In this document: piece by piece, positions 1 to 64,000 of the stretch
Position numbering within the stretch: position 1 is the stretch's first letter
How the letters are laid out: every line of letters starts with the position of its first letter
NCBI RefSeq assembly: GCF_025144995.1
Contig: NZ_CP102250.1
Location: 1,116,001 to 1,180,000, forward strand
DNA: 64,000 nucleotides
Source: Alistipes indistinctus YIT 12060
GTDB taxonomy: Bacteria; Bacteroidota; Bacteroidia; Bacteroidales; Rikenellaceae
Direction of reading: 5' to 3'
Made by a program: the position numbers and the translations under genes
The notes under the pieces: model-generated
Database searches by the model: none
The model's input: only the letters and a program-made list of their open reading frames with translations
What the model was told of the DNA's origin: nothing

Positions 1-192
1 GAGAAGGTGGCCGAGCTACGCCGTGAAATCGACCGTTGCGGTTCCGATACCGTGATCGAAATAGACGGCGGCATCACGCTTGGAAATGCAGGGGAGCAGT
101 TCACCGCCGGATGCGACGTACTGGTGGCCGGCAATACGATTTTCGGCTCGGACGATCCGACACGAACCATCCACGACCTGCTGCGGGCCTGA
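1..192 (+). CDS. rpe: Ribulose-phosphate 3-epimerase, C-terminal part (cut by window edge)
   Basis: The reading frame is open from base 1 and ends at 192, giving the last 63 residues of a TIM-barrel protein. The segment EIDGGI followed by a glycine-rich GCDVLVAGNTIFG stretch is the typical end of ribulose-phosphate 3-epimerase, where the Asp of the DGG motif is a catalytic and metal-binding residue and the later glycines hold the substrate phosphate. The enzyme interconverts ribulose 5-phosphate and xylulose 5-phosphate in the pentose phosphate pathway. The N-terminal two thirds lie outside the window. An internal Met at 7 is not the true start. Confidence 0.85.
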   Translation, partial: EKVAELRREIDRCGSDTVIEIDGGITLGNAGEQFTAGCDVLVAGNTIFGSDDPTRTIHDLLRA

Positions 193-302
193 AACAGGAA
201 TTTCCATCGGGGCGGGATTGCCATCGGAAAGGCCGGATCAATACGTAACGCCCGACCGGGCTCCGCCCCTCATGTTGTACCCCATAACCACGCTATATAT
301 CC

Positions 303-2354
303 ATGATTTCAGTAGACAACCTCACCGTCAGCTTCGGCGGCTGGGATCTGTTCAAAGACATATCGTTCCTGATCAATCCGAAAGACCGTATCGGCCTGGT
401 CGGCAAAAACGGCGCGGGCAAATCGACGATGCTCAAGGTGCTCACCGGCGAACAGCCGCCCTCTTCGGGAGGCGTCTCGCGTAACGGTGACTGCACGATC
501 GGTTACCTGCCCCAGCAGATGAAAGTGGCCGACACGACCACGCTGTACGCCGAAACCGAAGCGGCTTTCGGCGAGGTGATCGACCTCGAAAAGGAGATCG
601 CCCACCTGACCGAGCAGATTACCGTACGTACCGACTACGAGAGCAAGGAGTACGAGACACTGCTGCACCGGCTCAACGACTGCAACGACCGCTTCCAGAT
701 TCTCGGCGGCCTGAACCGCGAAGCCGAAATCGAGAAGACGCTGCTCGGGCTGGGTTTCAAACGCAGTGATTTCACACGTGCGACAAGCGAATTCAGCGGC
801 GGCTGGCGCATGCGCATCGAGTTGGCGAAACTGCTGCTGCGCCGTCCGTCGCTCTTCCTGCTCGACGAGCCGACCAACCATCTCGACATCGAAAGTATCG
901 AATGGCTCGAAAGCTACCTCAAAGAGTATAACGGCGCGGTGGTACTGATCTCGCACGACCGCGCGTTCCTCGACAACGTCACCACGCGCACGATCGAAAT
1001 TTCGCTCGGCAAGGCCACCGACTACAAAGTGCCTTACAGCCGCTATGTGGAACTGCGCAACGAACGCCGCCAGCAGCAGATGGCCGCCTACCTCAACCAG
1101 CAGAAGATGATCGAGCAGACCGAAGATTTCATCGAGCGCTTCCGCTATAAGCCGACCAAATCGAACCAGGTGCAGTCGCGCATCAAGCAACTCGAGAAGA
1201 TCGAGCGCATCGAGATCGAAGAGGAAGACCTCGCCACGCTGAACATCAAATTTCCGCCCGCTCCGCGCTCGGGACAGGTGGTCGTCGAGGCGAAAGAGGC
1301 CGGCAAGAGTTTCGGGGAAAAGCACGTCTTTTCGGATGCGACCTTCACCATCGAAAGGGGAGAAAAAGTGGCGCTCGTCGGCCGCAACGGGGAAGGCAAG
1401 ACGACCTTCGCCCGGCTCGTGATCGGCGAGAGCGAACCCTCGCGCGGAGTGGTACGCGTCGGACACAACGTACATATCGGCTACTATGCGCAGAACCAGG
1501 ACGACCTGATGAACGGCGACTTCACAGTTTTCGACACGCTGGACCGCGTCGCGGTAGGCGACGTACGGACAAAATTGCGCGACATTCTCGGGGCATTCCT
1601 GTTCCGCGGCGAAGACATCGACAAGAAGGTGAAGGTGCTTTCGGGCGGCGAGCGGGCCCGGCTAGCGATGGCACGGCTGATGCTCGAGCCCTACAACCTG
1701 CTGGTACTCGACGAGCCAACCAACCACATGGACATGCGCTCGAAGGACATCCTCAAAAACGCCCTGCAGAAATACAACGGCACGGTGATCGTCGTTTCGC
1801 ACGACCGCGAGTTCCTCGACGGACTGGTCGATAAGGTCTACGAGTTCCGCGACGGCCGGGTAAAAGAGCATCTGGGCGGCATCTACGACTTCCTGCGCGA
1901 CCGCCAGCTGGAATCGATGCGCGAACTCGACCGGGCCAATTCGTCCGCTGCGGTAGCCGCCCAGAGTTCCGGACCGGGAACGAATCCGGTTCCTGGCAAC
2001 AGAAGCAAAGGTACTGCGGGCAAGTCCCCCGCGAACGGAGCAACCTCACCGGCGAAACCTGCCCTGTCGGGCAAAGAGCTTTACACGCTCAAACGCGAAG
2101 CGGACAAACAACTGCGCAAAGCCGAACGCGACGTGGAGCAAGCCGAAGAACAGATCATGGCGCTCGAAAAACAGATCGCCGGGATGGACAAACAGATGGC
2201 AGACCCCGCTGCCCACGGTATCGACCTGAGCGACGGCACCCTTTACGCCCAGTACAACGAACTGAAAGACCAACTTTCCAAACTGACCTACCGCTGGGAA
2301 GAGCTGAACATCGAATTGGAAAACGCACAGGAAGCGGTGGCCGAGTTCCAATAA
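303..2354 (+). CDS. ABC-F family ATPase (translation factor type)
   Basis: A 683-residue soluble protein with two ABC ATPase domains and no membrane segments, the hallmark of the ABC-F family, whose members act on the ribosome (translation quality control or antibiotic protection) rather than in transport. Visible motifs are Walker A GKNGAGKST near residue 35 and GRNGEGKTT near residue 360, signature motifs FSGGWRMR and LSGGERAR, and Walker B LLDEPTNHLD and LVLDEPTNHMD. The two domains are joined by a charged helical linker (about residues 240-320), as expected for the P-site tRNA interaction motif. The C-terminal 120 residues form a predicted coiled coil after a Pro/Ser/Ala-rich stretch. The subclass (Uup, EttA or resistance type) cannot be fixed from sequence alone; the long coiled-coil tail favours an Uup-like protein. 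Confidence 0.9.
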   Translation: MISVDNLTVSFGGWDLFKDISFLINPKDRIGLVGKNGAGKSTMLKVLTGEQPPSSGGVSRNGDCTIGYLPQQMKVADTTTLYAETEAAFGEVIDLEKEIAHLTEQITVRTDYESKEYETLLHRLNDCNDRFQILGGLNREAEIEKTLLGLGFKRSDFTRATSEFSGGWRMRIELAKLLLRRPSLFLLDEPTNHLDIESIEWLESYLKEYNGAVVLISHDRAFLDNVTTRTIEISLGKATDYKVPYSRYVELRNERRQQQMAAYLNQQKMIEQTEDFIERFRYKPTKSNQVQSRIKQLEKIERIEIEEEDLATLNIKFPPAPRSGQVVVEAKEAGKSFGEKHVFSDATFTIERGEKVALVGRNGEGKTTFARLVIGESEPSRGVVRVGHNVHIGYYAQNQDDLMNGDFTVFDTLDRVAVGDVRTKLRDILGAFLFRGEDIDKKVKVLSGGERARLAMARLMLEPYNLLVLDEPTNHMDMRSKDILKNALQKYNGTVIVVSHDREFLDGLVDKVYEFRDGRVKEHLGGIYDFLRDRQLESMRELDRANSSAAVAAQSSGPGTNPVPGNRSKGTAGKSPANGATSPAKPALSGKELYTLKREADKQLRKAERDVEQAEEQIMALEKQIAGMDKQMADPAAHGIDLSDGTLYAQYNELKDQLSKLTYRWEELNIELENAQEAVAEFQ

Positions 2355-2481
2355 ACCGGCGGCAAAACGACTATACACGCCAAAACAGCACAAGAGGCGC
2401 TTTTACAACATTACCGCGCAAACGCGAAAGGCAGGCCGCATATACCGAACGGAGTCCCGCCGCACTGACATAACAAATACG

Positions 2482-3216
2482 ATGGAAAAGAAAAACATCC
2501 TGTTCGGACTGCGCCCGATCATCGAAGCGATCGAAGCGGGCCGCGAGTTCGAAAAAATTTACCTGAAAAAGGGAGCGGACGGCGTACTGCTCAACGAACT
2601 GGCCGAGCTGTGCAAAGAGAAGCACATCCGCGTGCAATGGGTGCCGGTCGAAAAGCTGAACCACCTTACGCGAAGCAACCACCAGGGCGCCGTGGGCGTC
2701 ACCTCGGCCATCGAATATGTCGATGTGCATGAAATGCTCGCCGAAATCCCCGAAGGAGAGACACCACTGCTGGTCATTTTCGACGGGGTGACCGATGTGC
2801 GCAATTTCGGTGCCATCGCCCGCAGCGCCGAATGCGCCGGAGTGCACGGGCTGATCATGCCGGTCAAAAACTCCGCACCGGTCAATGCCAACTCGATGAA
2901 AACCTCGGCAGGTGCCCTGAGTATCATCCCGGTAAGCCGCGTAGGCAGCATCCGCAACACGATCAGAATCCTGCAAAATGCCGGGTTACAGATCGTAGCG
3001 GCCTCGGAAAAGAGCGAGCTTCCGCTTTACAAAGCCGACCTGAACAAACCCACTGCACTGGTGCTGGGCAGCGAAGACACGGGTATTTCGAAAGAGGTGC
3101 TCAAAATGTGCGACGTCCAGCTGGCCATTCCGCTGAAGGGAACCATCGAGTCGCTCAATGTCGGAGCCGCCGCCGCTGTCATGCTGTTCGAAGCGGTGCG
3201 CCAGCGGAGCCTTTAA
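2482..3216 (+). CDS. rlmB: 23S rRNA (guanosine-2'-O-)-methyltransferase RlmB-like (SpoU family)
   Basis: A 244-residue protein with the N-terminal SpoU substrate-binding domain (FGLRPIIEAIEAG near residue 8) and the C-terminal SPOUT knot. The three SPOUT motifs are present: VRNFGAIARSAEC (motif 1), LVLGSEDTGIS (motif 2) and IPLKGTIESLNVGAAAAV (motif 3), which together form the deep trefoil knot that binds S-adenosylmethionine. RlmB modifies a guanosine in domain V of 23S rRNA. Length and the N-terminal domain fit RlmB/TrmH group 3, though exact rRNA specificity is inferred from family. It stands alone, 127 bases after the ABC-F gene on the same strand. Confidence 0.9.
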   Translation: MEKKNILFGLRPIIEAIEAGREFEKIYLKKGADGVLLNELAELCKEKHIRVQWVPVEKLNHLTRSNHQGAVGVTSAIEYVDVHEMLAEIPEGETPLLVIFDGVTDVRNFGAIARSAECAGVHGLIMPVKNSAPVNANSMKTSAGALSIIPVSRVGSIRNTIRILQNAGLQIVAASEKSELPLYKADLNKPTALVLGSEDTGISKEVLKMCDVQLAIPLKGTIESLNVGAAAAVMLFEAVRQRSL

Positions 3217-3326
3217 ACACCCGTTCGGCGGCGATCCGCTTCCAGACAACGCAGTCCCCGGGATGTAACCCCAATCATACGGCCGGAACAACCCGTCGTT
3301 AATTCAAACGAAAGTCGAAAACGAAA

Positions 3327-4388
3327 ATGAAACAAGAGGAATTATACCAGAACGCCGTCACGTTGTTGCAAAGCCTGATCCGTACCCCGTCTCTGAGCAA
3401 GGAAGAGGATGCAACGGCCGAACTGCTCGCCAGCTTCCTGCAGGGACACGGCGTGGCGATCCACCGCAAAGGCAACAACGTCTGGGCATTCAACCGGCAT
3501 TACGACCCGGCCAAACCGACCATCCTGCTCAATTCCCACCACGACACCGTCAAGCCCAACACGGCTTACACGCGCGACCCGTTTTCACCCGAGATCGAAG
3601 GGGACCGGCTGTACGGGTTGGGCAGCAACGACGCGGGAGCGAGCGGCGTGTCGCTGCTTGCGGCATTCCTGCACTACTACGACCGCAGCGACCTGAAATA
3701 CAACCTCTGCGTGGCGATTACGGCCGAAGAGGAAAACAGCGGTTCGGGCGGACTCGAAAGCATCATTCCCGACCTGGGCCCGTTGGAATTCGCGATCGTG
3801 GGCGAACCGACGCTGATGCAACTGGCCATCGCCGAACGAGGCCTGATGGTAATCGACTGCACGGCGCACGGCAAAGCGGGACACGCCGCACGCGAAGAGG
3901 GGGACAATGCCATCTACAAAGCGATGCGGGACATCGAATGGTTCCGGACCTACCGTTTCCCGAAGGAATCCGACCTGTTCGGAGCAGTCAAAATGAGCGT
4001 TACGATCATCTCGGCGGGTTCGCAGCACAACGTCGTCCCGGCGCAGTGCCGTTTTACGGTAGACATCCGCGTGACCGACCGCTATACGAACGAAGAGGTG
4101 TTGGAGATTATCCGGGAACATGTACAATGCGAAGTGACGCCGCGCTCGACCCGGCTCAAGCCGTCAAGTATTCCGCCGTCGCATCCGATCGTACAGGCCG
4201 GTCTGGCCCTCGGCCGTACGACGTACGGTTCACCGACCACTTCGGACCAGGCCCTGCTCGACATCCCGTCGCTGAAACTGGGTGTCGGCGACAGCGCCCG
4301 CTCACACAGCGCCGACGAGTTCGTGCACCTGAGCGAAATTCGCGAGGGAATAGAACTCTACATCGAAATGCTGAAAGCGGTTTTGTAA
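3327..4388 (+). CDS. argE: M20-family acylornithine/acylcitrulline deacylase (ArgE-like)
   Basis: A 353-residue M20 metallopeptidase-type amidohydrolase. The dinuclear zinc site is seen in NSHHDTVKP, YGLGSNDAGAS, the catalytic glutamates of TAEEENSG, and VGEPT. The placement directly upstream of argH, with a 147-base gap and the same strand, points to arginine biosynthesis. In Bacteroidota the pathway runs through N-succinylated (or N-acetylated) intermediates with an unusual transcarbamylase, as established for Bacteroides fragilis, so this enzyme may remove the acyl group from acylcitrulline rather than from acetylornithine. The acyl group cannot be read from the sequence. The protein is slightly shorter than Escherichia coli ArgE but contains the dimerisation and catalytic halves. 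Confidence 0.8.
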   Translation: MKQEELYQNAVTLLQSLIRTPSLSKEEDATAELLASFLQGHGVAIHRKGNNVWAFNRHYDPAKPTILLNSHHDTVKPNTAYTRDPFSPEIEGDRLYGLGSNDAGASGVSLLAAFLHYYDRSDLKYNLCVAITAEEENSGSGGLESIIPDLGPLEFAIVGEPTLMQLAIAERGLMVIDCTAHGKAGHAAREEGDNAIYKAMRDIEWFRTYRFPKESDLFGAVKMSVTIISAGSQHNVVPAQCRFTVDIRVTDRYTNEEVLEIIREHVQCEVTPRSTRLKPSSIPPSHPIVQAGLALGRTTYGSPTTSDQALLDIPSLKLGVGDSARSHSADEFVHLSEIREGIELYIEMLKAVL

Positions 4389-4535
4389 CTCCGTCTTTTC
4401 GCATTACCTCTAAGGTATAACACAAAGGAAATAAAACCTGCTTCATTCCTGACCTTCGGCAACTCGCCGCAGCAACGGATAACAGGCCCCTAAAACGACA
4501 GTCAAATACGCAATAACACTAAAGAAGATCAACAG

Positions 4536-5870
4536 ATGAAACTGTGGCAGAAAAACACCGATGCCAATCAGGCGGTCGACCGGTTCACGGTGGGACACGA
4601 CCGGGAGATGGACCTCTTTCTGGCCGAAGCCGACGTGCTCGGTTCGCTCGCACATACGCGCATGCTCAACTCGATCGGATTGCTCGGCGACGAAGACCTG
4701 CAGGCCGTGCAGCGCGAACTAAAGAAAATTCATGCCGACATCGTAGCCGGACGCTTCACGATCGACGAAGGTATCGAAGACGTCCATTCCCAGGTGGAGT
4801 TCCTGCTCACCGAACGGATCGGCGACGCGGGCAAGAAGATTCACAGCGGACGTTCGCGAAACGACCAGGTACTGGTCGACCTGCGGATTTTCCTGCGCCG
4901 TCAAATCAAGGAGATCGTCGAGGACGTGGAGAGCCTGTTCCGCCTGTTGCAAAGCCTTTCCGACAGATACAACGAGGTGCTGATGCCCGGCTACACGCAC
5001 CTGCAGATCGCCATGCCCTCTTCGTTCGGGCTGTGGCTCGGCGCTTACGCCGAAAGCCTCGTGGACGACACCGAAATGTTGCATGCCGCCTACCGCATTT
5101 GCAACAAAAACCCGCTCGGCTCAGCGGCCGGTTACGGCTCGTCGTTCCCGCTCAACCGCACGATGACCACCGAGTTGCTCGGCTTCGACACGCTGAGTTA
5201 CAACGTGGTATACGCCCAGATGGGACGCGGGAAAACCGAACGGATCATGGCGCAGGCCATGTCCTCGGTAGCCGCCACGCTGGCCCGGCTTGCGATGGAC
5301 AATACGATGTTCCTGAACCAGAATTTCAATTTCATCTCCTACCCGGCCGAACTAACCACCGGATCGAGCATCATGCCGCACAAGAAAAACCCGGACGTAT
5401 GGGAGTTGATCCGCGGCAAGTGCAACCTGATCCAGGGACTGCCCAACCAGATCGCAATGATGACGACCAACCTGCCCATCGGCTACAACCGGGACCTCCA
5501 GCAGCTCAAAGAGGTACTCTTCCCGGCAGTTGCAGAACTCAGGAGTTGTCTCCAGATGGCGCATTATATGCTCGAAAACCTTTCGGTCAAAGAGGATATC
5601 CTCAACGACCCGAAATACGACTACCTGTTCAGCGTCGAGGTGGTGAACGACCTCGTGTTGCACGGCACCCCGTTCCGGGAAGCTTACAAAAAAGTTGGGC
5701 TGGACATCGAGAACGGAACTTTCAAGGCACCTCACACCGTACATCATACACACGAAGGCAGCATCGGAAACCTCTGTACCCAGCAGATCGCCGCGCTGAT
5801 GGACGCTCAACTCGCCCGGTTCCATTTCGAACGCGTCGAAGCGGCCGAAGCGGCACTGGTCCAACCCTAA
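4536..5870 (+). CDS. argH: Argininosuccinate lyase
   Basis: A 444-residue member of the fumarase/aspartase superfamily. The family signature GSSIMPHKKNP starts at residue 276 and includes the flexible loop that carries the catalytic serine. The other conserved segments are HSGRSRNDQV near residue 105 and the PGYTHLQIAMP stretch carrying the conserved Thr-His pair. The enzyme splits argininosuccinate into arginine and fumarate, the last step of arginine synthesis. It follows the ArgE-like deacylase. Length is normal for the family. A long alternative frame over the same DNA is a codon-bias shadow. Confidence 0.95.
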   Translation: MKLWQKNTDANQAVDRFTVGHDREMDLFLAEADVLGSLAHTRMLNSIGLLGDEDLQAVQRELKKIHADIVAGRFTIDEGIEDVHSQVEFLLTERIGDAGKKIHSGRSRNDQVLVDLRIFLRRQIKEIVEDVESLFRLLQSLSDRYNEVLMPGYTHLQIAMPSSFGLWLGAYAESLVDDTEMLHAAYRICNKNPLGSAAGYGSSFPLNRTMTTELLGFDTLSYNVVYAQMGRGKTERIMAQAMSSVAATLARLAMDNTMFLNQNFNFISYPAELTTGSSIMPHKKNPDVWELIRGKCNLIQGLPNQIAMMTTNLPIGYNRDLQQLKEVLFPAVAELRSCLQMAHYMLENLSVKEDILNDPKYDYLFSVEVVNDLVLHGTPFREAYKKVGLDIENGTFKAPHTVHHTHEGSIGNLCTQQIAALMDAQLARFHFERVEAAEAALVQP

Positions 5871-6016
5871 CGCCAGCTATCGGGGACAGTGCATCCTACC
5901 CCAGACCGGGAAAACGGCCGCACAGGCAATAAATCTACAGAAAAGCCGATAAAACCGAGCGTCATCCCTCCCTGACACTCCGGCATACCAACCTAAACTT
6001 TTATTTTCCGACACCG

Positions 6017-8221
6017 ATGAAACGAACACAGCTGATTTCCGCCTTTCTGAGTCTGGCGGCCCTGTGGGGAGTCCAGACAGGAAGTGCCGCCGCCCAGTCC
6101 GCGGCAAACGCCAAACCCGCCTATCTAGATGCCCGGTGCCCGGTCGAAGAGCGGGTCGAAGACGCCCTCGCGCGCATGACCCTCGAAGAGAAGGTAGCGC
6201 TGTGCCATGCACAGTCGAAATTCAGCTCGGCCGGCGTTCCGCGCCTCGGGATCCCCGAAATGTGGATGAGCGACGGACCGCACGGCATCCGTGCCGAAAA
6301 GTTGTGGGACGAATGGGACGACGCGGGATGGACGAGCGACTCTTGTACGGCATTCCCAGCCCTTACCTGCCTTGCCGCGACATGGAATCCGACCCTGGCC
6401 GACACTTACGGACAGGCGGTCGGCGAAGAGGCCCGCTACCGCAACAAAGCCGTGTTGCTGGGTCCCGGAGTCAACATCTATCGCACGCCGCTCAACGGGC
6501 GCAACTTCGAATACATGGGCGAAGATCCTTTCCTGGCCTCGGCCATGGTCGTTCCGTACATTCAGGGCGTGCAGCGCAACGGTGTAGCGGCCTGTGTGAA
6601 ACATTTCGCGGTGAACGATCAGGAGACGGACCGGTTCAACGTCGAGGTCAAAATCGACGACCGGACGCTGCACGAAATCCATCTGCCGGCTTTCAAAGCC
6701 GCCGTTCACGACGGTGGGGTATGGGCCGTAATGGGTTCCTATTCGATCTACAAAGGCCAACACTGCTGCCACAACCAATACCTGCTGCGTGACCTGCTCA
6801 AACGCGACTGGGGCTTCGACGGCGTCGTGATCTCGGACTGGGGTGGTACGCACGACACGCGTGAGGCGGCGCTCAACGGACTAGACATGGAGATGGGATC
6901 GTGGACCAACGGGCTCACGCTCAGCTGGAGCAATGCATACAACGAATATTTCCTTGCCGATCCGTTCCTCGAGCTGCTTCGTTCAAAAGAGATCGACGAA
7001 GAAATCGTCAACGACAAGGCACGAAGGATCCTGCGGCTGATGTTCCGCACGACGATGAACCCGGACCGACCTTACGGCTCGTTCGCGACAAAAGAACACG
7101 CACTGATTGGCCGGAAAATCGCCCAGGAGGGTATCGTCCTGCTGAAAAACCAGGACAACCTGCTTCCGCTCGACCCAAAACAACCGCGCAGGATTCTCGT
7201 GGTCGGGGAAAATGCCAAAAAGATGATGACGCTCGGCGGCGGAAGTTCCGAACTGAAAGTAAAATACGAAATATCGCCCCTGCAGGGTATCGAGAACTAT
7301 TTCTCCCCTGCATCCCAGGTGACTTACGCCGAAGGATACAGCAGCGTTCCCACGCAAAACCGCCACGCCCTGCTGCTGGAAGCCGTCGACGCGGCCCGCA
7401 AAGCCGATGTGGTGATCTTCGTAGGCGGCCTGAACAAAAACGAAAACCAGGACTGCGAAGGAGCCGACCGCCGCAGCCTCAATTTACCCTACGGGCAGGA
7501 CGAGCTGATCGGCGAACTGGCCCGCGTGAACCGGAACCTGGTGGCAGTCATCATCAGCGGCAACGCAATAGCGATGCCGTGGGTGAACGAAGTGCCGGCC
7601 ATTGTCGAGGCATGGTACGGAGGTACGGAAGCCGGCAATGCGATCGCTTCGGTGCTCGCAGGCGAAGTGAATCCTTCGGGCAAATTGCCGTTCACCTTTC
7701 CGGTACGGCTGGAGGACAATCCGGCTATCGCCCTGGATGCCTATCCCGGGGACGGCAAACAGGTGGAATACAAAGAGGGGATTTTTGTCGGATACCGTTG
7801 GAACGACCGCGAACAGATCAAGCCGCTCTTTTGTTTCGGCCACGGATTGAGCTATACCACCTTCGAATACGGCAAAGTGACCGCAGAGGGCAGGCAAATG
7901 GGCCCGGACGGAACAATCACCGTCAGCGTGCCGGTGAAAAACACCGGTTCGCGTGCCGGTGCCGAAATCGTACAACTCTACGTCAGCGACCTGAAATCGT
8001 CGCTTCCGCGCCCGGTCAAAGAGCTCAAAGGTTTCCGCAAAATCACGCTGCAGCCCGGCCAGGAGCAGATGGTTTCGTTTACGATCGACCGGAAAGCGCT
8101 GAGTTTCTATGACGATACAAAGCAGGATTGGGTGGCAGAGCCCGGCACATTCGAAGTATTGGTCGGCGCATCGGCCTGCGACATCCGCGGCAAAGCGGCA
8201 TTCGAGCTGACAGCCCGATAA
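6017..8221 (+). CDS. Secreted glycoside hydrolase family 3 (beta-glucosidase/xylosidase type)
   Basis: A 734-residue protein starting with a signal peptide (MKRT, hydrophobic core, then Ala-rich cleavage region ending near residue 27). The GH3 catalytic domain has the nucleophile motif VVISDWGG with Asp274. The second alpha/beta domain and a C-terminal fibronectin III-like domain (about residues 640-725, ending in the FEVLVGAS segment typical of GH3) follow. The family removes terminal beta-linked glucose, xylose or related residues; substrate cannot be decided here. The xylose operon just downstream makes a beta-xylosidase role possible but unproven. No TonB-dependent receptor pair is nearby, so it is not in a classical polysaccharide utilisation locus. 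Confidence 0.88.
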   Translation: MKRTQLISAFLSLAALWGVQTGSAAAQSAANAKPAYLDARCPVEERVEDALARMTLEEKVALCHAQSKFSSAGVPRLGIPEMWMSDGPHGIRAEKLWDEWDDAGWTSDSCTAFPALTCLAATWNPTLADTYGQAVGEEARYRNKAVLLGPGVNIYRTPLNGRNFEYMGEDPFLASAMVVPYIQGVQRNGVAACVKHFAVNDQETDRFNVEVKIDDRTLHEIHLPAFKAAVHDGGVWAVMGSYSIYKGQHCCHNQYLLRDLLKRDWGFDGVVISDWGGTHDTREAALNGLDMEMGSWTNGLTLSWSNAYNEYFLADPFLELLRSKEIDEEIVNDKARRILRLMFRTTMNPDRPYGSFATKEHALIGRKIAQEGIVLLKNQDNLLPLDPKQPRRILVVGENAKKMMTLGGGSSELKVKYEISPLQGIENYFSPASQVTYAEGYSSVPTQNRHALLLEAVDAARKADVVIFVGGLNKNENQDCEGADRRSLNLPYGQDELIGELARVNRNLVAVIISGNAIAMPWVNEVPAIVEAWYGGTEAGNAIASVLAGEVNPSGKLPFTFPVRLEDNPAIALDAYPGDGKQVEYKEGIFVGYRWNDREQIKPLFCFGHGLSYTTFEYGKVTAEGRQMGPDGTITVSVPVKNTGSRAGAEIVQLYVSDLKSSLPRPVKELKGFRKITLQPGQEQMVSFTIDRKALSFYDDTKQDWVAEPGTFEVLVGASACDIRGKAAFELTAR

Positions 8222-8323
8222 CTCTGTGCACGGACATACTCCGTCCGCATACAACCCGTCGGCGAGCCGGGAAAGACAAAACCGGCCGGAGATCAAACCG
8301 TACAAACGCAGGAGACACATCCG

Positions 8324-9085
8324 ATGTTCAAACGCAAAAACACACGTGTATCCAAACCGTGCCCCCAGCCGGTGTCCTCACGGGAAAAGTTCCGGCATCC
8401 CCTGCTGGGAGAGATCACGCTGAACCGCTCACCGCGGGCCCGGCGGCTCTCGATCAGCGTCCGGCCCGACGGCGAAGTGCGGCTGACGATTCCCTGCGGA
8501 GACAATGAGCGTACCGCGTTGAACTTTCTCGATCAAAAGAGCGCGTGGATCGAACAGGCCCGTGTGCGGATGCTGGCACGCCACCCGAAACAGGTCATCG
8601 AACCTCCCTACTCGACCCGCAGCCATACGCTGCGGCTCTATCCGTGCGCCTGCCGCACGATCCGCACCCGCGTCGGCGAAGGGATTATCGAAGTTCGGTA
8701 TCCGATGGAGCTCCGTTACGAAGCCGCCGAAGTACAGGATGCGATCCGCAAGGGGATCGAACAGGCGTGGCGCACAGAGGCACAGGCCGACCTGCCGCAG
8801 CGGACGGCCCGTCTTGCCGGGCAACTCGGCTTCCGGTGCGGTGCGGTGACGGTACGCAATGCACGCACCCGTTGGGGCAGTTGTTCGGCCCGCGACGACA
8901 TTTCACTGAGCATCCACCTGATGAAGCTGCCCGACGAGCTGATCGACTACGTGATTATCCACGAACTCTGCCATACGATCCACAAAAACCACGGCCCGAA
9001 ATTCCACAAACTGCTCGACCGTCTCACGGGCGGACATCATCTCGAACTGCGCCGACGGCTCAAAACCTATTCCACCCGCTGGTAG
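8324..9085 (+). CDS. YgjP-type metallopeptidase domain protein (M48/SprT-like, DUF45)
   Basis: A 253-residue protein with the zinc-binding motif HELCH at residues 213-217 (HExxH form), followed by a conserved HGPKFHKLL segment where the second His is the likely third ligand. This is the YgjP-like family related to SprT and WSS proteases. The NARTRWGSCS segment before the motif is a strong family marker. The function in bacteria is poorly known. The gene lies 102 bases after the GH3 gene on the same strand and is closed by a strong bidirectional terminator. The start at 8324 gives a basic N-terminus without a signal peptide, so the protein is likely cytoplasmic. Confidence 0.85.
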   Translation: MFKRKNTRVSKPCPQPVSSREKFRHPLLGEITLNRSPRARRLSISVRPDGEVRLTIPCGDNERTALNFLDQKSAWIEQARVRMLARHPKQVIEPPYSTRSHTLRLYPCACRTIRTRVGEGIIEVRYPMELRYEAAEVQDAIRKGIEQAWRTEAQADLPQRTARLAGQLGFRCGAVTVRNARTRWGSCSARDDISLSIHLMKLPDELIDYVIIHELCHTIHKNHGPKFHKLLDRLTGGHHLELRRRLKTYSTRW

Positions 9086-9159
9086 CACATTCCGATTCTA
9101 CATATCCGGTTACGACACCCGACTAAACGCCTTCTATATACCACCTAATACCGGGAAAC

Positions 9160-9194
9160 AAACAGGGAACCATCTTTCAGATGGTTCCCTGTTT
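9160..9194. terminator. Bidirectional intrinsic terminator between convergent genes
   Basis: A perfect 16-bp stem (left arm AAACAGGGAACCATCT) closes a three-base loop, and both sides are A/T-flanked. It lies between the plus-strand YgjP-like gene and the minus-strand xylE gene and can stop both transcripts. Confidence 0.85.
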
Positions 9195-9228
9195 ATAATC
9201 CTATCCAAAAAGTTGATACGGATTTAAA

Positions 9229-10638
9229 CTATTTCTCCGCGAACAACTTTTCCATCTCCTCGAGCGAACGCCCCTTGGTTTCGGGAACGAATCTCCACAT
9301 GAACAATGCCGCCAATACCGCCATCAGTGCATAAATCCAATACGCAAACGCATGGTGGAAAATGCCGTTGAGGTAGGTCGATTTATCCATCATCGGGAAG
9401 GTCCAGGAGACCAGGTAATTGGCGACCCACTGCGCCGCGACAGCAAGTGCCATCGCCTGGCTGCGGATCTTGTTCGGGAATATTTCTGCGAGAAGCACCC
9501 AGCAGATCGGACCCCAGGAGACTGCGAACGACGCTACGTAACACAACATCGCCAGCAAAGAGAGAAATCCCATTTGTTCCAGGAAGAAAGTCATCCCGAG
9601 CGTCACCATGCTTACGGCCATGCCCAGGCTCCCGATAATCATCAGCGGGTGGCGGCCGAAACGGTCCACCGTAAAGATCGCCAATACGGTGAACGAAAGG
9701 TTGATCACCCCGACGATAATCGTCTGCGCCAGCGCGGCATTCGTCCCCATGCCCATGTTGCGGAAAATTTCAGGAGCATAGTAGAGTACCACATTGATGC
9801 CGATAAACTGCTGAAATACGGAGAGCAACATACCAATCACGATCACCCCCACCCCATAGCTGAACAGTTTGGCTTTTACCGTTCCGTGCAGGGAGCGGCG
9901 AATACTTTGCGCTTCGACCTCAGCTTCAGGGGCGCCGTTGATCCGCTCCAAAATAGCGACCGCCTTTGCTTCGCGGCCTTTCATAATCAGCCAGCGGGGA
10001 CTTTCCGGCACACCCAATACCAACAGGAACAGCAGTGCCGCCGGAATCACTTCCGAAAGGAACATCAGCCGCCAACCGGTCGAGGTCAGCCATGCTTCGT
10101 CACCGTTCAGCGCGATAAAATAGTTGACGAAATAAACCACCAACATTCCGAAGATAATCGCAAACTGGTTCCACGCCACCAATCCGCCGCGCCGTGAAGC
10201 GGGGGCCATTTCGGCGATGTACATCGGCGAAAGCATCGATGCGAGGCCCACCCCGACGCCACCGATAATGCGGTAGATAATAAACTGGGTGAGGAAAGTA
10301 TGCGGTGCTCCATGCGGGAAACCCATTTCGGGATAAGCCGATCCGACCGCCGAAATGATAAACAGGACGGCGGCTATCATCAGGCCGCGTTTGCGCCCCA
10401 GTGCCGAAGCCACGACACCTCCGACCATACCGCCCAACACGCAGCCGATCAGCGCACTCGACACGGCAAACCCCAGCAGCGAGCTGGCCGCCGTCTCGCT
10501 CAGGCCGAGCGGCGCAACGAAATTCAGATCGAGGTACTTCACCGTTCCCGAGATCACCGCGGTATCGTAGCCGAAAAGCAGACCGCCGAGTGTCGCTACC
10601 AGTGTCAGGAACATCAGGTAGCTGTTATTTTTATTCAT
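9229..10638 (-). CDS. xylE: D-xylose:proton symporter (major facilitator, sugar porter)
   Basis: A 469-residue MFS sugar porter with 12 predicted membrane segments. Sugar-porter signatures are visible: GYDTAVISG in helix 1, the GRKRG loop between helices 2 and 3, PESPRWLIMKGR after helix 6, and PETKGRSLEEME at the C-terminus. The XylE-type helix 7 motif QQFIGINVVLYYAP is intact. It is the last gene of the operon nrtR-like/xylB/xylA/xylE, so D-xylose import driven by protons is the natural reading. The 88-base gap to xylA holds a strong hairpin that may set the transporter level apart from the enzymes. Confidence 0.93.
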   Translation of the reverse strand: MNKNNSYLMFLTLVATLGGLLFGYDTAVISGTVKYLDLNFVAPLGLSETAASSLLGFAVSSALIGCVLGGMVGGVVASALGRKRGLMIAAVLFIISAVGSAYPEMGFPHGAPHTFLTQFIIYRIIGGVGVGLASMLSPMYIAEMAPASRRGGLVAWNQFAIIFGMLVVYFVNYFIALNGDEAWLTSTGWRLMFLSEVIPAALLFLLVLGVPESPRWLIMKGREAKAVAILERINGAPEAEVEAQSIRRSLHGTVKAKLFSYGVGVIVIGMLLSVFQQFIGINVVLYYAPEIFRNMGMGTNAALAQTIIVGVINLSFTVLAIFTVDRFGRHPLMIIGSLGMAVSMVTLGMTFFLEQMGFLSLLAMLCYVASFAVSWGPICWVLLAEIFPNKIRSQAMALAVAAQWVANYLVSWTFPMMDKSTYLNGIFHHAFAYWIYALMAVLAALFMWRFVPETKGRSLEEMEKLFAEK

Positions 10639-10660
10639 TCAGGTATGTTTTAGGAGTGAT

Positions 10661-10709
10661 CCCGGGAGTCAGGACAGTGCCCGGATACCGCGCTGTCCCT
10701 GCTCCCGGG
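10661..10709 (-). other. Imperfect long hairpin in the xylA-xylE intergenic region
   Basis: CCCGGGAG at 10661-10668 pairs with CTCCCGGG at 10702-10709, and AGGACAG inside pairs with CTGTCC(C)T with one bulge. No T-run follows on the minus strand, so it is more likely an mRNA processing or stability element, or an attenuator, than a full terminator. It sits between the xylose isomerase and transporter genes. Confidence 0.5.
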
Positions 10710-10726
10710 AAAGATTCAGATGCAGT

Positions 10727-12037
10727 TTAGATATAGAGCGACAAAAGTTGCTCGTACTTCTCCTGCTTGCCGCTGATGCATGCTGGTTCTCCCGCAGCGG
10801 CGGCAAAGTCGCGCAGTTGCTCGAGCGTCAGCTTGCCCTGTTCGAACGCCGCACCGTTACCGTCGTCGAACGAAGCATAGCGCTCCTTGCGCCAGGAGTC
10901 GAGCTGGCCGTCTTTGAGGATCGTATCGGCGACGATCAACGCACGGGCGAAAGTATCCATCCCCGCAATGTGCGCGATGAAGAGGTCCTCGATATCGGTC
11001 GAATTGCGGCGGGTCTTGGCGTCGAAGTTGATACCGCCGGTTTTGAAGCCGCCCTGGCGCAGAATCACCAACATCGCCTCGACCGTCTCCTGCAGGTTGA
11101 TGGGAAACTGGTCGGTATCCCAGCCGTTTTGCGCATCCCCGCGGTTCGCATCGATGCTGCCCAACATGCCTGCATCCGCTGCGCACTGCAGCTCATGGTC
11201 GAACGTGTGCCCCGCGAGCGTGGCGTGATTCACCTCGATATTGACTTTGAAGTCCTTGTCGAGGCCGTAATGGCGCAGGAAGCCGATCACCGTCTCGGTA
11301 TCGTAATCGTACTGGTGCTTGGTCGGCTCCATCGGTTTCGGCTCGATCAGGAAGGTTCCTTTGAAACCGTTTTTACGGGCGTAATCGCGCGCCATCGTGA
11401 GCATCATCGCCAAATGGTCCTTCTCGCGTTTCATGTCGGTATTGAGCAGCGACATATACCCCTCGCGGCCGCCCCAAAAGACATAATTCTCGCCGCCGAG
11501 CGCGATCGTTGCGTCGATTGCGTTCTTGATCTGCGTGCCGGCATAAGCCACCGCCGCAAAATCGGGATTGGTCGCAGCGCCGTTCATATAACGTGCATTA
11601 CTGAAAACGTTCGCAGTACCCCAAAGCAGCTTCACGCCGGTCTCCTGCTGTTTCTGTTTGGCATACTCGACGACCGCCTTCAGGTTTTTCTCATAGCTGG
11701 CCACATCGCCCACCTCGCGCACAAGATCGACATCGTGGAAGCAATAATACGGGGCCCCGATTTTTACGAAAAAGTCGAACGCCGAATCCATCTTGGCTTT
11801 GGCCTGCTCGACCGGATCGCCGATACCGCTCCACGGGAAAAGGTGCGTCGCACCGCCGAACGGATCGCTCCCGTCGGCACAGAACGAATGCCAGTAGGCA
11901 ATCGCAAAGCGCAACTGTTCCTTCATGGTTTTGCCTCCGATTACGCGGTCTGCATCATACCAGTGAAACGCCAGCGGATTTTTCGAATCCGGGCCTTCGT
12001 ACTTGATTTTGGCGATCTTTGAAAACATCGATTCCAT
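10727..12037 (-). CDS. xylA: Xylose isomerase
   Basis: A 436-residue class II xylose isomerase, which converts D-xylose to D-xylulose. The segments WGGREGY (substrate and metal region), [16 protein letters not shown] (metal ligand Glu) and the GSIDANRGD motif (metal ligand Asp) are all present. The enzyme is cytoplasmic and needs two divalent metals. The extra N-terminal region of about 40 residues compared with class I enzymes is normal for class II. It lies 114 bases downstream of xylB in the same operon. Two start codons lie close together (residues 1 and 4 of this model); either is possible. Confidence 0.96.
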
Positions 12038-12151
12038 TTTGTCTGTTTTTATTGATTTGTAATTCCTGTCCTTACGGATTGAATGTGCAGATTGCCCGGA
12101 TGCCGCCCTCCAATATCAGGAACCAGTTCCAAAGCGCCTGCTCCGTTCGTT

Positions 12152-13639
12152 TTACTGATTTTCCAACTGCAATTGCAATTCCTTTTTCCAGATTTGATAC
12201 GTCTCTTCCAACACCTGGCGAATCGCCGGATCGGGATGGACCTCTTCGATCCGGCGCAGCGAAGCGAAAGCCTCGTTCCGGTTCCTGTACAATCCGGCCC
12301 CGAGTGCCGCGCCCCGGGCTGCGCCCAATGCACCGTCGGTATTATAAAGCTCGATATTCGCGTCGCACAGGGTCGCCAGCGTGCTGCGGAACAGCGGACT
12401 GAGGAACAGGTTGGCATGCCCGGCCCGGATCACCCCGGCCCGCAGGCCCGATTCGCGCATAATATCGACCCCGTACCGGAATGCAAAAGCGATTCCTTCC
12501 TGTGCCGCGCGCAGCAGGTGGGCACGGTTGTGGCGGTTCAGGTCGACATGCAGGACGGAAGCCCCGGTATAGCGGTTCTCGAGCATCCGTTCGGCCCCGT
12601 TGCCGAACGGATGCATCAGCACGCCGTCGCTGCCGGCAGGAACCGTCTCGCACAACTGGTTCACTTCGCTGTAACTCAATTCAGGAGCCACGGTGCGTTT
12701 CGCCCAGGCATTGAGGATACCGGTACCGTTGATACACAGCAGCACGCCATAGCGATGCGCCTGTGCCGAGTGGTTCACATGCAGGAAAGTGTTGACGCGC
12801 GAGAGCGAATCGGCTTTCGGAAGGTCGGTCACCCCGTAAACGACGCCCGAAGTGCCGCCCGTAGCCGCAATTTCACCCGGCTCCATCACGTTCAGTGAAA
12901 AAGCGTTGTTGGGCTGGTCTCCGGCCCGGTAAGCGATCGGGATACCCGGTTCCAGTCCGAGTTCCGCAGCGGCGCCGGCACTCACATGCGCCTGAATGCC
13001 GATCGACGGCAATGCCTCGGGAATGCTCCGGGGATCGATCCCGTAATAGTCGGCGACGAAATCGGCACGTCCGTCCGCGACGAAATCCCAGAGAATCTGC
13101 TCGGACAGCCCGCTGCATGTGGTCGAACGCTCGCCCGAAAGTTTGAAGAGAATGTAGTCGCCGGGCAGCATAAAACGGTCGGTGCGGGCAAAAACATCCG
13201 GTTCGTTCTCACGAACCCAAGCCAACTTCGACGCGGTAAAATTACCGGGAGAGTTCAGCAGGCGTTCGAGGCACCGTTCGCGTCCCAGATCGCGCAAAGC
13301 CCGTTCACCCTGTCCGACAGTCCGGCTGTCGCACCAGATAATAGACTTGCGCAACGGTTCGCCCTGCGTATCGAGACAAACCAGCCCGTGCATCTGGTAG
13401 GTAATGCCGATCGCCCGTACGAAACCAGCCGGTTTGCCTTTCATCAACTGCCGGATACCCTCGCAGGCATACTGCCACCACATCCGGGGATCCTGTTCGG
13501 CCCATCCCCTGTGCGGCGCATCGATCGGCATTTCCGCCTGCGGCAGTGTCACAGAACCGGCACATGCGCCCGAAGCCACCTCCAGCAGTGCAACCTTCAC
13601 CGACGAACTGCCGATATCAATTCCTAACGTATATACCAT
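12152..13639 (-). CDS. xylB: Xylulokinase (FGGY family)
   Basis: A 495-residue FGGY carbohydrate kinase. The N-terminal phosphate motif LGIDIGSSSVKVALL, the substrate region containing YQMHGLVCLD, and the glycine-rich ATP-binding GGTSG segment are visible; the C-terminal FGGY-2 domain contains GHANLFLSPLFRSTLA. The kinase phosphorylates D-xylulose to xylulose 5-phosphate, which enters the pentose phosphate pathway. The gene is second in the operon, 151 bases after the Nudix-like regulator and before xylA. Context makes D-xylulose the most likely substrate within this multi-sugar family. Confidence 0.92.
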   Translation of the reverse strand: MVYTLGIDIGSSSVKVALLEVASGACAGSVTLPQAEMPIDAPHRGWAEQDPRMWWQYACEGIRQLMKGKPAGFVRAIGITYQMHGLVCLDTQGEPLRKSIIWCDSRTVGQGERALRDLGRERCLERLLNSPGNFTASKLAWVRENEPDVFARTDRFMLPGDYILFKLSGERSTTCSGLSEQILWDFVADGRADFVADYYGIDPRSIPEALPSIGIQAHVSAGAAAELGLEPGIPIAYRAGDQPNNAFSLNVMEPGEIAATGGTSGVVYGVTDLPKADSLSRVNTFLHVNHSAQAHRYGVLLCINGTGILNAWAKRTVAPELSYSEVNQLCETVPAGSDGVLMHPFGNGAERMLENRYTGASVLHVDLNRHNRAHLLRAAQEGIAFAFRYGVDIMRESGLRAGVIRAGHANLFLSPLFRSTLATLCDANIELYNTDGALGAARGAALGAGLYRNRNEAFASLRRIEEVHPDPAIRQVLEETYQIWKKELQLQLENQ

Positions 13640-13790
13640 CTCTCTTTCTTTAAATTTTCCGCCGAAATTCTAACCTTACCGCCGAAACCTTCCGGCCAAT
13701 CCGTCGCCCGGTGCGGCGCTATGCCCGCTATAGCCGCCTCGAAAGGTGCCGCACAACCGGGATGCGCCCCGTAAAGCCGATACTCCGGGC

Positions 13791-14537
13791 CTATAATTGC
13801 CAATTGATAAAATTAAGCCTGAACTTCTGCCGCACATCCTTCTGGAACCGGCCCTTATCGAAGGAGTAAAACATGGCCGGTTTGTGGGCCACATGCTTCT
13901 CCCGTTCGCCCGTCTCACGCAGGTAACCCGACGAAAGCACCTTCTTCCGGAAATTACGGTTATCAATCTCTATTCCAAGTATAGCCTCGTAGAGCACCTG
14001 CAACTGGCGGAGCGTAAATTTACGCGGCAACAGTTCGAATGCGATCGGCTCGACCATCAGCTGCCGTCCGAGCGTCTCGAGGGCACGGGCCATAATCTGT
14101 TTGTGATCCATGGCCAGGCGCGTCACCCGCTCCACTCCGACCCATTGGGCATGCTCGGCCGCGGCCGAAGCGATCAATGCCTCGTTGAGCTTGACGAGCG
14201 CATAATAGCCCACCGTCACGACCCGCCCCGTATGTACGCCGTAATGTTCGTTGAGCCACCGCAACTCTTCACCCACCACGCGGTCGGGCTGTGAAAATAC
14301 ATGCAGTTGGCGCAGGTAAATATCCCGCCGGCCCATATACTTATCCAGTACACGTGCCGCCGACGCGCGGAGTTCTTCATCCTGAAAAATCAGGCTGCCG
14401 GGCAGCTTGAAATCATGGATGCGTTCGCCCGCGGGATTGACAAAATCCCGCTCGACAAGCAGCACCTTGAGCGCTGCGCCATCGAAGCCGAACACGACAC
14501 AATCGACCGAAAGGGAGGGATTAGGTTGCGGAGACAT
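13791..14537 (-). CDS. Nudix-like transcription regulator of xylose genes (NrtR/AraR type)
   Basis: A 248-residue protein with an N-terminal Nudix fold (about residues 8-140) and a C-terminal winged helix (about 155-235, FTLRQLQVLYEAIL through FRKKVLSSGYL). The Nudix box is broken: where the motif needs R-E-x-x-E-E, the protein has R62, V63, K66 and Y67, so hydrolase activity is not expected. NrtR-family proteins of this build serve as sugar-responsive repressors in Bacteroidota (AraR of Bacteroides thetaiotaomicron is the studied example). It is the first gene of the operon with xylB, xylA and xylE, which suggests xylose or a xylose intermediate as effector and autoregulation. Confidence 0.85.
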   Translation of the reverse strand: MSPQPNPSLSVDCVVFGFDGAALKVLLVERDFVNPAGERIHDFKLPGSLIFQDEELRASAARVLDKYMGRRDIYLRQLHVFSQPDRVVGEELRWLNEHYGVHTGRVVTVGYYALVKLNEALIASAAAEHAQWVGVERVTRLAMDHKQIMARALETLGRQLMVEPIAFELLPRKFTLRQLQVLYEAILGIEIDNRNFRKKVLSSGYLRETGEREKHVAHKPAMFYSFDKGRFQKDVRQKFRLNFINWQL

Positions 14538-14570
14538 GCAAAATCAGTGTTTTAGGTTTCAGGTTTCAGA

Positions 14571-14602
14571 CAAAACTAAATTTTCTCCGGGACAAATCCA
14601 AA
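14571..14602 (-). promoter_or_regulatory. Bacteroidota-type promoter of the xylose operon
   Basis: On the minus strand TTTG (14602-14599), a 20-base spacer and TAGTTTTG (14578-14571) match the Bacteroidota consensus TTTG-N19-21-TAnnTTTG exactly. It lies 33 bases before the regulator start codon and should drive the whole operon. Confidence 0.75.
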
Positions 14603-14647
14603 CTTAATGTATTTTTCACGCTAAGCCACCCCCAGGCACACAAAAAA

Positions 14648-14679
14648 TGTTTGAATATCAAAATTTTGATATTCAAACA
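14648..14679. promoter_or_regulatory. Perfect 32-bp AT-rich palindrome, likely operator of the Nudix-like regulator
   Basis: The half TGTTTGAATATCAAAA is followed at once by its exact reverse complement, with no loop. It has no G/C-rich stem or T-run, so it does not look like a terminator. It lies about 45 bases upstream of the -33 element of the xylose operon promoter, in the region expected for a dimeric winged-helix regulator. No second copy was noticed in the window. Confidence 0.65.
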
Positions 14680-14711
14680 CTAATACACTCCACTACGCTT
14701 AGGCTGTCTCC

Positions 14712-14738
14712 GGAAAAAATTCGCCGGTAAAAACCGGC
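14712..14738 (-). terminator. Intrinsic terminator of the phosphoethanolamine-transferase-like gene
   Basis: On the minus strand GCCGGT, a TTTT loop and ACCGGC form a six-bp stem followed by GAATTTTTT. It lies 27 bases after the stop codon at 14765. Confidence 0.7.
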
Positions 14739-14764
14739 AACCGCCTGAATCCAGATCCTGCGAA

Positions 14765-16546
14765 CTACCGCACCTTCGGATCGTTCAGCGCATTGCGGAC
14801 AGCGGAATCCGAGTCCATACCCCGTTTATGCAGCATTTCGAAATCAAGCCGCTTCAGGCCGGCCTTGCGGTAATCGACCGCCTTGTTGTGGTCGTTCAGG
14901 TACAGGCGCTCGCCGGGAGCATAGCTGTCGCTAACCAGCGAATACCGCTGATTGATATAGGGACTTTGCAGCGAGGCCATATCGGTGATCGTATGGAAAA
15001 CCTGCGCCGTAGTGGCCGGTGAAGCCTCATGCGACAGGGCTGCGACATATTTTTCGGGATAGAGTGCGCGATATTCGGGCGAAAACCAACCGAAAGAGGC
15101 CACATGCAATTGGTAGTAGGTCGGCGTCGGCGATGCATGCAGGAAGCGCACGCGGGAATCGTCCATCATATCTTCGCCATGATCGGACGAATAAAACAGC
15201 GCCGTACAGGCCTGCGTACCCTCCAGCACCTTGATAATTTCGTCAAGTACATAATCCGTATAATAGACGCTGTTGTCATAGGCATTGACCATGATGGACC
15301 GGTTGTTTTTATTGATCGCCGAGATCAGGTCGGGCGTATAGCGGGCAAACTCCTGCGGGTAACGCTTCCGGTAGTCGTAATGCGAACCGTACGTGTGCAG
15401 CACGATCAGCAGGTTGCTGTCGCTCTGTTGGATGATCTCGCGGATACTCGGCAGCATCTCGCCGTCGGGACGGTTATCGGTATACAGTTCCCCTTCGCGC
15501 GGAGAAATATCGATGCGGCGTTCGGCCTCTTCTGAGAAGAAGTCGATCAGCGAACGGTTCGGTACCTGGTTCGACAGGTACCAAGTCTGGAATCCGGCCT
15601 CCTTGAAAGCGGTGATCAGGCTCTTTTGCACATAGATCGAATCGTAATTGGCTGCCGAAGCGGGTGACAGGATGATCGGTACGCTCTTGTGTGTCGCATT
15701 GCTCTGGGTCAACACGTTCGAAAACGGCACCACCCCTTCGCGCTTCTCCAACCGGGGCGTCGTCTCGCGGTCGTAGCCGAAAAGGCTCCACGAATCGGCC
15801 CTGGATGCTTCGCCGATCACCAGCACGTAAATTTCGCGCCCGGGAGCCTGCCGGTTCTTCACCGCATGGAACGTAAAATCTTTCGATGTTTCGTGATAGC
15901 GCTCGCTGAGGCCCCAACGCTCCAGCGTCAACTTGATATTATAGCAGACATTAACCGGAAAAACCTGATATTTAATTCCGAAATCGGGCACCTTGACCCA
16001 CGCATATATCGTGAACAGCAAACCGACAAACGCCATGCCGAGCCCCGTGCGGAGCAATTTGCGCCGGAACAGGCCGCTGAGCCGCTCCTTGATGCAAAGC
16101 GACCGGACGCCCAATACCAGCAACGGCAGGTACAAAATACAGACGAACAAAACCGCAGGCCACAGGTTGGCCAGTAATTCGCCCGCCTCGGAAGCATTCG
16201 TCGTAAAGAGATTGGTAAACATGTCCACCGCGATGATCGACCCTCCGAATAGGTAGAGCAACACGATTTGGAACGCCCCCAGAATCATCAGCGGCAGCGA
16301 CACGAGCATCAGTGTTCCCGGCTTGCGCAGGGCCGCCATCAGCAATGCGTAAAAAGCCGCCGGCCAAAGCAGTGCCGCCAGCGTCACACTGAACGGATAG
16401 CGCTCCGTAATCGTAAGCAGCACATTAGGTACCATCATGATTACCACATACAGCATCGCGATGCTCTCCTGCCGTCCGACGAGTCGCCCGAACACGCGGA
16501 AACCCTTGGACTCTTTGATTTTCGACATTTTTTTCCTGCCGCCCAT
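14765..16546 (-). CDS. Inner-membrane phosphoethanolamine transferase-like protein (EptA/sulfatase superfamily)
   Basis: A 593-residue protein with about five N-terminal membrane helices (residues 28-185) and a periplasmic alkaline-phosphatase-fold domain (from about 235). Family marks include VIGEASRADSW at 243-253, GYDRETTP, SSDHGEDM (metal-binding Asp and His) and a late His before TPTYYQLHV. Known relatives move phosphoethanolamine onto lipid A or other glycans. The nucleophile site is odd: the usual GET(A/S)RA is GEASRA here, so Ala247 stands where Thr is required, with Ser248 next to it. Either the serine serves or the enzyme is altered. It is a single-gene unit with its own terminator. 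The start could also be Met7. Confidence 0.82.
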   Translation of the reverse strand: MGGRKKMSKIKESKGFRVFGRLVGRQESIAMLYVVIMMVPNVLLTITERYPFSVTLAALLWPAAFYALLMAALRKPGTLMLVSLPLMILGAFQIVLLYLFGGSIIAVDMFTNLFTTNASEAGELLANLWPAVLFVCILYLPLLVLGVRSLCIKERLSGLFRRKLLRTGLGMAFVGLLFTIYAWVKVPDFGIKYQVFPVNVCYNIKLTLERWGLSERYHETSKDFTFHAVKNRQAPGREIYVLVIGEASRADSWSLFGYDRETTPRLEKREGVVPFSNVLTQSNATHKSVPIILSPASAANYDSIYVQKSLITAFKEAGFQTWYLSNQVPNRSLIDFFSEEAERRIDISPREGELYTDNRPDGEMLPSIREIIQQSDSNLLIVLHTYGSHYDYRKRYPQEFARYTPDLISAINKNNRSIMVNAYDNSVYYTDYVLDEIIKVLEGTQACTALFYSSDHGEDMMDDSRVRFLHASPTPTYYQLHVASFGWFSPEYRALYPEKYVAALSHEASPATTAQVFHTITDMASLQSPYINQRYSLVSDSYAPGERLYLNDHNKAVDYRKAGLKRLDFEMLHKRGMDSDSAVRNALNDPKVR

Positions 16547-16709
16547 CTTCTTGCTCTCTAATTTTCTCTATTTTCCTGTTTCCGTTCTCATGTCTCAAAA
16601 TCCGAACCGGACTGTATTTATAGCGTCATACCGACTGTCCTGACCACCCGGCCGGCACCCTCCGAATAAAACTCCTGCACGGACGACACCGGACACAACC
16701 GGCTGTGCA

Positions 16710-18125
16710 TCAAAACGCCTCGTTGATACTGAACAGGAAGCTGTTCTCGCCTTTACCGAACCCGTAGTCGAACCGGACGTTGACTTTATTTTTGAACTCC
16801 CAACGGTATCCCACGCCATAGTTGGGCAATGTGTGTGCCGGATTGAACTCGCCGAAAGTCGGGAATACATTGCCGGCCCCGACCCATACCGCCACACCGT
16901 GACGGTTGTAAATATGCTGCCGCAGCTCGGCCTGTACCTCGACCATCTGCCGGTCGCGGTAGCGCCCCTCGTAATAGCCGCGCATCCGGTACGAGCCGCC
17001 CAAACGGGCCAGCATCGTCCAGGGCACGCTGCCGGTACCCAGCTGAGCGTAGAAATCGTAAGCCATCACCGCCCCTTTCCACAGTTTGTGGTATGCGTCG
17101 AAAATCAGTTCGGTTTGGGTAAACGCCCCCTTATTACCGAAAAACGACGGGTAGAAACGTTGATCCAGACGCGCATAAATACCCCGCGAGGCATTGTAGA
17201 TCACATCGCGCGAGTCATACATCAGAATCACGCCGATACTCGTATTGGTATATTGCGTATTCTCGCCGTTAAGCAGTGAAATATCGGAAAAATCTTTGCC
17301 CTTGATATAATTGAAGCTGACGCTCGGTCCCAGATAAAATTTCGGAACCAACCGGAAAAAGAAATCGACCTTCACCTGGCTCTGCATGCGCTTGTAGGAA
17401 CCGGGCGTACCATACATGCCCTTATCGTAACCTATTCCCCAGAATGCGCTCGGGAACGAAAAGAAGTACGTCGTGAAATCGAGCCTGTATTTGGCCCCTT
17501 TGAACAAGGTGTTTCCCCTCACGCCCAACAACCAGAAACCGGTGGTAGTGATATCGCCGAACAGGGATATGTTAGAAGGCGGAATGGAAAGGTCTTTGCG
17601 ATCGACACGGTAGAGCCCGGCAGCCACCAGCCCCAACCCAAGCTTAATATCGCTCGAGTAGTGCGGACCGCCGATAATGCTGAAATCGAATTTTTTGGTA
17701 AGCGTCTTATCGACATTCGCCGATTTGAAATAGTTATAAAAACGGTGGAAAAAGCCTTTCTTCACGGTCGAATCGCCCGACATGCTATCAACAGCCATCT
17801 CCATGCTATCGGCCGGGGCATGCGTCTTCCCCTGCATCGAGTCAGGTTTTGATACGGACAACTCTTTGGTCACAACGGGAACCGCTCCCGACGTGACGCC
17901 GGTCTCCTCAGACAGTACCGAAAGCGTTTCGGGGGGAACCGGTCGGGAATCGGCAGCGGCGCCGGACCGACCGGCTGGCGCCTGCTGTTGGGCGGATGCG
18001 ACCACCGACGTGTCGGCAGCCGCTACGTTTCGTTTTTTAACCGCACTTTCCGTACGATTCACGGCTCCGGCGGACGTTGCAAAGAAAACCGACCCTATCC
18101 ATACGGCCAGCAGAAATCCTCTCAT
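16710..18125 (-). CDS. Outer-membrane beta-barrel protein (Omp85/BamA-type surface antigen domain)
   Basis: A 471-residue protein with a signal peptide (residues 1-21), a Ser/Ala/Pro-rich linker to about 130, and a barrel with alternating aromatic strands to the C-terminal phenylalanine (INEAF end), the signal for BAM insertion. The segments RGIYARLDQRFYPSFFG and GSYRMRGYYEGRYRDRQM resemble the barrel strands and the conserved RGY motif of Omp85 proteins. POTRA domains are not evident, so it is a short surface-antigen (D15) type protein, not BamA itself. Function is unknown; lipid or protein export across the outer membrane is the family theme. Upstream lies only a 232-base gap to the isomerase gene on the same strand. 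Confidence 0.75.
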   Translation of the reverse strand: MRGFLLAVWIGSVFFATSAGAVNRTESAVKKRNVAAADTSVVASAQQQAPAGRSGAAADSRPVPPETLSVLSEETGVTSGAVPVVTKELSVSKPDSMQGKTHAPADSMEMAVDSMSGDSTVKKGFFHRFYNYFKSANVDKTLTKKFDFSIIGGPHYSSDIKLGLGLVAAGLYRVDRKDLSIPPSNISLFGDITTTGFWLLGVRGNTLFKGAKYRLDFTTYFFSFPSAFWGIGYDKGMYGTPGSYKRMQSQVKVDFFFRLVPKFYLGPSVSFNYIKGKDFSDISLLNGENTQYTNTSIGVILMYDSRDVIYNASRGIYARLDQRFYPSFFGNKGAFTQTELIFDAYHKLWKGAVMAYDFYAQLGTGSVPWTMLARLGGSYRMRGYYEGRYRDRQMVEVQAELRQHIYNRHGVAVWVGAGNVFPTFGEFNPAHTLPNYGVGYRWEFKNKVNVRFDYGFGKGENSFLFSINEAF

Positions 18126-18294
18126 GCTGTTCTTTGTTTTCGTTTATATTCGAGATCAGAAAAAGAACGATCGAACCTGCGAATATACGTCCAATATCGC
18201 GGATATGAAAATTCCACCTCTCGGGAGTTTCAATACCGCATTTCGCCGGAAACAGGGCCGGCGCGTCCATCTGCAATATAATAATTTAAAAATC

Positions 18295-18328
18295 AAAGGA
18301 GTATTCCCAGTACTGGGAATACTCCTTT
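18295..18328. terminator. Strong terminator-like palindrome after the sugar isomerase gene
   Basis: AAAGGAGTATTCCCAGT is followed by its exact reverse complement (17 bp each). On the minus strand the stem is followed by TTTGATTTTTAAAT, which fits an intrinsic terminator for the isomerase gene ending at 18358. Confidence 0.75.
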
Positions 18329-18357
18329 CGAGTTCTATAACGGGAAAAACCGGACTT

Positions 18358-19767
18358 TTACGATATTTTTACCACCGGAATGGATAGCAGGAATGCCAAT
18401 TTCCCGATTTTGTCGGCAATATGCCCCGTGCCGATCGCACAGTGGTGCGCCGGACCCGCCTTGGACCAGGCGTCCATAAAGGCCCGGGCGCCGATTCCGA
18501 ACCGGTAACGGCTGTTGGTATTACCGATATTGAGCACTTTGCCCGGAACCGACTCGCCTTCGGCCACCAGCAGGAAAATCCCGTCACGGCCTTCGACCAC
18601 CGACAACAACGTCACGGGACCGTGCTTGACCGTCATCTGGATCGACAGCCCCTTACCGGGTTTGCCGTGATAGATCGGCAGCGGCACAAGCCCCACACGC
18701 CCTTCGGCAATCGCAAAATGGGCCGGGCCGTCATGCCCCCACAACACCACGTCATCCTCGAAGTCCATCGCATAGGGTTCCGAAAACGACCCTCCGGCAC
18801 CGAACTCGGCCATAATCTTCATCGCTTCGGCATTTTTCACTTCGCACTCGCCCGCCACCGGGATATTCTTGCCCGTCAGCAGCGTATTCCCGGCGATCAC
18901 CGACGTCACGACGTTCTCATAATCGTTGCCGCTGGCGCCTTCATAATAGTAGGCCATTGAACCGAGATCGTACTTCTTCACCAGTTTGTCCAGCGCGACC
19001 GACGTCCGTGCGGCCCGTTCGATCTCCGCACGTTCGCATTCCGACGACACTTCGAACGTGTCGTAAAATTCGTCTATTTTGGCCTGAACTTCCTCTGCGG
19101 TGACCCCGTCGCGCAACTCCTTGAGCTGGCACATCTCGAGTAGTTCGAAGTGGGTTCCGAACACGCCCGACATTTTCGTCAGGTCGGTGTACACATCGAG
19201 CATCCCGCAGTAGTAATGTCCCAGCACCCCCATCCGGTCATGGCGCAGGGCATGGGCCACGCGCGCCGCCTCAACCCAACCGCCGATCTGTTCCCAAACC
19301 GACTCCTCGCCCAGGTATCCCGTCACGATATCGTACCGGAGACCGAGCCGATTGAACACGCACGCCACCTCAGGCACCGAGCACGCCTGGCAGTTGGCCA
19401 GCCACTCGCCGGTCATCCGGCCCCGGTCCCCCAGCGAATTGATATAATCGTAATCGATGGCCGCCGTAGGCTGCAGGTTCAGCACCACCACCGGAACATT
19501 CAGGCGGCTGACGACCGGCAGCACCGTCGACGAAAGCGCATAAGTCGAGATATAAAGGAAAACCAACTCCACGTCGTTCTCCTTAAGCAATGCCGCCGCC
19601 GCATCCGCTTTGGTCGGATCGTCGACCATGCCGGCATCGGTCACTTCGACGCCCATCGCGCCGATCCGGTCCGCGATCTCGCGCCGGTAACCTTCGAGCC
19701 GGTCGAGCAGTCCTTCGAACTGCCCCCAATAGGTATTCAGCCCGATTCCAAAAAGTCCTATCTTCAT
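18358..19767 (-). CDS. L-fucose/L-arabinose isomerase family protein
   Basis: A 469-residue protein of the fucose/arabinose isomerase fold, shorter than classical FucI (about 590) and AraA (about 500). Recognisable segments are the N-terminal FGIGLNTYW, the glutamate-bearing PVAGECEVKNAEA, WGHDGPAHFA, and the C-terminal HHCAIGTGHIADK, which hold the metal-binding Glu and His residues of the family. It likely interconverts an aldose and a ketose; the sugar is not clear. The GH106-like hydrolase gene lies 229 bases upstream on the same strand, so a 6-deoxyhexose or pentose released by that enzyme is a reasonable guess. A strong terminator follows. Confidence 0.7.
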   Translation of the reverse strand: MKIGLFGIGLNTYWGQFEGLLDRLEGYRREIADRIGAMGVEVTDAGMVDDPTKADAAAALLKENDVELVFLYISTYALSSTVLPVVSRLNVPVVVLNLQPTAAIDYDYINSLGDRGRMTGEWLANCQACSVPEVACVFNRLGLRYDIVTGYLGEESVWEQIGGWVEAARVAHALRHDRMGVLGHYYCGMLDVYTDLTKMSGVFGTHFELLEMCQLKELRDGVTAEEVQAKIDEFYDTFEVSSECERAEIERAARTSVALDKLVKKYDLGSMAYYYEGASGNDYENVVTSVIAGNTLLTGKNIPVAGECEVKNAEAMKIMAEFGAGGSFSEPYAMDFEDDVVLWGHDGPAHFAIAEGRVGLVPLPIYHGKPGKGLSIQMTVKHGPVTLLSVVEGRDGIFLLVAEGESVPGKVLNIGNTNSRYRFGIGARAFMDAWSKAGPAHHCAIGTGHIADKIGKLAFLLSIPVVKIS

Positions 19768-19996
19768 AATTCAGTAGTTACAAAACACGCTAATATTTAA
19801 TAAAATAATTTTCAAAGGGCATAAAAGCCCCACTTTCCGCACGACATCCCGAAAGTGTCCCGGCACACCGGCGGAACCCGCCGGGACTACTCCCGGCGAA
19901 CCCGGAAATTATCCCGACAACTGCTCCGCAAAGCGTGATACGGACAGCGGCACACCGCTTCAGCCCGATTTGCCACGAAAGTTTCCGATCCGAGTT

Positions 19997-22900
19997 TTAC
20001 ACCCCTTCATAAAGGGTAAAATCGGACTGTAACCCAAACGGGGTAAGGCGATATTCCGAAGCCTTTTTCGGACTGTCCACCTCCCAGCAGTTGGGACCGA
20101 CATAACCGTCATAGGCCCGGTGGTGTGGGCCGATAAAGTTCTGCATACTGCCCACTACGCGCAATTCGACGTGATTGCCGCCCTTGGTCAGGTAGGGAGT
20201 AATATCCAGGGTATAGGGATCGGAGAAGATCACGCCCACCTTACGGTCGTTGACCCATACCTCCGCGACCGATCCGTTCCAACGGTCGGCTTTCACCCAA
20301 TGGCGTTTTCCCGTATCCTGCACGTCATAGAATTTCGAATAGCGCATCTCCCACGGATAGAACGGCGCGCCAAGTTCCTGCCAGTCGGCCAGCCGGTCGT
20401 ATTTGTGCGCGGGAACGATCACCCATTTCTCCCCACGGTTCACCACATCGAAATTACCCAGCACATAAACGGCCCCCAGTTCGGTATCCACCGTCGTGTG
20501 ATCGGCGACGAGCTCGATCCGGTTTTCACCCGGTTTAACGAGCGATCCGATGCCCATCGTCTTGAAATCTTCATCGACGAGCCAACCGTGTCCAGCCCTT
20601 ACCGGCGTACCGTTCACCTTGACCGTATAAAGCCATGGGCGCTCGACCAGAATCTTCATCGACGCCAGATCGACATCGCCCTCCCCGACCGTAAATTTGT
20701 AAGTCGCGGTAAAACCCGGAGCCGCGGAAAGGTCCATATTGACGATGTCGCTGCCGTACTGAATCGCACGGTTCCACGGGTTATCCTGCAATCCGGCGTT
20801 CAGGTAAATCTGCTTGCCGGCCGCGTTGTAGTACAGATTCCGGTACTTCTTATCCCCGCTGACCAGATCGACGAAATCGATCAGCAGCACATTATCCTTC
20901 ACGCGGCCGATACTCAGCGGTCGCATCTCCTTGAGCGGCATGCCTCCACTCAAGACAGCGGCCTTCTCGGCGGCCAGAGGCTCGTCCGACACCCGCAACA
21001 ATACGCTGCCGGCAGGTTCTATGGTCGTTTTGACGGCGACTTTACCGTCGCCGGAAGTATACGGAATTTGATACGTTTTGCCGTCGAGCGCATCCATGCG
21101 TACGACATATTTGCCGTCCAGCGCCACTTCGACCGCCGTCGGTTCATCGAGCGATACATTGGTCAGCAGCAATACCTGACCGTCAGCGAACTCCTTGCGG
21201 TGATGGTGCAGGTCGCCCCCCGACACGGTGACAAAACGGATGTCGTCGTTGCGGAAATTCGATTCGATAAATTCGGGTGTACATACCGGGAGTCCCGCTT
21301 GGGATGCGGTAGTGTTTAAACCGCCCCCGGCAATACTGTTAGACTTACAAAACGCTTCGACTTCGGGAGAAACGACACCGTCCACCCGCGACGGACAGCC
21401 GAAGGCGATCAGTTTCCCGCCCTGGGCAACGAACGATTTGAGCAGGTCGAAAGTAGCGCCTTCGATATTTTCAGTCCCGTCCGGAATCACGAACGTGCTG
21501 TACGCGCGATTGCCCACAACGAACTTGCCGTCGCGCACCGATCCGTTCGTCTGGAAAATATGTTCGCAACCCAAATCGAATTCGACTTGCGCATGCTCCA
21601 GCGTCGCAACAAGATCCTGGAATTTCTGCCCGATCTCCAGCGAAGCGCCTTCGGCCGGTTTACCCATATAGTTGTTGTAGAGCCATGCGGTCGTGGTGGG
21701 CTCCAGGACGAGGATATCGTTGACCTGCTCGCCCAGGCTCATCACCGTGCAAATGCGCGCGATGTAATCGTTCAGGACGTGGTAGTTTTCCCACCACGAA
21801 GCGGCGCGCGTGAACATCGGCGGATAGTCGAATTTGCGAACCCCGTCGAGGCTCATGTGGCCGACATGCTGGTTCACAAGGTTCACCCCCAGCACCATCT
21901 GCCAGTCGGCGAGGCGCTTCATATCCTTAAAGGTAGCCTCCCAGCCCGCGCCTCCATATGTTTCGCTCAATACCCGCTGGCGGCCGAGCTGGTTCGCGAT
22001 GCTGCGCACCTCCTTGACCGAACGGATATTGCCGAACTGGGCATGCACATCCTTCTCGTTGAACTGATTGAACAGCATGTCGATACCGGGGGTCTGCTGC
22101 CACGCGGCCATCGACATGTTGTCGATCACTCCGGTCACGTTAGGCCAGCTGTGTTCCCAATAATGTCCCGTCCACGAAATGCCCTTTTCGTCGCAATAAC
22201 GCGACCACGGTTTGGCCCAGCGGTCGACGAACATATCGTTGAGCAGCGCGAAGTAATCGTGCCGTACCCGTTTCCAATCGCCCACCTCCTCGTGCAATGC
22301 GGGCAGTTGGTCGCGCAAGCCGTAGCCGTAACGCGCCCGGAATGCTTCGAACAGGTCCGGCGTCCAACGCAGGCCGCCGGACGATACCACCTCCGGCTCA
22401 TCGGTGAAAATTCCTTTTACGTTGTTCTTCAGATCCCCGCCGAACGTTTTTTCGTAACCGTCCATAGTAATCTCCATGAACTTACCGGTCACGCCGTCGG
22501 CCAACAAATCGACGTACGAACCGCCCGCATACCACGGGGAAACTTTGTAATAGGTTTTCTCGTAAAGATAGAATTTACCTTTTTTGCCTTTCATCTTCGG
22601 GGCCTTGGCGGTAACATCGGTCAATTTGCCGCCTTTCTCGCTGACGACCACCGCGTATTTCGACACGTCGCCGGGCATCACTCCGACAACGGTCGGCATC
22701 AGTCCCGCGCCCTGGTTGTAGGCTTCGGGCATCTGGCGGTAGACATGCCCTCCGGCGAATCCGCTCGGATAGGAGTTCTCATCGTAAATCCAGACGTCGA
22801 TGCCGAGCAGTTTACCCCGGTCGACCGTATATTTATACATTTCGAGCCACTCGGGCGACAGGTAATCGGTTTTCAGACCCGGACGCGGGTGGATAATCAC

Positions 22901-23119
22901 CGCGCCGCATCCCTGCCGACGGTACTCGTTGAGCATATTGTCGATCTGGTACTTGCTCACTTCGGTATTCCAGACCATGAACGGCGCGGTGCGGAACTCG
23001 CCGCCCGGAGACGGGAATTCTTCGATCAGACGGGCCATAGAAGCCGCAGAGCCCACCTGGGCTACGGCAGACCCTCCGCAGAACACGAGCGCTGCGAGGG
23101 AGAGAAGGATCTTTTTCAT
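19997..23119 (-). CDS. Secreted GH106-like glycoside hydrolase (putative alpha-L-rhamnosidase)
   Basis: A 1040-residue protein with a clear signal peptide (residues 1-20, cleavage after VAQ). The N-terminal catalytic barrel contains GCGAVIIHPRPG and IYDENSYPSGFAGG, features of GH106 and its distant relatives. The C-terminal part is built of beta-sandwich modules, ending in a galactose-binding-like segment (EVWVNDRKVGVIFSDPYTLDITPYL is its core, split here as EVWVNDRKVG and DPYTLDITPYL). GH106 enzymes remove alpha-L-rhamnose, but this one is a diverged member, so activity is inferred. A possible -7 box (TATATTTG, minus strand 23293-23286) lies upstream. The isomerase gene follows. Confidence 0.6.
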   Translation of the reverse strand: MKKILLSLAALVFCGGSAVAQVGSAASMARLIEEFPSPGGEFRTAPFMVWNTEVSKYQIDNMLNEYRRQGCGAVIIHPRPGLKTDYLSPEWLEMYKYTVDRGKLLGIDVWIYDENSYPSGFAGGHVYRQMPEAYNQGAGLMPTVVGVMPGDVSKYAVVVSEKGGKLTDVTAKAPKMKGKKGKFYLYEKTYYKVSPWYAGGSYVDLLADGVTGKFMEITMDGYEKTFGGDLKNNVKGIFTDEPEVVSSGGLRWTPDLFEAFRARYGYGLRDQLPALHEEVGDWKRVRHDYFALLNDMFVDRWAKPWSRYCDEKGISWTGHYWEHSWPNVTGVIDNMSMAAWQQTPGIDMLFNQFNEKDVHAQFGNIRSVKEVRSIANQLGRQRVLSETYGGAGWEATFKDMKRLADWQMVLGVNLVNQHVGHMSLDGVRKFDYPPMFTRAASWWENYHVLNDYIARICTVMSLGEQVNDILVLEPTTTAWLYNNYMGKPAEGASLEIGQKFQDLVATLEHAQVEFDLGCEHIFQTNGSVRDGKFVVGNRAYSTFVIPDGTENIEGATFDLLKSFVAQGGKLIAFGCPSRVDGVVSPEVEAFCKSNSIAGGGLNTTASQAGLPVCTPEFIESNFRNDDIRFVTVSGGDLHHHRKEFADGQVLLLTNVSLDEPTAVEVALDGKYVVRMDALDGKTYQIPYTSGDGKVAVKTTIEPAGSVLLRVSDEPLAAEKAAVLSGGMPLKEMRPLSIGRVKDNVLLIDFVDLVSGDKKYRNLYYNAAGKQIYLNAGLQDNPWNRAIQYGSDIVNMDLSAAPGFTATYKFTVGEGDVDLASMKILVERPWLYTVKVNGTPVRAGHGWLVDEDFKTMGIGSLVKPGENRIELVADHTTVDTELGAVYVLGNFDVVNRGEKWVIVPAHKYDRLADWQELGAPFYPWEMRYSKFYDVQDTGKRHWVKADRWNGSVAEVWVNDRKVGVIFSDPYTLDITPYLTKGGNHVELRVVGSMQNFIGPHHRAYDGYVGPNCWEVDSPKKASEYRLTPFGLQSDFTLYEGV

Positions 23120-23332
23120 TCGGTTCGTTTAGGTTATGATTCGTTTCAATTCAAGCGATACTCCCGGAAGTCGCCCGTCTATCACAGGGCAGCACCCCTG
23201 CACGGGCCGGCTCCGAAACGGACAGGCAAATACCGTCCGCCCCTACCCGGATAGCGGGAAAACCCCTTTCCGCGCACCGGGCATCCAAATATACGATTTA
23301 AAATCGAAAGCACCGCGCCCGGACACGCTTCA

Positions 23333-23364
23333 TTTGCATATCCGCAGCGCATTCGCTACCTTTG
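23333..23364 (+). promoter_or_regulatory. Bacteroidota-type promoter of the corrinoid-activator-like gene
   Basis: TTTG at 23333-23336, a 20-base spacer and TACCTTTG at 23357-23364 match the consensus exactly. This places the transcript start near 23371, so the start codon at 23410 is right and the upstream in-frame ATG at 23362 is excluded. The rest of the 290-base divergent gap shows nothing else clear. Confidence 0.8.
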
Positions 23365-23409
23365 GTCGGCTTTCCCGCAGTGGGTGCGCCCTTCCAACCC
23401 CATCTCCCT

Positions 23410-25014
23410 ATGAAAAAGACATGCACCGTGACGCTGGTTCCGCTCGGACGGACCTTACAAGTAGCCCGGGGGGCGCTGCTCAGCGATGCGATACACGATC
23501 TGGGCATCGAATTCCCCTGCGGCGGCAAGGGAATTTGCGGCAACTGCAAAGTGAAGCTGCTCGCAGGCGAAATCGCACTGAGCCCGCAGCACCGCACAGT
23601 CCTCGAACGGAAAGGACTGTTGCCGGGATGGAGACTGGCCTGCCTGAGCCGGGTCGAAGAGGACCTCACCATCGAAGTGGCGCAGTTCGACAACATCGTG
23701 CTGGCCGACGAGACGCCGTTCCGGTTCACGCCGCGCGAAGGCCGGGGAATCGCCGTAGACCTTGGCTCGACGACGATCGTATCGCAACTGCTCGACCTCT
23801 CGACCGGACGCGTACAGGCCGTCCAGACCGATATCAATCCGCAGGCCCGCCATGGGGCCGACATCATGTCACGTATCAGCTATGCGATACAGTCGGAAGA
23901 GCACGCCGCACGCCTCACCGCCCTGGTCCGCGAAACGGTCGGACGACATGTCCTGACCCTGACAGCACAGGCCCCGGGCCCTATCGACCGCATCCGCATC
24001 GTCGGCAACAGTGTGATGCACCACCTGTTTTGCAGACTCGACGTCGGTCCGCTGGCCGCTTACCCATTCGAGTCGCCGGATAACGGCATGCGGCATTTCT
24101 CCGCGGCTGAACTGGGCTGGCTGGAGGTTTCCGGAACCAAGCCTCCGGTCCGTTCTTCTCAAACGCAACACTCCGATCGAAATGCTCTTTCCGCCGCAGA
24201 ACCGGACAACGCGAATCACCTTTCTGTCGCCGACAAGCTGGCCGGCACCGACATCGCCTTCCTGCCCAATATCGGCAGTTTCGTCGGCAGCGACATCCTG
24301 GCGGGAATTTACGCTGCAGGCATGTTTTCCAGCGGAAGCCCCCGGGTACTGATCGACCTGGGGACGAACGGCGAAATCGCGGTAGGCAGCCGCAACGGGA
24401 TCCTCTGCGCCTCAACGGCGGCAGGGCCGGCTTTCGAGGGCAGCAACATTTCGTGCGGCATGCGCGCCGCAACCGGAGCGATATCTTCGGTAACACGCCT
24501 GGGTGCAGAAACCCGGGTGCACGTAATCGGGAATGTGGAAGCTGCGGGTATCTGCGGCAGTGGGCTGATCGACGCGATCCGCACAGGCGTACAGGAAGGA
24601 AAAATCAGCCGCGACGGCACGATCGCAACACCCTCGATGGAACTGCCGTTGACAGGCAAGGTCAAACTGGTCCAGAAAGACATCCGGGAATTTCAACTGG
24701 CAAAAGCGGCCATCGCCACCGGAGTGGAGCTGCTGCTCCGGGAGCAGGGAATATCCCGCTGCGATGTGGAAAGGGTATTTATCGCAGGAGGATTCGGCAA
24801 CTACATCGACCTGCCCAACGCCATCGGCCTGGGACTGCTGGAGTTCGACGGGGAGAAAATCGTAAAGCTGAGCAACAGCGCCCTGATCGGTGCCAAGATG
24901 TTCCTTTTTGAAGACGATGCATTCATCGACAACCTGCTACCGGCCACGAGCCACCTTTCGCTCGAATCGAACCCGGCATTTTTGGATGTATTCTGCGAGA
25001 AGATGTCGTTTTAG
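23410..25014 (+). CDS. ASKHA-domain 2Fe-2S protein, RACo/RamA-like corrinoid activator (DUF4445)
   Basis: A 534-residue protein. The N-terminal ferredoxin domain has C37, C43, C46 and C78 in the 2Fe-2S spacing (C-x5-C-x2-C...C). From about residue 105 an actin-like ASKHA ATPase domain follows, with VDLGSTTIVSQLLDL, DLGTNGEIAVG and AGGFGNYIDLPNAIGLG. Relatives reduce the cobalt of corrinoid proteins from the inactive Co(II) state using ATP. No methyltransferase or corrinoid protein gene is next to it, so the partner is unknown; a methionine synthase lacking its own reactivation domain is one possibility. The start follows from the promoter at 23333-23364. Confidence 0.82.
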   Translation: MKKTCTVTLVPLGRTLQVARGALLSDAIHDLGIEFPCGGKGICGNCKVKLLAGEIALSPQHRTVLERKGLLPGWRLACLSRVEEDLTIEVAQFDNIVLADETPFRFTPREGRGIAVDLGSTTIVSQLLDLSTGRVQAVQTDINPQARHGADIMSRISYAIQSEEHAARLTALVRETVGRHVLTLTAQAPGPIDRIRIVGNSVMHHLFCRLDVGPLAAYPFESPDNGMRHFSAAELGWLEVSGTKPPVRSSQTQHSDRNALSAAEPDNANHLSVADKLAGTDIAFLPNIGSFVGSDILAGIYAAGMFSSGSPRVLIDLGTNGEIAVGSRNGILCASTAAGPAFEGSNISCGMRAATGAISSVTRLGAETRVHVIGNVEAAGICGSGLIDAIRTGVQEGKISRDGTIATPSMELPLTGKVKLVQKDIREFQLAKAAIATGVELLLREQGISRCDVERVFIAGGFGNYIDLPNAIGLGLLEFDGEKIVKLSNSALIGAKMFLFEDDAFIDNLLPATSHLSLESNPAFLDVFCEKMSF

Positions 25015-25126
25015 CCGCCGTTATTCCAGATCAATTCCGGCCGGGCTCCTTGTCCCCATGGGTAAAAGCCGAAGGACATTGGATAAAAAGGTTACTTGCC
25101 GAATTATTCCGAAGGGGAACCCGCAG

Positions 25127-25726
25127 TCATTCTTCCTCACCGACCTCTTCAATAACCGCAAGGCTCTCCTGCAATCGACGAATATTCTTATCGAACACCC
25201 TTTTGTACAACCAGTAGCAGGCAACAGTCGTCGCCACAACGACGCCAAACAAAACGCCCCATATAAAATCCGGCGCTTTCATCTCTATAGACATGACTAC
25301 CGACAAAATCACGAACAACGGGCCGATAATCGCAGCCGTAAATATCTTTTCCCGCGTAATCTGTACCGTGTAGCGGTTTACCCGAAGGATATTCTCTTTC
25401 ACGACCTTGGTAAAATCGATTTTCATCAACCCGTACAGTTTATAGCCGGTCCAAAGTACAAGCAGTCCGTCAACAACGATCGCCACACGGATAAACAGAT
25501 CCCACATCGCAAAATGCCCGCCGAAGCGATGATAGACATATATGCTGTAGGGGATGATCAATATAGTCACCACAAAACCGAATGTTTCCCAGTTAATCAG
25601 CCGGCTGACCGACTTTTCCCCTTTCGTTCGCACCAGTTCACGAATAACCGACTCCTGCAACATTTCGGTTCTCTCCAGGCGGTCGTTCAAAGCCGCCCAG
25701 CGCTCTTTCATCTCTTCCAGTTCCAT
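25127..25726 (-). CDS. Four-helix membrane protein partnered with an ECF sigma factor
   Basis: A 199-residue protein with an N-terminal charged helix (residues 1-40, ELEEMKERWAALNDRLER) and four predicted membrane segments at about 47-67, 75-100, 130-150 and 152-172, then a charged C-terminal tail. It begins 13 bases after the sigma factor stop codon and is probably co-translated. The position is that of an anti-sigma factor, and the N-terminal cytoplasmic helix could bind the sigma factor, but it has no FecR or zinc anti-sigma motif. Similar small membrane proteins beside ECF genes are common in Bacteroidota. Function is inferred from context only. Confidence 0.65.
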   Translation of the reverse strand: MELEEMKERWAALNDRLERTEMLQESVIRELVRTKGEKSVSRLINWETFGFVVTILIIPYSIYVYHRFGGHFAMWDLFIRVAIVVDGLLVLWTGYKLYGLMKIDFTKVVKENILRVNRYTVQITREKIFTAAIIGPLFVILSVVMSIEMKAPDFIWGVLFGVVVATTVACYWLYKRVFDKNIRRLQESLAVIEEVGEEE

Positions 25727-25739
25727 ACTCTAATCCGTT

Positions 25740-26231
25740 TTATGCGTTCACCATCTGCCGAAGCTTGATTTTGGCCCGTTTCAGTTTCGTCGCGACATTA
25801 CACAGGGTCAATCCGGTAATATCCGCTATCTGCTGGTAACTGTTCTCCTCCAAATAGAGCAACACGACCGTCCGCTCCAACGGTCCGAGCCGGCGAATCA
25901 ATGCGTACATTTCGCGCAGCTCCTCTTCCATCTGCTCCGGTTCGGCCAAAGCCTCCGCAAGATTGGAAACGAGCGGTACGCTCTGCGGCCGCCGGATGCT
26001 CCTGCGTACGCCGGTAAGACAGGTATTGAGGGTCACCCGGTACACCCAGGTGGAGAGCGAACACTCCTGCCTGAATTTCGGGAAACCGGCCCACAAGCGG
26101 CAAACCGACTCCTGATACAGATCGGCGAGCGGCCACTCCAGCGACGTGTAACAGACGCAAACTTTGTAAATCGTCCGTTCATACCGGCGAATCATCGCAA
26201 TAAAGGCTTCCTCCAATTCATGCTTACCCAT
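25740..26231 (-). CDS. RNA polymerase ECF-type sigma-70 factor
   Basis: A 163-residue protein with sigma region 2 (about residues 10-75, including LADLYQESVCRLW and the WVYRVTLNTCLT promoter-melting region) and region 4 (about 105-158, LEENSYQQIADITGLT with the helix-turn-helix LCNVATKLKRAKIKLRQ). The short linker without regions 1 and 3 marks an extracytoplasmic function factor. It heads a two-gene operon with the four-helix membrane protein. No FecR or SusC-like genes follow, so it does not look like a glycan-sensing sigma/anti-sigma system. Confidence 0.9.
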   Translation of the reverse strand: MGKHELEEAFIAMIRRYERTIYKVCVCYTSLEWPLADLYQESVCRLWAGFPKFRQECSLSTWVYRVTLNTCLTGVRRSIRRPQSVPLVSNLAEALAEPEQMEEELREMYALIRRLGPLERTVVLLYLEENSYQQIADITGLTLCNVATKLKRAKIKLRQMVNA

Positions 26232-26603
26232 CGTGCCTGTTTTAATTATTAGACGCCCACTCCGCCGAAAAATGGCATTTGCCGCCGTTTTTATACACCT
26301 TCAGGTTCGTTTTTATTTTTGACCGGGGCATCGCCCGGATACAAAACGCTCCGCGACAAGTCTCATACAAAAAACAAGCGGACAATCCGGTTATTCCCGT
26401 CCGTCCGCTTATGATTCCAATCGCCCTGCGGCAATCTTAAAAAGCCTCTCTTTACGCCTATATCTTTTGTCTTTTCTATTTCCCTCCGCCCCCACAAGGC
26501 CCAGACTATCCATCCGGTCATCCGGAAACAGTCTCCATCCCCACAACCGAAATCCGGCACAAACAGCGATGCGAATCCAAGGCATGTGAAATGCACCCGG
26601 ACG
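26232..26603. other. Noncoding gap between ECF sigma gene and kdsD
   Basis: A 372-base stretch. Apart from the terminator at 26368-26410 nothing convincing is seen. A 77-codon minus-strand frame (26363-26596) runs through the terminator and is probably not a gene. No TAnnTTTG promoter box for the sigma gene was found, as could be the case if an ECF factor transcribes itself. Confidence 0.5.
26368..26410 (-). terminator. Probable intrinsic terminator of kdsD
   Basis: On the minus strand AAGCGGAC (26410-26403) pairs with GTCCGCTT (26383-26376), followed by GTTTTTTG. It is about 190 bases after the kdsD stop codon. The long loop lowers confidence. Confidence 0.5.
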
Positions 26604-27560
26604 CTACCCCATCACCGAGACATTGAAAAACTCGACGATGCCGACCACGTGTCCCTGTTCATCCGTCACGACGATCGAATGTATCTTGTGGTTGCGCATC
26701 ATCTCCTCGGCCACGACGATCCGTTCGGTCGGCAGGATCGTTTTCGGCGTGCGGGTCATCACCTCCTGCGCTTCGATATTGAAAAAGTTCTCCTTGTATT
26801 TGGCCATCGCCCGGCGCACATCCCCGTCGGTAATCACACCGATCAGTTTGCCCTCCTCGACGACCGCCGCGATTCCCAGCCGCGCATCGCTGATGGCGAT
26901 AATCACATTGCCCAACGTCATCTCCTTCGGCACGCAAGGCAGGTTGTCCTTGCGCATCACGTCCTGCACCTTCGTCAACAGGCGCCGCCCGAGGCTGCCG
27001 CCCGGATGGAACACGGCGTAATCCTCCGCTTTGAAGTTGCGTTCGTTGATCAGCGCGATGGCCAGCGCATCTCCCATCACCAGCGTCGTCGTAGTCGACG
27101 ACGTGGGCGCCAGATCCAACGGACACGCCTCATGCGCCACGGCGATATTGAGGTGATAATGCGCATGCTTGGCCAATGTCGACTCGGGATTCCCGGTCAT
27201 TGCGATCACGACGTTCTTGTTGTATTGCAGGAAGGGGATCAACTTCAGGATTTCGTCGGTCTGTCCCGAATTGGCAATCGCCAAAACGATATCCTGCGGT
27301 TCGATCATCCCCAGATCGCCGTGGTACGCCTCACCCGGATGAAGGAAAAACGACGGGGTACCTGTGCTGGCCAGCGTCGCAGCTATTTTTTTGCCGATCA
27401 GACCCGATTTACCCATGCCGGTGACGATCACCTTGCCTTTACAGGCAATGATCGCTTTCACGGCTTTTTCAAAATCGTCGGTCAGCAGTTCGGTCAGGTG
27501 TTTGACGGCCGCAGCCTCGGTATTGATCGTATCGATAGCACTCTGTCGGATCGGATTCAT
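26604..27560 (-). CDS. kdsD: Arabinose-5-phosphate isomerase (KpsF/GutQ/KdsD family)
   Basis: A 318-residue protein with an N-terminal SIS sugar-isomerase domain (VTGMGKSGLIGKKIAATLAS, the sugar-phosphate loop, and HPGEAYHGDLG) and two C-terminal CBS domains (about residues 200-318). It interconverts ribulose 5-phosphate and arabinose 5-phosphate, the first step toward Kdo for lipopolysaccharide. Length and domain order match KdsD of Escherichia coli. It stands as a single transcription unit; a TACCTTTG box upstream may be the promoter. Confidence 0.92.
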   Translation of the reverse strand: MNPIRQSAIDTINTEAAAVKHLTELLTDDFEKAVKAIIACKGKVIVTGMGKSGLIGKKIAATLASTGTPSFFLHPGEAYHGDLGMIEPQDIVLAIANSGQTDEILKLIPFLQYNKNVVIAMTGNPESTLAKHAHYHLNIAVAHEACPLDLAPTSSTTTTLVMGDALAIALINERNFKAEDYAVFHPGGSLGRRLLTKVQDVMRKDNLPCVPKEMTLGNVIIAISDARLGIAAVVEEGKLIGVITDGDVRRAMAKYKENFFNIEAQEVMTRTPKTILPTERIVVAEEMMRNHKIHSIVVTDEQGHVVGIVEFFNVSVMG

Positions 27561-27684
27561 CTCGTTATCGGTTTATTTTTTGTAACGTCCCGGCCTCGCC
27601 TGCGATCCGTTAAAAAAGGATCGGACCGGAAAATCCCGGCTGCATCAGGCCCAGACTAAATATTACTGCTCAAAAATTACAGCC

Positions 27685-27692
27685 CAAAGGTA
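27685..27692 (-). promoter_or_regulatory. Possible -7 promoter box of kdsD
   Basis: TACCTTTG on the minus strand matches TAnnTTTG, about 125 bases before the kdsD start codon. No TTTG is found at the right distance upstream, so this is tentative. Confidence 0.35.
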
Positions 27693-27704
27693 CGAATTTA
27701 ATTA

Positions 27705-28412
27705 TTAAAAAGTGCCTCGCAGGCCATAACCGCGCGTGGCGCAGAAAACCTGACTGTAAATGTGGAAACCGGGACGCGAAGTCTCGATCTTGCGGTCGAG
27801 TTGCAGGATCGGGTGTCCCGGCTTGACGCGCAGGTGTTCCTGCAGACGCTTATCCGCCCGGATCGCATACAACTGCTGCGTCCCGCCCGTCACGACGATC
27901 TGGTATTTCGTGCGCAGAAAGTCGAACAGCGAGGTATTCTCCAGGTTATACGAAGTAAACCGCGGCAGGTTGATATTCGGCAGCATCGTAATATCGAGGA
28001 ACACAGGCTCGCCGTTAAGCAGCCGAAGCCGTTCGAAATAGATGCATCCGACCTCCTGTTCATACGGGGTGACCGGAAACGAAAACGCCTCGGTCCAGGA
28101 ACGCACTTCCGGCCGGAGGATGATATGCGTGAGGAAATCCTCGCGCCCGACGGCCGATGTGGTACCCGTCAGCGAAAGAATACCGATTCCTTTGGGCACA
28201 CCTTTCACGATACTTCCTTTTCCCTGGTGTTTCAGGATAAACCCGTCGGCCACCAGTTGATCGAGCGCACGACGCACGGTTGGCCGGGCGACCCGGTGCA
28301 CAATGCTCAGTTCATGTTCGGAGGGCAACAAATCGCCCGCAGAATAGACTCCCTCGGCGATATGGCGCCGGAGGGTTTCGTAAACTTGTTTATATCGGGG
28401 CAGCTCTACCAT
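27705..28412 (-). CDS. GntR-family regulator with UTRA effector domain (HutC subfamily)
   Basis: A 235-residue repressor-type protein: N-terminal winged helix (residues 4-70, YKQVYETLRRHIAEGVY, LLPSEHEL, RPTVRRALDQLVADGF) and a C-terminal UTRA domain that binds small ligands, often sugar phosphates or amino-acid derivatives. I chose the start at 28412 because the protein then begins MVELPRYKQ, as family members do; the longer frame (to 28562) would run through its own promoter. It is divergent from the E2-E3-E1 cluster with candidate operators in between, so it very likely controls that cluster and itself. A sugar phosphate made by the pathway is the likely inducer (inference). Confidence 0.88.
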   Translation of the reverse strand: MVELPRYKQVYETLRRHIAEGVYSAGDLLPSEHELSIVHRVARPTVRRALDQLVADGFILKHQGKGSIVKGVPKGIGILSLTGTTSAVGREDFLTHIILRPEVRSWTEAFSFPVTPYEQEVGCIYFERLRLLNGEPVFLDITMLPNINLPRFTSYNLENTSLFDFLRTKYQIVVTGGTQQLYAIRADKRLQEHLRVKPGHPILQLDRKIETSRPGFHIYSQVFCATRGYGLRGTF

Positions 28413-28472
28413 GGCATTTTGAAGGTCTGATTCAGACGCCTGAAAGTCAGGCGCAAAAAGTTTAGTCGAAGC

Positions 28473-28504
28473 CAAATATAGGCAAAGATATCGGGCCTGA
28501 CAAA
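28473..28504 (-). promoter_or_regulatory. Bacteroidota-type promoter of the GntR/UTRA gene
   Basis: Minus strand TTTG (28504-28501), a 20-base spacer and TATATTTG (28480-28473) match the consensus exactly. The start point would be near 28466, inside the longer reading frame, which supports the start codon at 28412. Confidence 0.75.
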
Positions 28505-28521
28505 TTTTTGTCGGGAAAATT

Positions 28522-28531
28522 TGTATATACA
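28522..28531. promoter_or_regulatory. Candidate GntR/HutC operator 1
   Basis: TGTATATACA is a perfect palindrome that contains the HutC-subfamily core GTnTAnAC. It lies 17 bases upstream of the -33 box of the regulator gene. Confidence 0.55.
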
Positions 28532-28605
28532 TGTTCACAACTTGTAAACCTTCAGGATACACACAATCACCTATATATCAACGTTTAGAAAAATCAATAA
28601 AAATC

Positions 28606-28621
28606 ACTTGTATATATAAGT
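28606..28621. promoter_or_regulatory. Candidate GntR/HutC operator 2 overlapping the cluster promoter
   Basis: ACTTGTATATATAAGT is a 16-bp palindrome with one mismatched pair. It shares TTGTATATA with operator 1 and covers the -33 element of the E2 promoter, the position expected for repression. A half-like ACTTGTAAAC copy lies at 28540-28549. Confidence 0.55.
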
Positions 28622-28637
28622 TATTGTTGTAACTTTG
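28607..28637 (+). promoter_or_regulatory. Promoter of the E2-E3-E1 cluster
   Basis: CTTG at 28607-28610, a 19-base spacer and TAACTTTG at 28630-28637 fit the Bacteroidota consensus with one mismatch in the -33 box. The start codon of E2 is 54 bases downstream. Confidence 0.65.
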
Positions 28638-28691
28638 CAAAAACCGGATTTTGCGGAGAACTAACTAAATCATACATAACTTAAAACTCAT

Positions 28692-30026
28692 ATGGCAACA
28701 GTAGTCATCATGCCTAAACAGGGACAGTCCGTCGAGAGCTGTATCCTGACCGAAATGAAAAAGAAAAAGGGCGACACAGTCGCCGTGGGCGACATCCTTT
28801 TCTCCTACGAGACAGATAAGGCTTCGTTCGAAGAGGAGGCCCAGGTGGCCGGCACCGTATTGGACGTTTTTTTCGACGACGGCGACGAAATTCCGGTGCT
28901 GACCAACGTAATGGTAATCGGCAACGAGGGTGAAAGCACCGCAGAGTTCCGTCCGGGCGGAGAAGCCGCTGCTCCCGCAGCCGAAACCCCGGTTGCCGCC
29001 GCTGCTGCTCCCGCAGCAACACCCGCTATCGCAGCCGCAACTGCCGTCAAGCCCGCTACCACCGAAGGCACTTCACCCGTATCGCCGCGCGCCCGCGCAC
29101 TGGCGGAAAAAGAGGCGGTCAACGCCGCCGCGCTGCAAGGTTCCGGCCCTCACGGCCGCGTCATCGAACGCGACGTACAGGCCGCCATCGCCGCCACGCC
29201 CAAACTCACCCCGTTGGCGAAAGCCATCGCGAAGGAGACCGGTGCGGCCGCACCCGAAGCGGGCAGCGGATTGGCCGGCATGGTCAAAGGCGCCGATATG
29301 GGGGCCCTCAAGAACAGCGTTTACGCGACCGACAGCGAGATCAAGCCGCTGACCAACATGCGCAAGCTGATCGCCAAAGCGATGCACGCATCGTTGCAAA
29401 ATTCGGCCCAGCTGACGCACCACCTCAGCGCGGACGCCCGCCGCATCCTGGAACTGCGGAAGAAAGTCAAGAAAGCCGTCGACAACGGCTACCCGACCAA
29501 CATCACCCTCAACGACATGGTCTGCATGGCGGTAATCAAAGCGCTTAAAAAATTCCCGCAGGTCAACTCGCATTTCCTCGGTGACAGCACGCGCGTTTTT
29601 TCGAAAGTCCACCTCGGCCTGGCCGTCGATACCGACCGCGGCCTGATGGTGCCGACGGTGAAAAATGCCGACGACCTTTCGATCCAGGGCCTCGCCAACC
29701 AACTCAAAGAGGTTGCCAACGCCTGCAAGAAGGGCTCGATCGATCCCGACCTGCTCTCTTCCGAAGCAGCATCGTTCACCGTATCGAACCTCGGCAACTA
29801 CGGCGTCGAGATCTTTACCCCCGTGATCAACCTGCCGCAGGTGGCGATCCTCGGTGTGAATACGATCGTACCCCGCCCGAAAGATATCGGCGGCGGCGTA
29901 TACGCCTTCGTGCCGCACATCGGCCTGAGCCTCACCTACGACCACCGCGCACTGGACGGCGGCGAGGCGACCCGCTTCGTCAAAGAGGTAGCCAACGAAA
30001 TCGAAGCGCTCGACTTCGAACTTTAA
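28692..30026 (+). CDS. 2-oxoacid dehydrogenase E2, lipoyl acyltransferase with two E3-binding domains
   Basis: A 444-residue E2. Residues 1-80 form one lipoyl domain with the lipoyl lysine in ETDKAS. An Ala/Pro-rich linker follows (about 90-125). A peripheral-subunit-binding domain lies at about 126-165 (SPRARALAEKEAVNAA, GSGPHGRVIERDV). A second copy follows at about 168-205 (LTPLAKAIAKETGAA, GSGLAGMVKGADM). Two such domains are unusual. The C-terminal catalytic core (from about 215) ends with YDHRALDGGEA, the HxxxDG motif of the acyltransferase site. The protein moves an acyl group from E1 to CoA. It is the first gene of the cluster, 72 bases before E3. Confidence 0.92.
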   Translation: MATVVIMPKQGQSVESCILTEMKKKKGDTVAVGDILFSYETDKASFEEEAQVAGTVLDVFFDDGDEIPVLTNVMVIGNEGESTAEFRPGGEAAAPAAETPVAAAAAPAATPAIAAATAVKPATTEGTSPVSPRARALAEKEAVNAAALQGSGPHGRVIERDVQAAIAATPKLTPLAKAIAKETGAAAPEAGSGLAGMVKGADMGALKNSVYATDSEIKPLTNMRKLIAKAMHASLQNSAQLTHHLSADARRILELRKKVKKAVDNGYPTNITLNDMVCMAVIKALKKFPQVNSHFLGDSTRVFSKVHLGLAVDTDRGLMVPTVKNADDLSIQGLANQLKEVANACKKGSIDPDLLSSEAASFTVSNLGNYGVEIFTPVINLPQVAILGVNTIVPRPKDIGGGVYAFVPHIGLSLTYDHRALDGGEATRFVKEVANEIEALDFEL

Positions 30027-30098
30027 TTAAATGCACGGCGGAGCGGAAGTTCTTACGACACCGCCCCGCACACCATTAACAGACTTAAATCGACAAAA

Positions 30099-31463
30099 AT
30101 GATAGATTTGGCAATTATCGGCGGCGGCCCGGGCGGATACGTGGCTGCGGAACGTGCCGGAGCGAAAGGGTTGAACGTCGTGCTGTTCGAGAAGCGCGAG
30201 TTGGGCGGTGTCTGCCTCAACGAGGGGTGTATTCCGACCAAAACGCTGCTTTACAGCGCGAAGATATACGACTATGCGAAGCACGGCGACAAATACGGCG
30301 TATTCGCAGCGGATGCGACCTACGACTACGGCAAGATCGTGGACCGCAAGAACAAAGTGGTCCGCAAACTGGTCGGCGGCGTGGGCGCCAAGATGAAAGC
30401 GCACAACGTCAAAGTCGTCAAAGGTGAAGCGAAAATCAAAGGCCGCTCTGAAAACGGGATCGAAATCGAGTGCAACGGCGAGACCTACTACGCAGTCAAC
30501 CTGTTGCTCTGCACCGGTTCGGAGGCTTTCGTACCGCCGATCCCGGGTCTGAAGGAGGCCGGCGACATCATCCTGACGAACCGTGAAATCCTGGCGATGA
30601 AAGAACAGCCCAAATCGCTGGTGATTATCGGAGGAGGCGTGATCGGGATGGAGTTCGCGAGCTTCTTCAACAGCCTCGGCACCGAAGTGACGGTCGTAGA
30701 GATGTTGCCCGAAATCCTCGGCGGCCTCGACGGCGAAATCAGCGCGATGCTGCGCGATATCTATGCGAAAAAAGGCATCAAGTTCAACCTGTCGTGCCGT
30801 GTGACCGAAATCAAAGGCAACGAGGTGATCTATGTCGATCCGCAGGGCAATACCGCATCGGCCAAAGGAGACAAGATACTGGTCAGCGTCGGCCGCCGAG
30901 CGGTAACCGCCGGATTGGGCCTCGAAACGTTAGGCGTGGAGCTGAACCGCGGCGCGGTAAAAGTAGACAACAAGATGCGCACGAACATACCGAACGTCTT
31001 TGCCGCAGGCGACGTGACGGGCTTTTCGATGCTCGCACATACGGCCAGCCGCGAAGGCGAGGTGGTCGTGAACAACCTGACCGGACGTCCGGACGTCATG
31101 CGTTACAACGCTATCCCGGGCGTGGTTTACACGAATCCCGAAGTGGCAGGTGTCGGCCTGACCGAAGAGTCGGCCAAAAAGGAAGGTATCGCATACCGCA
31201 TCCAGAAGCTCCCCATGGCCTATGCCGGACGCTTCGTCGCTGAAAACGAAGGAGGCACGGGCATCTGCAAAGTGCTCGTCGGCGAGCAGTACGGCGAAGT
31301 GCTCGGCGTGCATATGCTCGGCAACCCGTGCAGCGAAATCATCTACGGCGCCTGCATGGCCATCGAGCAGGAGATGACGCTCAAGGAGATGGAAGAGGTG
31401 GTTTTCCCGCACCCGACCGTGTCGGAAATTTTCAAGGAGACCGTCTTCGCCTTCGGAGAATAA
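30099..31463 (+). CDS. lpdA: Dihydrolipoamide dehydrogenase (E3)
   Basis: A 454-residue flavoprotein disulfide reductase. The FAD motif GGGPGGYVAAERAG, the redox pair GGVCLNEGCIPTK, the NAD motif IGGGVIGMEFASFFNSLG, the second FAD motif NVFAAGDVTG, and the C-terminal HPTVSE with the catalytic His-Glu pair are all present. The enzyme reoxidises dihydrolipoyl E2 with NAD. It lies between E2 and E1 genes and is surely part of the same complex; it could also serve the glycine cleavage system if no other E3 exists in the genome. Confidence 0.95.
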   Translation: MIDLAIIGGGPGGYVAAERAGAKGLNVVLFEKRELGGVCLNEGCIPTKTLLYSAKIYDYAKHGDKYGVFAADATYDYGKIVDRKNKVVRKLVGGVGAKMKAHNVKVVKGEAKIKGRSENGIEIECNGETYYAVNLLLCTGSEAFVPPIPGLKEAGDIILTNREILAMKEQPKSLVIIGGGVIGMEFASFFNSLGTEVTVVEMLPEILGGLDGEISAMLRDIYAKKGIKFNLSCRVTEIKGNEVIYVDPQGNTASAKGDKILVSVGRRAVTAGLGLETLGVELNRGAVKVDNKMRTNIPNVFAAGDVTGFSMLAHTASREGEVVVNNLTGRPDVMRYNAIPGVVYTNPEVAGVGLTEESAKKEGIAYRIQKLPMAYAGRFVAENEGGTGICKVLVGEQYGEVLGVHMLGNPCSEIIYGACMAIEQEMTLKEMEEVVFPHPTVSEIFKETVFAFGE

Positions 31464-31571
31464 CACAAATCGGGGGAGCGAGCCGGCCCGGCGCATCTGA
31501 ACCGCTATAAAAACGGGGAAAAGAGCAGCTTCTCATACAACCAGCAAAAAACCTAAAAACAAATAACAGTT

Positions 31572-34052
31572 ATGCCTAAGTCACAATACATCGATCCTAA
31601 AGAGATGCGGAAAGCCGGTGAGATCACCTTCTCGCCGATCCCCGTCAACCAGTACAAAAAAACCGCGAAGGAGGAGCTCAAAAGCAAGCACTTCACCAAA
31701 GACGACCTGAAGCGTATCTACCGCGACATGGTGGTGATCCGCGAATTCGAAACGATGCTGCAACTGGTGAAGACCACCGGCGGCTACAACGGCGTCGAAT
31801 ACAACAACCCTGGCCCCGCCCACCTCTCGGCCGGCCAGGAAGCCGCTGCTGTCGGGATGGCCTACATGCTCGACATCAACGACTTTATCTTCGGTTCCCA
31901 CCGCAGCCACGGCGAAATTCTCGCCAAAGGCCTGCGTGCCATCGAACTGCTCGACGACAAGTCGCTCGAAAAGATCATGAACGAATTCTGGGACGGCGCC
32001 ACCGTGAACGTTGCCAAAAAGGCATACAAAGGCGGCTCGGTCAAGGAACTCGGTATCCGCTTCCTGCTGTACGGCGCACTGGCCGAAATTTTTGCCCGTA
32101 CGACCGGATTCAACAAAGGACTGGGCGGCAGCATGCACACCTTCTTCACGCCGTTCGGCATCTACCCGAACAACGCCATCGTAGGCGGCAGCGGCAGTAT
32201 CGCCGTCGGCGCGGCCCTCTATAAAAAAGTAAACCGCAAACCCGGTATCGTCGTGGCCAACATCGGCGACGCTTCGATGGCACGCGGTCCGGTCTGGGAA
32301 GGCATGACCTTCGCCGCCATGGACCAATTCAAACAGCTCTGGGAAGGCGACATGAAAGGCGGCCTGCCGGTGATCATCAACATCATGGACAACCAGTACG
32401 GCATGGGCGGACAGACCCGCGGAGAGACGATGGGCTTCGATTTCGCAGCCCGCATCGGCGCCGGCGTGAACCCCGAGCAGATGCATGCCGAACGCGTGGA
32501 CGGCTTCAATCCGCTGGCCGTGATCGACGCTTACCGCCGCAAGAAAGCGATCCTCGAAAAAGAGAAGGCCGGCCCCGTGCTGCTCGACGTGTTGACCTAC
32601 CGTTACAGCGGCCACTCGCCCTCGGACGCATCGTCGTACCGCACCAAAGAGGAGGTCGAAGCATGGGAGGCACAGGATTGCATCGTATCGTACGGCAAGG
32701 AACTGATCGACGCAGGTGTTGCCACACAGGCCGACTTGGACGCAGTCACCAAGGAGATCAAGGAGATCATGTTCGACACTTTCAAGCTCTCGATCGACGA
32801 CGAGCTCTCGCCGCGCATGGACCTGCACAAAGAGCCGGAACTGCTCGGCACGATGATGTTCTCGAATCAGAGCATCGACTCTCTGTCGGACGCCAAACCC
32901 GACGTAAACCATCCGATGAGCGAAAACCCGCGCGTGCAGCAGATCGCCAAAAAGGAGCGCTTCGCATTCGACAAGGACGGCAAGCCGTTCTCGAAAATGA
33001 AACAGTTCCAACTGCGCGACGGTATCTTCGAAGCGATCATCGACCGTTTCTACAAAGACGCTTCGCTGGTGGCCTACGGGGAGGAAAACCGTGACTGGGG
33101 CGGAGCATTCGCCGTGTACCGCGGCCTGACCGAGGCACTACCCTACCACCGCCTGTTCAATGCACCGATCGCCGAGGCGGCCATCATCGGCACCGCAATC
33201 GGATACGCAATGTGCGGCGGACGCGTGATCCCCGAAATCATGTATTGCGACTTCCTCGGCTGCTGCGGCGACGAGGTATTCAACCAACTGCCCAAATGGC
33301 AGGCGATGAGCGGCAACATCCTCAAGATGCCCGTGGTCGTACGCGTGTCGGTCGGTTCGAAATACGGTGCGCAGCACTCGCAGGACTGGACTTCTCTGGC
33401 GGCACATATCCCTGGCCTGAAGGTCGTGTTCCCCGTTACGCCCTATGACGCGAAGGGGCTGATGAATGCCGCCCTGCAAGGCACCGACCCGGTGATCTTC
33501 TTCGAGAGCCAGCGCATTTACGACGTGGGCGAACAGTTCCACGAAGGCGGCGTACCGGAAGGATATTATGAAATTCCGTTGGGCGAACCCGACGTGAAAC
33601 GCGAAGGCAAGGACATCACGATCCTCACGATCGGTGCGACGTTGTACCGGGCGCTCGACGCAGCGAAAGTGCTGGAAGAAAAATACGGCATGAGCGCCGA
33701 AGTGATCGATGCCCGCTCGCTGGTTCCGTTCAACTACGAGAAAGTGCTCGAGTCGGTTAAGAAAACCGGACGCATCATCATCGCAGGCGACGCCACCAGC
33801 CGCGGATCGTTCCTCAACGACCTGGCCCGCAACGTCACCGAATTGGCCTTCGACGAATTGGATGCGCCTCCCGTGGTGCTCGGTTCACGCGACTGGATCA
33901 CGCCGGCCTACGAGCTCGAATACGCTTTCTTCCCGCAGGTGGACAGCTTCATCGATGCCATTCATGAGAAGATCGTTCCGCTCAAGGGACACGTGCCGAC
34001 CCGCAACTACACCGATGCGGAGCAAATCCGCCGCGCTAAAGCGGGCATTTAA
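31572..34052 (+). CDS. Fused alpha-beta E1 component of a 2-oxoacid dehydrogenase complex
   Basis: An 826-residue fusion. The alpha part (about residues 40-430) holds the TPP site, and the beta part (about 475-826) has GEENRDWGGAF, APIAEAAIIGTAIG, HSQDWTSLAAHIPGLKVVFP and DPVIFFESQ. The TPP motif is not standard: GDG...NN is GDA at 232-234 and DN at 273-274, with an insertion of about 12 residues (LWEGDMKGG region) between them. The Mg ligands Asp233 and Asn274 are kept. The fusion is known in Bacteroidota, but the length exceeds the common 650-690 residues. Substrate could be pyruvate, a branched-chain acid, acetoin-like compounds or a sugar-derived 2-oxoacid; the neighbours favour the last. 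Confidence 0.85.
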   Translation: MPKSQYIDPKEMRKAGEITFSPIPVNQYKKTAKEELKSKHFTKDDLKRIYRDMVVIREFETMLQLVKTTGGYNGVEYNNPGPAHLSAGQEAAAVGMAYMLDINDFIFGSHRSHGEILAKGLRAIELLDDKSLEKIMNEFWDGATVNVAKKAYKGGSVKELGIRFLLYGALAEIFARTTGFNKGLGGSMHTFFTPFGIYPNNAIVGGSGSIAVGAALYKKVNRKPGIVVANIGDASMARGPVWEGMTFAAMDQFKQLWEGDMKGGLPVIINIMDNQYGMGGQTRGETMGFDFAARIGAGVNPEQMHAERVDGFNPLAVIDAYRRKKAILEKEKAGPVLLDVLTYRYSGHSPSDASSYRTKEEVEAWEAQDCIVSYGKELIDAGVATQADLDAVTKEIKEIMFDTFKLSIDDELSPRMDLHKEPELLGTMMFSNQSIDSLSDAKPDVNHPMSENPRVQQIAKKERFAFDKDGKPFSKMKQFQLRDGIFEAIIDRFYKDASLVAYGEENRDWGGAFAVYRGLTEALPYHRLFNAPIAEAAIIGTAIGYAMCGGRVIPEIMYCDFLGCCGDEVFNQLPKWQAMSGNILKMPVVVRVSVGSKYGAQHSQDWTSLAAHIPGLKVVFPVTPYDAKGLMNAALQGTDPVIFFESQRIYDVGEQFHEGGVPEGYYEIPLGEPDVKREGKDITILTIGATLYRALDAAKVLEEKYGMSAEVIDARSLVPFNYEKVLESVKKTGRIIIAGDATSRGSFLNDLARNVTELAFDELDAPPVVLGSRDWITPAYELEYAFFPQVDSFIDAIHEKIVPLKGHVPTRNYTDAEQIRRAKAGI

Positions 34053-34087
34053 CCGGACTCGTCCGATTAGTAACCAAGCAATGAACC

Positions 34088-35290
34088 ATGTGCGAATTCT
34101 GTCAATCCAATTCCAAGCATAAGGTACAGGAGGTGAGCGTCAACGCCCACCTCCACACACCTTACTCCTTCAGCGCTTTCGACACACTGACCGACGCCCT
34201 CAACCGGGCTGTGGCGGAAAACGTCAAGGTAGTCGGCATCAACGACTTTTACACGACCGCAGGCTACGGGGAGTGGGACCGGGAGTGCCGCAAGCGTAAA
34301 CTCTATCCGCTGTTCAACATCGAATTCATCAGCCTGCACAAGGCCGACCAAGAAGCCGGCGTACGGGTCAACGACCCGAACAACCCGGGCCGCACCTACC
34401 TCAGCGGCAAAGGACTGGCTTGCCCGCCCGTACTGCCCGAGCCGTATGCCTCGCAACTGGCACGCGTGTGCGCCGAGACGCATGAGCAGGTGAAACAAAT
34501 GTGCGCGAAGCTCAACGAACTGCTCGCCGAGCAGCAGACGGGCATCGTCCTCGATTTCGAATGGATCGAGAAGAACCTGACGGGCGGTTCTATCCGCGAA
34601 AGGCACTTGGCCAAAGCGCTGCGCATGAAGGCCTATGAAACGTTCGGCGAAGAGAACCAGGAGACGCTGACGGCTTTTTTCACGAAACTCTTCGGCGGCA
34701 AGCCGCTCAAATCGAAACTGTCCAACGTGGCGGGCGTCGAGAATGAAATCCGCGGCAACCTGCTCAAATCGGGAGGAGCGGCTTTCGTGGCCGAAACCCC
34801 GGCGGCATTCCTGCCGATGGAGGACGTGCGCAAAATCATCCTCGCGGCAGGCGGTATTCCGACCTACCCCTTCCTGGCCGATGACGCCAACGGCAATTTC
34901 ACGCAGTTCGAGGCAGATGTGCGGACGACCGCTGCCGAACTCAAAAAACGCGGTATCTTCTCGGTCGAATTCATCACCACGCGCAACAGCATCGAGGTGT
35001 TGGAACGCTATGCCGGTTACCTGCACGACAGCGGCTTCGTCGTCACGTTCGGCAGCGAACACAACACCCCGGCGATGGAACCGATCGAGCTCTTCGCGCG
35101 CGGCGGCGTACCGCTGACCCCGCGCCTGCGGCAGATAGGCTACGAAGGAGCCTGTGTCGTGGCCGCACACCAGGATATCGTCCAGAGCGGTATGCAGGGC
35201 TATGTAGACAGCCGCGGCGTGGCCGACATAGACAAGCGTGACGAATACGTCGCTTACGGAGACAAAGTAATCAAAGCGGTGATCGGCTGA
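34088..35290 (+). CDS. PHP-domain metal-dependent phosphoesterase-like protein of unknown function
   Basis: A 400-residue protein with the PHP pattern: His21 and His23 in NAHLHTPYS (motif 1), GINDF with Asp53 (motif 2), a metal-type Glu in FNIEF, GSEHN near residue 330 and AHQD near 358. The family includes histidinol phosphatase, polymerase-associated domains and nucleotide or sugar phosphoesterases. It has no membrane or signal sequence. The start lies only 35 bases after the E1 stop, and the aldolase-SDR gene follows, so it belongs to the same catabolic unit. A sugar-phosphate phosphatase or cyclic phosphate hydrolase role would fit, but is inference. A central insertion (about residues 120-220) is larger than in simple PHP phosphatases. 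Confidence 0.72.
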   Translation: MCEFCQSNSKHKVQEVSVNAHLHTPYSFSAFDTLTDALNRAVAENVKVVGINDFYTTAGYGEWDRECRKRKLYPLFNIEFISLHKADQEAGVRVNDPNNPGRTYLSGKGLACPPVLPEPYASQLARVCAETHEQVKQMCAKLNELLAEQQTGIVLDFEWIEKNLTGGSIRERHLAKALRMKAYETFGEENQETLTAFFTKLFGGKPLKSKLSNVAGVENEIRGNLLKSGGAAFVAETPAAFLPMEDVRKIILAAGGIPTYPFLADDANGNFTQFEADVRTTAAELKKRGIFSVEFITTRNSIEVLERYAGYLHDSGFVVTFGSEHNTPAMEPIELFARGGVPLTPRLRQIGYEGACVVAAHQDIVQSGMQGYVDSRGVADIDKRDEYVAYGDKVIKAVIG

Positions 35291-35395
35291 TCCGTAGCGC
35301 CCGCACTGTGAAGGGAAAAGAAAAATAACGAGGTCCCCTTCTACCTTACCAGTGCATCGCCTCCGGGATTCCATCACCAGACTAAATGCAAAACC

Positions 35396-37357
35396 ATGAA
35401 CGAGATAAAACAGTTAATCCGCATATCGCAGTTCTACGGCTCCGACAGCCGCTATGTGATCGCCGGCGGAGGCAATACCTCTTACAAAAATGCTGACAAG
35501 CTGTGGGTGAAAGCCAGCGGGCACGCGCTCGCGACGATCACCGAAGAGGGGTTTGCGGTACTCGACCGCAACAAACTGAACGTCATTTCTCAAAAGCAAT
35601 ATCCCGCGGATACGGCCGCGCGCGAAGAAGAGGTCAAAAACGACCTGGCCGCCGCCTGCATCACGAAGGATCGCCGCCCGAGCGTCGAAACGTCGCTGCA
35701 CAATGCGCTGAGCGCAAGTTTCATCGTCCACCTGCACCCGACGCTCGTCAACGGGCTGATGTGTGCGCAAGATGTGGAACAGGTGACCAAGAAACTCTTC
35801 GGCGACGAAGCGCTCTATATTCCCTATATCGATCCGGGCTACATCCTTTTCAAAGAGGTGGAACGCCGCATCCGGGAATATACCCAAGCGCACGGCCACG
35901 AACCTGCGATCATCCTGCTCCAGAACCACGGTATCTTCGTCGGGGCCGAATCGACCGAGAAGATACAGGCTATTTACGACGAAGTGCTCGGCAAGATCGA
36001 AAAAGCGCTGACCAAGACCGCACCGGTGGGCGAGGCCGATATTTGCGCCTGCACGCAGGAGATCATCCCGGCCATCCGCATGATGGCAAGCAGTAAAGAG
36101 GGACTCAAAACGCTCAAGGTCATTAATAACGAGTTGATCTCCTATTTCATCGAGTCGAAAGAACGCTTCGCAAAGATTTCGAAACCCTTCTCGCCCGACA
36201 TCATCGTCTATTGCAAATCGAACTACATCTATATCGACAGCGAAGGCACCGAGGCTATTCTCGAAACGGCCCGAAAGGAGATCGAAGCCTATAAGGCAAA
36301 ATACGGTTACGCCCCGAAAGTGATTCTGATCAAAGGAATCGGGCTGGTGGCCGTAGGCGACAACGCCGCAGGCTGTAACATCATCGCCGAGGTTTACCAG
36401 GACATGATGAAGATCGCCTACCTGGCCCAGTCGTTCGGCGGCGAGCATCCGATGACCCAGACCCAGATCGATTTTATCGACAACTGGGAGGTGGAAAACT
36501 ACCGCCGCAAAGTGAGCGCGGGGGCAACCGCAGGGCGCGTCGAGAACAAGACGATCATCGTCACCGGGGCCGCACAGGGTTTCGGCGAGGGGATCGCACG
36601 CTGCCTGATCCAGCAGGGGGCCAACATCGTGGTGGCCGACCTGAACGAGGCGGTCGGCGCCAAAACCGCCGAGAACCTCAACGCGCTGGCCAAAAGCAAC
36701 CGGGCGATCTTCGTCAAGACGAACGTAGCCGACACGGCGAGCCTGCGCGAGCTGATCCACAAAACGGTCTGCGCATTCGGCGGACTCGACGTATTCATCA
36801 GCAATGCAGGGGTACTGCGCGCCGGAGGCCTCGAGGAGATGACGCCCGAAAACTTCGAGTTCGTCACCAAGATCAATTACAACGCCTATTTCTACTGCGC
36901 CCAGGCCGCGTCACGGGTGATGAAACTGCAGAACAAATACTGCGAAGAAAATTACTGCGACATCATCCAGATCAACTCGAAGTCGGGCCTGCGGGGGTCG
37001 AAAGCCAACTTCGCCTATGCGGGCGGCAAATTCGGCGGTATCGGCCTCACGCAATCGTTCGCCCTCGAGCTGGCGCCGTTCCGTATCAAAGTGAACGCCG
37101 TCTGCCCCGGTAACTTCTACGAAGGGCCGCTGTGGAGCAATCCCGAGAACGGGCTTTTCCTGCAATACCTGCATGCCGGCAAGGTGCCGGGAGCAAAGAC
37201 CGTCGAGGACGTGCGCGCCTTCTACATGGCGCAGGTACCGATGCGCAAAGGCACCGGCCCCGAAGATGTGACCAAAGCGGTCCTCTACCTGATCGACCAG
37301 ACGTGTGAAACGGGACAGGCGCTCCCGGTGACGGGCGGCCAGGTGATGTTGAGCTAA
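35396..37357 (+). CDS. Bifunctional class II aldolase / short-chain dehydrogenase (RhaEW-like architecture)
   Basis: A 653-residue two-domain protein. Residues 1-370 are a class II aldolase with GGGNTS (24-29), catalytic-type Glu98, and zinc ligands His112, His114 and His178. From about 384 an SDR domain follows with VTGAAQGFGEG and the YAGGK catalytic Tyr-Lys pair. RhaEW of other phyla has this build and joins rhamnulose-1-phosphate aldolase with lactaldehyde dehydrogenase. The rhamnose operon next door lacks both functions, so that role is plausible. The N-terminus differs from typical RhaEW, so another phosphorylated ketose is possible. Confidence 0.8.
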   Translation: MNEIKQLIRISQFYGSDSRYVIAGGGNTSYKNADKLWVKASGHALATITEEGFAVLDRNKLNVISQKQYPADTAAREEEVKNDLAAACITKDRRPSVETSLHNALSASFIVHLHPTLVNGLMCAQDVEQVTKKLFGDEALYIPYIDPGYILFKEVERRIREYTQAHGHEPAIILLQNHGIFVGAESTEKIQAIYDEVLGKIEKALTKTAPVGEADICACTQEIIPAIRMMASSKEGLKTLKVINNELISYFIESKERFAKISKPFSPDIIVYCKSNYIYIDSEGTEAILETARKEIEAYKAKYGYAPKVILIKGIGLVAVGDNAAGCNIIAEVYQDMMKIAYLAQSFGGEHPMTQTQIDFIDNWEVENYRRKVSAGATAGRVENKTIIVTGAAQGFGEGIARCLIQQGANIVVADLNEAVGAKTAENLNALAKSNRAIFVKTNVADTASLRELIHKTVCAFGGLDVFISNAGVLRAGGLEEMTPENFEFVTKINYNAYFYCAQAASRVMKLQNKYCEENYCDIIQINSKSGLRGSKANFAYAGGKFGGIGLTQSFALELAPFRIKVNAVCPGNFYEGPLWSNPENGLFLQYLHAGKVPGAKTVEDVRAFYMAQVPMRKGTGPEDVTKAVLYLIDQTCETGQALPVTGGQVMLS

Positions 37358-37418
37358 CCTGCGCGGAATCAGCATAAAACAATGTCCCGCAGGAAGTTCG
37401 ATATTTTTAGGCGAGTTT

Positions 37419-37451
37419 TTTGCGGGACAAATTTTATAATGCGTATATTTG
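37419..37451 (+). promoter_or_regulatory. Internal promoter before the zinc dehydrogenase gene
   Basis: TTTG at 37419-37422, a 21-base spacer and TATATTTG at 37444-37451 match the consensus. The start codon at 37489 is 37 bases downstream, so the second half of the cluster can be transcribed apart. It also argues against the in-frame upstream ATG at 37420. Confidence 0.75.
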
Positions 37452-37488
37452 CAGCCGAAAGCGGCAAGTATCGTTAAAACGAGCGATC

Positions 37489-38766
37489 ATGAAAACGAAA
37501 GCAGTCAGACTATATGGCAAGAACGACCTCCGGCTGGAGGAGTTCGAGCTGCCGCAAATCAAAGAGGATGAGATCCTCGCGAAAGTAGTGTGCGACAGTA
37601 TTTGCATGTCCTCCTACAAAGCCTCCCACGAGGCGGACATCCACAAACGCGTTCCGCGCGACATCGCCCAAAATCCGGTCATCATCGGCCACGAGTTCGC
37701 CGGTGAGATCGTCGAAGTGGGCGCCAAGTGGAAAGAGAAATTCACTCCCGGAGCTAAATTTTCGATCCAACCCGCACTCAATTACGAAAAAGGGCCGGTC
37801 GGCGTATTGAGCGCCCCGGGCTATTCGTACCGTTATATCGGCGGCGACGCCACCTACGTGGTAATCCCCAACGAAGTGATGGAACAAGGTTGCCTGCTCA
37901 ACTATACGGGCAAAGGCTTTTACCCCGGTGCGCTCTCCGAACCGCTCTCGTGCGTAATCGGGGCGATGCACGCCAATTACCACATCACGCCCGGCTCGTA
38001 CGTGCACCAGATGGAGATCGCCGAAGGCGGTTGCATGGCCATTCTGGCCGGCGTGGGACCGATGGGCCTCGCCGCGATCAACTACGCGATCCATCGCAAA
38101 GACCGCAAGCCGAGGCTGATCGTCGTGACCGATATCGACCAGAGCCGTCTCGACCGCGCCGCATCGCTCTATTCGCCCGAAGAGGCCGCCAAGAACGGTA
38201 TCGAGCTGAAATACGTGAACACCGGCGCAATGGCCGACCCGACCGCCGAACTGAAAGCGCTCACGGGCGGCAAAGGTTATAACGACGTGTTCGTCTTCGC
38301 CCCGGTGGTGCCGGTAGTGGAACAGGCAGACGCGATCCTGGCGTTCGACGGATGCCTGAACTTCTTCGCAGGCCCGGCCAAGACCGACTTCAAGGCCCCG
38401 TTCAACTTCTACAACGTGCACTATGCCTACACGCACGTCGTGGGTACGAGCGGCGGCAATACGGCCGATATGATCGAAGCGCTCGAAATGATGAGCGCAG
38501 GGCTCGACCCGGCCGGGCTGGTAACGCACGTCGGAGGCCTGAACGCCGTGATCGACACGACGTTGAACCTGCCCAATATTCCGGGCGGGAAGAAATTGAT
38601 ATATACCCACATCGAAATGCCGCTGACACCGATCGTGAATTTCGGGAAGTTGGGTGAAAAGAACCCTGTGTACGCAGAGTTGGATAAAATCTGCGCACGC
38701 CACAAGGGTCTGTGGAACACGGAAGCCGAGGAGTACCTCCTCGCACATGCCGCCCAGCTGGCTTAA
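37489..38766 (+). CDS. Zinc-type medium-chain dehydrogenase, SorE-like
   Basis: A 425-residue medium-chain alcohol dehydrogenase. The catalytic-zinc cysteine segment VVCDSICMSSYK, the GHEFAGEIVEVG motif, the ALSEPLSCVIGAMHANY segment and a Rossmann motif LAGVGPMGLAAINYA are visible. It resembles sorbitol-phosphate/sorbose-phosphate dehydrogenase-like proteins (SorE group) more than simple alcohol dehydrogenases. It likely oxidises or reduces a ketose or polyol phosphate with NAD(P). The start at 37489 follows from the promoter just upstream. It lies between the aldolase-SDR and the two-domain aldolase genes. Confidence 0.75.
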   Translation: MKTKAVRLYGKNDLRLEEFELPQIKEDEILAKVVCDSICMSSYKASHEADIHKRVPRDIAQNPVIIGHEFAGEIVEVGAKWKEKFTPGAKFSIQPALNYEKGPVGVLSAPGYSYRYIGGDATYVVIPNEVMEQGCLLNYTGKGFYPGALSEPLSCVIGAMHANYHITPGSYVHQMEIAEGGCMAILAGVGPMGLAAINYAIHRKDRKPRLIVVTDIDQSRLDRAASLYSPEEAAKNGIELKYVNTGAMADPTAELKALTGGKGYNDVFVFAPVVPVVEQADAILAFDGCLNFFAGPAKTDFKAPFNFYNVHYAYTHVVGTSGGNTADMIEALEMMSAGLDPAGLVTHVGGLNAVIDTTLNLPNIPGGKKLIYTHIEMPLTPIVNFGKLGEKNPVYAELDKICARHKGLWNTEAEEYLLAHAAQLA

Positions 38767-38921
38767 ACCGGCTGCGGCAACCCCAGTGCATCGACAGACC
38801 TGACACGAAGGCTTGGAACGGGCCGGGCAACCGGCCCCGTTTCCGGCCAATAGACCCAGAGTTGAAAAACAGATAACGTCCGGCGCTGGGTCGGACAACA
38901 AACAAACAATTAGGTTAGGTT

Positions 38922-40226
38922 ATGAAACAGTTAGACACCAAGTTGATGCACCCTGCCGAACAGATCAAGGTGATCATCGGCCGCATCTATCGCAGTGGCA
39001 TGACGACCACCTCGGGCGGAAACGTCTCGATCATGGACGACAACGGCGATATGTGGATCACCCCGAGTGCGATCGACAAGGGATCGCTCACCGAACGGGA
39101 CATCATCTGCGTGAAAGCGGACGGTACGATCGTCGGTCCGCACAAACCCTCGTCGGAGTATCCGTTCCACAAGGCGATCTACCAGATGCGCCCGGGAATG
39201 CGCTCGGTTATCCACGCGCACCCGCCCGCACTCGTATCGTTCAGCATCACACACCAGATTCCCAATACCAACATTATCCCGCAGGCGCGCCGTATTTGCG
39301 GCAAGATCGGGTTTGCCCCTTACGCATGTCCCGGCAGCCAGGAACTGGGCCAGAAGATCGCAGCCGAGTTCCGCAACCACCCCGACTACAAAGCGGTGAT
39401 CATGGAGAACCACGGCGTCGTGTTGTGCGGGGAAGACCTCATGGACGCTTACCAGCGTTTCGAGACCCTCGAGCTGTGCGCCCGTACCGAACTGAACGCC
39501 AAAGTGCTCGGCAATCCGACCTACCTGACCGATGAACAAATCGGCCAGCACGAAGCTTCACTGCCCACCGATTATCCGCACTTCATGGGTGTCACTTACC
39601 CGTCGGACGAGCGCGCCATCCGCACCGACATTTGTCGCATCGTGCGTCGTTCGTGCGACCAGGGACTGATGATCAGTACTTACGGTACCGTATCGGTACG
39701 CTGGAGAGGCAACGATTTCCTGATCACCCCCCCGGGCGTGCCCCGCTGGGACATCGAACCTGAAAATATCGTGCAGGTGAAAAACGGCATGGTCGAGGCC
39801 GGCAAAATCCCGAGCCGCTCGGTCGCGATGCACCAGGCCATCTACCAGAGCAACCCGCACATCGACTCGATCATCCTGACGCAGTCGCCCGCGCTGATGG
39901 GTTTCTGCACCTCGGGCGTGAAGTTCGACGTGCGCACGATCCCCGAGAGCTGGATCCAGCTGCAGGATGTACCCATCGTACCGTTCGGCCTCCAGTACGA
40001 AGACCCGATGGCGATTCCCGAAATGACCAAAAAGCATCCGTGCCTGTTATTGGCGAACGACTCGGTACTGATCACGGGCAAGAAGCTGATCGACACGTTC
40101 GACCATTTGGAAGTCGCCGAATTCAGCGCTAAATCTTTGATTATGGCCGCCCCGATCGGCAAACTCAAACCGATCAACGACAAAGAGATCGAAGAACTGC
40201 GGATCGCTTTCCACGTAGGCGAATAA
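38922..40226 (+). CDS. Tandem class II aldolase protein with a degenerate second domain
   Basis: A 434-residue protein made of two class II aldolase/adducin domains. The first (1-215) has Glu79 in SSEY, zinc ligands His98 and His100 in HAHP, and His164 in ENHG, so it should be active. The second (about 222-430) aligns well around HQAIYQ, but Glu79 is Ser300, the HAH pair is TQS (320-322) and ENHG is ANDS (378-381). All catalytic and metal residues are lost, so it is a pseudo-aldolase half. Members cleave fuculose- or rhamnulose-type 1-phosphates or act as decarboxylases or epimerases. It ends the main cluster before a terminator. Confidence 0.8.
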   Translation: MKQLDTKLMHPAEQIKVIIGRIYRSGMTTTSGGNVSIMDDNGDMWITPSAIDKGSLTERDIICVKADGTIVGPHKPSSEYPFHKAIYQMRPGMRSVIHAHPPALVSFSITHQIPNTNIIPQARRICGKIGFAPYACPGSQELGQKIAAEFRNHPDYKAVIMENHGVVLCGEDLMDAYQRFETLELCARTELNAKVLGNPTYLTDEQIGQHEASLPTDYPHFMGVTYPSDERAIRTDICRIVRRSCDQGLMISTYGTVSVRWRGNDFLITPPGVPRWDIEPENIVQVKNGMVEAGKIPSRSVAMHQAIYQSNPHIDSIILTQSPALMGFCTSGVKFDVRTIPESWIQLQDVPIVPFGLQYEDPMAIPEMTKKHPCLLLANDSVLITGKKLIDTFDHLEVAEFSAKSLIMAAPIGKLKPINDKEIEELRIAFHVGE

Positions 40227-40241
40227 GTCTCACAAAAAATC

Positions 40242-40294
40242 AAAGCCCTGCCTGCGGAAACCCGGTAAAACGGACGTACCGGGCCGGGCTTTTT
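40242..40294 (+). terminator. Terminator between the tandem aldolase gene and lplA
   Basis: AAAGCCC (40242-40248) pairs with GGGCTTT (40286-40292), with an inner CCCGG/CCGGG pair, and five T follow. It separates the lipoate ligase from the cluster, so lplA may depend on read-through or an unseen promoter. Confidence 0.65.
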
Positions 40295-40313
40295 CAAACT
40301 CTCTACCGGAACG

Positions 40314-41033
40314 ATGAAACTAATTCTCAGTCCGTGGCACTCCCCGGTGCGGAATTGCGCACTGGAAGAATATATGGTAACAGAACGTCATGACGACGTT
40401 CTGTTATTGTATCGGAATACTCCGTCGGTAATTCTCGGGCGCAACCAGACCGTTGCCGCCGAAATAGACGGGGATTTCTGCCGTGCGCACGGAATTGAAG
40501 TTGTGCGGCGCCTGTCGGGCGGCGGAGCCGTTTACCACGACCTGGGGAACATCAACTATGCGTTCGTCTCGAACAAAGAGGCCTCACCGGTACTGGACCG
40601 CGACTTCCTGAGGCCGGTCGTAACCCTCCTGCAGGTCTTGGGCGTCGAAGCAACAGCGGGCAAACGGAAGGAACTGCTGGCCGGAGGCCGTAAGATTTCG
40701 GGTACTGCCTCGCACGTCACACGCAACCGCCAGCTTTTCCACGGCACACTGCTACACCGGACCGACCTGCACATGCTCGAACAGGCCCTGCGCGGCGACC
40801 GCACGGCGCGAGGCAAAGGCGTGGCCTCGGTACCCAGTCCCGTCGCCAACATCGCCGAACTGCTGCATAGCGATGAAACGACGGAAGCCTTCCTGGAACG
40901 GTTCGGCGCGCTGCTGCTGCAATATTACGGATTGAGCGGTTACTCCCCCATCTCACCGAATGAAACGGAAAGAATCGCTCAAATCGAGCGAATCCGACGT
41001 ATGAAACAGCAGGCGGATAACCACGGAGAATGA
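40314..41033 (+). CDS. lplA: Lipoate-protein ligase A
   Basis: A 239-residue ligase of the LplA/BirA fold. The motifs RNTPSVILGRNQ, RRLSGGGAVYHDLGNINY (lipoate-adenylate binding loop) and GGRKISGTASH with the catalytic lysine are visible. It activates lipoate with ATP and attaches it to the lipoyl lysine of E2-type proteins. The position after the E2-E3-E1 cluster, which encodes a lipoyl protein, gives a clear functional link. The accessory C-terminal domain of the long Escherichia coli LplA is reduced, as in short LplA forms. Alternative octanoyltransferase activity (LipM-like) cannot be excluded. Confidence 0.88.
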   Translation: MKLILSPWHSPVRNCALEEYMVTERHDDVLLLYRNTPSVILGRNQTVAAEIDGDFCRAHGIEVVRRLSGGGAVYHDLGNINYAFVSNKEASPVLDRDFLRPVVTLLQVLGVEATAGKRKELLAGGRKISGTASHVTRNRQLFHGTLLHRTDLHMLEQALRGDRTARGKGVASVPSPVANIAELLHSDETTEAFLERFGALLLQYYGLSGYSPISPNETERIAQIERIRRMKQQADNHGE

Positions 41034-41344
41034 TCGATTCCCGTGTCATGTTTTCCGGTCCGACACAGATAGATTAATTGCAGACCTATTTTTTTCGGTA
41101 AATGCGCATATTACCCACGGGATACACCGATACCTGTTGAAATTCCGGTTATAGGTCGTCATATATCAAATTCACTACTACTAATTTGAGAGAGAACTTT
41201 GAACGTTTGACCGAATAAGTGCTTCCGCAAAATACCGGCACAAAAAAGGCTTCCCGCAGGAAGCCCTTTTCGCTTGCATAGATGCGTCCGTAAAACATGA
41301 GAGGAACGTCGCTTATGCCGTTTTTATTCTATTATTGGATATTT
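41034..41344. other. Noncoding gap between convergent lplA and rhaM
   Basis: A 311-base AT-rich stretch. It holds the bidirectional terminator at 41242-41270. I see no further gene, promoter pair or repeat in it. Confidence 0.6.
41242..41270. terminator. Bidirectional terminator after lplA and rhaM
   Basis: GGCTTCC (41248-41254) pairs with GGAAGCC (41259-41265). AAAAAA lies before and CTTTT after the stem, so it can end transcripts in both directions. Confidence 0.8.
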
Positions 41345-41659
41345 TTACGCCATGTAAAACAGTTCGGGGAGCGGAATCGAAACGGGCGAGTTATCCGGAT
41401 TGGTCTCCATGATATCGGCCATATAATCCCACCATTTCTGCACGATCGGGGTCGGTCCCAGATCCTGCGAGGTTTGCTCGCCTTCGATTTTCTGCACGGC
41501 AAACAGAATATTCGTCTCCTTGTCCCAGAAGATCGAATAGTCGTATACGCCGGAATCTTTCAACATCTTGACCAGTTCGGGCCAGATTTCGTTGTGGCGT
41601 TTCTGGTACTCGGCCTCGCAACCGGGTTTCAGTTTCATTTTGAATGCACTTCTTTGCAT
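41345..41659 (-). CDS. rhaM: L-rhamnose mutarotase
   Basis: A 104-residue RhaM-family protein. The segments FKMKLKPGCEAEY, KRHNEIWPEL with the catalytic-type His, YDYSIFWD and the C-terminal WWDYMADIM are typical of the family. It speeds interconversion of the alpha and beta anomers of L-rhamnose, so that rhamnose released by the rhamnosidases is usable by the isomerase. It is the last gene of the rhaB-rhaA-rhaT-rhaM operon, 23 bases after rhaT. Length is normal. Confidence 0.93.
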   Translation of the reverse strand: MQRSAFKMKLKPGCEAEYQKRHNEIWPELVKMLKDSGVYDYSIFWDKETNILFAVQKIEGEQTSQDLGPTPIVQKWWDYMADIMETNPDNSPVSIPLPELFYMA

Positions 41660-41682
41660 GGTAGTATCTCTTTTAGGTTAAG

Positions 41683-42720
41683 TTAAAACAGCGACGGGAA
41701 GAAAACCGAGAAGATCAGCAGCAGCAGGCCGCAGCACAGCACCACGATCGTTTTGCCCCGACTGCCTTTCCACTCCTTGAGAACGATTCCCCAGAAGTTG
41801 CTGAAAACGATGTTCAGCGACATGAGGATGCTCCAACTGAACGCCATCAGTATCGCATTGCCGGAGATAAAGCTCTGGCCCATGCCCAGGAACAGGAACT
41901 GCATGTACCACAGCGACCCGCCCAACAGCGAGAAGAGCAGGTTACGCACCAGCACGGAGCTGCCTACAGTGCGGAACTCCTTCAGCGATTTATTCTTGCT
42001 GAACAGGTAGATGCAGTAAACGAAGTTGGTCAGGAAACCGCCGAACATCACGAAAATGTGCACCGGGCTGAACGACAGCAGCGCCGAGCATCCATTGGCG
42101 ATCGCCGCATCGGCGATAGGCTGGCCGGCGGCCAGGCCGTAAGCCATGCAGGCGCTCATCAGACCGGCGAAAATCGCAATGATCAGCCCCTTCTTCAACG
42201 CGAATTCCTTGACTGCGGCTTTCTTTTCCTCCTCGGTCAGTCCCTTGTCACGCAGCGATCCGGCATAGCCGATTACCGCGATACCGGCCAGCGAGATAGC
42301 CACACCGACCAACATCGCCCAACCGCCGGGAGTGGTAAAGAGGTTCTGCCCGGCCACGATCGGCGGAATCACCGTACCGAATGCGGCACAGAATCCGGCA
42401 GAGATCGACTGTCCGAGCGAAATACCCAGATAGCGCATGCTGAGGCCCCAGGTAAGACCGCCGATGCCCCACAGCGCACCGAACAGAACGGCCAGGAACA
42501 TGGATTTGGCAGGAGCGGCCGTCAGTACCGTTCCCAATGCGGAAAAAGGTACGGCATAAAGTGTGAAGGCCCACGGCAGGATGATCCACGACACGATGCC
42601 CTGGCAAATCCAGTAAGTCTCCCACGACCAGTTTTTAATCTTGTTGATGGGAGCGTAATAGCTCGACCCGGCAAACGACCCGATGGTCATCAGCAAGATT
42701 CCGATAAGTAGGTTATCCAT
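41683..42720 (-). CDS. rhaT: L-rhamnose-proton symporter
   Basis: A 345-residue membrane protein with about ten predicted helices and the drug/metabolite-transporter-like fold of RhaT. The N-terminal GSFAGSSYYAPINKIKNW and WGIGGLTWGLSMRYLG segments match the RhaT family closely. It imports L-rhamnose with protons across the inner membrane. It lies between rhaA and rhaM. A substrate other than rhamnose is unlikely, given the operon. Confidence 0.93.
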   Translation of the reverse strand: MDNLLIGILLMTIGSFAGSSYYAPINKIKNWSWETYWICQGIVSWIILPWAFTLYAVPFSALGTVLTAAPAKSMFLAVLFGALWGIGGLTWGLSMRYLGISLGQSISAGFCAAFGTVIPPIVAGQNLFTTPGGWAMLVGVAISLAGIAVIGYAGSLRDKGLTEEEKKAAVKEFALKKGLIIAIFAGLMSACMAYGLAAGQPIADAAIANGCSALLSFSPVHIFVMFGGFLTNFVYCIYLFSKNKSLKEFRTVGSSVLVRNLLFSLLGGSLWYMQFLFLGMGQSFISGNAILMAFSWSILMSLNIVFSNFWGIVLKEWKGSRGKTIVVLCCGLLLLIFSVFFPSLF

Positions 42721-42825
42721 AAGTTTTCAGTTAGTTTAGGTAGCCTTGTTGTAAGACAGGACGAAAGCGTTGATCCGTCCGGACAACGCTTTCGACCATT
42801 CTTGGTATATGTCCGATAAGAGGAA

Positions 42826-44079
42826 CTAACGCTTCGAGGTTACCTCTTTTTCGTACTGCTCGATCGTAGCGATGTAATCCTCTGCTGCCGGAGCGTTGTT
42901 TTTCAGGCAGAAGTAGTCGTACACGGCTGCCCACGGCATGCTCTTCGACTCTTCGAGCAGTGCGAGGCGCTGGAAGAAGCGGCCCGACGACTCGTAATCG
43001 CGCAGTTGCTTGATCGGAGAGAGCAGCGCCTGCAGGAAGGCTTTCTGCGTCGCGCGGCTGCCGATTACATAGGCACCGATGCGGTTGATCGAAGCGTCGA
43101 AATAGTCGAGGCCGATGTTTACCTTGTTCAGCGCGTCGGCCCATACGATCTCCTGCGCCAGCATCTGTACGCTGTCGTTGAGAATAACCACATGGTCGCT
43201 GTCCCAACGTACCGGACGGCTCACATGCAACAGGATCTCGGGCGTGAAGAGCAACATCGCCGAAATTTTATCATAGGTCTCTTCGGTCGGATGGAAGTGG
43301 CCCATGTCGAGGGTAGCCATGATTCCGTTTTTCACCGCATACCCCATGTAGAATTCGTGCGAACCCACGGTAAAGCTCTCGAGGCCGGTACCGAACAGTT
43401 TGCATTCGACGGCATCCTTCACGTTCGGGCATTTCGTAGCGAAAATCTTATCCAGCGAATCTTTCAGCAGCGAACGGTAGAGGTAACGGTCCACGGTCAG
43501 GTCCTTGGAACCGTCGTGAATCCACAGGTTGTGGCACGCTTTGTCGTTCAACTGGCGACCCATCTCGTCGGCGATTTTACGGCTGCGGATCGTATGCTCG
43601 ATCCAGAAATCGCGAACGGCTTTGTCGCGGCTCGACAGCGACTGGTCGCCGCTGAGCGGATGCGAGAAGCTGGTGCTGTTGAAATCGAGCTTCATGTCGT
43701 TGGCTTTCGCCCAGTCGATCCAGCTCTGGAAATGTTTCGGCTCGATCTCGTTGCGGTCCACCTTCTTGCCGCCGAAATCGCCGTAGATGGCATGGATGCT
43801 CAGGCGGTGCGAACCGGGGATCAGGCTCTTGGCCTTCTCGATATCCTTGCGTACCTCCTCGATATTACGGGCCTTGCCGGGATAGTTACCGGTAGCCTGG
43901 ATACCGCCCGAAAGTTGGCCGTCCGGGTTTTCGAAACCGGTTACGTCATCCGTCTGCCAGCAGTGCAGCGAGAGGGAGATATTCTGCAATTTCTTCAGTG
44001 CCTCGTCGGTATCGATCCCGATCTGTGCATAGCGCTCTTTGGCGGCCTCGTAAGCCTTGATGATCTGTGCTTCTTTCAT
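42826..44079 (-). CDS. rhaA: L-rhamnose isomerase
   Basis: A 417-residue TIM-barrel isomerase converting L-rhamnose to L-rhamnulose. Conserved segments include LSLHCWQTDDVTGFE near the N-terminus, SIHAIYGDF, LWIHDGSKD, ATLDMGHFHPTE and RPVRWDSDHVV, which carry the metal-binding Glu, Asp and His residues. Length matches Escherichia coli RhaA. The 147-base gap to rhaB upstream and 105-base gap to rhaT downstream show no terminator. Some databases name it RhaI in Bacteroidota. Confidence 0.96.
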   Translation of the reverse strand: MKEAQIIKAYEAAKERYAQIGIDTDEALKKLQNISLSLHCWQTDDVTGFENPDGQLSGGIQATGNYPGKARNIEEVRKDIEKAKSLIPGSHRLSIHAIYGDFGGKKVDRNEIEPKHFQSWIDWAKANDMKLDFNSTSFSHPLSGDQSLSSRDKAVRDFWIEHTIRSRKIADEMGRQLNDKACHNLWIHDGSKDLTVDRYLYRSLLKDSLDKIFATKCPNVKDAVECKLFGTGLESFTVGSHEFYMGYAVKNGIMATLDMGHFHPTEETYDKISAMLLFTPEILLHVSRPVRWDSDHVVILNDSVQMLAQEIVWADALNKVNIGLDYFDASINRIGAYVIGSRATQKAFLQALLSPIKQLRDYESSGRFFQRLALLEESKSMPWAAVYDYFCLKNNAPAAEDYIATIEQYEKEVTSKR

Positions 44080-44226
44080 AGTCAGTTTTATGGTTGATTT
44101 TTATTGAGCAATTCCTGTGTAACCAATACCGGAATGTCCGGAGAGGGATAAAACTGCCCTCCTCCGCCGGAACTCACGGTTCCGTATCCGCGCCGACATC
44201 CGGTCGCGTCCGCCCCTGCTGCGGGG

Positions 44227-45702
44227 CTATTTCAACAAATGTTTGATCTTGTAATAAGCCTCGTTCCACGCAGCGGTATCCTGCGGCGTGAAAGTCTCGG
44301 TCTCGACCACCTTGGCGATCATATCGCGCATCTGCTGCAACGAACCGACACATCCTGCGGCGCGCGCCTGCAACATGATGTTGCCGATGGCCGTCGCTTC
44401 CGACGGGCCGGCCACTACCGGAATACCGATGGCATTGGCGGTAAACTGGTCGAGCAACCGGTTTTTCGAACCTCCGCCGATGATGTGAAGCTTTTCGATC
44501 GGGAACGGGGCCAGCACGCGGAACTTCTCGAGGATATCTTTATACTTGAGCGCCAGCGATTCGAAGATGCAGCGGATCAGTTCGGCATGCGTCTGCGGCA
44601 CGGGCTGCCCGCTCGCCGCACAATAGTTGCGGATCGCAGCCGCCATGCTGGGCGGATTCGCGAAAGAGGGATCGTCCGGGTCGATGAACGAGCGGAACGG
44701 GGTCGCCTCCCCGGCCATTTTCACGATCTCCGGGTAGGAATATTCGGCACCTTCCTTTTTCCACTCCTTGATGCATTGTTCCAGAATCCACATCCCGGTG
44801 ATATTCTTCAGCAGACGCGTGGTTCCCTCGACTCCGCCTTCGTTCGTGATGTTCAGCGCGGCGGTCTCGTCGGTAATCACCGGGTCTTTCACCTCAATGC
44901 CCATCAGCGACCAGGTGCCGGAACTCAGGTACGCGAACTTTTCATCGGAAGCGGGCACGGCGGCTACGGCCGAAGCGGTATCGTGACCGGCCACGGCCAC
45001 CACCGGAACCTTATCGAGCCCCGTCTCTGCGGCCAATGCATCGGTCAGCGTACCGACCACGGTACCCGTAGGCACCACTTCGCCGAACAGCGAACCCTTG
45101 ACGCCCATCTTTTCGAGCAACTTCGCCTCCATCTTCTTGGTTCGCGGATTGAGTATCTGGGATGTCGAAGCGATCGTGTATTCGGTCGCCATCTTGCCGG
45201 TAAGCATATAACTCAGCGCATCGGGCATGAACAGCGCACGGACGGCGGCTTTCAGCGGCGACGAATGGTCGCGCTGCATCGCGTAGAGCTGGTACAGGCT
45301 GTTGAAATTCATCACCTGAATACCGGTGAGGTCGTAGACCTCCTTGCGCGGCATGACCTTTGCAAAATATTCCTCGGGAGCCCCCGTGGTATGCAGGTCT
45401 CGGTATGCCAGGGGCATGCCCAGGATTTGGCCGTCTTCACCGATCAACGCGAAGTCGACGCCCCACGTGTCGATACCGATCGACGTGATTTTCGCCCCCT
45501 CCTTCGCACAGGCGATCATCCCGGCCTTGAGGTGTTCGTAGAGCGAAAAGATATTCCAGTAATAGTGTCCGCCCAGTTCAAGAATCTGGTTCGGGAAACG
45601 GGTCAGCTCCTTCATCTGCAATTTGCCGTCGCGAAGCGTGCCCAGAATCGAGCGGCCGCTGGTCGCTCCCAGGTCAAAAGCCAAAAACGAGATTTGTTCC
45701 AT
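44227..45702 (-). CDS. rhaB: L-rhamnulokinase (FGGY family)
   Basis: A 491-residue FGGY kinase that phosphorylates L-rhamnulose to rhamnulose 1-phosphate. The N-terminal LAFDLGATSGRS motif, the GIDTWGVDFALIG substrate segment, VAGHDTASAVAAVP, YLSSGTWSLMG, and HIIGGGSKN are typical of rhamnulokinase. It is the first gene of the operon; the 422-base upstream gap holds a probable promoter and an inverted repeat at the expected transcript start. No rhamnulose-1-phosphate aldolase gene follows in the operon, unlike in Bacteroides thetaiotaomicron. Confidence 0.95.
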   Translation of the reverse strand: MEQISFLAFDLGATSGRSILGTLRDGKLQMKELTRFPNQILELGGHYYWNIFSLYEHLKAGMIACAKEGAKITSIGIDTWGVDFALIGEDGQILGMPLAYRDLHTTGAPEEYFAKVMPRKEVYDLTGIQVMNFNSLYQLYAMQRDHSSPLKAAVRALFMPDALSYMLTGKMATEYTIASTSQILNPRTKKMEAKLLEKMGVKGSLFGEVVPTGTVVGTLTDALAAETGLDKVPVVAVAGHDTASAVAAVPASDEKFAYLSSGTWSLMGIEVKDPVITDETAALNITNEGGVEGTTRLLKNITGMWILEQCIKEWKKEGAEYSYPEIVKMAGEATPFRSFIDPDDPSFANPPSMAAAIRNYCAASGQPVPQTHAELIRCIFESLALKYKDILEKFRVLAPFPIEKLHIIGGGSKNRLLDQFTANAIGIPVVAGPSEATAIGNIMLQARAAGCVGSLQQMRDMIAKVVETETFTPQDTAAWNEAYYKIKHLLK

Positions 45703-45892
45703 CGGTTCAGTCAGATTTATGCCGCCTGCAAGGAGTTCGCGATACGGAAATACCCCGCAACAACGGACCTGTAGTTTTTCAGTTCACACCTTCTGGCCCG
45801 ATCGTCTCCAATGCCTTCCGGGACAAGTGATCCCGCGCGATAAACGGATTCGCCGGAACGCCCTCCGGCAACGCAAAAAGCGAATACGGGCC

Positions 45893-45934
45893 TGCTTCAA
45901 CCGCCTTCCACTACTCTCGGAAGCGGTTGAAGCA
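45893..45934. promoter_or_regulatory. Inverted repeat at the expected start of the rha transcript
   Basis: TGCTTCAACCGC (45893-45904) and GCGGTTGAAGCA (45923-45934) are exact reverse complements, extended inward by TTCC/GGAA after one bulged base. No T-run follows on either strand, so a terminator is unlikely. It fits an operator over the start point or a 5'-terminal stabilising hairpin. Confidence 0.55.
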
Positions 45935-45937
45935 GAA

Positions 45938-45945
45938 CAAATATA
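45938..45945 (-). promoter_or_regulatory. Probable -7 box of the rha operon
   Basis: TATATTTG on the minus strand matches TAnnTTTG. No TTTG sits at the usual 19-21-base distance (one is found at 25), as may happen at an activator-dependent promoter. Confidence 0.5.
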
Positions 45946-46124
45946 CCACATTATTTGGAACCGCCACCTGCAAATTGTGATATTCTCCCTGTAATTTTTG
46001 GGCAAAATCACCGATTCGCTTCGTCCGGATTGAGGGCAAGGCCCCGCAACTCCGCATACCGCCGGAAACCGCCCCCGCGCAACTCCATAAGCCCGCACGC
46101 CTCCACGGAACCGATGTCCATGCT

Positions 46125-47876
46125 TCAACGAACGATTTTCACCCCTTTGGGTGCCGAAATTTTCGATTTCACCGTACCGTCCCCCTGCCGTTCGTGCCTC
46201 ACCGAGATCACGCCGTACGGCGTCGGAAAAGTACCTTCGGCCCATTGCAGGCCGCCCAGGTGAGGCCGTACGCGCACCGCTTTGCAACCCGGTTCGACGA
46301 TCGAAATCCCGAGCACATGCTCGCTCAGCCACGCTGTCGGCCCCGAAGCCCAGCCGTGGCAGAAGCTGTGGCGGAAACCTTTGTAGCAGAAATCCCCGTA
46401 ACTGCGGTGCACATCGACTTTGCCTTCCGGCACCAGTTCGTCGATACGTGCGGCATTGTCGAGCCATTTGATATCGAAGTCCTCCCAGAAAGTGGTCGCA
46501 CCCAGATCGAGCATCGCACCCCAATAGGTGTCGATATTGTCGATCGCACCGGCATAATCGCCCGCTTTGGCCTTCGCCTGCAGCATATAATAGCCGTAAA
46601 AAGTCGAGAATCCTTCCACCCCGCCCTTTTTAAGCACCTCTTCGTTCACCTGCCGGGCAGGCACAAGGCCGGCCAAAGCGGCCAGCGCCGCAGACTGTTT
46701 GGTCGTGGCGTAATCAGGCGTCACCTTACGCATCCGCTCCGCCGCCGACGAACATTTGGCAGCCAACGCCGTATCGCCCAGCGCACCGGCCATCCGGATC
46801 CCGGCATCGAAAGTCATCAGCAACAGCGCATGCAATCCGGCATCGACAGCCTTCCGGTCGCGACTGGTCGGCCAGTCGAGGAAGCGGCCCGCACCGGTCA
46901 TGTGCTCATGCCCCTGCCCATCGACCATGCCGGCCGCCATATCGAACAGCGCATTCATATAAGACTGCTGCTCGCGCAGGTAGTCGAGGTCTCCGGTATA
47001 CATATAATAATCGTGATGGATCAAAGCCCACCAGAGCGAATAGGCGCAAATACCGTTCATCCAACCCGGCAGCGGCGTCTGGTCGCGGGCCTGGTCGAGC
47101 GTCTTTTTCATCACCTCGTTGTCGCCGAAAACCGCCAGCATCGTACAGAGCTCCGGATGTGCATCGCCCATCCAAACGAGCCGGTCGCGCTTGATCCCGT
47201 CCCACAGGTAATCCTGCATATTGAGGTGTACGGTATAAGCTCCCGTCATCCAAATGCTGTCGAGGCGCGTATCGCTCGAGCGGAACGAGCCCAGGTAAGG
47301 AATATCCCGGTAGGTAAATTTAGCGCGAATCTCCTGTACGGGTACCACCACATCGTCTTCCAACAGGTCGATCCGCACGAAACGGAATCCCGAATTGCCG
47401 GTTTCGCTCACACCGTACCACGGCAGGTACATCACATAGTCGCGCATCGCATGGTCGTTCGTCGCACCGCTTTCGGGCGTGATCTCGCACATCGCCTCGC
47501 TGGCCGACTCGCCCAGCCGGACGCGCACTCTGGCCGGCTTGTGCCCCGTAATGCCTGCTGTCACGATCTGAACGCCACCCTGTATCTCCCGTCCGAAATC
47601 GAGCAGCAGCGACGGGCGCCTGCCCTCGCGGCTCGTCATCACGCAGTGCGGATAAGGCGCATTGATCATCTGCCCCTTGCCCTTGGCGAGCAGATGGTCC
47701 GCTCCCTCGACCAGCTCTTCGTTTTGAATCCACATGACCCGGACAGGCGAAAGATAAGTCGTCGTCCGCAGATCGGCCTGGGATTTTTCGACCGCCTCCG
47801 CAGGAAAAACGGGGGGCAGGGCCGCACACACGGGCACAGCAAATAACAATAACAGGGATAGCAGAATAGGTTTCAT
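46125..47876 (-). CDS. Alpha-L-rhamnosidase, GH78 family (short form)
   Basis: A 583-residue secreted protein with a signal peptide (MKPILLSLLLLFAVPVCA, residues 1-18). The (alpha/alpha)6 barrel carries DGIKRDRLVWMGD (about residues 220-232), the GH78 catalytic region with the acidic residues. An N-terminal beta domain and a C-terminal beta domain (HVLGISIVEPGCKAVRVRP) complete the GH78 pattern. GH78 enzymes remove terminal alpha-L-rhamnose from plant glycans and flavonoids. It lies directly upstream of the rhamnose operon on the same strand, 196 bases after a second GH78 gene. It is shorter than most family members, lacking extra beta modules. Confidence 0.82.
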   Translation of the reverse strand: MKPILLSLLLLFAVPVCAALPPVFPAEAVEKSQADLRTTTYLSPVRVMWIQNEELVEGADHLLAKGKGQMINAPYPHCVMTSREGRRPSLLLDFGREIQGGVQIVTAGITGHKPARVRVRLGESASEAMCEITPESGATNDHAMRDYVMYLPWYGVSETGNSGFRFVRIDLLEDDVVVPVQEIRAKFTYRDIPYLGSFRSSDTRLDSIWMTGAYTVHLNMQDYLWDGIKRDRLVWMGDAHPELCTMLAVFGDNEVMKKTLDQARDQTPLPGWMNGICAYSLWWALIHHDYYMYTGDLDYLREQQSYMNALFDMAAGMVDGQGHEHMTGAGRFLDWPTSRDRKAVDAGLHALLLMTFDAGIRMAGALGDTALAAKCSSAAERMRKVTPDYATTKQSAALAALAGLVPARQVNEEVLKKGGVEGFSTFYGYYMLQAKAKAGDYAGAIDNIDTYWGAMLDLGATTFWEDFDIKWLDNAARIDELVPEGKVDVHRSYGDFCYKGFRHSFCHGWASGPTAWLSEHVLGISIVEPGCKAVRVRPHLGGLQWAEGTFPTPYGVISVRHERQGDGTVKSKISAPKGVKIVR

Positions 47877-48072
47877 TCGTCGGTTGATTTTAATTTCTTA
47901 AATTTCTCAGTCGGGCAGCCGGTATTTCTGAATCCGAAGTGATCCGAACGAGGTTAACGAAGCGGAATGCCCGTTATTTACTTTCTTCCCGCCCCGCAAC
48001 GGTACGCGCACGGAGATTCGCGGATGTTCCTCCGCACGGCTATTTCACATGTGACTAAGGTTCGCCAGCAGT

Positions 48073-50334
48073 CTACCGGGCAGCAGCAAAGGTCAATTCG
48101 AAAACATGTTTGCCGGAACCGACATCGGGCACCTTGACAAATCCGTTCTCGGCCTTTACGCCCGGCAACGACTTCCCGTCCATCGTCAGCGTAAAACGTC
48201 CCTGCGAATAGAGCGGCAGATAGACATCGCCCACCATATTGACCGGCATCGCCACTTCGAGCACGAACCGCCCCGGTGCGTTGTCGAAAGAGACGCCGAC
48301 ATCGCCGCGGATCGTCGGCATCGTAATCGAAGCCGTACGCAGCGGACCCGGCTGCGGCTTAATGCGGGCGCGGCGGAATCCCGGCTCGACGGGTTCGATT
48401 CCCATCAGTTTCCGGGGAATGACATTGGCCGGCACCGCACCCCAGATGTGATTCCAATCCTGATTGTACTTGAAAAGGATGTCCCATGCCTCCATCGTAA
48501 TCGTAGAACCGGCGCGAATCATGTTGTACCAACTCCGCAAATCGGTCGCGGTCAGCAGTTTGAACGCCGCATCGGCCTTACCCGTATCGTAGAGCGCATC
48601 GAGCAGGAACTGTGCCGCGTAAACGCTGCAATCCATCCCGCGCGAAACGAGATAATCGGCGATACGGGGCTGGTACTGCGGCGGCACGAGCGAAAATACG
48701 ATCGGGAACATATTGCTGTAAACCGAGACATGGTCGGTACCGATTCCGTCGCGGTAAAGCCCGCTTTTTTTATCGAAAAAATACTTATTGATGCTCGCTG
48801 CCGTACGGGCGGCCTGCGATGCATACGCCGCCGAGTCGGCCTTTTTCCCCATAGCTCCCGCCAGTTTGCCCATCAACTCGAGGCTGGCATAGTGGAACAC
48901 GTTGGGACTGATATTTTTCGGCATGAAGGTAAACTCGCCGCGGGGCCAGTCGACGATGTCGTCCAGTTTCTGGTTCTGCGGCAGGCGGATCGAATCGCGC
49001 AGTGCGGAATCGACCTTCGGATTATTCAGCACGACAATCAGTCCGTCCTCTTCCTCAAGCGCCGACAGCGTTTTGTTCTTCAGCAACGAGTAATTGGCCT
49101 CAGCCGAACGGATATCGCCCGTGTAGAGATAATCGTACCAGGCGATCAGCACCGACTGCAAAATCCATTCGGTCGGCCAGGTGGCATGGTTAAGCAGGTA
49201 CTCGTGCGAACGGCGTGCAAGGGTAAACTCACGGTCGACCGAGTAGTGGCACAATTGGTTGAGCAGAGCGTCGGCCTCATAGGGAATGCGTTCGCGGTCC
49301 CCGTCGACATAAATCCCGGCGAAAGAGGTCGCCTTCACCGAATAGCGGCACAGTTCCCACACCCGATTCAGCACGGTATCGGAACTGGTAAAATGCACTG
49401 CAAAGTCATTGAACGGATAATGTACCGTCTGCCGTTCGATGTCGGCAGGAGCGATATCGTGCTTGTATCCTTCGATCTCGAGGTAGCGGAACGGCAGCAC
49501 CTCGCCGACGTATTCCGGCATCGGAACGGCCAACGGCGGCGTGTTGCGCGTGTTGCGCGTATCGGGCATGATTTTGATCCGGTAAGTATGGCGCCCCGGC
49601 AATAGCGCAAGTTTGTGTTCACGGTAGCGGATCGTTCCGTCTGGCTTGCGGTCAAGCCGTCCGTCACGCAACGCCTCGCCGATACGGACAATGATCGTAT
49701 CGGCCTGCTGCGCATCGAGGGTCAGCACCAACTGTCCGAACGAAGCGCGGCCGAAATCGACGGCCAGATCGCCGCCCGGCAACCGTTCGACCGATACGGG
49801 GCGTTCGTCGCTTTTGACCTGCGGATAATAGGCCGTTTTGTAGTCATAAAGCGTATCGGCCGTGCGGAAGGCCCGGATTTCGGACCAGTCCTGCTGCGCA
49901 TTGTTGTTGTCGGTGCGCACTTTCCAGTAATAGACAGTATTGGGTTTGAGCGGCTCGCCGTCGTAAATCACCGTAGTGGAGTTGTCGTTGTTTTCGAAGC
50001 GTGCGTTCCACATATCGCTCCGGTACCGGCTCAGTTGTTCGCGGCTCGTGCCGACCTGTATTTGTGCGAAAGTCTGCTTGACATCCGGGCGCACGTCATT
50101 GAGCATCCAGCTGAACATCGGGCGCCGGTTGTAAATCAGCGCCATCTGCACCGGCTCGATCGACCGGGCGGCCTCTTCGAGGGTCATCTGCGTAGGATAG
50201 CCGTTGATCCACACCCGGTCGGTGTGCTCGATCAGGTCGGTCATCAGCCCGGTGGGCGGGGCGGCGGTCAGCGCCGCAGGGGCGCACATCAGGCCCAGCA
50301 GACAGGCGCGGGCGAGCAGCAAAAGTCGGGTCAT
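48073..50334 (-). CDS. Alpha-L-rhamnosidase, GH78 family
   Basis: A 753-residue secreted protein: signal peptide (residues 1-24, Leu/Ala-rich), an N-terminal fibronectin-like and beta-sandwich region (about 40-300), the (alpha/alpha)6 catalytic barrel (about 310-650) and a C-terminal beta domain. The motif DGDRERIPYEAD at 344-355 carries the GH78 catalytic acid. GIEPVEPGFRRARIKPQPG near the C-terminus is a family mark. It probably acts in the periplasm or at the surface to release rhamnose for the operon downstream. It is divergent from the uxuB-like gene. No SusCD pair is nearby. Confidence 0.88.
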   Translation of the reverse strand: MTRLLLLARACLLGLMCAPAALTAAPPTGLMTDLIEHTDRVWINGYPTQMTLEEAARSIEPVQMALIYNRRPMFSWMLNDVRPDVKQTFAQIQVGTSREQLSRYRSDMWNARFENNDNSTTVIYDGEPLKPNTVYYWKVRTDNNNAQQDWSEIRAFRTADTLYDYKTAYYPQVKSDERPVSVERLPGGDLAVDFGRASFGQLVLTLDAQQADTIIVRIGEALRDGRLDRKPDGTIRYREHKLALLPGRHTYRIKIMPDTRNTRNTPPLAVPMPEYVGEVLPFRYLEIEGYKHDIAPADIERQTVHYPFNDFAVHFTSSDTVLNRVWELCRYSVKATSFAGIYVDGDRERIPYEADALLNQLCHYSVDREFTLARRSHEYLLNHATWPTEWILQSVLIAWYDYLYTGDIRSAEANYSLLKNKTLSALEEEDGLIVVLNNPKVDSALRDSIRLPQNQKLDDIVDWPRGEFTFMPKNISPNVFHYASLELMGKLAGAMGKKADSAAYASQAARTAASINKYFFDKKSGLYRDGIGTDHVSVYSNMFPIVFSLVPPQYQPRIADYLVSRGMDCSVYAAQFLLDALYDTGKADAAFKLLTATDLRSWYNMIRAGSTITMEAWDILFKYNQDWNHIWGAVPANVIPRKLMGIEPVEPGFRRARIKPQPGPLRTASITMPTIRGDVGVSFDNAPGRFVLEVAMPVNMVGDVYLPLYSQGRFTLTMDGKSLPGVKAENGFVKVPDVGSGKHVFELTFAAAR

Positions 50335-50636
50335 CGGTTTCCGGTTTTTAGTTCGGTTAGTCTACAAAATAACGCATCATTCGGCAAACATGCAAATCCT
50401 TTCCTCCGATTCGAAAAGATCCGCAAGGGGTTGCCGGTCTCTCCCTCCCATCGCTTCGGCCCATTGTCCAACCGCAAAACAAAAATTCCGGCACGATGCT
50501 CCCGGTTATACGCAGGAGTTTCGGAAATTATCGATACCTTTAGCATCCGGTATCTTGATATCGTTTTCAGTCCCGTCAATATACCGAATGAATACACCGA
50601 CACCAGATAAAACGACAATATTTAAAATCAGACAGC
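50335..50636. other. Divergent gap between GH78 and the uxuB-like gene
   Basis: A 302-base stretch with start signals for both sides expected. I see only a weak TACCTTTA box (50535-50542, plus strand) without a -33 partner, and no clear operator. Confidence 0.4.
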
Positions 50637-51449
50637 ATGAAAAATCTGTTCAGCGTACAAGACAAGGTAATCGTCATCACCGGAGCCGCCGGTGTACTCG
50701 GCACCTCGATGGTGCACCATTTTGCGGAACAGGGCGCCAAAGTGGTGATCCTCGACCGTAACGAAGAGGCGGGCCGCAGACTGGAAGAGGAGGTAAAGGC
50801 CGAAGGCGGCGAAGTCATGTTCCTTTACACCGATGTGCTCGACAAGCAGGTACTCGAAGGCAACTACACCGAGATTATGGCCCGCTACGGCCGGATCGAC
50901 GTGCTGATCAACGGAGCGGGCGGCAACATGGCCGGTGCGACGATCGCCCCCGACAAGACGATTTTCGACCTCGACATCGAAGCCGTCCGCAAGGTCGTCG
51001 ACCTGAACCTGTTCGGGATTATCCTGCCGACCATGACCTTCACCCGGGCGATGATCGAGCAGAAGCAGGGATCGATCATCAACATCTCGTCGGAATCGGC
51101 GATCCGGCCGCTTACGCGCGTGGCCGGGTACGGCGTGGCGAAAGCCGCGGTGACGAATTTTACCAAATACATGTGCGGCGAACTGGCCACCAAATACGGC
51201 GACGGACTGCGGGTAAACGCCATCGCGCCCGGCTTCTTCATCACGGAGCAGAACCGGACGCTATTGCTGAACCCGGACGGAAGTTATACCGAACGGTCGA
51301 AAACGATCCTCGCGCACACGCCTTACGGCCGTTTCGGCGAACCTTCGGAGCTGCTCGGCACGCTGCAATGGCTCGCGAGCGACGCATCGAAATTCGTTTC
51401 GGGCACGATGACCGTGATCGACGGCGGTTTCGACGCCTTCTCGATCTGA
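50637..51449 (+). CDS. uxuB: SDR-type D-mannonate oxidoreductase (fructuronate reductase)
   Basis: A 270-residue short-chain dehydrogenase. The NAD motif ITGAAGVLG, NGAGGN, the catalytic NISSESAIRPL...GYGVAKAA pattern (Ser, Tyr, Lys) and the APGFFITEQNRTLL segment are visible. That last segment is typical of the SDR-type UxuB described in Thermotoga and seen next to uxuA in Bacteroidota. It reduces D-fructuronate to D-mannonate. The uxuA gene follows 117 bases downstream on the same strand, which supports the call. Gluconate 5-dehydrogenase is the main alternative from sequence alone. Confidence 0.82.
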   Translation: MKNLFSVQDKVIVITGAAGVLGTSMVHHFAEQGAKVVILDRNEEAGRRLEEEVKAEGGEVMFLYTDVLDKQVLEGNYTEIMARYGRIDVLINGAGGNMAGATIAPDKTIFDLDIEAVRKVVDLNLFGIILPTMTFTRAMIEQKQGSIINISSESAIRPLTRVAGYGVAKAAVTNFTKYMCGELATKYGDGLRVNAIAPGFFITEQNRTLLLNPDGSYTERSKTILAHTPYGRFGEPSELLGTLQWLASDASKFVSGTMTVIDGGFDAFSI

Positions 51450-51566
51450 TCGGCCCGGGACACCATTCCGCACGGCGCGAATCCGGGCAACACGACAACC
51501 CCAAAACCATTAGGGATATGCCGCGGACTGCCGCGCAAATCCATTAACCTCAGCAAATAATCCGTT

Positions 51567-52745
51567 ATGACATACCTATGCAAACAATCGTGGCGCTGGT
51601 ACGGCCCCAATGATCCGGTAAGCCTCGCCGACATCCGCCAGGCGGGTGCGACCGACGTAGTGACAGCACTCCACCATATTCCCAACGGGGAGGTATGGAC
51701 GGTCGAAGAGATCGCAAAGCGCAAAAAAGAGGTAGCCGACGCCGGGCTCACCTGGAGCGTTGTCGAGAGCGTGCCGGTACACGAGCACATCAAAACGCAA
51801 ACGGGCGATTTCCAACGCTACATCGACAACTACAAGCAGAGCATCCGCAACCTTGCCCGGTGCGGCATTTACTGCATCACCTACAACTTCATGCCGGTAC
51901 TGGACTGGACGCGTACCGACCTGGCCTACACGATGCCGGACGGATCGAAGGCGCTGCGTTTCGAACGGGCGGCTTTCATGGCTTTCGACCTGTTCATCCT
52001 CAAGCGTCCCGGTGCTGAGAAAGAGTATTCGGACATGGACAAAGGAAAGGCACTGGGCCGCTATTCCGAAATGAGCGATGCAGACAAAGAGCTGCTCACC
52101 CGCAACATGATCGCAGGGCTGCCCGGCTCAGAGGAGAGTTTTACGGTAGCGCAGTTCCAGGAGGCGCTCGACCGCTACAAGGATATCGACGCCGAAAAGC
52201 TGCGGGCCAACCTGATCCATTTCCTTAGAGAGATCGCTCCGGTAGCCGATGAAGTGGGAGCCGAACTGGTGATCCACCCCGACGACCCGCCCTACCCGAT
52301 CCTGGGACTGCCGCGGATTCTGAGCACCGCCGACGATTTCCGCAAACTAATCGCCGCCGTACCCAATAAGTCCAACGGACTGTGCCTCTGCACCGGTTCG
52401 TTCGGCGTGCGTTCGGACAACGAACTGGCCGCGATGATGGAGGAGTTCGGCGACCGGGTCGGTTTCGTGCACCTGCGCAGCACACAGCGCGACGCAGAAG
52501 GCAATTTCTTCGAGGCGAACCACCTCGAAGGCGATGTAGACATGTACGGCGTGATGAAAGCGCTGCTCGCACTTCAGCAACGGCGGCAAACCTCAATCCC
52601 GGTACGGCCCGATCACGGCCACCAAATGATCGACGACCTGAAGAAAAAGACCAATCCGGGTTACTCCTGCATCGGGCGGCTCAGGGGCCTCGCCGAACTG
52701 CGCGGACTCGAAATGGGCATCGCCCGAAGCCTATACGGGAAATAA
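51567..52745 (+). CDS. uxuA: D-mannonate dehydratase
   Basis: A 392-residue TIM-barrel enzyme that dehydrates D-mannonate to 2-keto-3-deoxygluconate. Conserved marks are [13 protein letters not shown], the [11 protein letters not shown] segment, [20 protein letters not shown] with metal ligands, LCTGSFG and RPDHGHQM. Length is normal. It pairs with the SDR-type uxuB gene upstream. The rest of the uronate pathway (uxaC, kdgK, kdgA) is not in the window. Confidence 0.95.
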
Positions 52746-52859
52746 CAAAAGAGTCATCGCATACAGGCTACAGAACCGCCGGGCGAATTCGGAACTCAAA
52801 TCGTATCCGAATCCGCCCGGCTTCTTCATCCGGGGCATCCATCCGAAAAGATAAATTGT

Positions 52860-52867
52860 TATCTTTG
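52860..52867 (+). promoter_or_regulatory. -7 promoter box of the PurF-like gene
   Basis: TATCTTTG matches TAnnTTTG and lies 45 bases before the start codon at 52913. No clear -33 TTTG is seen. It supports the short start and excludes the long open frame that reaches back into uxuA. Confidence 0.55.
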
Positions 52868-52912
52868 CAACCTCTGTCAGACAATCGAACCAATCAAAAT
52901 TTTTCACAGCAT

Positions 52913-54316
52913 ATGGGCGGATTCTTCGGAACCATCAAAAAAACATCGTGCGTAACCGACCTGTTTTACGGGATCGACTACAATTCGCACATGGGTACCA
53001 AGCGCGCAGGTATGGCAACGCTCAACGACGGCGTCTACACCCGTGCGATCCACAACATCGCCAACTCCTATTTCCGCACGAAATTCGAGCCGGAACTACC
53101 CACTTTCGCCGGTTATTCGGGAATTGGCGTAATCAGCGATACAGACGCACAACCGATCATCGTGAACTGCCACCTGGGCAAATTCGCCATCGTAACGGTG
53201 GCCAAGATCACCAACCTGCCCACGCTCGAGCGGGAACTGCTGGCCAAAGGCAACCATTTTTGCGAGCACAGCAACGGCATCACGAACCAATCCGAACTCG
53301 TCTCGATGCTGATCGCCGAAGGCAAGACCTTCACCGAAGGCATCGAAAACGTTTTCCGCCAGATCAAAGGCTCCTGCTCGATGCTGATCCTCACCGAAAG
53401 CGGCATCATCGCCGCACGCGACAAATACGGCCGCACGCCGATCGTCATCGGCAAGGGCAGCGACGGTTACGCCATCTCTTCCGAAAGCTGCGCATTCCCA
53501 AACCTCGGTTACGAAACCGACTATTTCATCGGGCCGGGCGAGATCGTGCTGGTCACCGCCGACAGTATCACGCAACTGCGCAAACCGGGCGACAAGATGC
53601 AAATCTGTTCGTTCCTGTGGGTGTATTACGGCTATCCGGTTTGCGAATACGAGGGTCGCAACGTCGACCAGATGCGTTACGACTGCGGGGTAGAGATGGG
53701 CAAAAGCGACAAGACCGAAGCCGATTTCGTCTCGGGTATTCCCGACTCGGGCATCGGCATGGCGCTGGGTTATGCCGCCGGCAAACGCATTCCTTACAAG
53801 CGCGGTATCGTCAAATATACGCCGACCTGGCCCCGCAGCTTCACACCGCCCAACCAACAGATGCGCGAACTGGTCGCCAAAATGAAACTGATCCCGAACA
53901 AAACGTTACTGCGCGGCCAGCGTGTAGTTTTCTGCGACGATTCGATCGTACGCGGCACGCAGCTCCGCGACCACGTGGCCGAACTGTACGACTACGGAGC
54001 CAAAGAGATACACATCCGCATCAGCTGCCCGCCGTTGATCTATCCGTGCAAGTTCCTCAACTTCACCGCCTCGAAATCGGAAATGGAGCTGATTACGCGC
54101 CGGATGATCCAGAAAATGGAGGGCGACGCGAATAAGAACCTCGAACTGTACGCGACCACCGGTTCCAAACAATATTGCGACCTGGTCGAGAGCATCCGCC
54201 AGCAGATGAATGTCAATTCCCTGAAATTCAATCCGCTCGAAACCCTTGTCAAAGCAATAGGATTGCCGAAGGAATGCATTTGCACGCATTGTTTCGACGG
54301 CAGCAGCTACGAATAG
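52913..54316 (+). CDS. Amidophosphoribosyltransferase-like protein without the N-terminal cysteine
   Basis: A 467-residue protein with a class II glutaminase-like half (residues 1-230) and a phosphoribosyltransferase half, where VVFCDDSIVRGT is the PRPP-binding motif. Classical PurF starts (after processing) with Cys in CGIFG; here the N-terminus reads MGGFFGT, with Gly at that place, and the next Cys is residue 13. The N-terminal nucleophile for glutamine hydrolysis is therefore missing. The DSGIGMALGYA and KRGIVKYTPTWPRSF segments are PurF-like. It may work with free ammonia, rely on another glutaminase, or have another role. A second paralogue with the cysteine lies at 56972-58873. Confidence 0.8.
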   Translation: MGGFFGTIKKTSCVTDLFYGIDYNSHMGTKRAGMATLNDGVYTRAIHNIANSYFRTKFEPELPTFAGYSGIGVISDTDAQPIIVNCHLGKFAIVTVAKITNLPTLERELLAKGNHFCEHSNGITNQSELVSMLIAEGKTFTEGIENVFRQIKGSCSMLILTESGIIAARDKYGRTPIVIGKGSDGYAISSESCAFPNLGYETDYFIGPGEIVLVTADSITQLRKPGDKMQICSFLWVYYGYPVCEYEGRNVDQMRYDCGVEMGKSDKTEADFVSGIPDSGIGMALGYAAGKRIPYKRGIVKYTPTWPRSFTPPNQQMRELVAKMKLIPNKTLLRGQRVVFCDDSIVRGTQLRDHVAELYDYGAKEIHIRISCPPLIYPCKFLNFTASKSEMELITRRMIQKMEGDANKNLELYATTGSKQYCDLVESIRQQMNVNSLKFNPLETLVKAIGLPKECICTHCFDGSSYE

Positions 54317-54327
54317 CCGTACGGACG

Positions 54328-54767
54328 ATGGACGGATTCAGGCCCCCTGCCGGCCACACCGGTTTTCTGGCAAAACAACTCTTTGCCGGAGACGGCTCTG
54401 AACATTCTTTCGGCGAAATTATCGGCGGGACGATCGCTTACCTCGAACCGGGCGGTGGAGGGCCAACGCAAATGCACACCCATCCGCTGACCACTTGTTC
54501 ATCGTGGTCAGCGGCCGGGCACGTGTGGAAACCCCGGCCGGGACGCAAACCGTCGGAGCGAATGAATCGTTGTTGGTCGAAGGCCCCGTTCCGCATTCGG
54601 TCTGGAACGACACCGATTCGACGACTGTGATGTTCGGCATTTCCGTTCATCCGGCCAGCTACTCCGAACGCATGCCCCGGGCCGAATCCGCCGGTCAGGC
54701 GGAATCTGCGAAACCAGCCGGGCCCACTGACTGCACGGAACCCATGAAATCTACCGAGGATATGTAA
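54328..54767 (+). pseudogene. Small cupin-domain gene with a frameshift
   Basis: From ATG 54328 the frame encodes MDGFRPPAGHTGFLAKQLF... up to GGGGPTQMHTHPL, the first cupin motif with its His pair. The sense then moves to another frame near 54488, where DHLFIVVSGRARVETPAG and PHSVWNDTDSTTVMF continue the cupin to a stop at 54767. One base appears to be missing between CCGCT and GACCAC. Joined, the protein would be about 146 residues, of the small cupins with HTHxxDHLFIV. It may be a recent pseudogene or a sequence error. Confidence 0.7.
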
Positions 54768-54834
54768 TCTTCCGGGCCGGAATAGCCGCACCGGACACGG
54801 TAAGTTCCCAAACCACAGCCTAAACTACTCTGCC

Positions 54835-55986
54835 ATGACTGCACCCGCCCCCACCCTTTCGACAACCCGCCGTCCCCATATCGTCTGGCTCGACGTGATG
54901 CGGTTGGTCGCTATCCTGATGGTCGTGATCTGCCACTGCACCGACCCGCTCAACGCTTCGGCCGAAGCCCGCAGCAATCCTGACATCGGCTTTTGGGGCG
55001 CAGTATGGGGAGCCGCGGTCCGTGCCTGCGTCCCGCTGTTCGTAATGATCACCGGAGCGCTGCTGCTACCGGTCCGCCAAGAGGCCGGAGCCTTCTATAA
55101 AAAACGCATACCGCGCGTTCTGTGGCCATTTTTGATCTGGTCGGTATTATTTAACCTCGCTCCGTGGTTCATCCAGTGGGTCGGCGGTTCATCCGCCCTG
55201 GTAACCGACTTTTTCCCGTATGCACCCGATCCGTCGGCCTCGCTCTCAGACGCGCTGCGGGACGTCGCCATGATTCCGCTCGCCTTTACCGTCTACGCCA
55301 CCCCGATGTGGTATATCTACCTGTTGGTCGGACTTTACCTCTACATGCCGATCTTTTCAGCATGGGTAACCGCAGCTTCCGACAAGTCGAAGCGGCTGTT
55401 CCTCTATCTGTGGGGTATTTCGCTGCTGCTCCCTTACGCGACCTATTTCATCTCGCCCAATCTGCTGGGCGTTTGCTCGTGGAACGGCTTCGGTACTTTC
55501 TATTATTTCGCCGGATTCAACGGCTACCTGCTACTGGGTCATATGTTGAGCAAAGGCAACGACTGGCCGACAGGGAAAATCGCCCTGCTGACCGTTCCGA
55601 TGTTCAGTATCGGCTTCCTGATCACGTTCAAAGGCTTCCGTTTCATGACTGCCGATCCGAACCTGACCGAAGCGGGTTTCGAACTCTTTTTCACCTACTG
55701 TTCGATTAATGTCGTGATGATGACCGCGGCCGTCTTCCTGCTCGTGCAAAAAGCGCGCATACACTCGCCGCGGATCGTCGCCATGCTCGCAAACCTGACC
55801 AAATGCGGGCTGGGCATCTACCTGGCCCACTATTTCTTTATCGGTCCGGCCTATCTGGCGACCGTAGCGCTGGGGCTCCCCGCAGCGCTACGGGTGCCGG
55901 TAGCCGCAGCGATCGTTTTCAGCTGCACCTGGACACTCATCTTCCTGATTTACAAACTACCCAAAGCAAAATATATCGTCGGGTAA
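54835..55986 (+). CDS. Acyltransferase family 3 membrane protein
   Basis: A 383-residue protein with about ten predicted membrane helices. The N-terminal WLDVMRLVAILMVVICHCTDP carries the family His (in the core LVAILMVVICH), and the PLFVMITGALLLP segment follows. Such enzymes add acetyl or other acyl groups to surface glycans or cell-envelope lipids. The target is not shown by context: the neighbours are a broken cupin gene and rubrerythrin. A bidirectional terminator follows. The start at 54835 gives a short hydrophilic lead before helix 1, as usual. Confidence 0.85.
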   Translation: MTAPAPTLSTTRRPHIVWLDVMRLVAILMVVICHCTDPLNASAEARSNPDIGFWGAVWGAAVRACVPLFVMITGALLLPVRQEAGAFYKKRIPRVLWPFLIWSVLFNLAPWFIQWVGGSSALVTDFFPYAPDPSASLSDALRDVAMIPLAFTVYATPMWYIYLLVGLYLYMPIFSAWVTAASDKSKRLFLYLWGISLLLPYATYFISPNLLGVCSWNGFGTFYYFAGFNGYLLLGHMLSKGNDWPTGKIALLTVPMFSIGFLITFKGFRFMTADPNLTEAGFELFFTYCSINVVMMTAAVFLLVQKARIHSPRIVAMLANLTKCGLGIYLAHYFFIGPAYLATVALGLPAALRVPVAAAIVFSCTWTLIFLIYKLPKAKYIVG

Positions 55987-56096
55987 ACATTATCGGACAA
56001 CAGGCACATATCGTTTTCCCGACAGAGTCTCTGTCGCCAGACAATTATGCTGTCCACCTAAATACAAGCCAATCCCTGCAACAAACAAAACAACGT

Positions 56097-56130
56097 AAAA
56101 AGGGGACAGGCTGATGCCTGTCCCCTTTTT
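56097..56130. terminator. Bidirectional terminator between acyltransferase and rubrerythrin genes
   Basis: A 15-bp perfect stem (left arm AAAAAGGGGACAGGC) closes a TGAT loop and has T-runs on both strands. Confidence 0.9.
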
Positions 56131-56158
56131 ACACAGTGTCCGCCGGAGCGGATCACCA

Positions 56159-56737
56159 TTAATAGTTGTGCTTCATCGGCTCGAAGTAAGCCTGGGGATG
56201 CGCACAGGCCGGGCAGCTCTCGGGAGCGGTCTTGCCCTTGTGTACGTAGCCGCAGTTGCGGCACTGCCACTCGATCTCCTCCTCACGCGAGAATACGTTG
56301 CCGGCCTCGACATGGGCCAGCAGCTTGCGGTAACGGATTTCGTGCTGTTCCTCGACGGTAGCGATATTGCGGAACACGGCGGCAATCACCGGGAACCCTT
56401 CCTCTTCGGCCACTTTGGCGAACGTCGGGTAAAGTTCGCTCCACTCCTCGTTCTCTCCGGCTGCAGCCTCGATCAGGTTCTCCATCGTCGTGCCGATTTT
56501 ACCTGCGGGATAACTGGCGGTAATCTCCAACATGCCGCCCTCGAGGAATTTGAAGAAACGTTCTGCATGTTCCTTCTCCTGGTCGGCAGTCTCGGCAAAT
56601 ACGCCTGCGATCTGTTCGAATCCTTCCTTCTTGGCCTTGCTGGCAAAGAAAGTATAGCGGGTGCGCGCCTGCGACTCGCCAGCAAACGATTTCAAAAGGT
56701 TCTGTTCGGTTTTGGTTCCCTTTACACTTTTTCCCAT
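56159..56737 (-). CDS. rbr: Rubrerythrin
   Basis: A 192-residue non-heme iron protein. The four-helix ferritin-like domain has the Glu/His di-iron ligands in [23 protein letters not shown] and [11 protein letters not shown]. The C-terminal rubredoxin-like domain has two Cys pairs, CRNCGYVH and CPACAHPQ. It reduces hydrogen peroxide in anaerobes and fits a strict anaerobe. It is a single gene transcribed toward the bidirectional terminator. Confidence 0.95.
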
Positions 56738-56921
56738 TTCTCAAGTTTTTTAGTTGGTTGGACAGCGGTTCGTTCCTTTTCTTCTCTTCCATACAAAGAA
56801 AACGGGTTTGCGGCGAATTCGCAAATTATTCCAATAGTTAATTGCGATCCCCCAATAAAAATATCTGATACCCCGCAGACGTTATTATACTGCCTCTTCA
56901 GTAGAAAAATACGGCCCCGTG

Positions 56922-56953
56922 TTTGTAGCATACGGTGAAAAAAGGTATCTTTG
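56922..56953 (+). promoter_or_regulatory. Bacteroidota-type promoter of the second purF gene
   Basis: TTTG at 56922-56925, a 20-base spacer and TATCTTTG at 56946-56953 match the consensus exactly. The upstream ATG at 56951 overlaps the -7 box, so translation starts at 56972. Confidence 0.8.
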
Positions 56954-56971
56954 ACCACATTTGAGACCATT

Positions 56972-58873
56972 ATGAGCGATACGATCAAACACGAATGCGG
57001 CATCGCGTTCGTCCGGCTGCTCAAGCCGCTGGATTTCTACCTGAAGAAGTACGGCACTCCGTTTTACGGACTCAACAAGATGCAGATCCTGATGGAGAAG
57101 CAGCACAACCGGGGACAGGACGGGGCCGGACTGGCCAACATCAAACTCTTCCCCAAACCGGGCCACGTTTACATCAACCGGATCCGTTCGAACGACGACA
57201 CCCCGATCAAGGAGATATTCCAACGCATATACGACCGGATCGAACATGCCGTCGCTGCCGATCCGTCGAGACTCAATAATCCGGCATGGCTTAAGGAACA
57301 TGTCGAATTCACCGGCGAAGTGTTCCTCGGCCACCTGCGTTACGGCACCTTCGGCAAAAACGACATCGAGAACGTGCATCCCGTCTCGCGCGAAAACAAC
57401 TGGATGACACGCAGTCTCGTATTGGCGGGCAATTTCAACCTCACGAACATCGACGAATTGTACGAACGGCTGATCGACCTGGGACAGTACCCGCCCGCGA
57501 AAACCGACACCGTGACGATCCTCGAGCGCATCGGCCACTTCCTCGACCGCGAAAATGAGGATAAATACCGCTATTTCAAAGATAAGGGCTATTCCAAACG
57601 CGAGATCACCGACCTGCTGGCGCGCCACATCGACCTCAAGGAAATCCTGTCACTGGCCGCACGCCGCTGGGACGGCGGCTATGTGATGGCCGGCATGATC
57701 GGCCACGGCGACGCATTCGTGATGCGCGACCCGTGCGGCATCCGCCCGGCTTATTACTATCGGGACGACGAGGTGGTCGTGGCCGCATCGGAGCGCGCCG
57801 TAATCCAAACCACCTTCAATGTCCCGTACGAAAACGTGCAGGAGCTTGCGCCGGGCCATGCACTGCTGGTGCGCCGAGACGGGGATGTGTCCGACGAACG
57901 TTTCATCGCACCGCAGGAAGTTCGCCCCTGCTCGTTCGAACGCATCTATTTCTCGCGAGGCAGCGACCAGGACATCTACCGGGAACGCAAAAGATTGGGG
58001 CGGTTATTGGTACCGCAAATTTTGAAAAGCATCGACGGCGACATCGAAAACACGGTCTTTTCCTACATCCCGAACACAGCCGAAAGCGCCTTTTTCGGAC
58101 TCGTCGAAGGACTCGACGCCCATTGCGCCGAAACACGGGTGCAAAAAATCATGGCCGGACGCGACACGCTGACCGAAGAGCGGCTGCATAAAATCCTTCA
58201 TTACAAACCCCGCATCGAAAAGATCGCGATCAAGGATGTCAAAATGCGCACGTTTATCACGCAGGACGACGAACGCGACGACCTGGTGGCCCATGTATAC
58301 GACGTCACCTACGGCACCATCCGCCCGGATGCGGACAACCTCGTGATACTCGACGATTCGATCGTGCGGGGCACCACGCTGCGCCGCAGCATCATCCGCA
58401 TCCTCGACCGGCTCAGACCCAAAAAGATCGTCGTCTGCTCGTCGGCGCCTCAGATCCGCTATCCGGACTGCTACGGCATCGACATGTCGCGGTTGGGCGA
58501 CTTCGTCGCATTCCGCGCAGCGATAGAACTGCTCAAGGAGCACGGCATGCATGATGTAATCGATGACGTGTACCGGAAAGCCAAGATCCAGATGGGCCTC
58601 GAACGAAGCGAAGCGGTCAACTGCGTCAAGAAAATTTACGAACCGTTTACCGACGAAGAGATTTCGTCCAAGATCGCGCAGATAGTCACCGCCCCGGACA
58701 TTCACGCCGGAATCGAGGTGATCTATCAGAGCGTCGAAAACCTGCACCAAGCTATTCCCCACCACAACGGAGACTGGTATTTCACGGGCGACTACCCGAC
58801 TCCCGGCGGCAACGTCGTGGCGAACAAGGCCTTCATCAATTTCTACGAAAACCGGAACGAACGGGCTTATTAA
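56972..58873 (+). CDS. Long amidophosphoribosyltransferase-like protein with N-terminal cysteine
   Basis: A 633-residue PurF-like protein beginning MSDTIKHECGIAF, where Cys9 stands at the place of the glutaminase nucleophile after a short leader. EKQHNRGQDGAGLA, GHLRYGTFG, and DPCGIRPAYYY are typical class II amidotransferase segments. The PRPP-binding motif LVILDDSIVRGTTLRRS is near residue 460. It is about 130 residues longer than Escherichia coli PurF, with a central insertion (about residues 80-110 and 190-220) and a long C-terminus. It is probably the glutamine-using enzyme of the two. Its role could be the first step of purine synthesis or a related amidation. The dsbD gene follows. Confidence 0.82.
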   Translation: MSDTIKHECGIAFVRLLKPLDFYLKKYGTPFYGLNKMQILMEKQHNRGQDGAGLANIKLFPKPGHVYINRIRSNDDTPIKEIFQRIYDRIEHAVAADPSRLNNPAWLKEHVEFTGEVFLGHLRYGTFGKNDIENVHPVSRENNWMTRSLVLAGNFNLTNIDELYERLIDLGQYPPAKTDTVTILERIGHFLDRENEDKYRYFKDKGYSKREITDLLARHIDLKEILSLAARRWDGGYVMAGMIGHGDAFVMRDPCGIRPAYYYRDDEVVVAASERAVIQTTFNVPYENVQELAPGHALLVRRDGDVSDERFIAPQEVRPCSFERIYFSRGSDQDIYRERKRLGRLLVPQILKSIDGDIENTVFSYIPNTAESAFFGLVEGLDAHCAETRVQKIMAGRDTLTEERLHKILHYKPRIEKIAIKDVKMRTFITQDDERDDLVAHVYDVTYGTIRPDADNLVILDDSIVRGTTLRRSIIRILDRLRPKKIVVCSSAPQIRYPDCYGIDMSRLGDFVAFRAAIELLKEHGMHDVIDDVYRKAKIQMGLERSEAVNCVKKIYEPFTDEEISSKIAQIVTAPDIHAGIEVIYQSVENLHQAIPHHNGDWYFTGDYPTPGGNVVANKAFINFYENRNERAY

Positions 58874-58979
58874 CCCCGACAATCCGGCCCTGTAAACAGG
58901 CTTCGCACGGGGACACCCGACACAGGCACGCTGACACAAATCGGACTGTACTTTCTGCGGAATTTTAAAATTCAAGGAT

Positions 58980-61163
58980 ATGGCTCACGCATCTTTCAAA
59001 AAGATATTCCCGTTGTTCCTGTTGCTGCTGACCGTCACATGGCCTTCCCGGGCACAGGACGACTCGAACCCCGTACATTGGGGTACCGCGGTCGAAAAGA
59101 CGGGCGACGGGATATACGATATCCGCTTTACGGCCCGGATCGACTCGCCGTGGCACATGTACGACATGGGCCCTTACGACGACGGCCCCAACGCCACTGC
59201 TTTCACGTTCACCCCGAACGGCAACTATACGCTGGTCGGCAAAACACGCCAGGAGAGCAAACCGTCCAAAAAATTCGACCCGCTGTTCGACATGGAGATC
59301 GGCACTTTCGCCGGGCGTGCCGTATTCGTGCAGCAGGTGAAGCTGGTTCCCCCGGCCGGGGGTGCCCGGATCGCCGTCAACATCGAATGGATGGCCTGCG
59401 ACGAGACAAGCTGCCTGCCGCCGGCAGACCGGGACTTCACCGTTACGATAGGCGATCCTTCGGCCAAAACCGCAGTTCCGGCTCCGTCAGCACCGGCCAG
59501 TCCGTCCGGAAACAACAATCCGGGCCTGAGCAACCTTCCCTCCGCTTCGACTGCCGGGACAACAGCCTCAGCGACAACTCCGGAAGAGTCAACTCCTGAG
59601 ACTACCTCCGGCACAACGACCGCAAATGCCACCACCGACACGGCATCGGCCGAAATCAACGCCGCCACAACCGAAGGAGGATCACTCTGGAGCGCCATTA
59701 TCGAGGCTATCCTGTGGGGATTCGCGGCACTGCTCACCCCGTGCGTCTTCCCGATGGTGCCGATGACGGTTTCCTTCTTCCTGAAAGGCAGCGAGAACAA
59801 GGCACGCGGACGGTTGATGGCCTCGCTTTACGGTCTTTGCATCATCCTGCTCTATACTCTGCCGATTGCAGTAATTATCCTTATTACGCGAATCGTGGGC
59901 GGCGACACCGTTACGGCCGATATTTTCAACTGGCTCGCGACACACTGGATTCCGAACGTTATCTTCTTCCTCGTTTTCATGATCTTCGCCGCATCGTTTT
60001 TCGGGGCGTTCGAGATTACGATGCCGAGTTGGCTCGTGAACAAAAGCGACAGCAAAGCCGACAAAGGCGGGATCGTCGGCGTCTTTTTCATGGCACTGAC
60101 CCTCGTGCTGGTATCGTTCTCATGCACAGGGCCGATAGTCGGTTCGGTGCTGATCAAGTCCACCTCGGGCGAAGTATGGGCGCCTGTGATCACCATGTTC
60201 GCCTTTTCAGCGGCTTTCGCACTACCGTTCACGCTTTTTGCACTCTTTCCGTCGTTGCTGAAAAACCTGCCCAAAAGCGGAGGCTGGCTTAACTCGGTCA
60301 AAGTGGTACTGGGCTTCCTGGAACTTGCACTCGGACTCAAATTCCTCAGTGTCGCAGACCAGACCTACCACTGGGGCATCCTCGACCGGGAAATCTACCT
60401 GGCGCTCTGGATCGTGATCTTCTCCCTATTGGGCCTCTATTTGCTGGGCAAACTGCGTTTTGCGCACGACAGCGAGACCAAAACGATCGGCGTACCGCGC
60501 CTGCTGCTTTCGATCATTACCTTTGCATTCGTCGTCTACATGCTTCCAGGCATGTGGGGCGCACCGCTCAAAGGGCTCTCGGGCTACCTGCCACCGATCC
60601 ATACCCAGGATTTCGTAACCGGTGCGGAAGCACCAGCCGCCGCATCGACACCTTCGCTGGATCTGGCGCGACCGCCCAAACACAGCGATTTCCTAAGCCT
60701 GCCGCACGGATTGCAAGGTTTCTTCGACTATGACGAAGCGATGGCCTACGCCCGTAAAGTAAACAAGCCGCTGTTCGTCGACTACACGGGGCACGGTTGC
60801 GTCAACTGCCGCGAAATGGAAGCGAGGGTGTGGGCCGATCCGGAAGTATTGACCTTGCTCCGCAACGATTTCGTCATTGTCGCGCTTTATTCCGACGACA
60901 AAAAGGAGTTGCCGCAGGACGAATGGGTCACGACCGAAACGGGTAAGGTACTCAAAAGCCTCGGCAAAATCAACGCGCACTTCGCGCACAAACAGTTCGG
61001 CATTAACTCCCAACCCTACTACATGATTCTCAACGATGAGGGAAAACAACTTGTTCCCGGACGCGGCTACAACCTCAACATCCCCGAATTCGTACAATTC
61101 CTCAAAAAAGGAGCGGAGCAGTTCCGCACACAACACAGCGCTCCGGAAACCACGAACTCGTAA
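58980..61163 (+). CDS. dsbD: Thiol:disulfide interchange protein DsbD
   Basis: A 727-residue protein. It has a signal peptide (1-25), an N-terminal periplasmic alpha domain with CDETSC (about 140-145), a Ser/Thr/Ala-rich linker (about 160-225), a central domain of eight membrane helices with LTPCVFPMVP and SFSCTGPIVG cysteines, and a C-terminal thioredoxin domain with C607-x2-C610 in HGCVNCRE. Electrons pass from cytoplasmic thioredoxin through the membrane to periplasmic partners. The alpha domain motif and linker are normal for Bacteroidota. The gene is likely monocistronic. Confidence 0.93.
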   Translation: MAHASFKKIFPLFLLLLTVTWPSRAQDDSNPVHWGTAVEKTGDGIYDIRFTARIDSPWHMYDMGPYDDGPNATAFTFTPNGNYTLVGKTRQESKPSKKFDPLFDMEIGTFAGRAVFVQQVKLVPPAGGARIAVNIEWMACDETSCLPPADRDFTVTIGDPSAKTAVPAPSAPASPSGNNNPGLSNLPSASTAGTTASATTPEESTPETTSGTTTANATTDTASAEINAATTEGGSLWSAIIEAILWGFAALLTPCVFPMVPMTVSFFLKGSENKARGRLMASLYGLCIILLYTLPIAVIILITRIVGGDTVTADIFNWLATHWIPNVIFFLVFMIFAASFFGAFEITMPSWLVNKSDSKADKGGIVGVFFMALTLVLVSFSCTGPIVGSVLIKSTSGEVWAPVITMFAFSAAFALPFTLFALFPSLLKNLPKSGGWLNSVKVVLGFLELALGLKFLSVADQTYHWGILDREIYLALWIVIFSLLGLYLLGKLRFAHDSETKTIGVPRLLLSIITFAFVVYMLPGMWGAPLKGLSGYLPPIHTQDFVTGAEAPAAASTPSLDLARPPKHSDFLSLPHGLQGFFDYDEAMAYARKVNKPLFVDYTGHGCVNCREMEARVWADPEVLTLLRNDFVIVALYSDDKKELPQDEWVTTETGKVLKSLGKINAHFAHKQFGINSQPYYMILNDEGKQLVPGRGYNLNIPEFVQFLKKGAEQFRTQHSAPETTNS

Positions 61164-61228
61164 TTATCAAGCGAAATTACAAAGGCCGCATCAGACGCAC
61201 CGTAACGACAGTACTCATCGGCCACACT

Positions 61229-61260
61229 ATTGGTAGATTTGCAAAAATGATCTATCTTTG
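61229..61260 (+). promoter_or_regulatory. Promoter of the tRNA gene
   Basis: ATTG at 61229-61232, a 20-base spacer and TATCTTTG at 61253-61260 fit the Bacteroidota consensus with one -33 mismatch. The tRNA begins about 60 bases downstream. Confidence 0.65.
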
Positions 61261-61319
61261 CACGCGGACGAAACGGAGAGGAGTCGCTCCCGGGAAAATC
61301 CGCCGTCATCCATAAGGCA

Positions 61320-61393
61320 GGGCCCATAGCTCAGTTGGTCAGAGCAGCGGACTCATAATCCGAAGGTCGTGGGATCATGCCCCTCTGGGCCCA
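61320..61393 (+). tRNA. tRNA with CAT anticodon (probably tRNA-Ile2, lysidine type)
   Basis: The acceptor stem GGGCCCA pairs perfectly with TGGGCCC, the D arm is GCTC/GAGC, and the anticodon loop CTCATAA gives anticodon CAT. The GGGCCCA acceptor stem resembles Bacteroidota tRNA-Ile(CAT) or elongator Met rather than the initiator. Oddities are G-A and T-T mismatches in the anticodon and T stems, and a T-loop ATCATGC in place of TTCGANN. The 3' end reads ACCG, so CCA is not encoded. Confidence 0.8.
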
Positions 61394-61400
61394 CCGGAAA

Positions 61401-61428
61401 CGCATAAGCAAATTGCTTATGCGTTTTT
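61401..61428 (+). terminator. Terminator of the tRNA gene
   Basis: CGCATAAGCAA and TTGCTTATGCG form an 11-bp stem around a single A, followed by TTTTT. Confidence 0.85.
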
Positions 61429-61491
61429 AATTTTTATCCCTGATCGGTCTTTGACGGACAGCGGGTACACGCAAACAACCGTTTTTATTGC

Positions 61492-61499
61492 TAGTTTTG
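61492..61499 (+). promoter_or_regulatory. -7 promoter box of menA
   Basis: TAGTTTTG matches TAnnTTTG 18 bases before the start codon at 61518; no -33 TTTG is seen at the right distance. It argues against the in-frame ATG at 61488. Confidence 0.5.
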
Positions 61500-61517
61500 T
61501 TGTATAAATATTCAATC

Positions 61518-62408
61518 ATGGACAATATTCATCCCAATTCGGCTCGGGCGTGGCTGTTGGCCTCGCGCCCCAAAACATTGGCCGCCGCCGCGACCCCGGT
61601 ACTGTTGGGATGTGCGCTTGCACAGGCAACCGGTGGATTCGAATGGATACCGGCATTACTCTGCCTGTCGTTCGCTCTGCTGATGCAGATCGATGCGAAC
61701 CTGATCAACGACCTGTTCGACTATACCAAAGGGAGCGACCGCCAGGACAGGCTAGGCCCGGAACGCGCCTGTGCGCAAGGTTGGATCACCACTGCTGCGA
61801 TGAAACGGGGTATACTGCTCACCACCCTCGTCGCCTGTGCATTGGGATCGGGATTATTGTTCTATGGCGGCCCGGAACTGATCGCCGTCGGTGCGGTTTG
61901 CGTTCTTTTTGCCTTTTTGTACACGGCCGGTCCCTATCCGCTCGCCTATCACGGCTGGGGCGACCTGTTGGTCATTCTCTTTTTCGGCTTCGTCCCGGTA
62001 GGCTGCACCTATTACGTAATGTGTCACGGTTGGACGCCGGAAGTGGCGATCGCTTCGCTGTCTTGCGGACTGGCAATCGACACGCTATTGATGGTCAACA
62101 ACTACCGTGACAGGGAACAAGATGCCCGTAGCGGCAAACAAACGCTGGTCGTCCGTTTCGGGGCAAAGACCGGACATCTTTTATATCTGGGATTGGGAAT
62201 AAGCGCCTCTCTGCTCTGTCTGTTTTTCATACATTACGGACATTTTTGGGCTGCGCTGCTGCCACAACTCTACCTGCCGCTCCATCTGCTGAGCTGGAAA
62301 CGCATGGTTGAAATAGACCACGGCCGGGCACTCAACCGCATCCTCGGCCAAACCTCCCGGAATATGCTGCTGTTCGGGATACTTCTCTCCGTCGGTTTGA
62401 TTCTGTAA
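61518..62408 (+). CDS. menA: 1,4-dihydroxy-2-naphthoate polyprenyltransferase
   Basis: A 296-residue UbiA-family membrane enzyme with about nine helices. The first Asp-rich motif NLINDLFDYTKGSDRQD and the second NNYRDREQDARSGK hold Mg-diphosphate. The N-terminal ASRPKTLAAAATPVLLG segment is typical of MenA. It joins a polyprenyl chain to dihydroxynaphthoate in menaquinone synthesis. Other men genes are not in the window. The start at 61518 is chosen because the upstream in-frame ATG overlaps the -7 box. Confidence 0.92.
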   Translation: MDNIHPNSARAWLLASRPKTLAAAATPVLLGCALAQATGGFEWIPALLCLSFALLMQIDANLINDLFDYTKGSDRQDRLGPERACAQGWITTAAMKRGILLTTLVACALGSGLLFYGGPELIAVGAVCVLFAFLYTAGPYPLAYHGWGDLLVILFFGFVPVGCTYYVMCHGWTPEVAIASLSCGLAIDTLLMVNNYRDREQDARSGKQTLVVRFGAKTGHLLYLGLGISASLLCLFFIHYGHFWAALLPQLYLPLHLLSWKRMVEIDHGRALNRILGQTSRNMLLFGILLSVGLIL

Positions 62409-62437
62409 TACCTACGTCTCCCCATACGAAAAAGCTC

Positions 62438-62890
62438 CTATTCCCTCCGGAACTCCACAATCAGCTTATAAATATTATATAAAACGATCAACGGAGCGGT
62501 AAAAATCCCGACGACCACAGCCGCCAACGCCTTCAGCAACGCATATATCCCCCAGGCTACAAGTGTCCCGGACTCCATACGCAAAGGCATGATCCGGTTC
62601 AGCGCCTGCCATCCGCAAACCAGAGCGAGCAGGATATAACCGCTCTCATAAGGCGAATGCCGCACGGTCTCCGAAGACATGAAATCCAGTTCATAACCGA
62701 TGCAAAACAGTGCCACATACAGGATCACATACTTCAAATAATAAAACAGGCCCTCGGTTTGCCCGGTTCTGTCGCAAGCGGGACAGACAACCGCTTCTCC
62801 CGAATATCTAATACATTGGGAACACACTCCCTTACCACACCGGGTGCATCGGGCAACGGCCGGCTCGGTCGGATGATAATAGCAATTCAT
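62438..62890 (-). CDS. B-box-like zinc-binding membrane protein of unknown function
   Basis: A 150-residue protein. The N-terminus carries C3, H6, C15, C18, C23, C26, C36 and C39 in a B-box/zinc-finger pattern (CYYHP, CTRCGKGVC, CPAC). Three to four membrane helices follow (about 50-70, 80-100, 105-140). I chose the start at 62890 because the zinc motif then begins at the usual place; longer in-frame starts exist (62947 and 63088), the longest of which would overlap the methyltransferase remnant. Function is unknown. Confidence 0.6.
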   Translation of the reverse strand: MNCYYHPTEPAVARCTRCGKGVCSQCIRYSGEAVVCPACDRTGQTEGLFYYLKYVILYVALFCIGYELDFMSSETVRHSPYESGYILLALVCGWQALNRIMPLRMESGTLVAWGIYALLKALAAVVVGIFTAPLIVLYNIYKLIVEFRRE

Positions 62891-62992
62891 ACCGCACTCG
62901 TTAAAAAATGACAGTTGGTATCCGTTTTCTTGAATAAAATTAAGCATAATTTTAAATTCCTGATACTTATCCCCCATGCGAAAACACCGAAT

Positions 62993-63143
62993 ATGAAAGA
63001 AAACAAATACGACAACGACAAATTCTCCGAGCAATACAGCCGGATGCCCTGCTCGACCGAAGGCCTGAAAGGCGCCGGAGAGTGGCATGCAGGACGAACT
63101 GCGGCGTCCGATGATGCCGATCCTGTCTTTCGTTAAAAAATAA
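62993..63143 (+). pseudogene. Class I SAM-methyltransferase gene reduced to its two ends
   Basis: ATG 62993 starts MKENKYDNDKFSEQYSRM, then GLKGAGEWH, which resembles the N-terminus of small class I methyltransferases (pattern KYD..FF..Y..M.RS..GL.GAGEWH). Right after it, in the next frame, MQDELRRPMMPILSFVKK (63087-63140) resembles their C-terminus (GMADEMRRPMMLL...). The middle of about 185 residues, including the SAM site, is gone. The bases GGCATG fit both sides of the join, as after a deletion between short direct repeats. No product is expected. Confidence 0.7.
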
Positions 63144-63216
63144 CACTGCCCGTGATAACGATGGATTGATTTTTGCCCTTGATCCGGTTACACAATCATT
63201 CAAACGCAAAATCATC

Positions 63217-63990
63217 ATGGACATCGCACCTTTATTCGCTTTAACCGGCAAAGTGGCCGTCGTCACGGGAGGCGGTAACGGCATCGGACGCGCCAGCGCC
63301 CGGATACTGGCACAAGCAGGGGCAGACGTAGTCATCGCAGATATGAAACAAGACGATGCACAACAGGTCGCCGACGAGATTGAGACGACCGGCCGTCGCG
63401 CCATAGCCGTCGCATGCAACGTCGGCAAAGAGGAACAACTCCAGAACCTGGTTGAACGGACGCTCGATGTATTCGGCAAACTCAACATCTTGGTCAACAA
63501 TGTCGGTATCGGCGGCGGCGGGCGCGAGAACCCATTCAAAATAACCCTCGCCGACTTCGAACGTGTGTACGACATCAATGTATTCAGCACATGGCGCCTT
63601 TGTCAACTCGCCGTCCCGCACATGAAAGCATCGGGCTACGGATCGATCGTCAATATTTCTTCGATGTCGAGCATCAACTCCAGTCCCGATATGAGCGCTT
63701 ACGCCTCGTCCAAAGCGGCGATCAACCACATGACCGCCAACCTGGCTTTCGATTTCGCTCCGGAAGTACGTATCAACGCCATCGCACCGGGAGCGATCGA
63801 AACGCAAGCGCTCGCATCGGTCCTTACCCCTGAAATCAAAGAACGGATGCTTGCCCGTACCCCGCTCAAACGGCTCGGGAAGGCAGAGGATATTGCCGGG
63901 GCAGTCCTGTTCCTCGCGGCCCCCGTTTCGGCCTGGATTACCGGACAGGTGCTTTTCGTCAACGGCGGCGGTAAACAAACCCTGGATTAA
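63217..63990 (+). CDS. hdhA: Short-chain dehydrogenase close to 7-alpha-hydroxysteroid dehydrogenase
   Basis: A 257-residue SDR. The NAD motif is TGGGNGIG (17-24), and the catalytic residues are Ser149, Tyr162 and Lys166, with the same spacing as in Escherichia coli 7-alpha-HSDH (Ser146, Tyr159, Lys163). The segments YASSKAA, NAIAPGAIETQAL, SVLTPEIKERML and RLGKAEDIAGA, and the ending NGGGKQTLD, follow the E. coli enzyme closely as I recall it. If so, it oxidises the 7-alpha hydroxyl of bile acids. A fatty-acid-type reductase is the alternative. The start at 63217 is chosen over 63166 because it matches the family N-terminus. Confidence 0.72.
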   Translation: MDIAPLFALTGKVAVVTGGGNGIGRASARILAQAGADVVIADMKQDDAQQVADEIETTGRRAIAVACNVGKEEQLQNLVERTLDVFGKLNILVNNVGIGGGGRENPFKITLADFERVYDINVFSTWRLCQLAVPHMKASGYGSIVNISSMSSINSSPDMSAYASSKAAINHMTANLAFDFAPEVRINAIAPGAIETQALASVLTPEIKERMLARTPLKRLGKAEDIAGAVLFLAAPVSAWITGQVLFVNGGGKQTLD

Positions 63991-64000
63991 ACACAGAATC

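Follow-up and report, generated by a model that had tools for sequence, protein, structure and literature searches.

Acetoin dehydrogenase (AcoA/AcoB/AcoC/AcoL) is a complex of the E1-E2-E3 type that cleaves an acyloin to acetyl-CoA. The chemistry of ThDP/lipoate complexes is familiar for acetoin and 2-oxoacids, and to our knowledge none acts on sugars. The catabolism of L-sorbose follows another logic, in which SorE acts first and SorD, a sorbitol-6-phosphate dehydrogenase, second. In rhamnose catabolism by RhaEW an aldolase-SDR fusion takes the place of RhaD, and passages of Rodionova et al. 2013 (PMC3870299) report experimentally that it yields DHAP and L-lactate. Work on 5-deoxyribose salvage (PMC6079011) describes a kinase, an isomerase and an aldolase, the deoxysugar phosphate being cleaved by the aldolase after phosphorylation and isomerisation, and the opening of its abstract does not mention a ThDP/lipoate complex.

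The locus described here lies in a window of 64,000 nucleotides of the Alistipes indistinctus YIT 12060 genome (contig NZ_CP102250.1, positions 1,116,001 to 1,180,000), and combines elements of several of these systems. Eight plus-strand genes, all with open frames and separated by 35 to 155 bp, stand opposite a minus-strand GntR/UTRA regulator gene (27705-28412; Pfam GntR 60 bits, UTRA 63 bits) whose start was placed by frame reading at the ATG at 28412. Two predicted operators, at 28519-28534 and 28606-28621 (no strand), show two and one mismatches, respectively, to ACTTGTA-NN-TACAAGT. The row begins with the E2 acyltransferase (28692-30026), which has one lipoyl, an E3-binding and a catalytic Pfam domain as well as the lipoyl DKA and the DHRALDGG motifs, followed by the E3 dihydrolipoyl dehydrogenase (30099-31463; TIGR01350, 493 bits, above the cut-off of 408.8) and an 826-amino acid fused E1 alpha/beta (31572-34052; Pfam E1alpha and E1beta), the sole E1 found in the genome. 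Motif reading located the catalytic motifs of all three. Next are a predicted PHP-fold metal hydrolase (34088-35290), a protein named AldSDR (35396-37357) with a class II aldolase at amino acids 1-190 and an SDR at 381-653, an MDR dehydrogenase of the SorE/YggP (L-sorbose-1-phosphate reductase) family with the zinc ADH Pfam domains (37489-38766), a tandem aldolase with two Aldolase_II Pfam domains (38922-40226), and the catalytic domain of a lipoate-protein ligase (40314-41033; LplA-B_cat 183 bits; TIGR00545 210 bits, under the cut-off of 280). The frames and Pfam matches confirm the gene row, short gaps and shared strand given in a preliminary description of this DNA. Its domain assignments hold at the level of the genes and needed revision in two places: domain 2 of the tandem aldolase is degenerate, and amino acids 191-380 of AldSDR form an additional middle part that we read as a degenerate aldolase.

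Just past the lipoate ligase, and absent from the preliminary description, are four minus-strand genes: rhaM, L-rhamnose mutarotase (41345-41659; TIGR02625, 129 bits, above cut-off), rhaT, L-rhamnose permease (41683-42720; PRK13499, 356 bits, cut-off 369), rhaA, L-rhamnose isomerase (42826-44079; PRK01076, 652 bits, above cut-off) and rhaB, rhamnulokinase (44227-45702; TIGR02627, 506 bits, just under the cut-off of 528). The genome thus has a rhamnose isomerase and kinase, and the adjacency of these genes (41345-45702) to the operon is a pointer to its substrate. A search of the genome for a RhaD-type rhamnulose-1-phosphate aldolase returned only the tandem aldolase, at 36.5 bits.

The distribution of the cluster within the family is patchy, 18 of 150 genomes having it once the weak PHP match of G017 (18.8 bits) was dropped from the family counts. 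Ten of the 18 loci fetched, from five genera, show the full gene order; two of the other eight are without aldolases, and the remainder are fragmented or truncated where the contig or the fetched stretch ends. A sample of 393 genomes of the order gave PHP matches in 53 genomes and 34 of 205 genera, including a few short or weak ones. In the phylum sample three of 395 genomes matched, namely the A. indistinctus genome itself and two with short weak matches. The core order is conserved across Bacteroidales, as seen in the best 80 of the 395 relatives found in named genomes; Parabacteroides sp. PFB2-10 and Seramator thermalis are among the named relatives. The neighbourhood search across Bacteroidota proposed earlier as a check finds the order recurring in the family and order samples, and finds the aldolase genes linked to the complex in other genomes. 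We define the core as E1-E2(-E3), PHP, SDR and the SorE-like dehydrogenase, leaving out the aldolases because their parts are missing from some clusters and stand alone in rhamnose operons. A literature search found no published description of this pathway or gene set, in agreement with the preliminary description, and this set of gut-bacterial genes is widespread and apparently undescribed.

The operator motif, with up to three mismatches, is present in 45 of 49 GntR/E2 gaps (1.3 expected in shuffles), and the GntR/UTRA gene accompanies 28 of the 39 order-level loci with E1 and PHP. The motif was also found upstream of the rhaT operon in locus L297 and of aldolase genes in L295 and L296. None was found beside the rha genes of the window, nor was an operator, fucP, kinase or aldolase match found alongside the A. 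indistinctus fucI, which is located elsewhere in the genome.

Among the 150 family genomes, rhaA or fucI was detected in 17 of the 18 with the cluster and in 54 of the 132 others, the fucI count taking in every one of the 37 matching genomes, including three under the cut-off. Of 55 family genomes with rhaA, the cluster occurs without RhaD in 14, RhaD without the cluster in 39, both in one and neither in one; RhaD presence rests here on matches of 88 to 262 bits, none in the 150 genomes being above the curated cut-off, and matches below 88 bits (those of the tandem aldolase, those of fragments, and one of 26 bits in G047) were dropped before counting. Fisher tests on the family counts take related genomes as independent. 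Of 37 long loci from genome contigs with E1 and PHP, 20 contain rhaB/rhaA/rhaT or fucI/fucP. In a Paludibacter locus (L067) fucI and a kinase gene are immediately upstream of E2; this kinase is 68% identical to the rhaB product of the window, which may also act on fuculose. L-Fucose and L-rhamnose are most likely the substrates of the operon. A sugar or sugar acid had been suggested earlier; the sugar stands, and the rha/fuc linkage makes these two deoxysugars likelier than an unspecified sugar or a sugar acid. Substrates may vary, since extra HAD, AKR or hexitol-phosphate genes occur in some loci and only 5 of the 28 long loci in the order sample have rha/fuc genes adjoining.

The MDR dehydrogenase is 51% identical to Klebsiella SorE over its full length (423 amino acids), 49-51% identical to three annotated SorE proteins, 52% to E. 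coli YggP and 25% to 2,3-butanediol dehydrogenase, which bears out its first assignment as SorE-like. It is retained in 34 of the 39 order-level loci with E1 and PHP, and its family membership suggests a ketose-1-phosphate reductase. Sorbitol-6-phosphate dehydrogenases are both the best single-domain HMM and the best solved relative of the SDR, so that, as in the L-sorbose system of Klebsiella, a SorE-like enzyme adjoins an SDR of this type. The pairwise identities of the SDR, 26% to the SDR encoded next to sorE in Klebsiella and 28.5% to acetoin reductase, count against the analogy with SorD. The operon also differs from L-sorbose catabolism by the lack of a PTS and of a fructose-6-phosphate product and by the ThDP/lipoate complex that follows. 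An analogy of the MDR and PHP proteins with IolM/IolN was rejected, the IolM model scoring only 66 bits, SorE being far closer, and no supporting publication being found. The PHP protein is under the Pfam gathering cut-off (22.4 versus 26.4 bits); its AlphaFold model (pLDDT 90.8) gave Foldseek matches to 9etk, 2yb1 and 3o0f with E values of 2.9e-11 to 9.3e-10. The TDH metal motif is replaced by NDF, a correspondence taken from an alignment to a chain of the PHP family whose E value was only 0.65, and N52, D53 and F54 do not vary among 39 sequences.

We consider it plausible, somewhat short of probable, that the operon forms a module for 6-deoxyhexose catabolism in which a carbonyl relocation of the SorE/SorD style precedes cleavage by the complex to acetyl-CoA and a tetrose phosphate, the aldolases serving rhamnose. 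L-Fucose or L-rhamnose would be isomerised by FucI or RhaA and phosphorylated by a RhaB-type kinase to L-fuculose-1-phosphate or L-rhamnulose-1-phosphate. The SorE-family dehydrogenase would then reduce C2 of the ketose-1-phosphate to give a 6-deoxyhexitol phosphate, and the SDR would oxidise the carbon adjoining the methyl group to give a 1-deoxyketohexose-6-phosphate, CH3-CO-CHOH-R. This SorE/SDR chemistry makes an acyloin, the 1-deoxyketose phosphate, the more natural substrate for E1. With ThDP the fused E1 would cleave it, and E2 and E3, the former lipoylated by LplA, would release the two-carbon unit as acetyl-CoA with NADH. Tetrose-4-phosphate, D-threo if the stereochemistry of SorE holds, would remain for PHP and, in other genomes, for HAD phosphatases or an FSA-type aldolase. 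The GntR/UTRA protein would repress from the two operators with a sugar phosphate as effector. Rhamnose would in addition need the N-terminal part of AldSDR and the tandem aldolase, either for a reversible aldol cleavage that re-forms the fuculose epimer or to send part of the carbon to DHAP and L-lactaldehyde. That PHP has no definite step counts against the model, as do the missing operator and fuc neighbours at the A. indistinctus fucI and the missing operator at the rha genes of the window.

The initial scheme had the shared route open with aldolase cleavage. Gene content does not support this: several clusters, some of which are fucI/fucP-linked, have neither class II aldolase part and yet retain the complex, PHP, the SDR and the SorE-like enzyme. 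The genome G783 (99% complete) has the order fucI-kinase-fucP-GntR-E2-E3-E1-PHP-SDR-HAD-MDR and no PF00596 (class II aldolase) match anywhere. Clusters without either part also lie beside a fucI fragment and fucP (L037) and in the fuc loci of G796 and L240/L307; the aldolase-free genomes besides G783 are incomplete MAGs (80%, 88% and one without a figure). G671 (90% complete), with a short SDR, has a single class II aldolase-family gene, an AraD. Several short-SDR genomes have other class II aldolase genes; of nine classified, seven are AraD and those of G678 and G909 are closest to fuculose aldolases, under the cut-off. On the other hand, the aldolase part is retained in six fucI-linked loci (L064, L067, L070, L071, L088 and L217), and in five of these the tandem aldolase is too.

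In the aldolase part of AldSDR the active-site E and three H are kept in 114 of 114 aligned loci (some contigs counted twice). Domain 1 of the tandem aldolase keeps the equivalent residues, and across the 54 loci aligned domain 2 lacks the catalytic Glu and two of the zinc His residues, the second and the third. The catalytic position is Glu in both enzymes, which is aldolase-like and not AraD-epimerase-like, AraD having Asp. An AraD-like C4 epimerase role for the aldolase part of AldSDR, raised since the aldolases track rhamnose, is weakened by this residue, and the epimerising role of the class II aldolases as a whole is likewise weak because both have it. Homologues of the tandem aldolase (46-51%) are found in plain rhamnose operons of Persicobacter, and the operons with homologues include rhaT-rhaA-kinase-FucO and rhaI-kinase types; FucO accompanies them in Persicobacter, L297 and L298. 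In L297, L299 and L300 the AldSDR aldolase part is a gene of its own next to rhaA and a kinase gene. The tandem aldolase is thus likely, judging from homology, a rhamnulose-1-phosphate aldolase. Its best NCBIfam match, 3-oxo-tetronate-4-phosphate decarboxylase (172 bits, cut-off 250), was dropped given the Persicobacter operons.

These observations bear on a lactaldehyde route, in which the aldolases would split rhamnulose-1-phosphate, and fuculose-1-phosphate, to DHAP and L-lactaldehyde, and the SDR, MDR and complex would turn the three-carbon piece to acetyl-CoA, e.g. via propanediol/hydroxyacetone or lactate/pyruvate. AldSDR has the architecture of RhaEW, whose products fit such a route, and its best NCBIfam match is RhaD_aldol-ADH; by this analogy its SDR could oxidise lactaldehyde. 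The rhamnose operons with tandem-aldolase homologues, the general lack of RhaD where the cluster is present, as expected if the aldolases replace it, and the six fucI-linked loci with an aldolase part also agree with it. Moreover, the RhaEW-like fusion and the tandem-aldolase homologues with FucO suggest that the rhamnose branch, at least, passes through lactaldehyde, and they count against our own model. However, AldSDR is only about 26% identical to annotated RhaEW and scores 268.2 bits against the TIGR02632 (RhaEW) cut-off of 567.75, and unlike RhaEW it is joined to E1-E2-E3, PHP and a SorE-like enzyme, its aldolase part being elsewhere absent or a separate gene. The family of the MDR is one of ketose-1-phosphate reductases and not that of the butanediol dehydrogenase compared, PHP is given no role, and the fuc-linked cluster of G783 keeps the complex, PHP, SDR and MDR without any class II aldolase. 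We therefore regard the lactaldehyde route as unlikely. Plain replacement of RhaD by the aldolases alone fits the RhaD exclusion pattern, leaves G783 unexplained, and is retained as a rival.

In a tree, the fused E1 and rhizobial E1s share a clade (support 100/100), and the fused E1 did not group with PDH, BCKDH or acetoin E1s, the comparison rows being few: one PDH and one BCKDH, both on long branches, and three from acetoin clusters. The rhizobial-type E1s, encoded in plasmid clusters of Rhizobium, Agrobacterium and Pleomorphomonas, are fused and 52-53% identical, and a lipoyl protein is encoded after them; the stretch fetched around them has genes for a sugar ABC transporter or kinase, with a sugar-phosphate isomerase in two of four. 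These clusters differ in that the lipoyl protein stands alone and an alpha/beta hydrolase is present. By tblastn of three such loci, no PHP, AldSDR or SorE-like enzyme was found and similarity to E2 was confined to the lipoyl protein of one; a PHP search of the plasmids gave no match. Acetoin dehydrogenase resembles the operon in its complex and in the type of reaction proposed, and differs in that the operon E1 is fused and outside the acetoin clade, and in that sugar genes replace acetoin reductase. A profile search found a full PFOR in the genome (1962 bits). Given the PFOR and the separate E1 clade, a housekeeping pyruvate or branched-chain dehydrogenase was set aside as the best reading. 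A pyruvate (or 2-oxobutyrate) dehydrogenase that is inducible, simply accompanies the deoxysugar genes and supplies NADH-linked acetyl-CoA would agree with the lack of a second E1 in the genome and with the best NCBIfam matches of the E1 halves, PDH beta/alpha models, all under cut-off; the PFOR, the E1 clade and the patchy distribution of the cluster make it quite improbable. A dedicated lipoate-dependent complex inside a conserved, regulated sugar-catabolic operon, as first proposed, is borne out, and the 2-oxoacid as its substrate is without direct support; the original aldolase-first, 2-oxoacid scheme is probably wrong. Very improbable is an altered core order, in which the SDR would oxidise C5 of the ketose-1-phosphate, E1 would cut C4-C5 to acetyl-CoA and a C4 beta-keto-aldehyde phosphate, and PHP would hydrolyse the latter to DHAP and formate: it needs no aldolase and offers the PHP fold, with its changed metal motif, a hydrolytic step, but demotes the MDR to a side step and so leaves without a clear role a SorE-family enzyme kept in most E1-PHP loci.

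Returning to the deoxyhexose module, we tentatively propose that the complex represents a first class of lipoate-dependent, acyl-CoA-forming sugar-phosphate ketolase, whose fused E1 would oxidatively cleave a 1-deoxyketohexose phosphate derived from fuculose-1-phosphate, and by which L-fucose would be degraded without aldolase, lactaldehyde or propanediol and rhamnose would enter via aldolase adapters, the E1 family serving other sugars in Alphaproteobacteria. If true, a ThDP/lipoate complex would act on sugar phosphates, and an E1 family common to Bacteroidota and rhizobia would gain a testable function. Acetyl-CoA would form directly from fucose and rhamnose, the complex replacing or accompanying the aldolases of the textbook pathways. 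A metabolic reconstruction searching for FucA or RhaD would score genomes with the cluster as incomplete for fucose or rhamnose. Both are major sugars of gut mucin and pectin, and whether they end as lactaldehyde and 1,2-propanediol or as acetyl-CoA and acetate influences both cross-feeding and short-chain fatty acids.

The operon encompasses positions 27705 to 41033 of the window and consists of a GntR/UTRA gene on the minus strand and, on the plus strand, eight genes spaced 35-155 bp apart that code for E2, E3, a fused E1, a PHP protein, an aldolase-SDR fusion (AldSDR), a SorE-like dehydrogenase (MDR), a tandem aldolase (TanAld) and a lipoate ligase (LplA), which confirms the gene set and order of the preliminary description. 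Catalytic motifs are present in E1, E2 and E3. The genome is a single contig of 2.86 Mb, 99.9% complete, and the window covers its bases 1116001-1180000. No E1 besides the fused one was found in this genome, the second match being partial (24.5 bits). A full PFOR is also present (1962 bits, above the cut-off), and pyruvate therefore need not depend on the operon's complex. Model searches located rhaM, rhaT, rhaA and rhaB directly downstream of the operon and convergent with it; fucI is found in the genome as well. No rhaD was detected, either next to these rha genes or elsewhere: searched with the RhaD model, the genome gives only the tandem aldolase (36.5 bits), and no class II aldolase domain was found in it outside the operon. 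Alpha-L-rhamnosidase-like and mannonate oxidoreductase/dehydratase genes surround the operon (19997-23119, 46125-50334 and 50637-52745), fitting the use of pectin (rhamnogalacturonan). A protein of ferredoxin-like plus corrinoid-activator type (RACo/AcsV-like) lies at 23362-25014 (273 bits, far under the cut-off of 800), an odd setting.

PHP was matched in 19 of 150 Rikenellaceae genomes, one match of 18.8 bits being dropped. The full ordered set GntR / E2-E3-E1-PHP-AldSDR-MDR-TanAld-LplA is found in 10 of the 18 fetched family loci, from 5 genera; both aldolases are absent from two (L037 and L038), and the remaining 6 are fragmented or cut short. Among the best 80 of 395 PHP relatives in named genomes, all Bacteroidota by title, 66 have E1 within the fetched stretch. 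The closest named PHP loci come from MAGs of Alistipes at 70-74% identity, a range into which Tannerella-labelled MAGs also fall. In the Bacteroidales sample PHP was matched in 53 of 393 genomes, spread over 34 of 205 genera; a small number of these matches are weak or fragmentary. E1 accompanies PHP in 39 of the 54 loci fetched from this sample. These 39 loci include SDR (37), MDR (34), GntR (28), an aldolase part (27), the tandem aldolase (3) and LplA (2); the core is therefore E2-(E3)-E1-PHP-SDR-MDR, with LplA and the aldolase parts as optional additions. Locus counts are not all independent, some contigs being in the sets twice under different handles. The operon had been read as catabolic, an aldolase cut being followed by formation of a 2-oxoacid and then of acyl-CoA by a dedicated complex. 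A conserved operon that includes the complex, with PFOR separate, supports part of this reading; the aldolase cut as a common step is not supported, the aldolase parts being optional.

The PHP protein shares its fold with PHP proteins of the RNase AM/TrpH type, and its TDH motif reads NDF. Some copies sit outside the operon (loci L236, L239, L242 and L244, and L204, L208-L210 and L214). In the first four an aldo-keto reductase is nearby, and some also have HAD phosphatases, sulfatase-like or Gfo/Idh-type genes; such neighbors may be a clue to the PHP reaction.

Genes for rhamnose or fucose use accompany the cluster: rhaA, rhaT, a rhaB-like kinase or fucI/fucP was found in 20 of 37 long loci with E1 and PHP (genome_contigs set), and rhaA or fucI in 17 of 18 cluster genomes of the family sample versus 54 of 132 others. 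The 55 family genomes with rhaA split into 14 with the cluster alone, 39 with RhaD alone, one with both and one with neither (Fisher p 5e-11); leaving out the largest genus changes the figures to 14, 5, 1 and 1 (p 0.0017), these p-values ignoring kinship. A real RhaD is present in 3 of 34 cluster genomes checked. The Paludibacter locus L067 has fucI and a kinase in line with E2, and fucI also occurs in L064, L070, L071, L088 and L117.

The aldolases tend to go with rhamnose. An SDR without the aldolase part occurs in 14 loci (L037, L038, L121 and eleven order-level loci), and several of these belong to fucose loci. In L037 the cluster is convergently oriented to a fucI fragment and fucP (618 bits), the gene order is fucI-kinase-fucP-GntR-E2-E3-E1-PHP-SDR-HAD-MDR-FSA in genome G783 and fucI-kinase-fucP-like-FSA-GntR-E2-E3-E1-PHP-SDR-MDR in G796, and kinase-fucI lies downstream of the cluster in L240 and L307 (G678). 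PF00596 has no match in G783, a 99% complete genome, nor in G544, G075 and G055, which are incomplete or of unknown completeness; E1 is split over frames in G055. Ten class II aldolase-family genes elsewhere in short-SDR genomes were classified: seven as AraD, one without a match, and two (G678 and G909) nearest to fuculose aldolases, below the cut-off. The aldolase part is kept in six fucI-linked loci (L064, L067, L070, L071, L088 and L217), which count against a clean rule of aldolase-free fucose loci. In other short-SDR genomes the aldolase part is encoded on its own, next to rhaA and a kinase in L297, L299 and L300, and at a small distance from rhaA in L303. In L152 (G075:C95, 5753-8714) a second MDR (63%) and LplA (47%) run straight into fucI at the contig end, and may belong to a second copy of the cluster, cut off there, in a fucose locus of G075. 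Homologs of TanAld (46-51%) are part of operons on Persicobacter plasmids that read rhaT-rhaA-kinase-FucO-TanAld and rhaI-kinase-TanAld, and E1 is absent from the stretches fetched there; rhamnulose-1-phosphate aldolase is therefore the most likely function of the tandem aldolase. No RhaD was found in the stretches of these operons (L262 and L263, one with FucO), and the Persicobacter TanAld is probably an undescribed non-orthologous rhamnulose-1-phosphate aldolase.

The palindrome ACTTGTA-NN-TACAAGT, with up to 3 mismatches, was found in 45 of 49 GntR/E2 gaps versus 1.3 in shuffles, 6 of the 49 being repeat fetches of the same contig and two of those being among the four misses. The motif scan placed copies at 28519 and 28606 of the window. 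The motif also precedes the rhaT-rhaA-ALD-kinase-FucO-TanAld operon of L297 and aldolase genes in L295 and L296. None was found near the window's rha genes or the genome's fucI. Scans that allowed up to 2 mismatches in 12 more rha/fuc stretches from the family (L151-L162), and up to 1 in the outer flanks L305-L315, gave none either. A KdsD-type arabinose-5-phosphate isomerase gene adjoins GntR (26604-27560); such a gene is beside GntR in all seven loci of the genus that include a fetched GntR, as well as in L036 from a different genus, and is not beside it in L029-L031 and L033.

The MDR showed 51-52% full-length identity to SorE and YggP versus 25% to a butanediol dehydrogenase, and close matches are annotated as sorE in three plasmid records. 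E. coli yggP (L260) is near tkt, cmtBA and a glpX-type gene, and the 52% identity of its product to the MDR suggests a ketose-1-phosphate reductase role for YggP. The best single-domain model for the SDR is sorbitol-6-phosphate dehydrogenase (208 bits, under the cut-off of 307), and among solved structures 5o3z is its best relative; pairwise identities do not settle its family. E1 groups in one clade (support 100/100) with those encoded on Rhizobium, Agrobacterium and Pleomorphomonas plasmids. Three acetoin-cluster E1s, one PDH and one BCKDH fall outside it; the deeper place of the clade is unsure, given long branches. The fused E1s of these plasmids (L143-L146) are 52-53% identical to that of the window and, unlike it, are followed by a stand-alone lipoyl protein and an alpha/beta hydrolase, with sugar transport genes of the ABC transporter type or kinase genes near. 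Outside this clade, a Clostridioides difficile plasmid record (L147/L257, NZ_CP149721.1, 23824-37829) has E1alpha-E1beta-E2-E3, a sigma-54 regulator, PTS IIA/IIB/IIC, a class II aldolase and a lipoate ligase; here a 2-oxoacid-dehydrogenase-like complex is independently paired with an aldolase and a sugar PTS. A Priestia cluster joins E1-E2-E3 with a glucitol PTS.

In L-sorbose catabolism SorE reduces the ketose 1-phosphate at C2 and a partner SDR oxidizes the hexitol phosphate at its opposite end. The same logic applied to fuculose-1-phosphate would give a methyl ketone with a carbinol beside it. Acetoin-type E1s cleave acyloins of this pattern, and the products would be acetyl-CoA and a tetrose 4-phosphate. 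By stereochemical bookkeeping, fuculose-1-phosphate and rhamnulose-1-phosphate would both lead to the D-threo tetrose 4-phosphate, provided that reduction follows SorE. We consider this relocation and cleavage a possible route, with a confidence just short of even. The short-SDR genome G671, whose only class II aldolase-family gene is AraD, counts for it, and the six fucI-linked loci with aldolases count against it. FSA-type aldolases and phosphoglycolate-phosphatase-like HADs found near some clusters would fit further use of threose phosphate. The operon is a new pathway variant among sugar-catabolic operons, and its chemistry is possibly new too.
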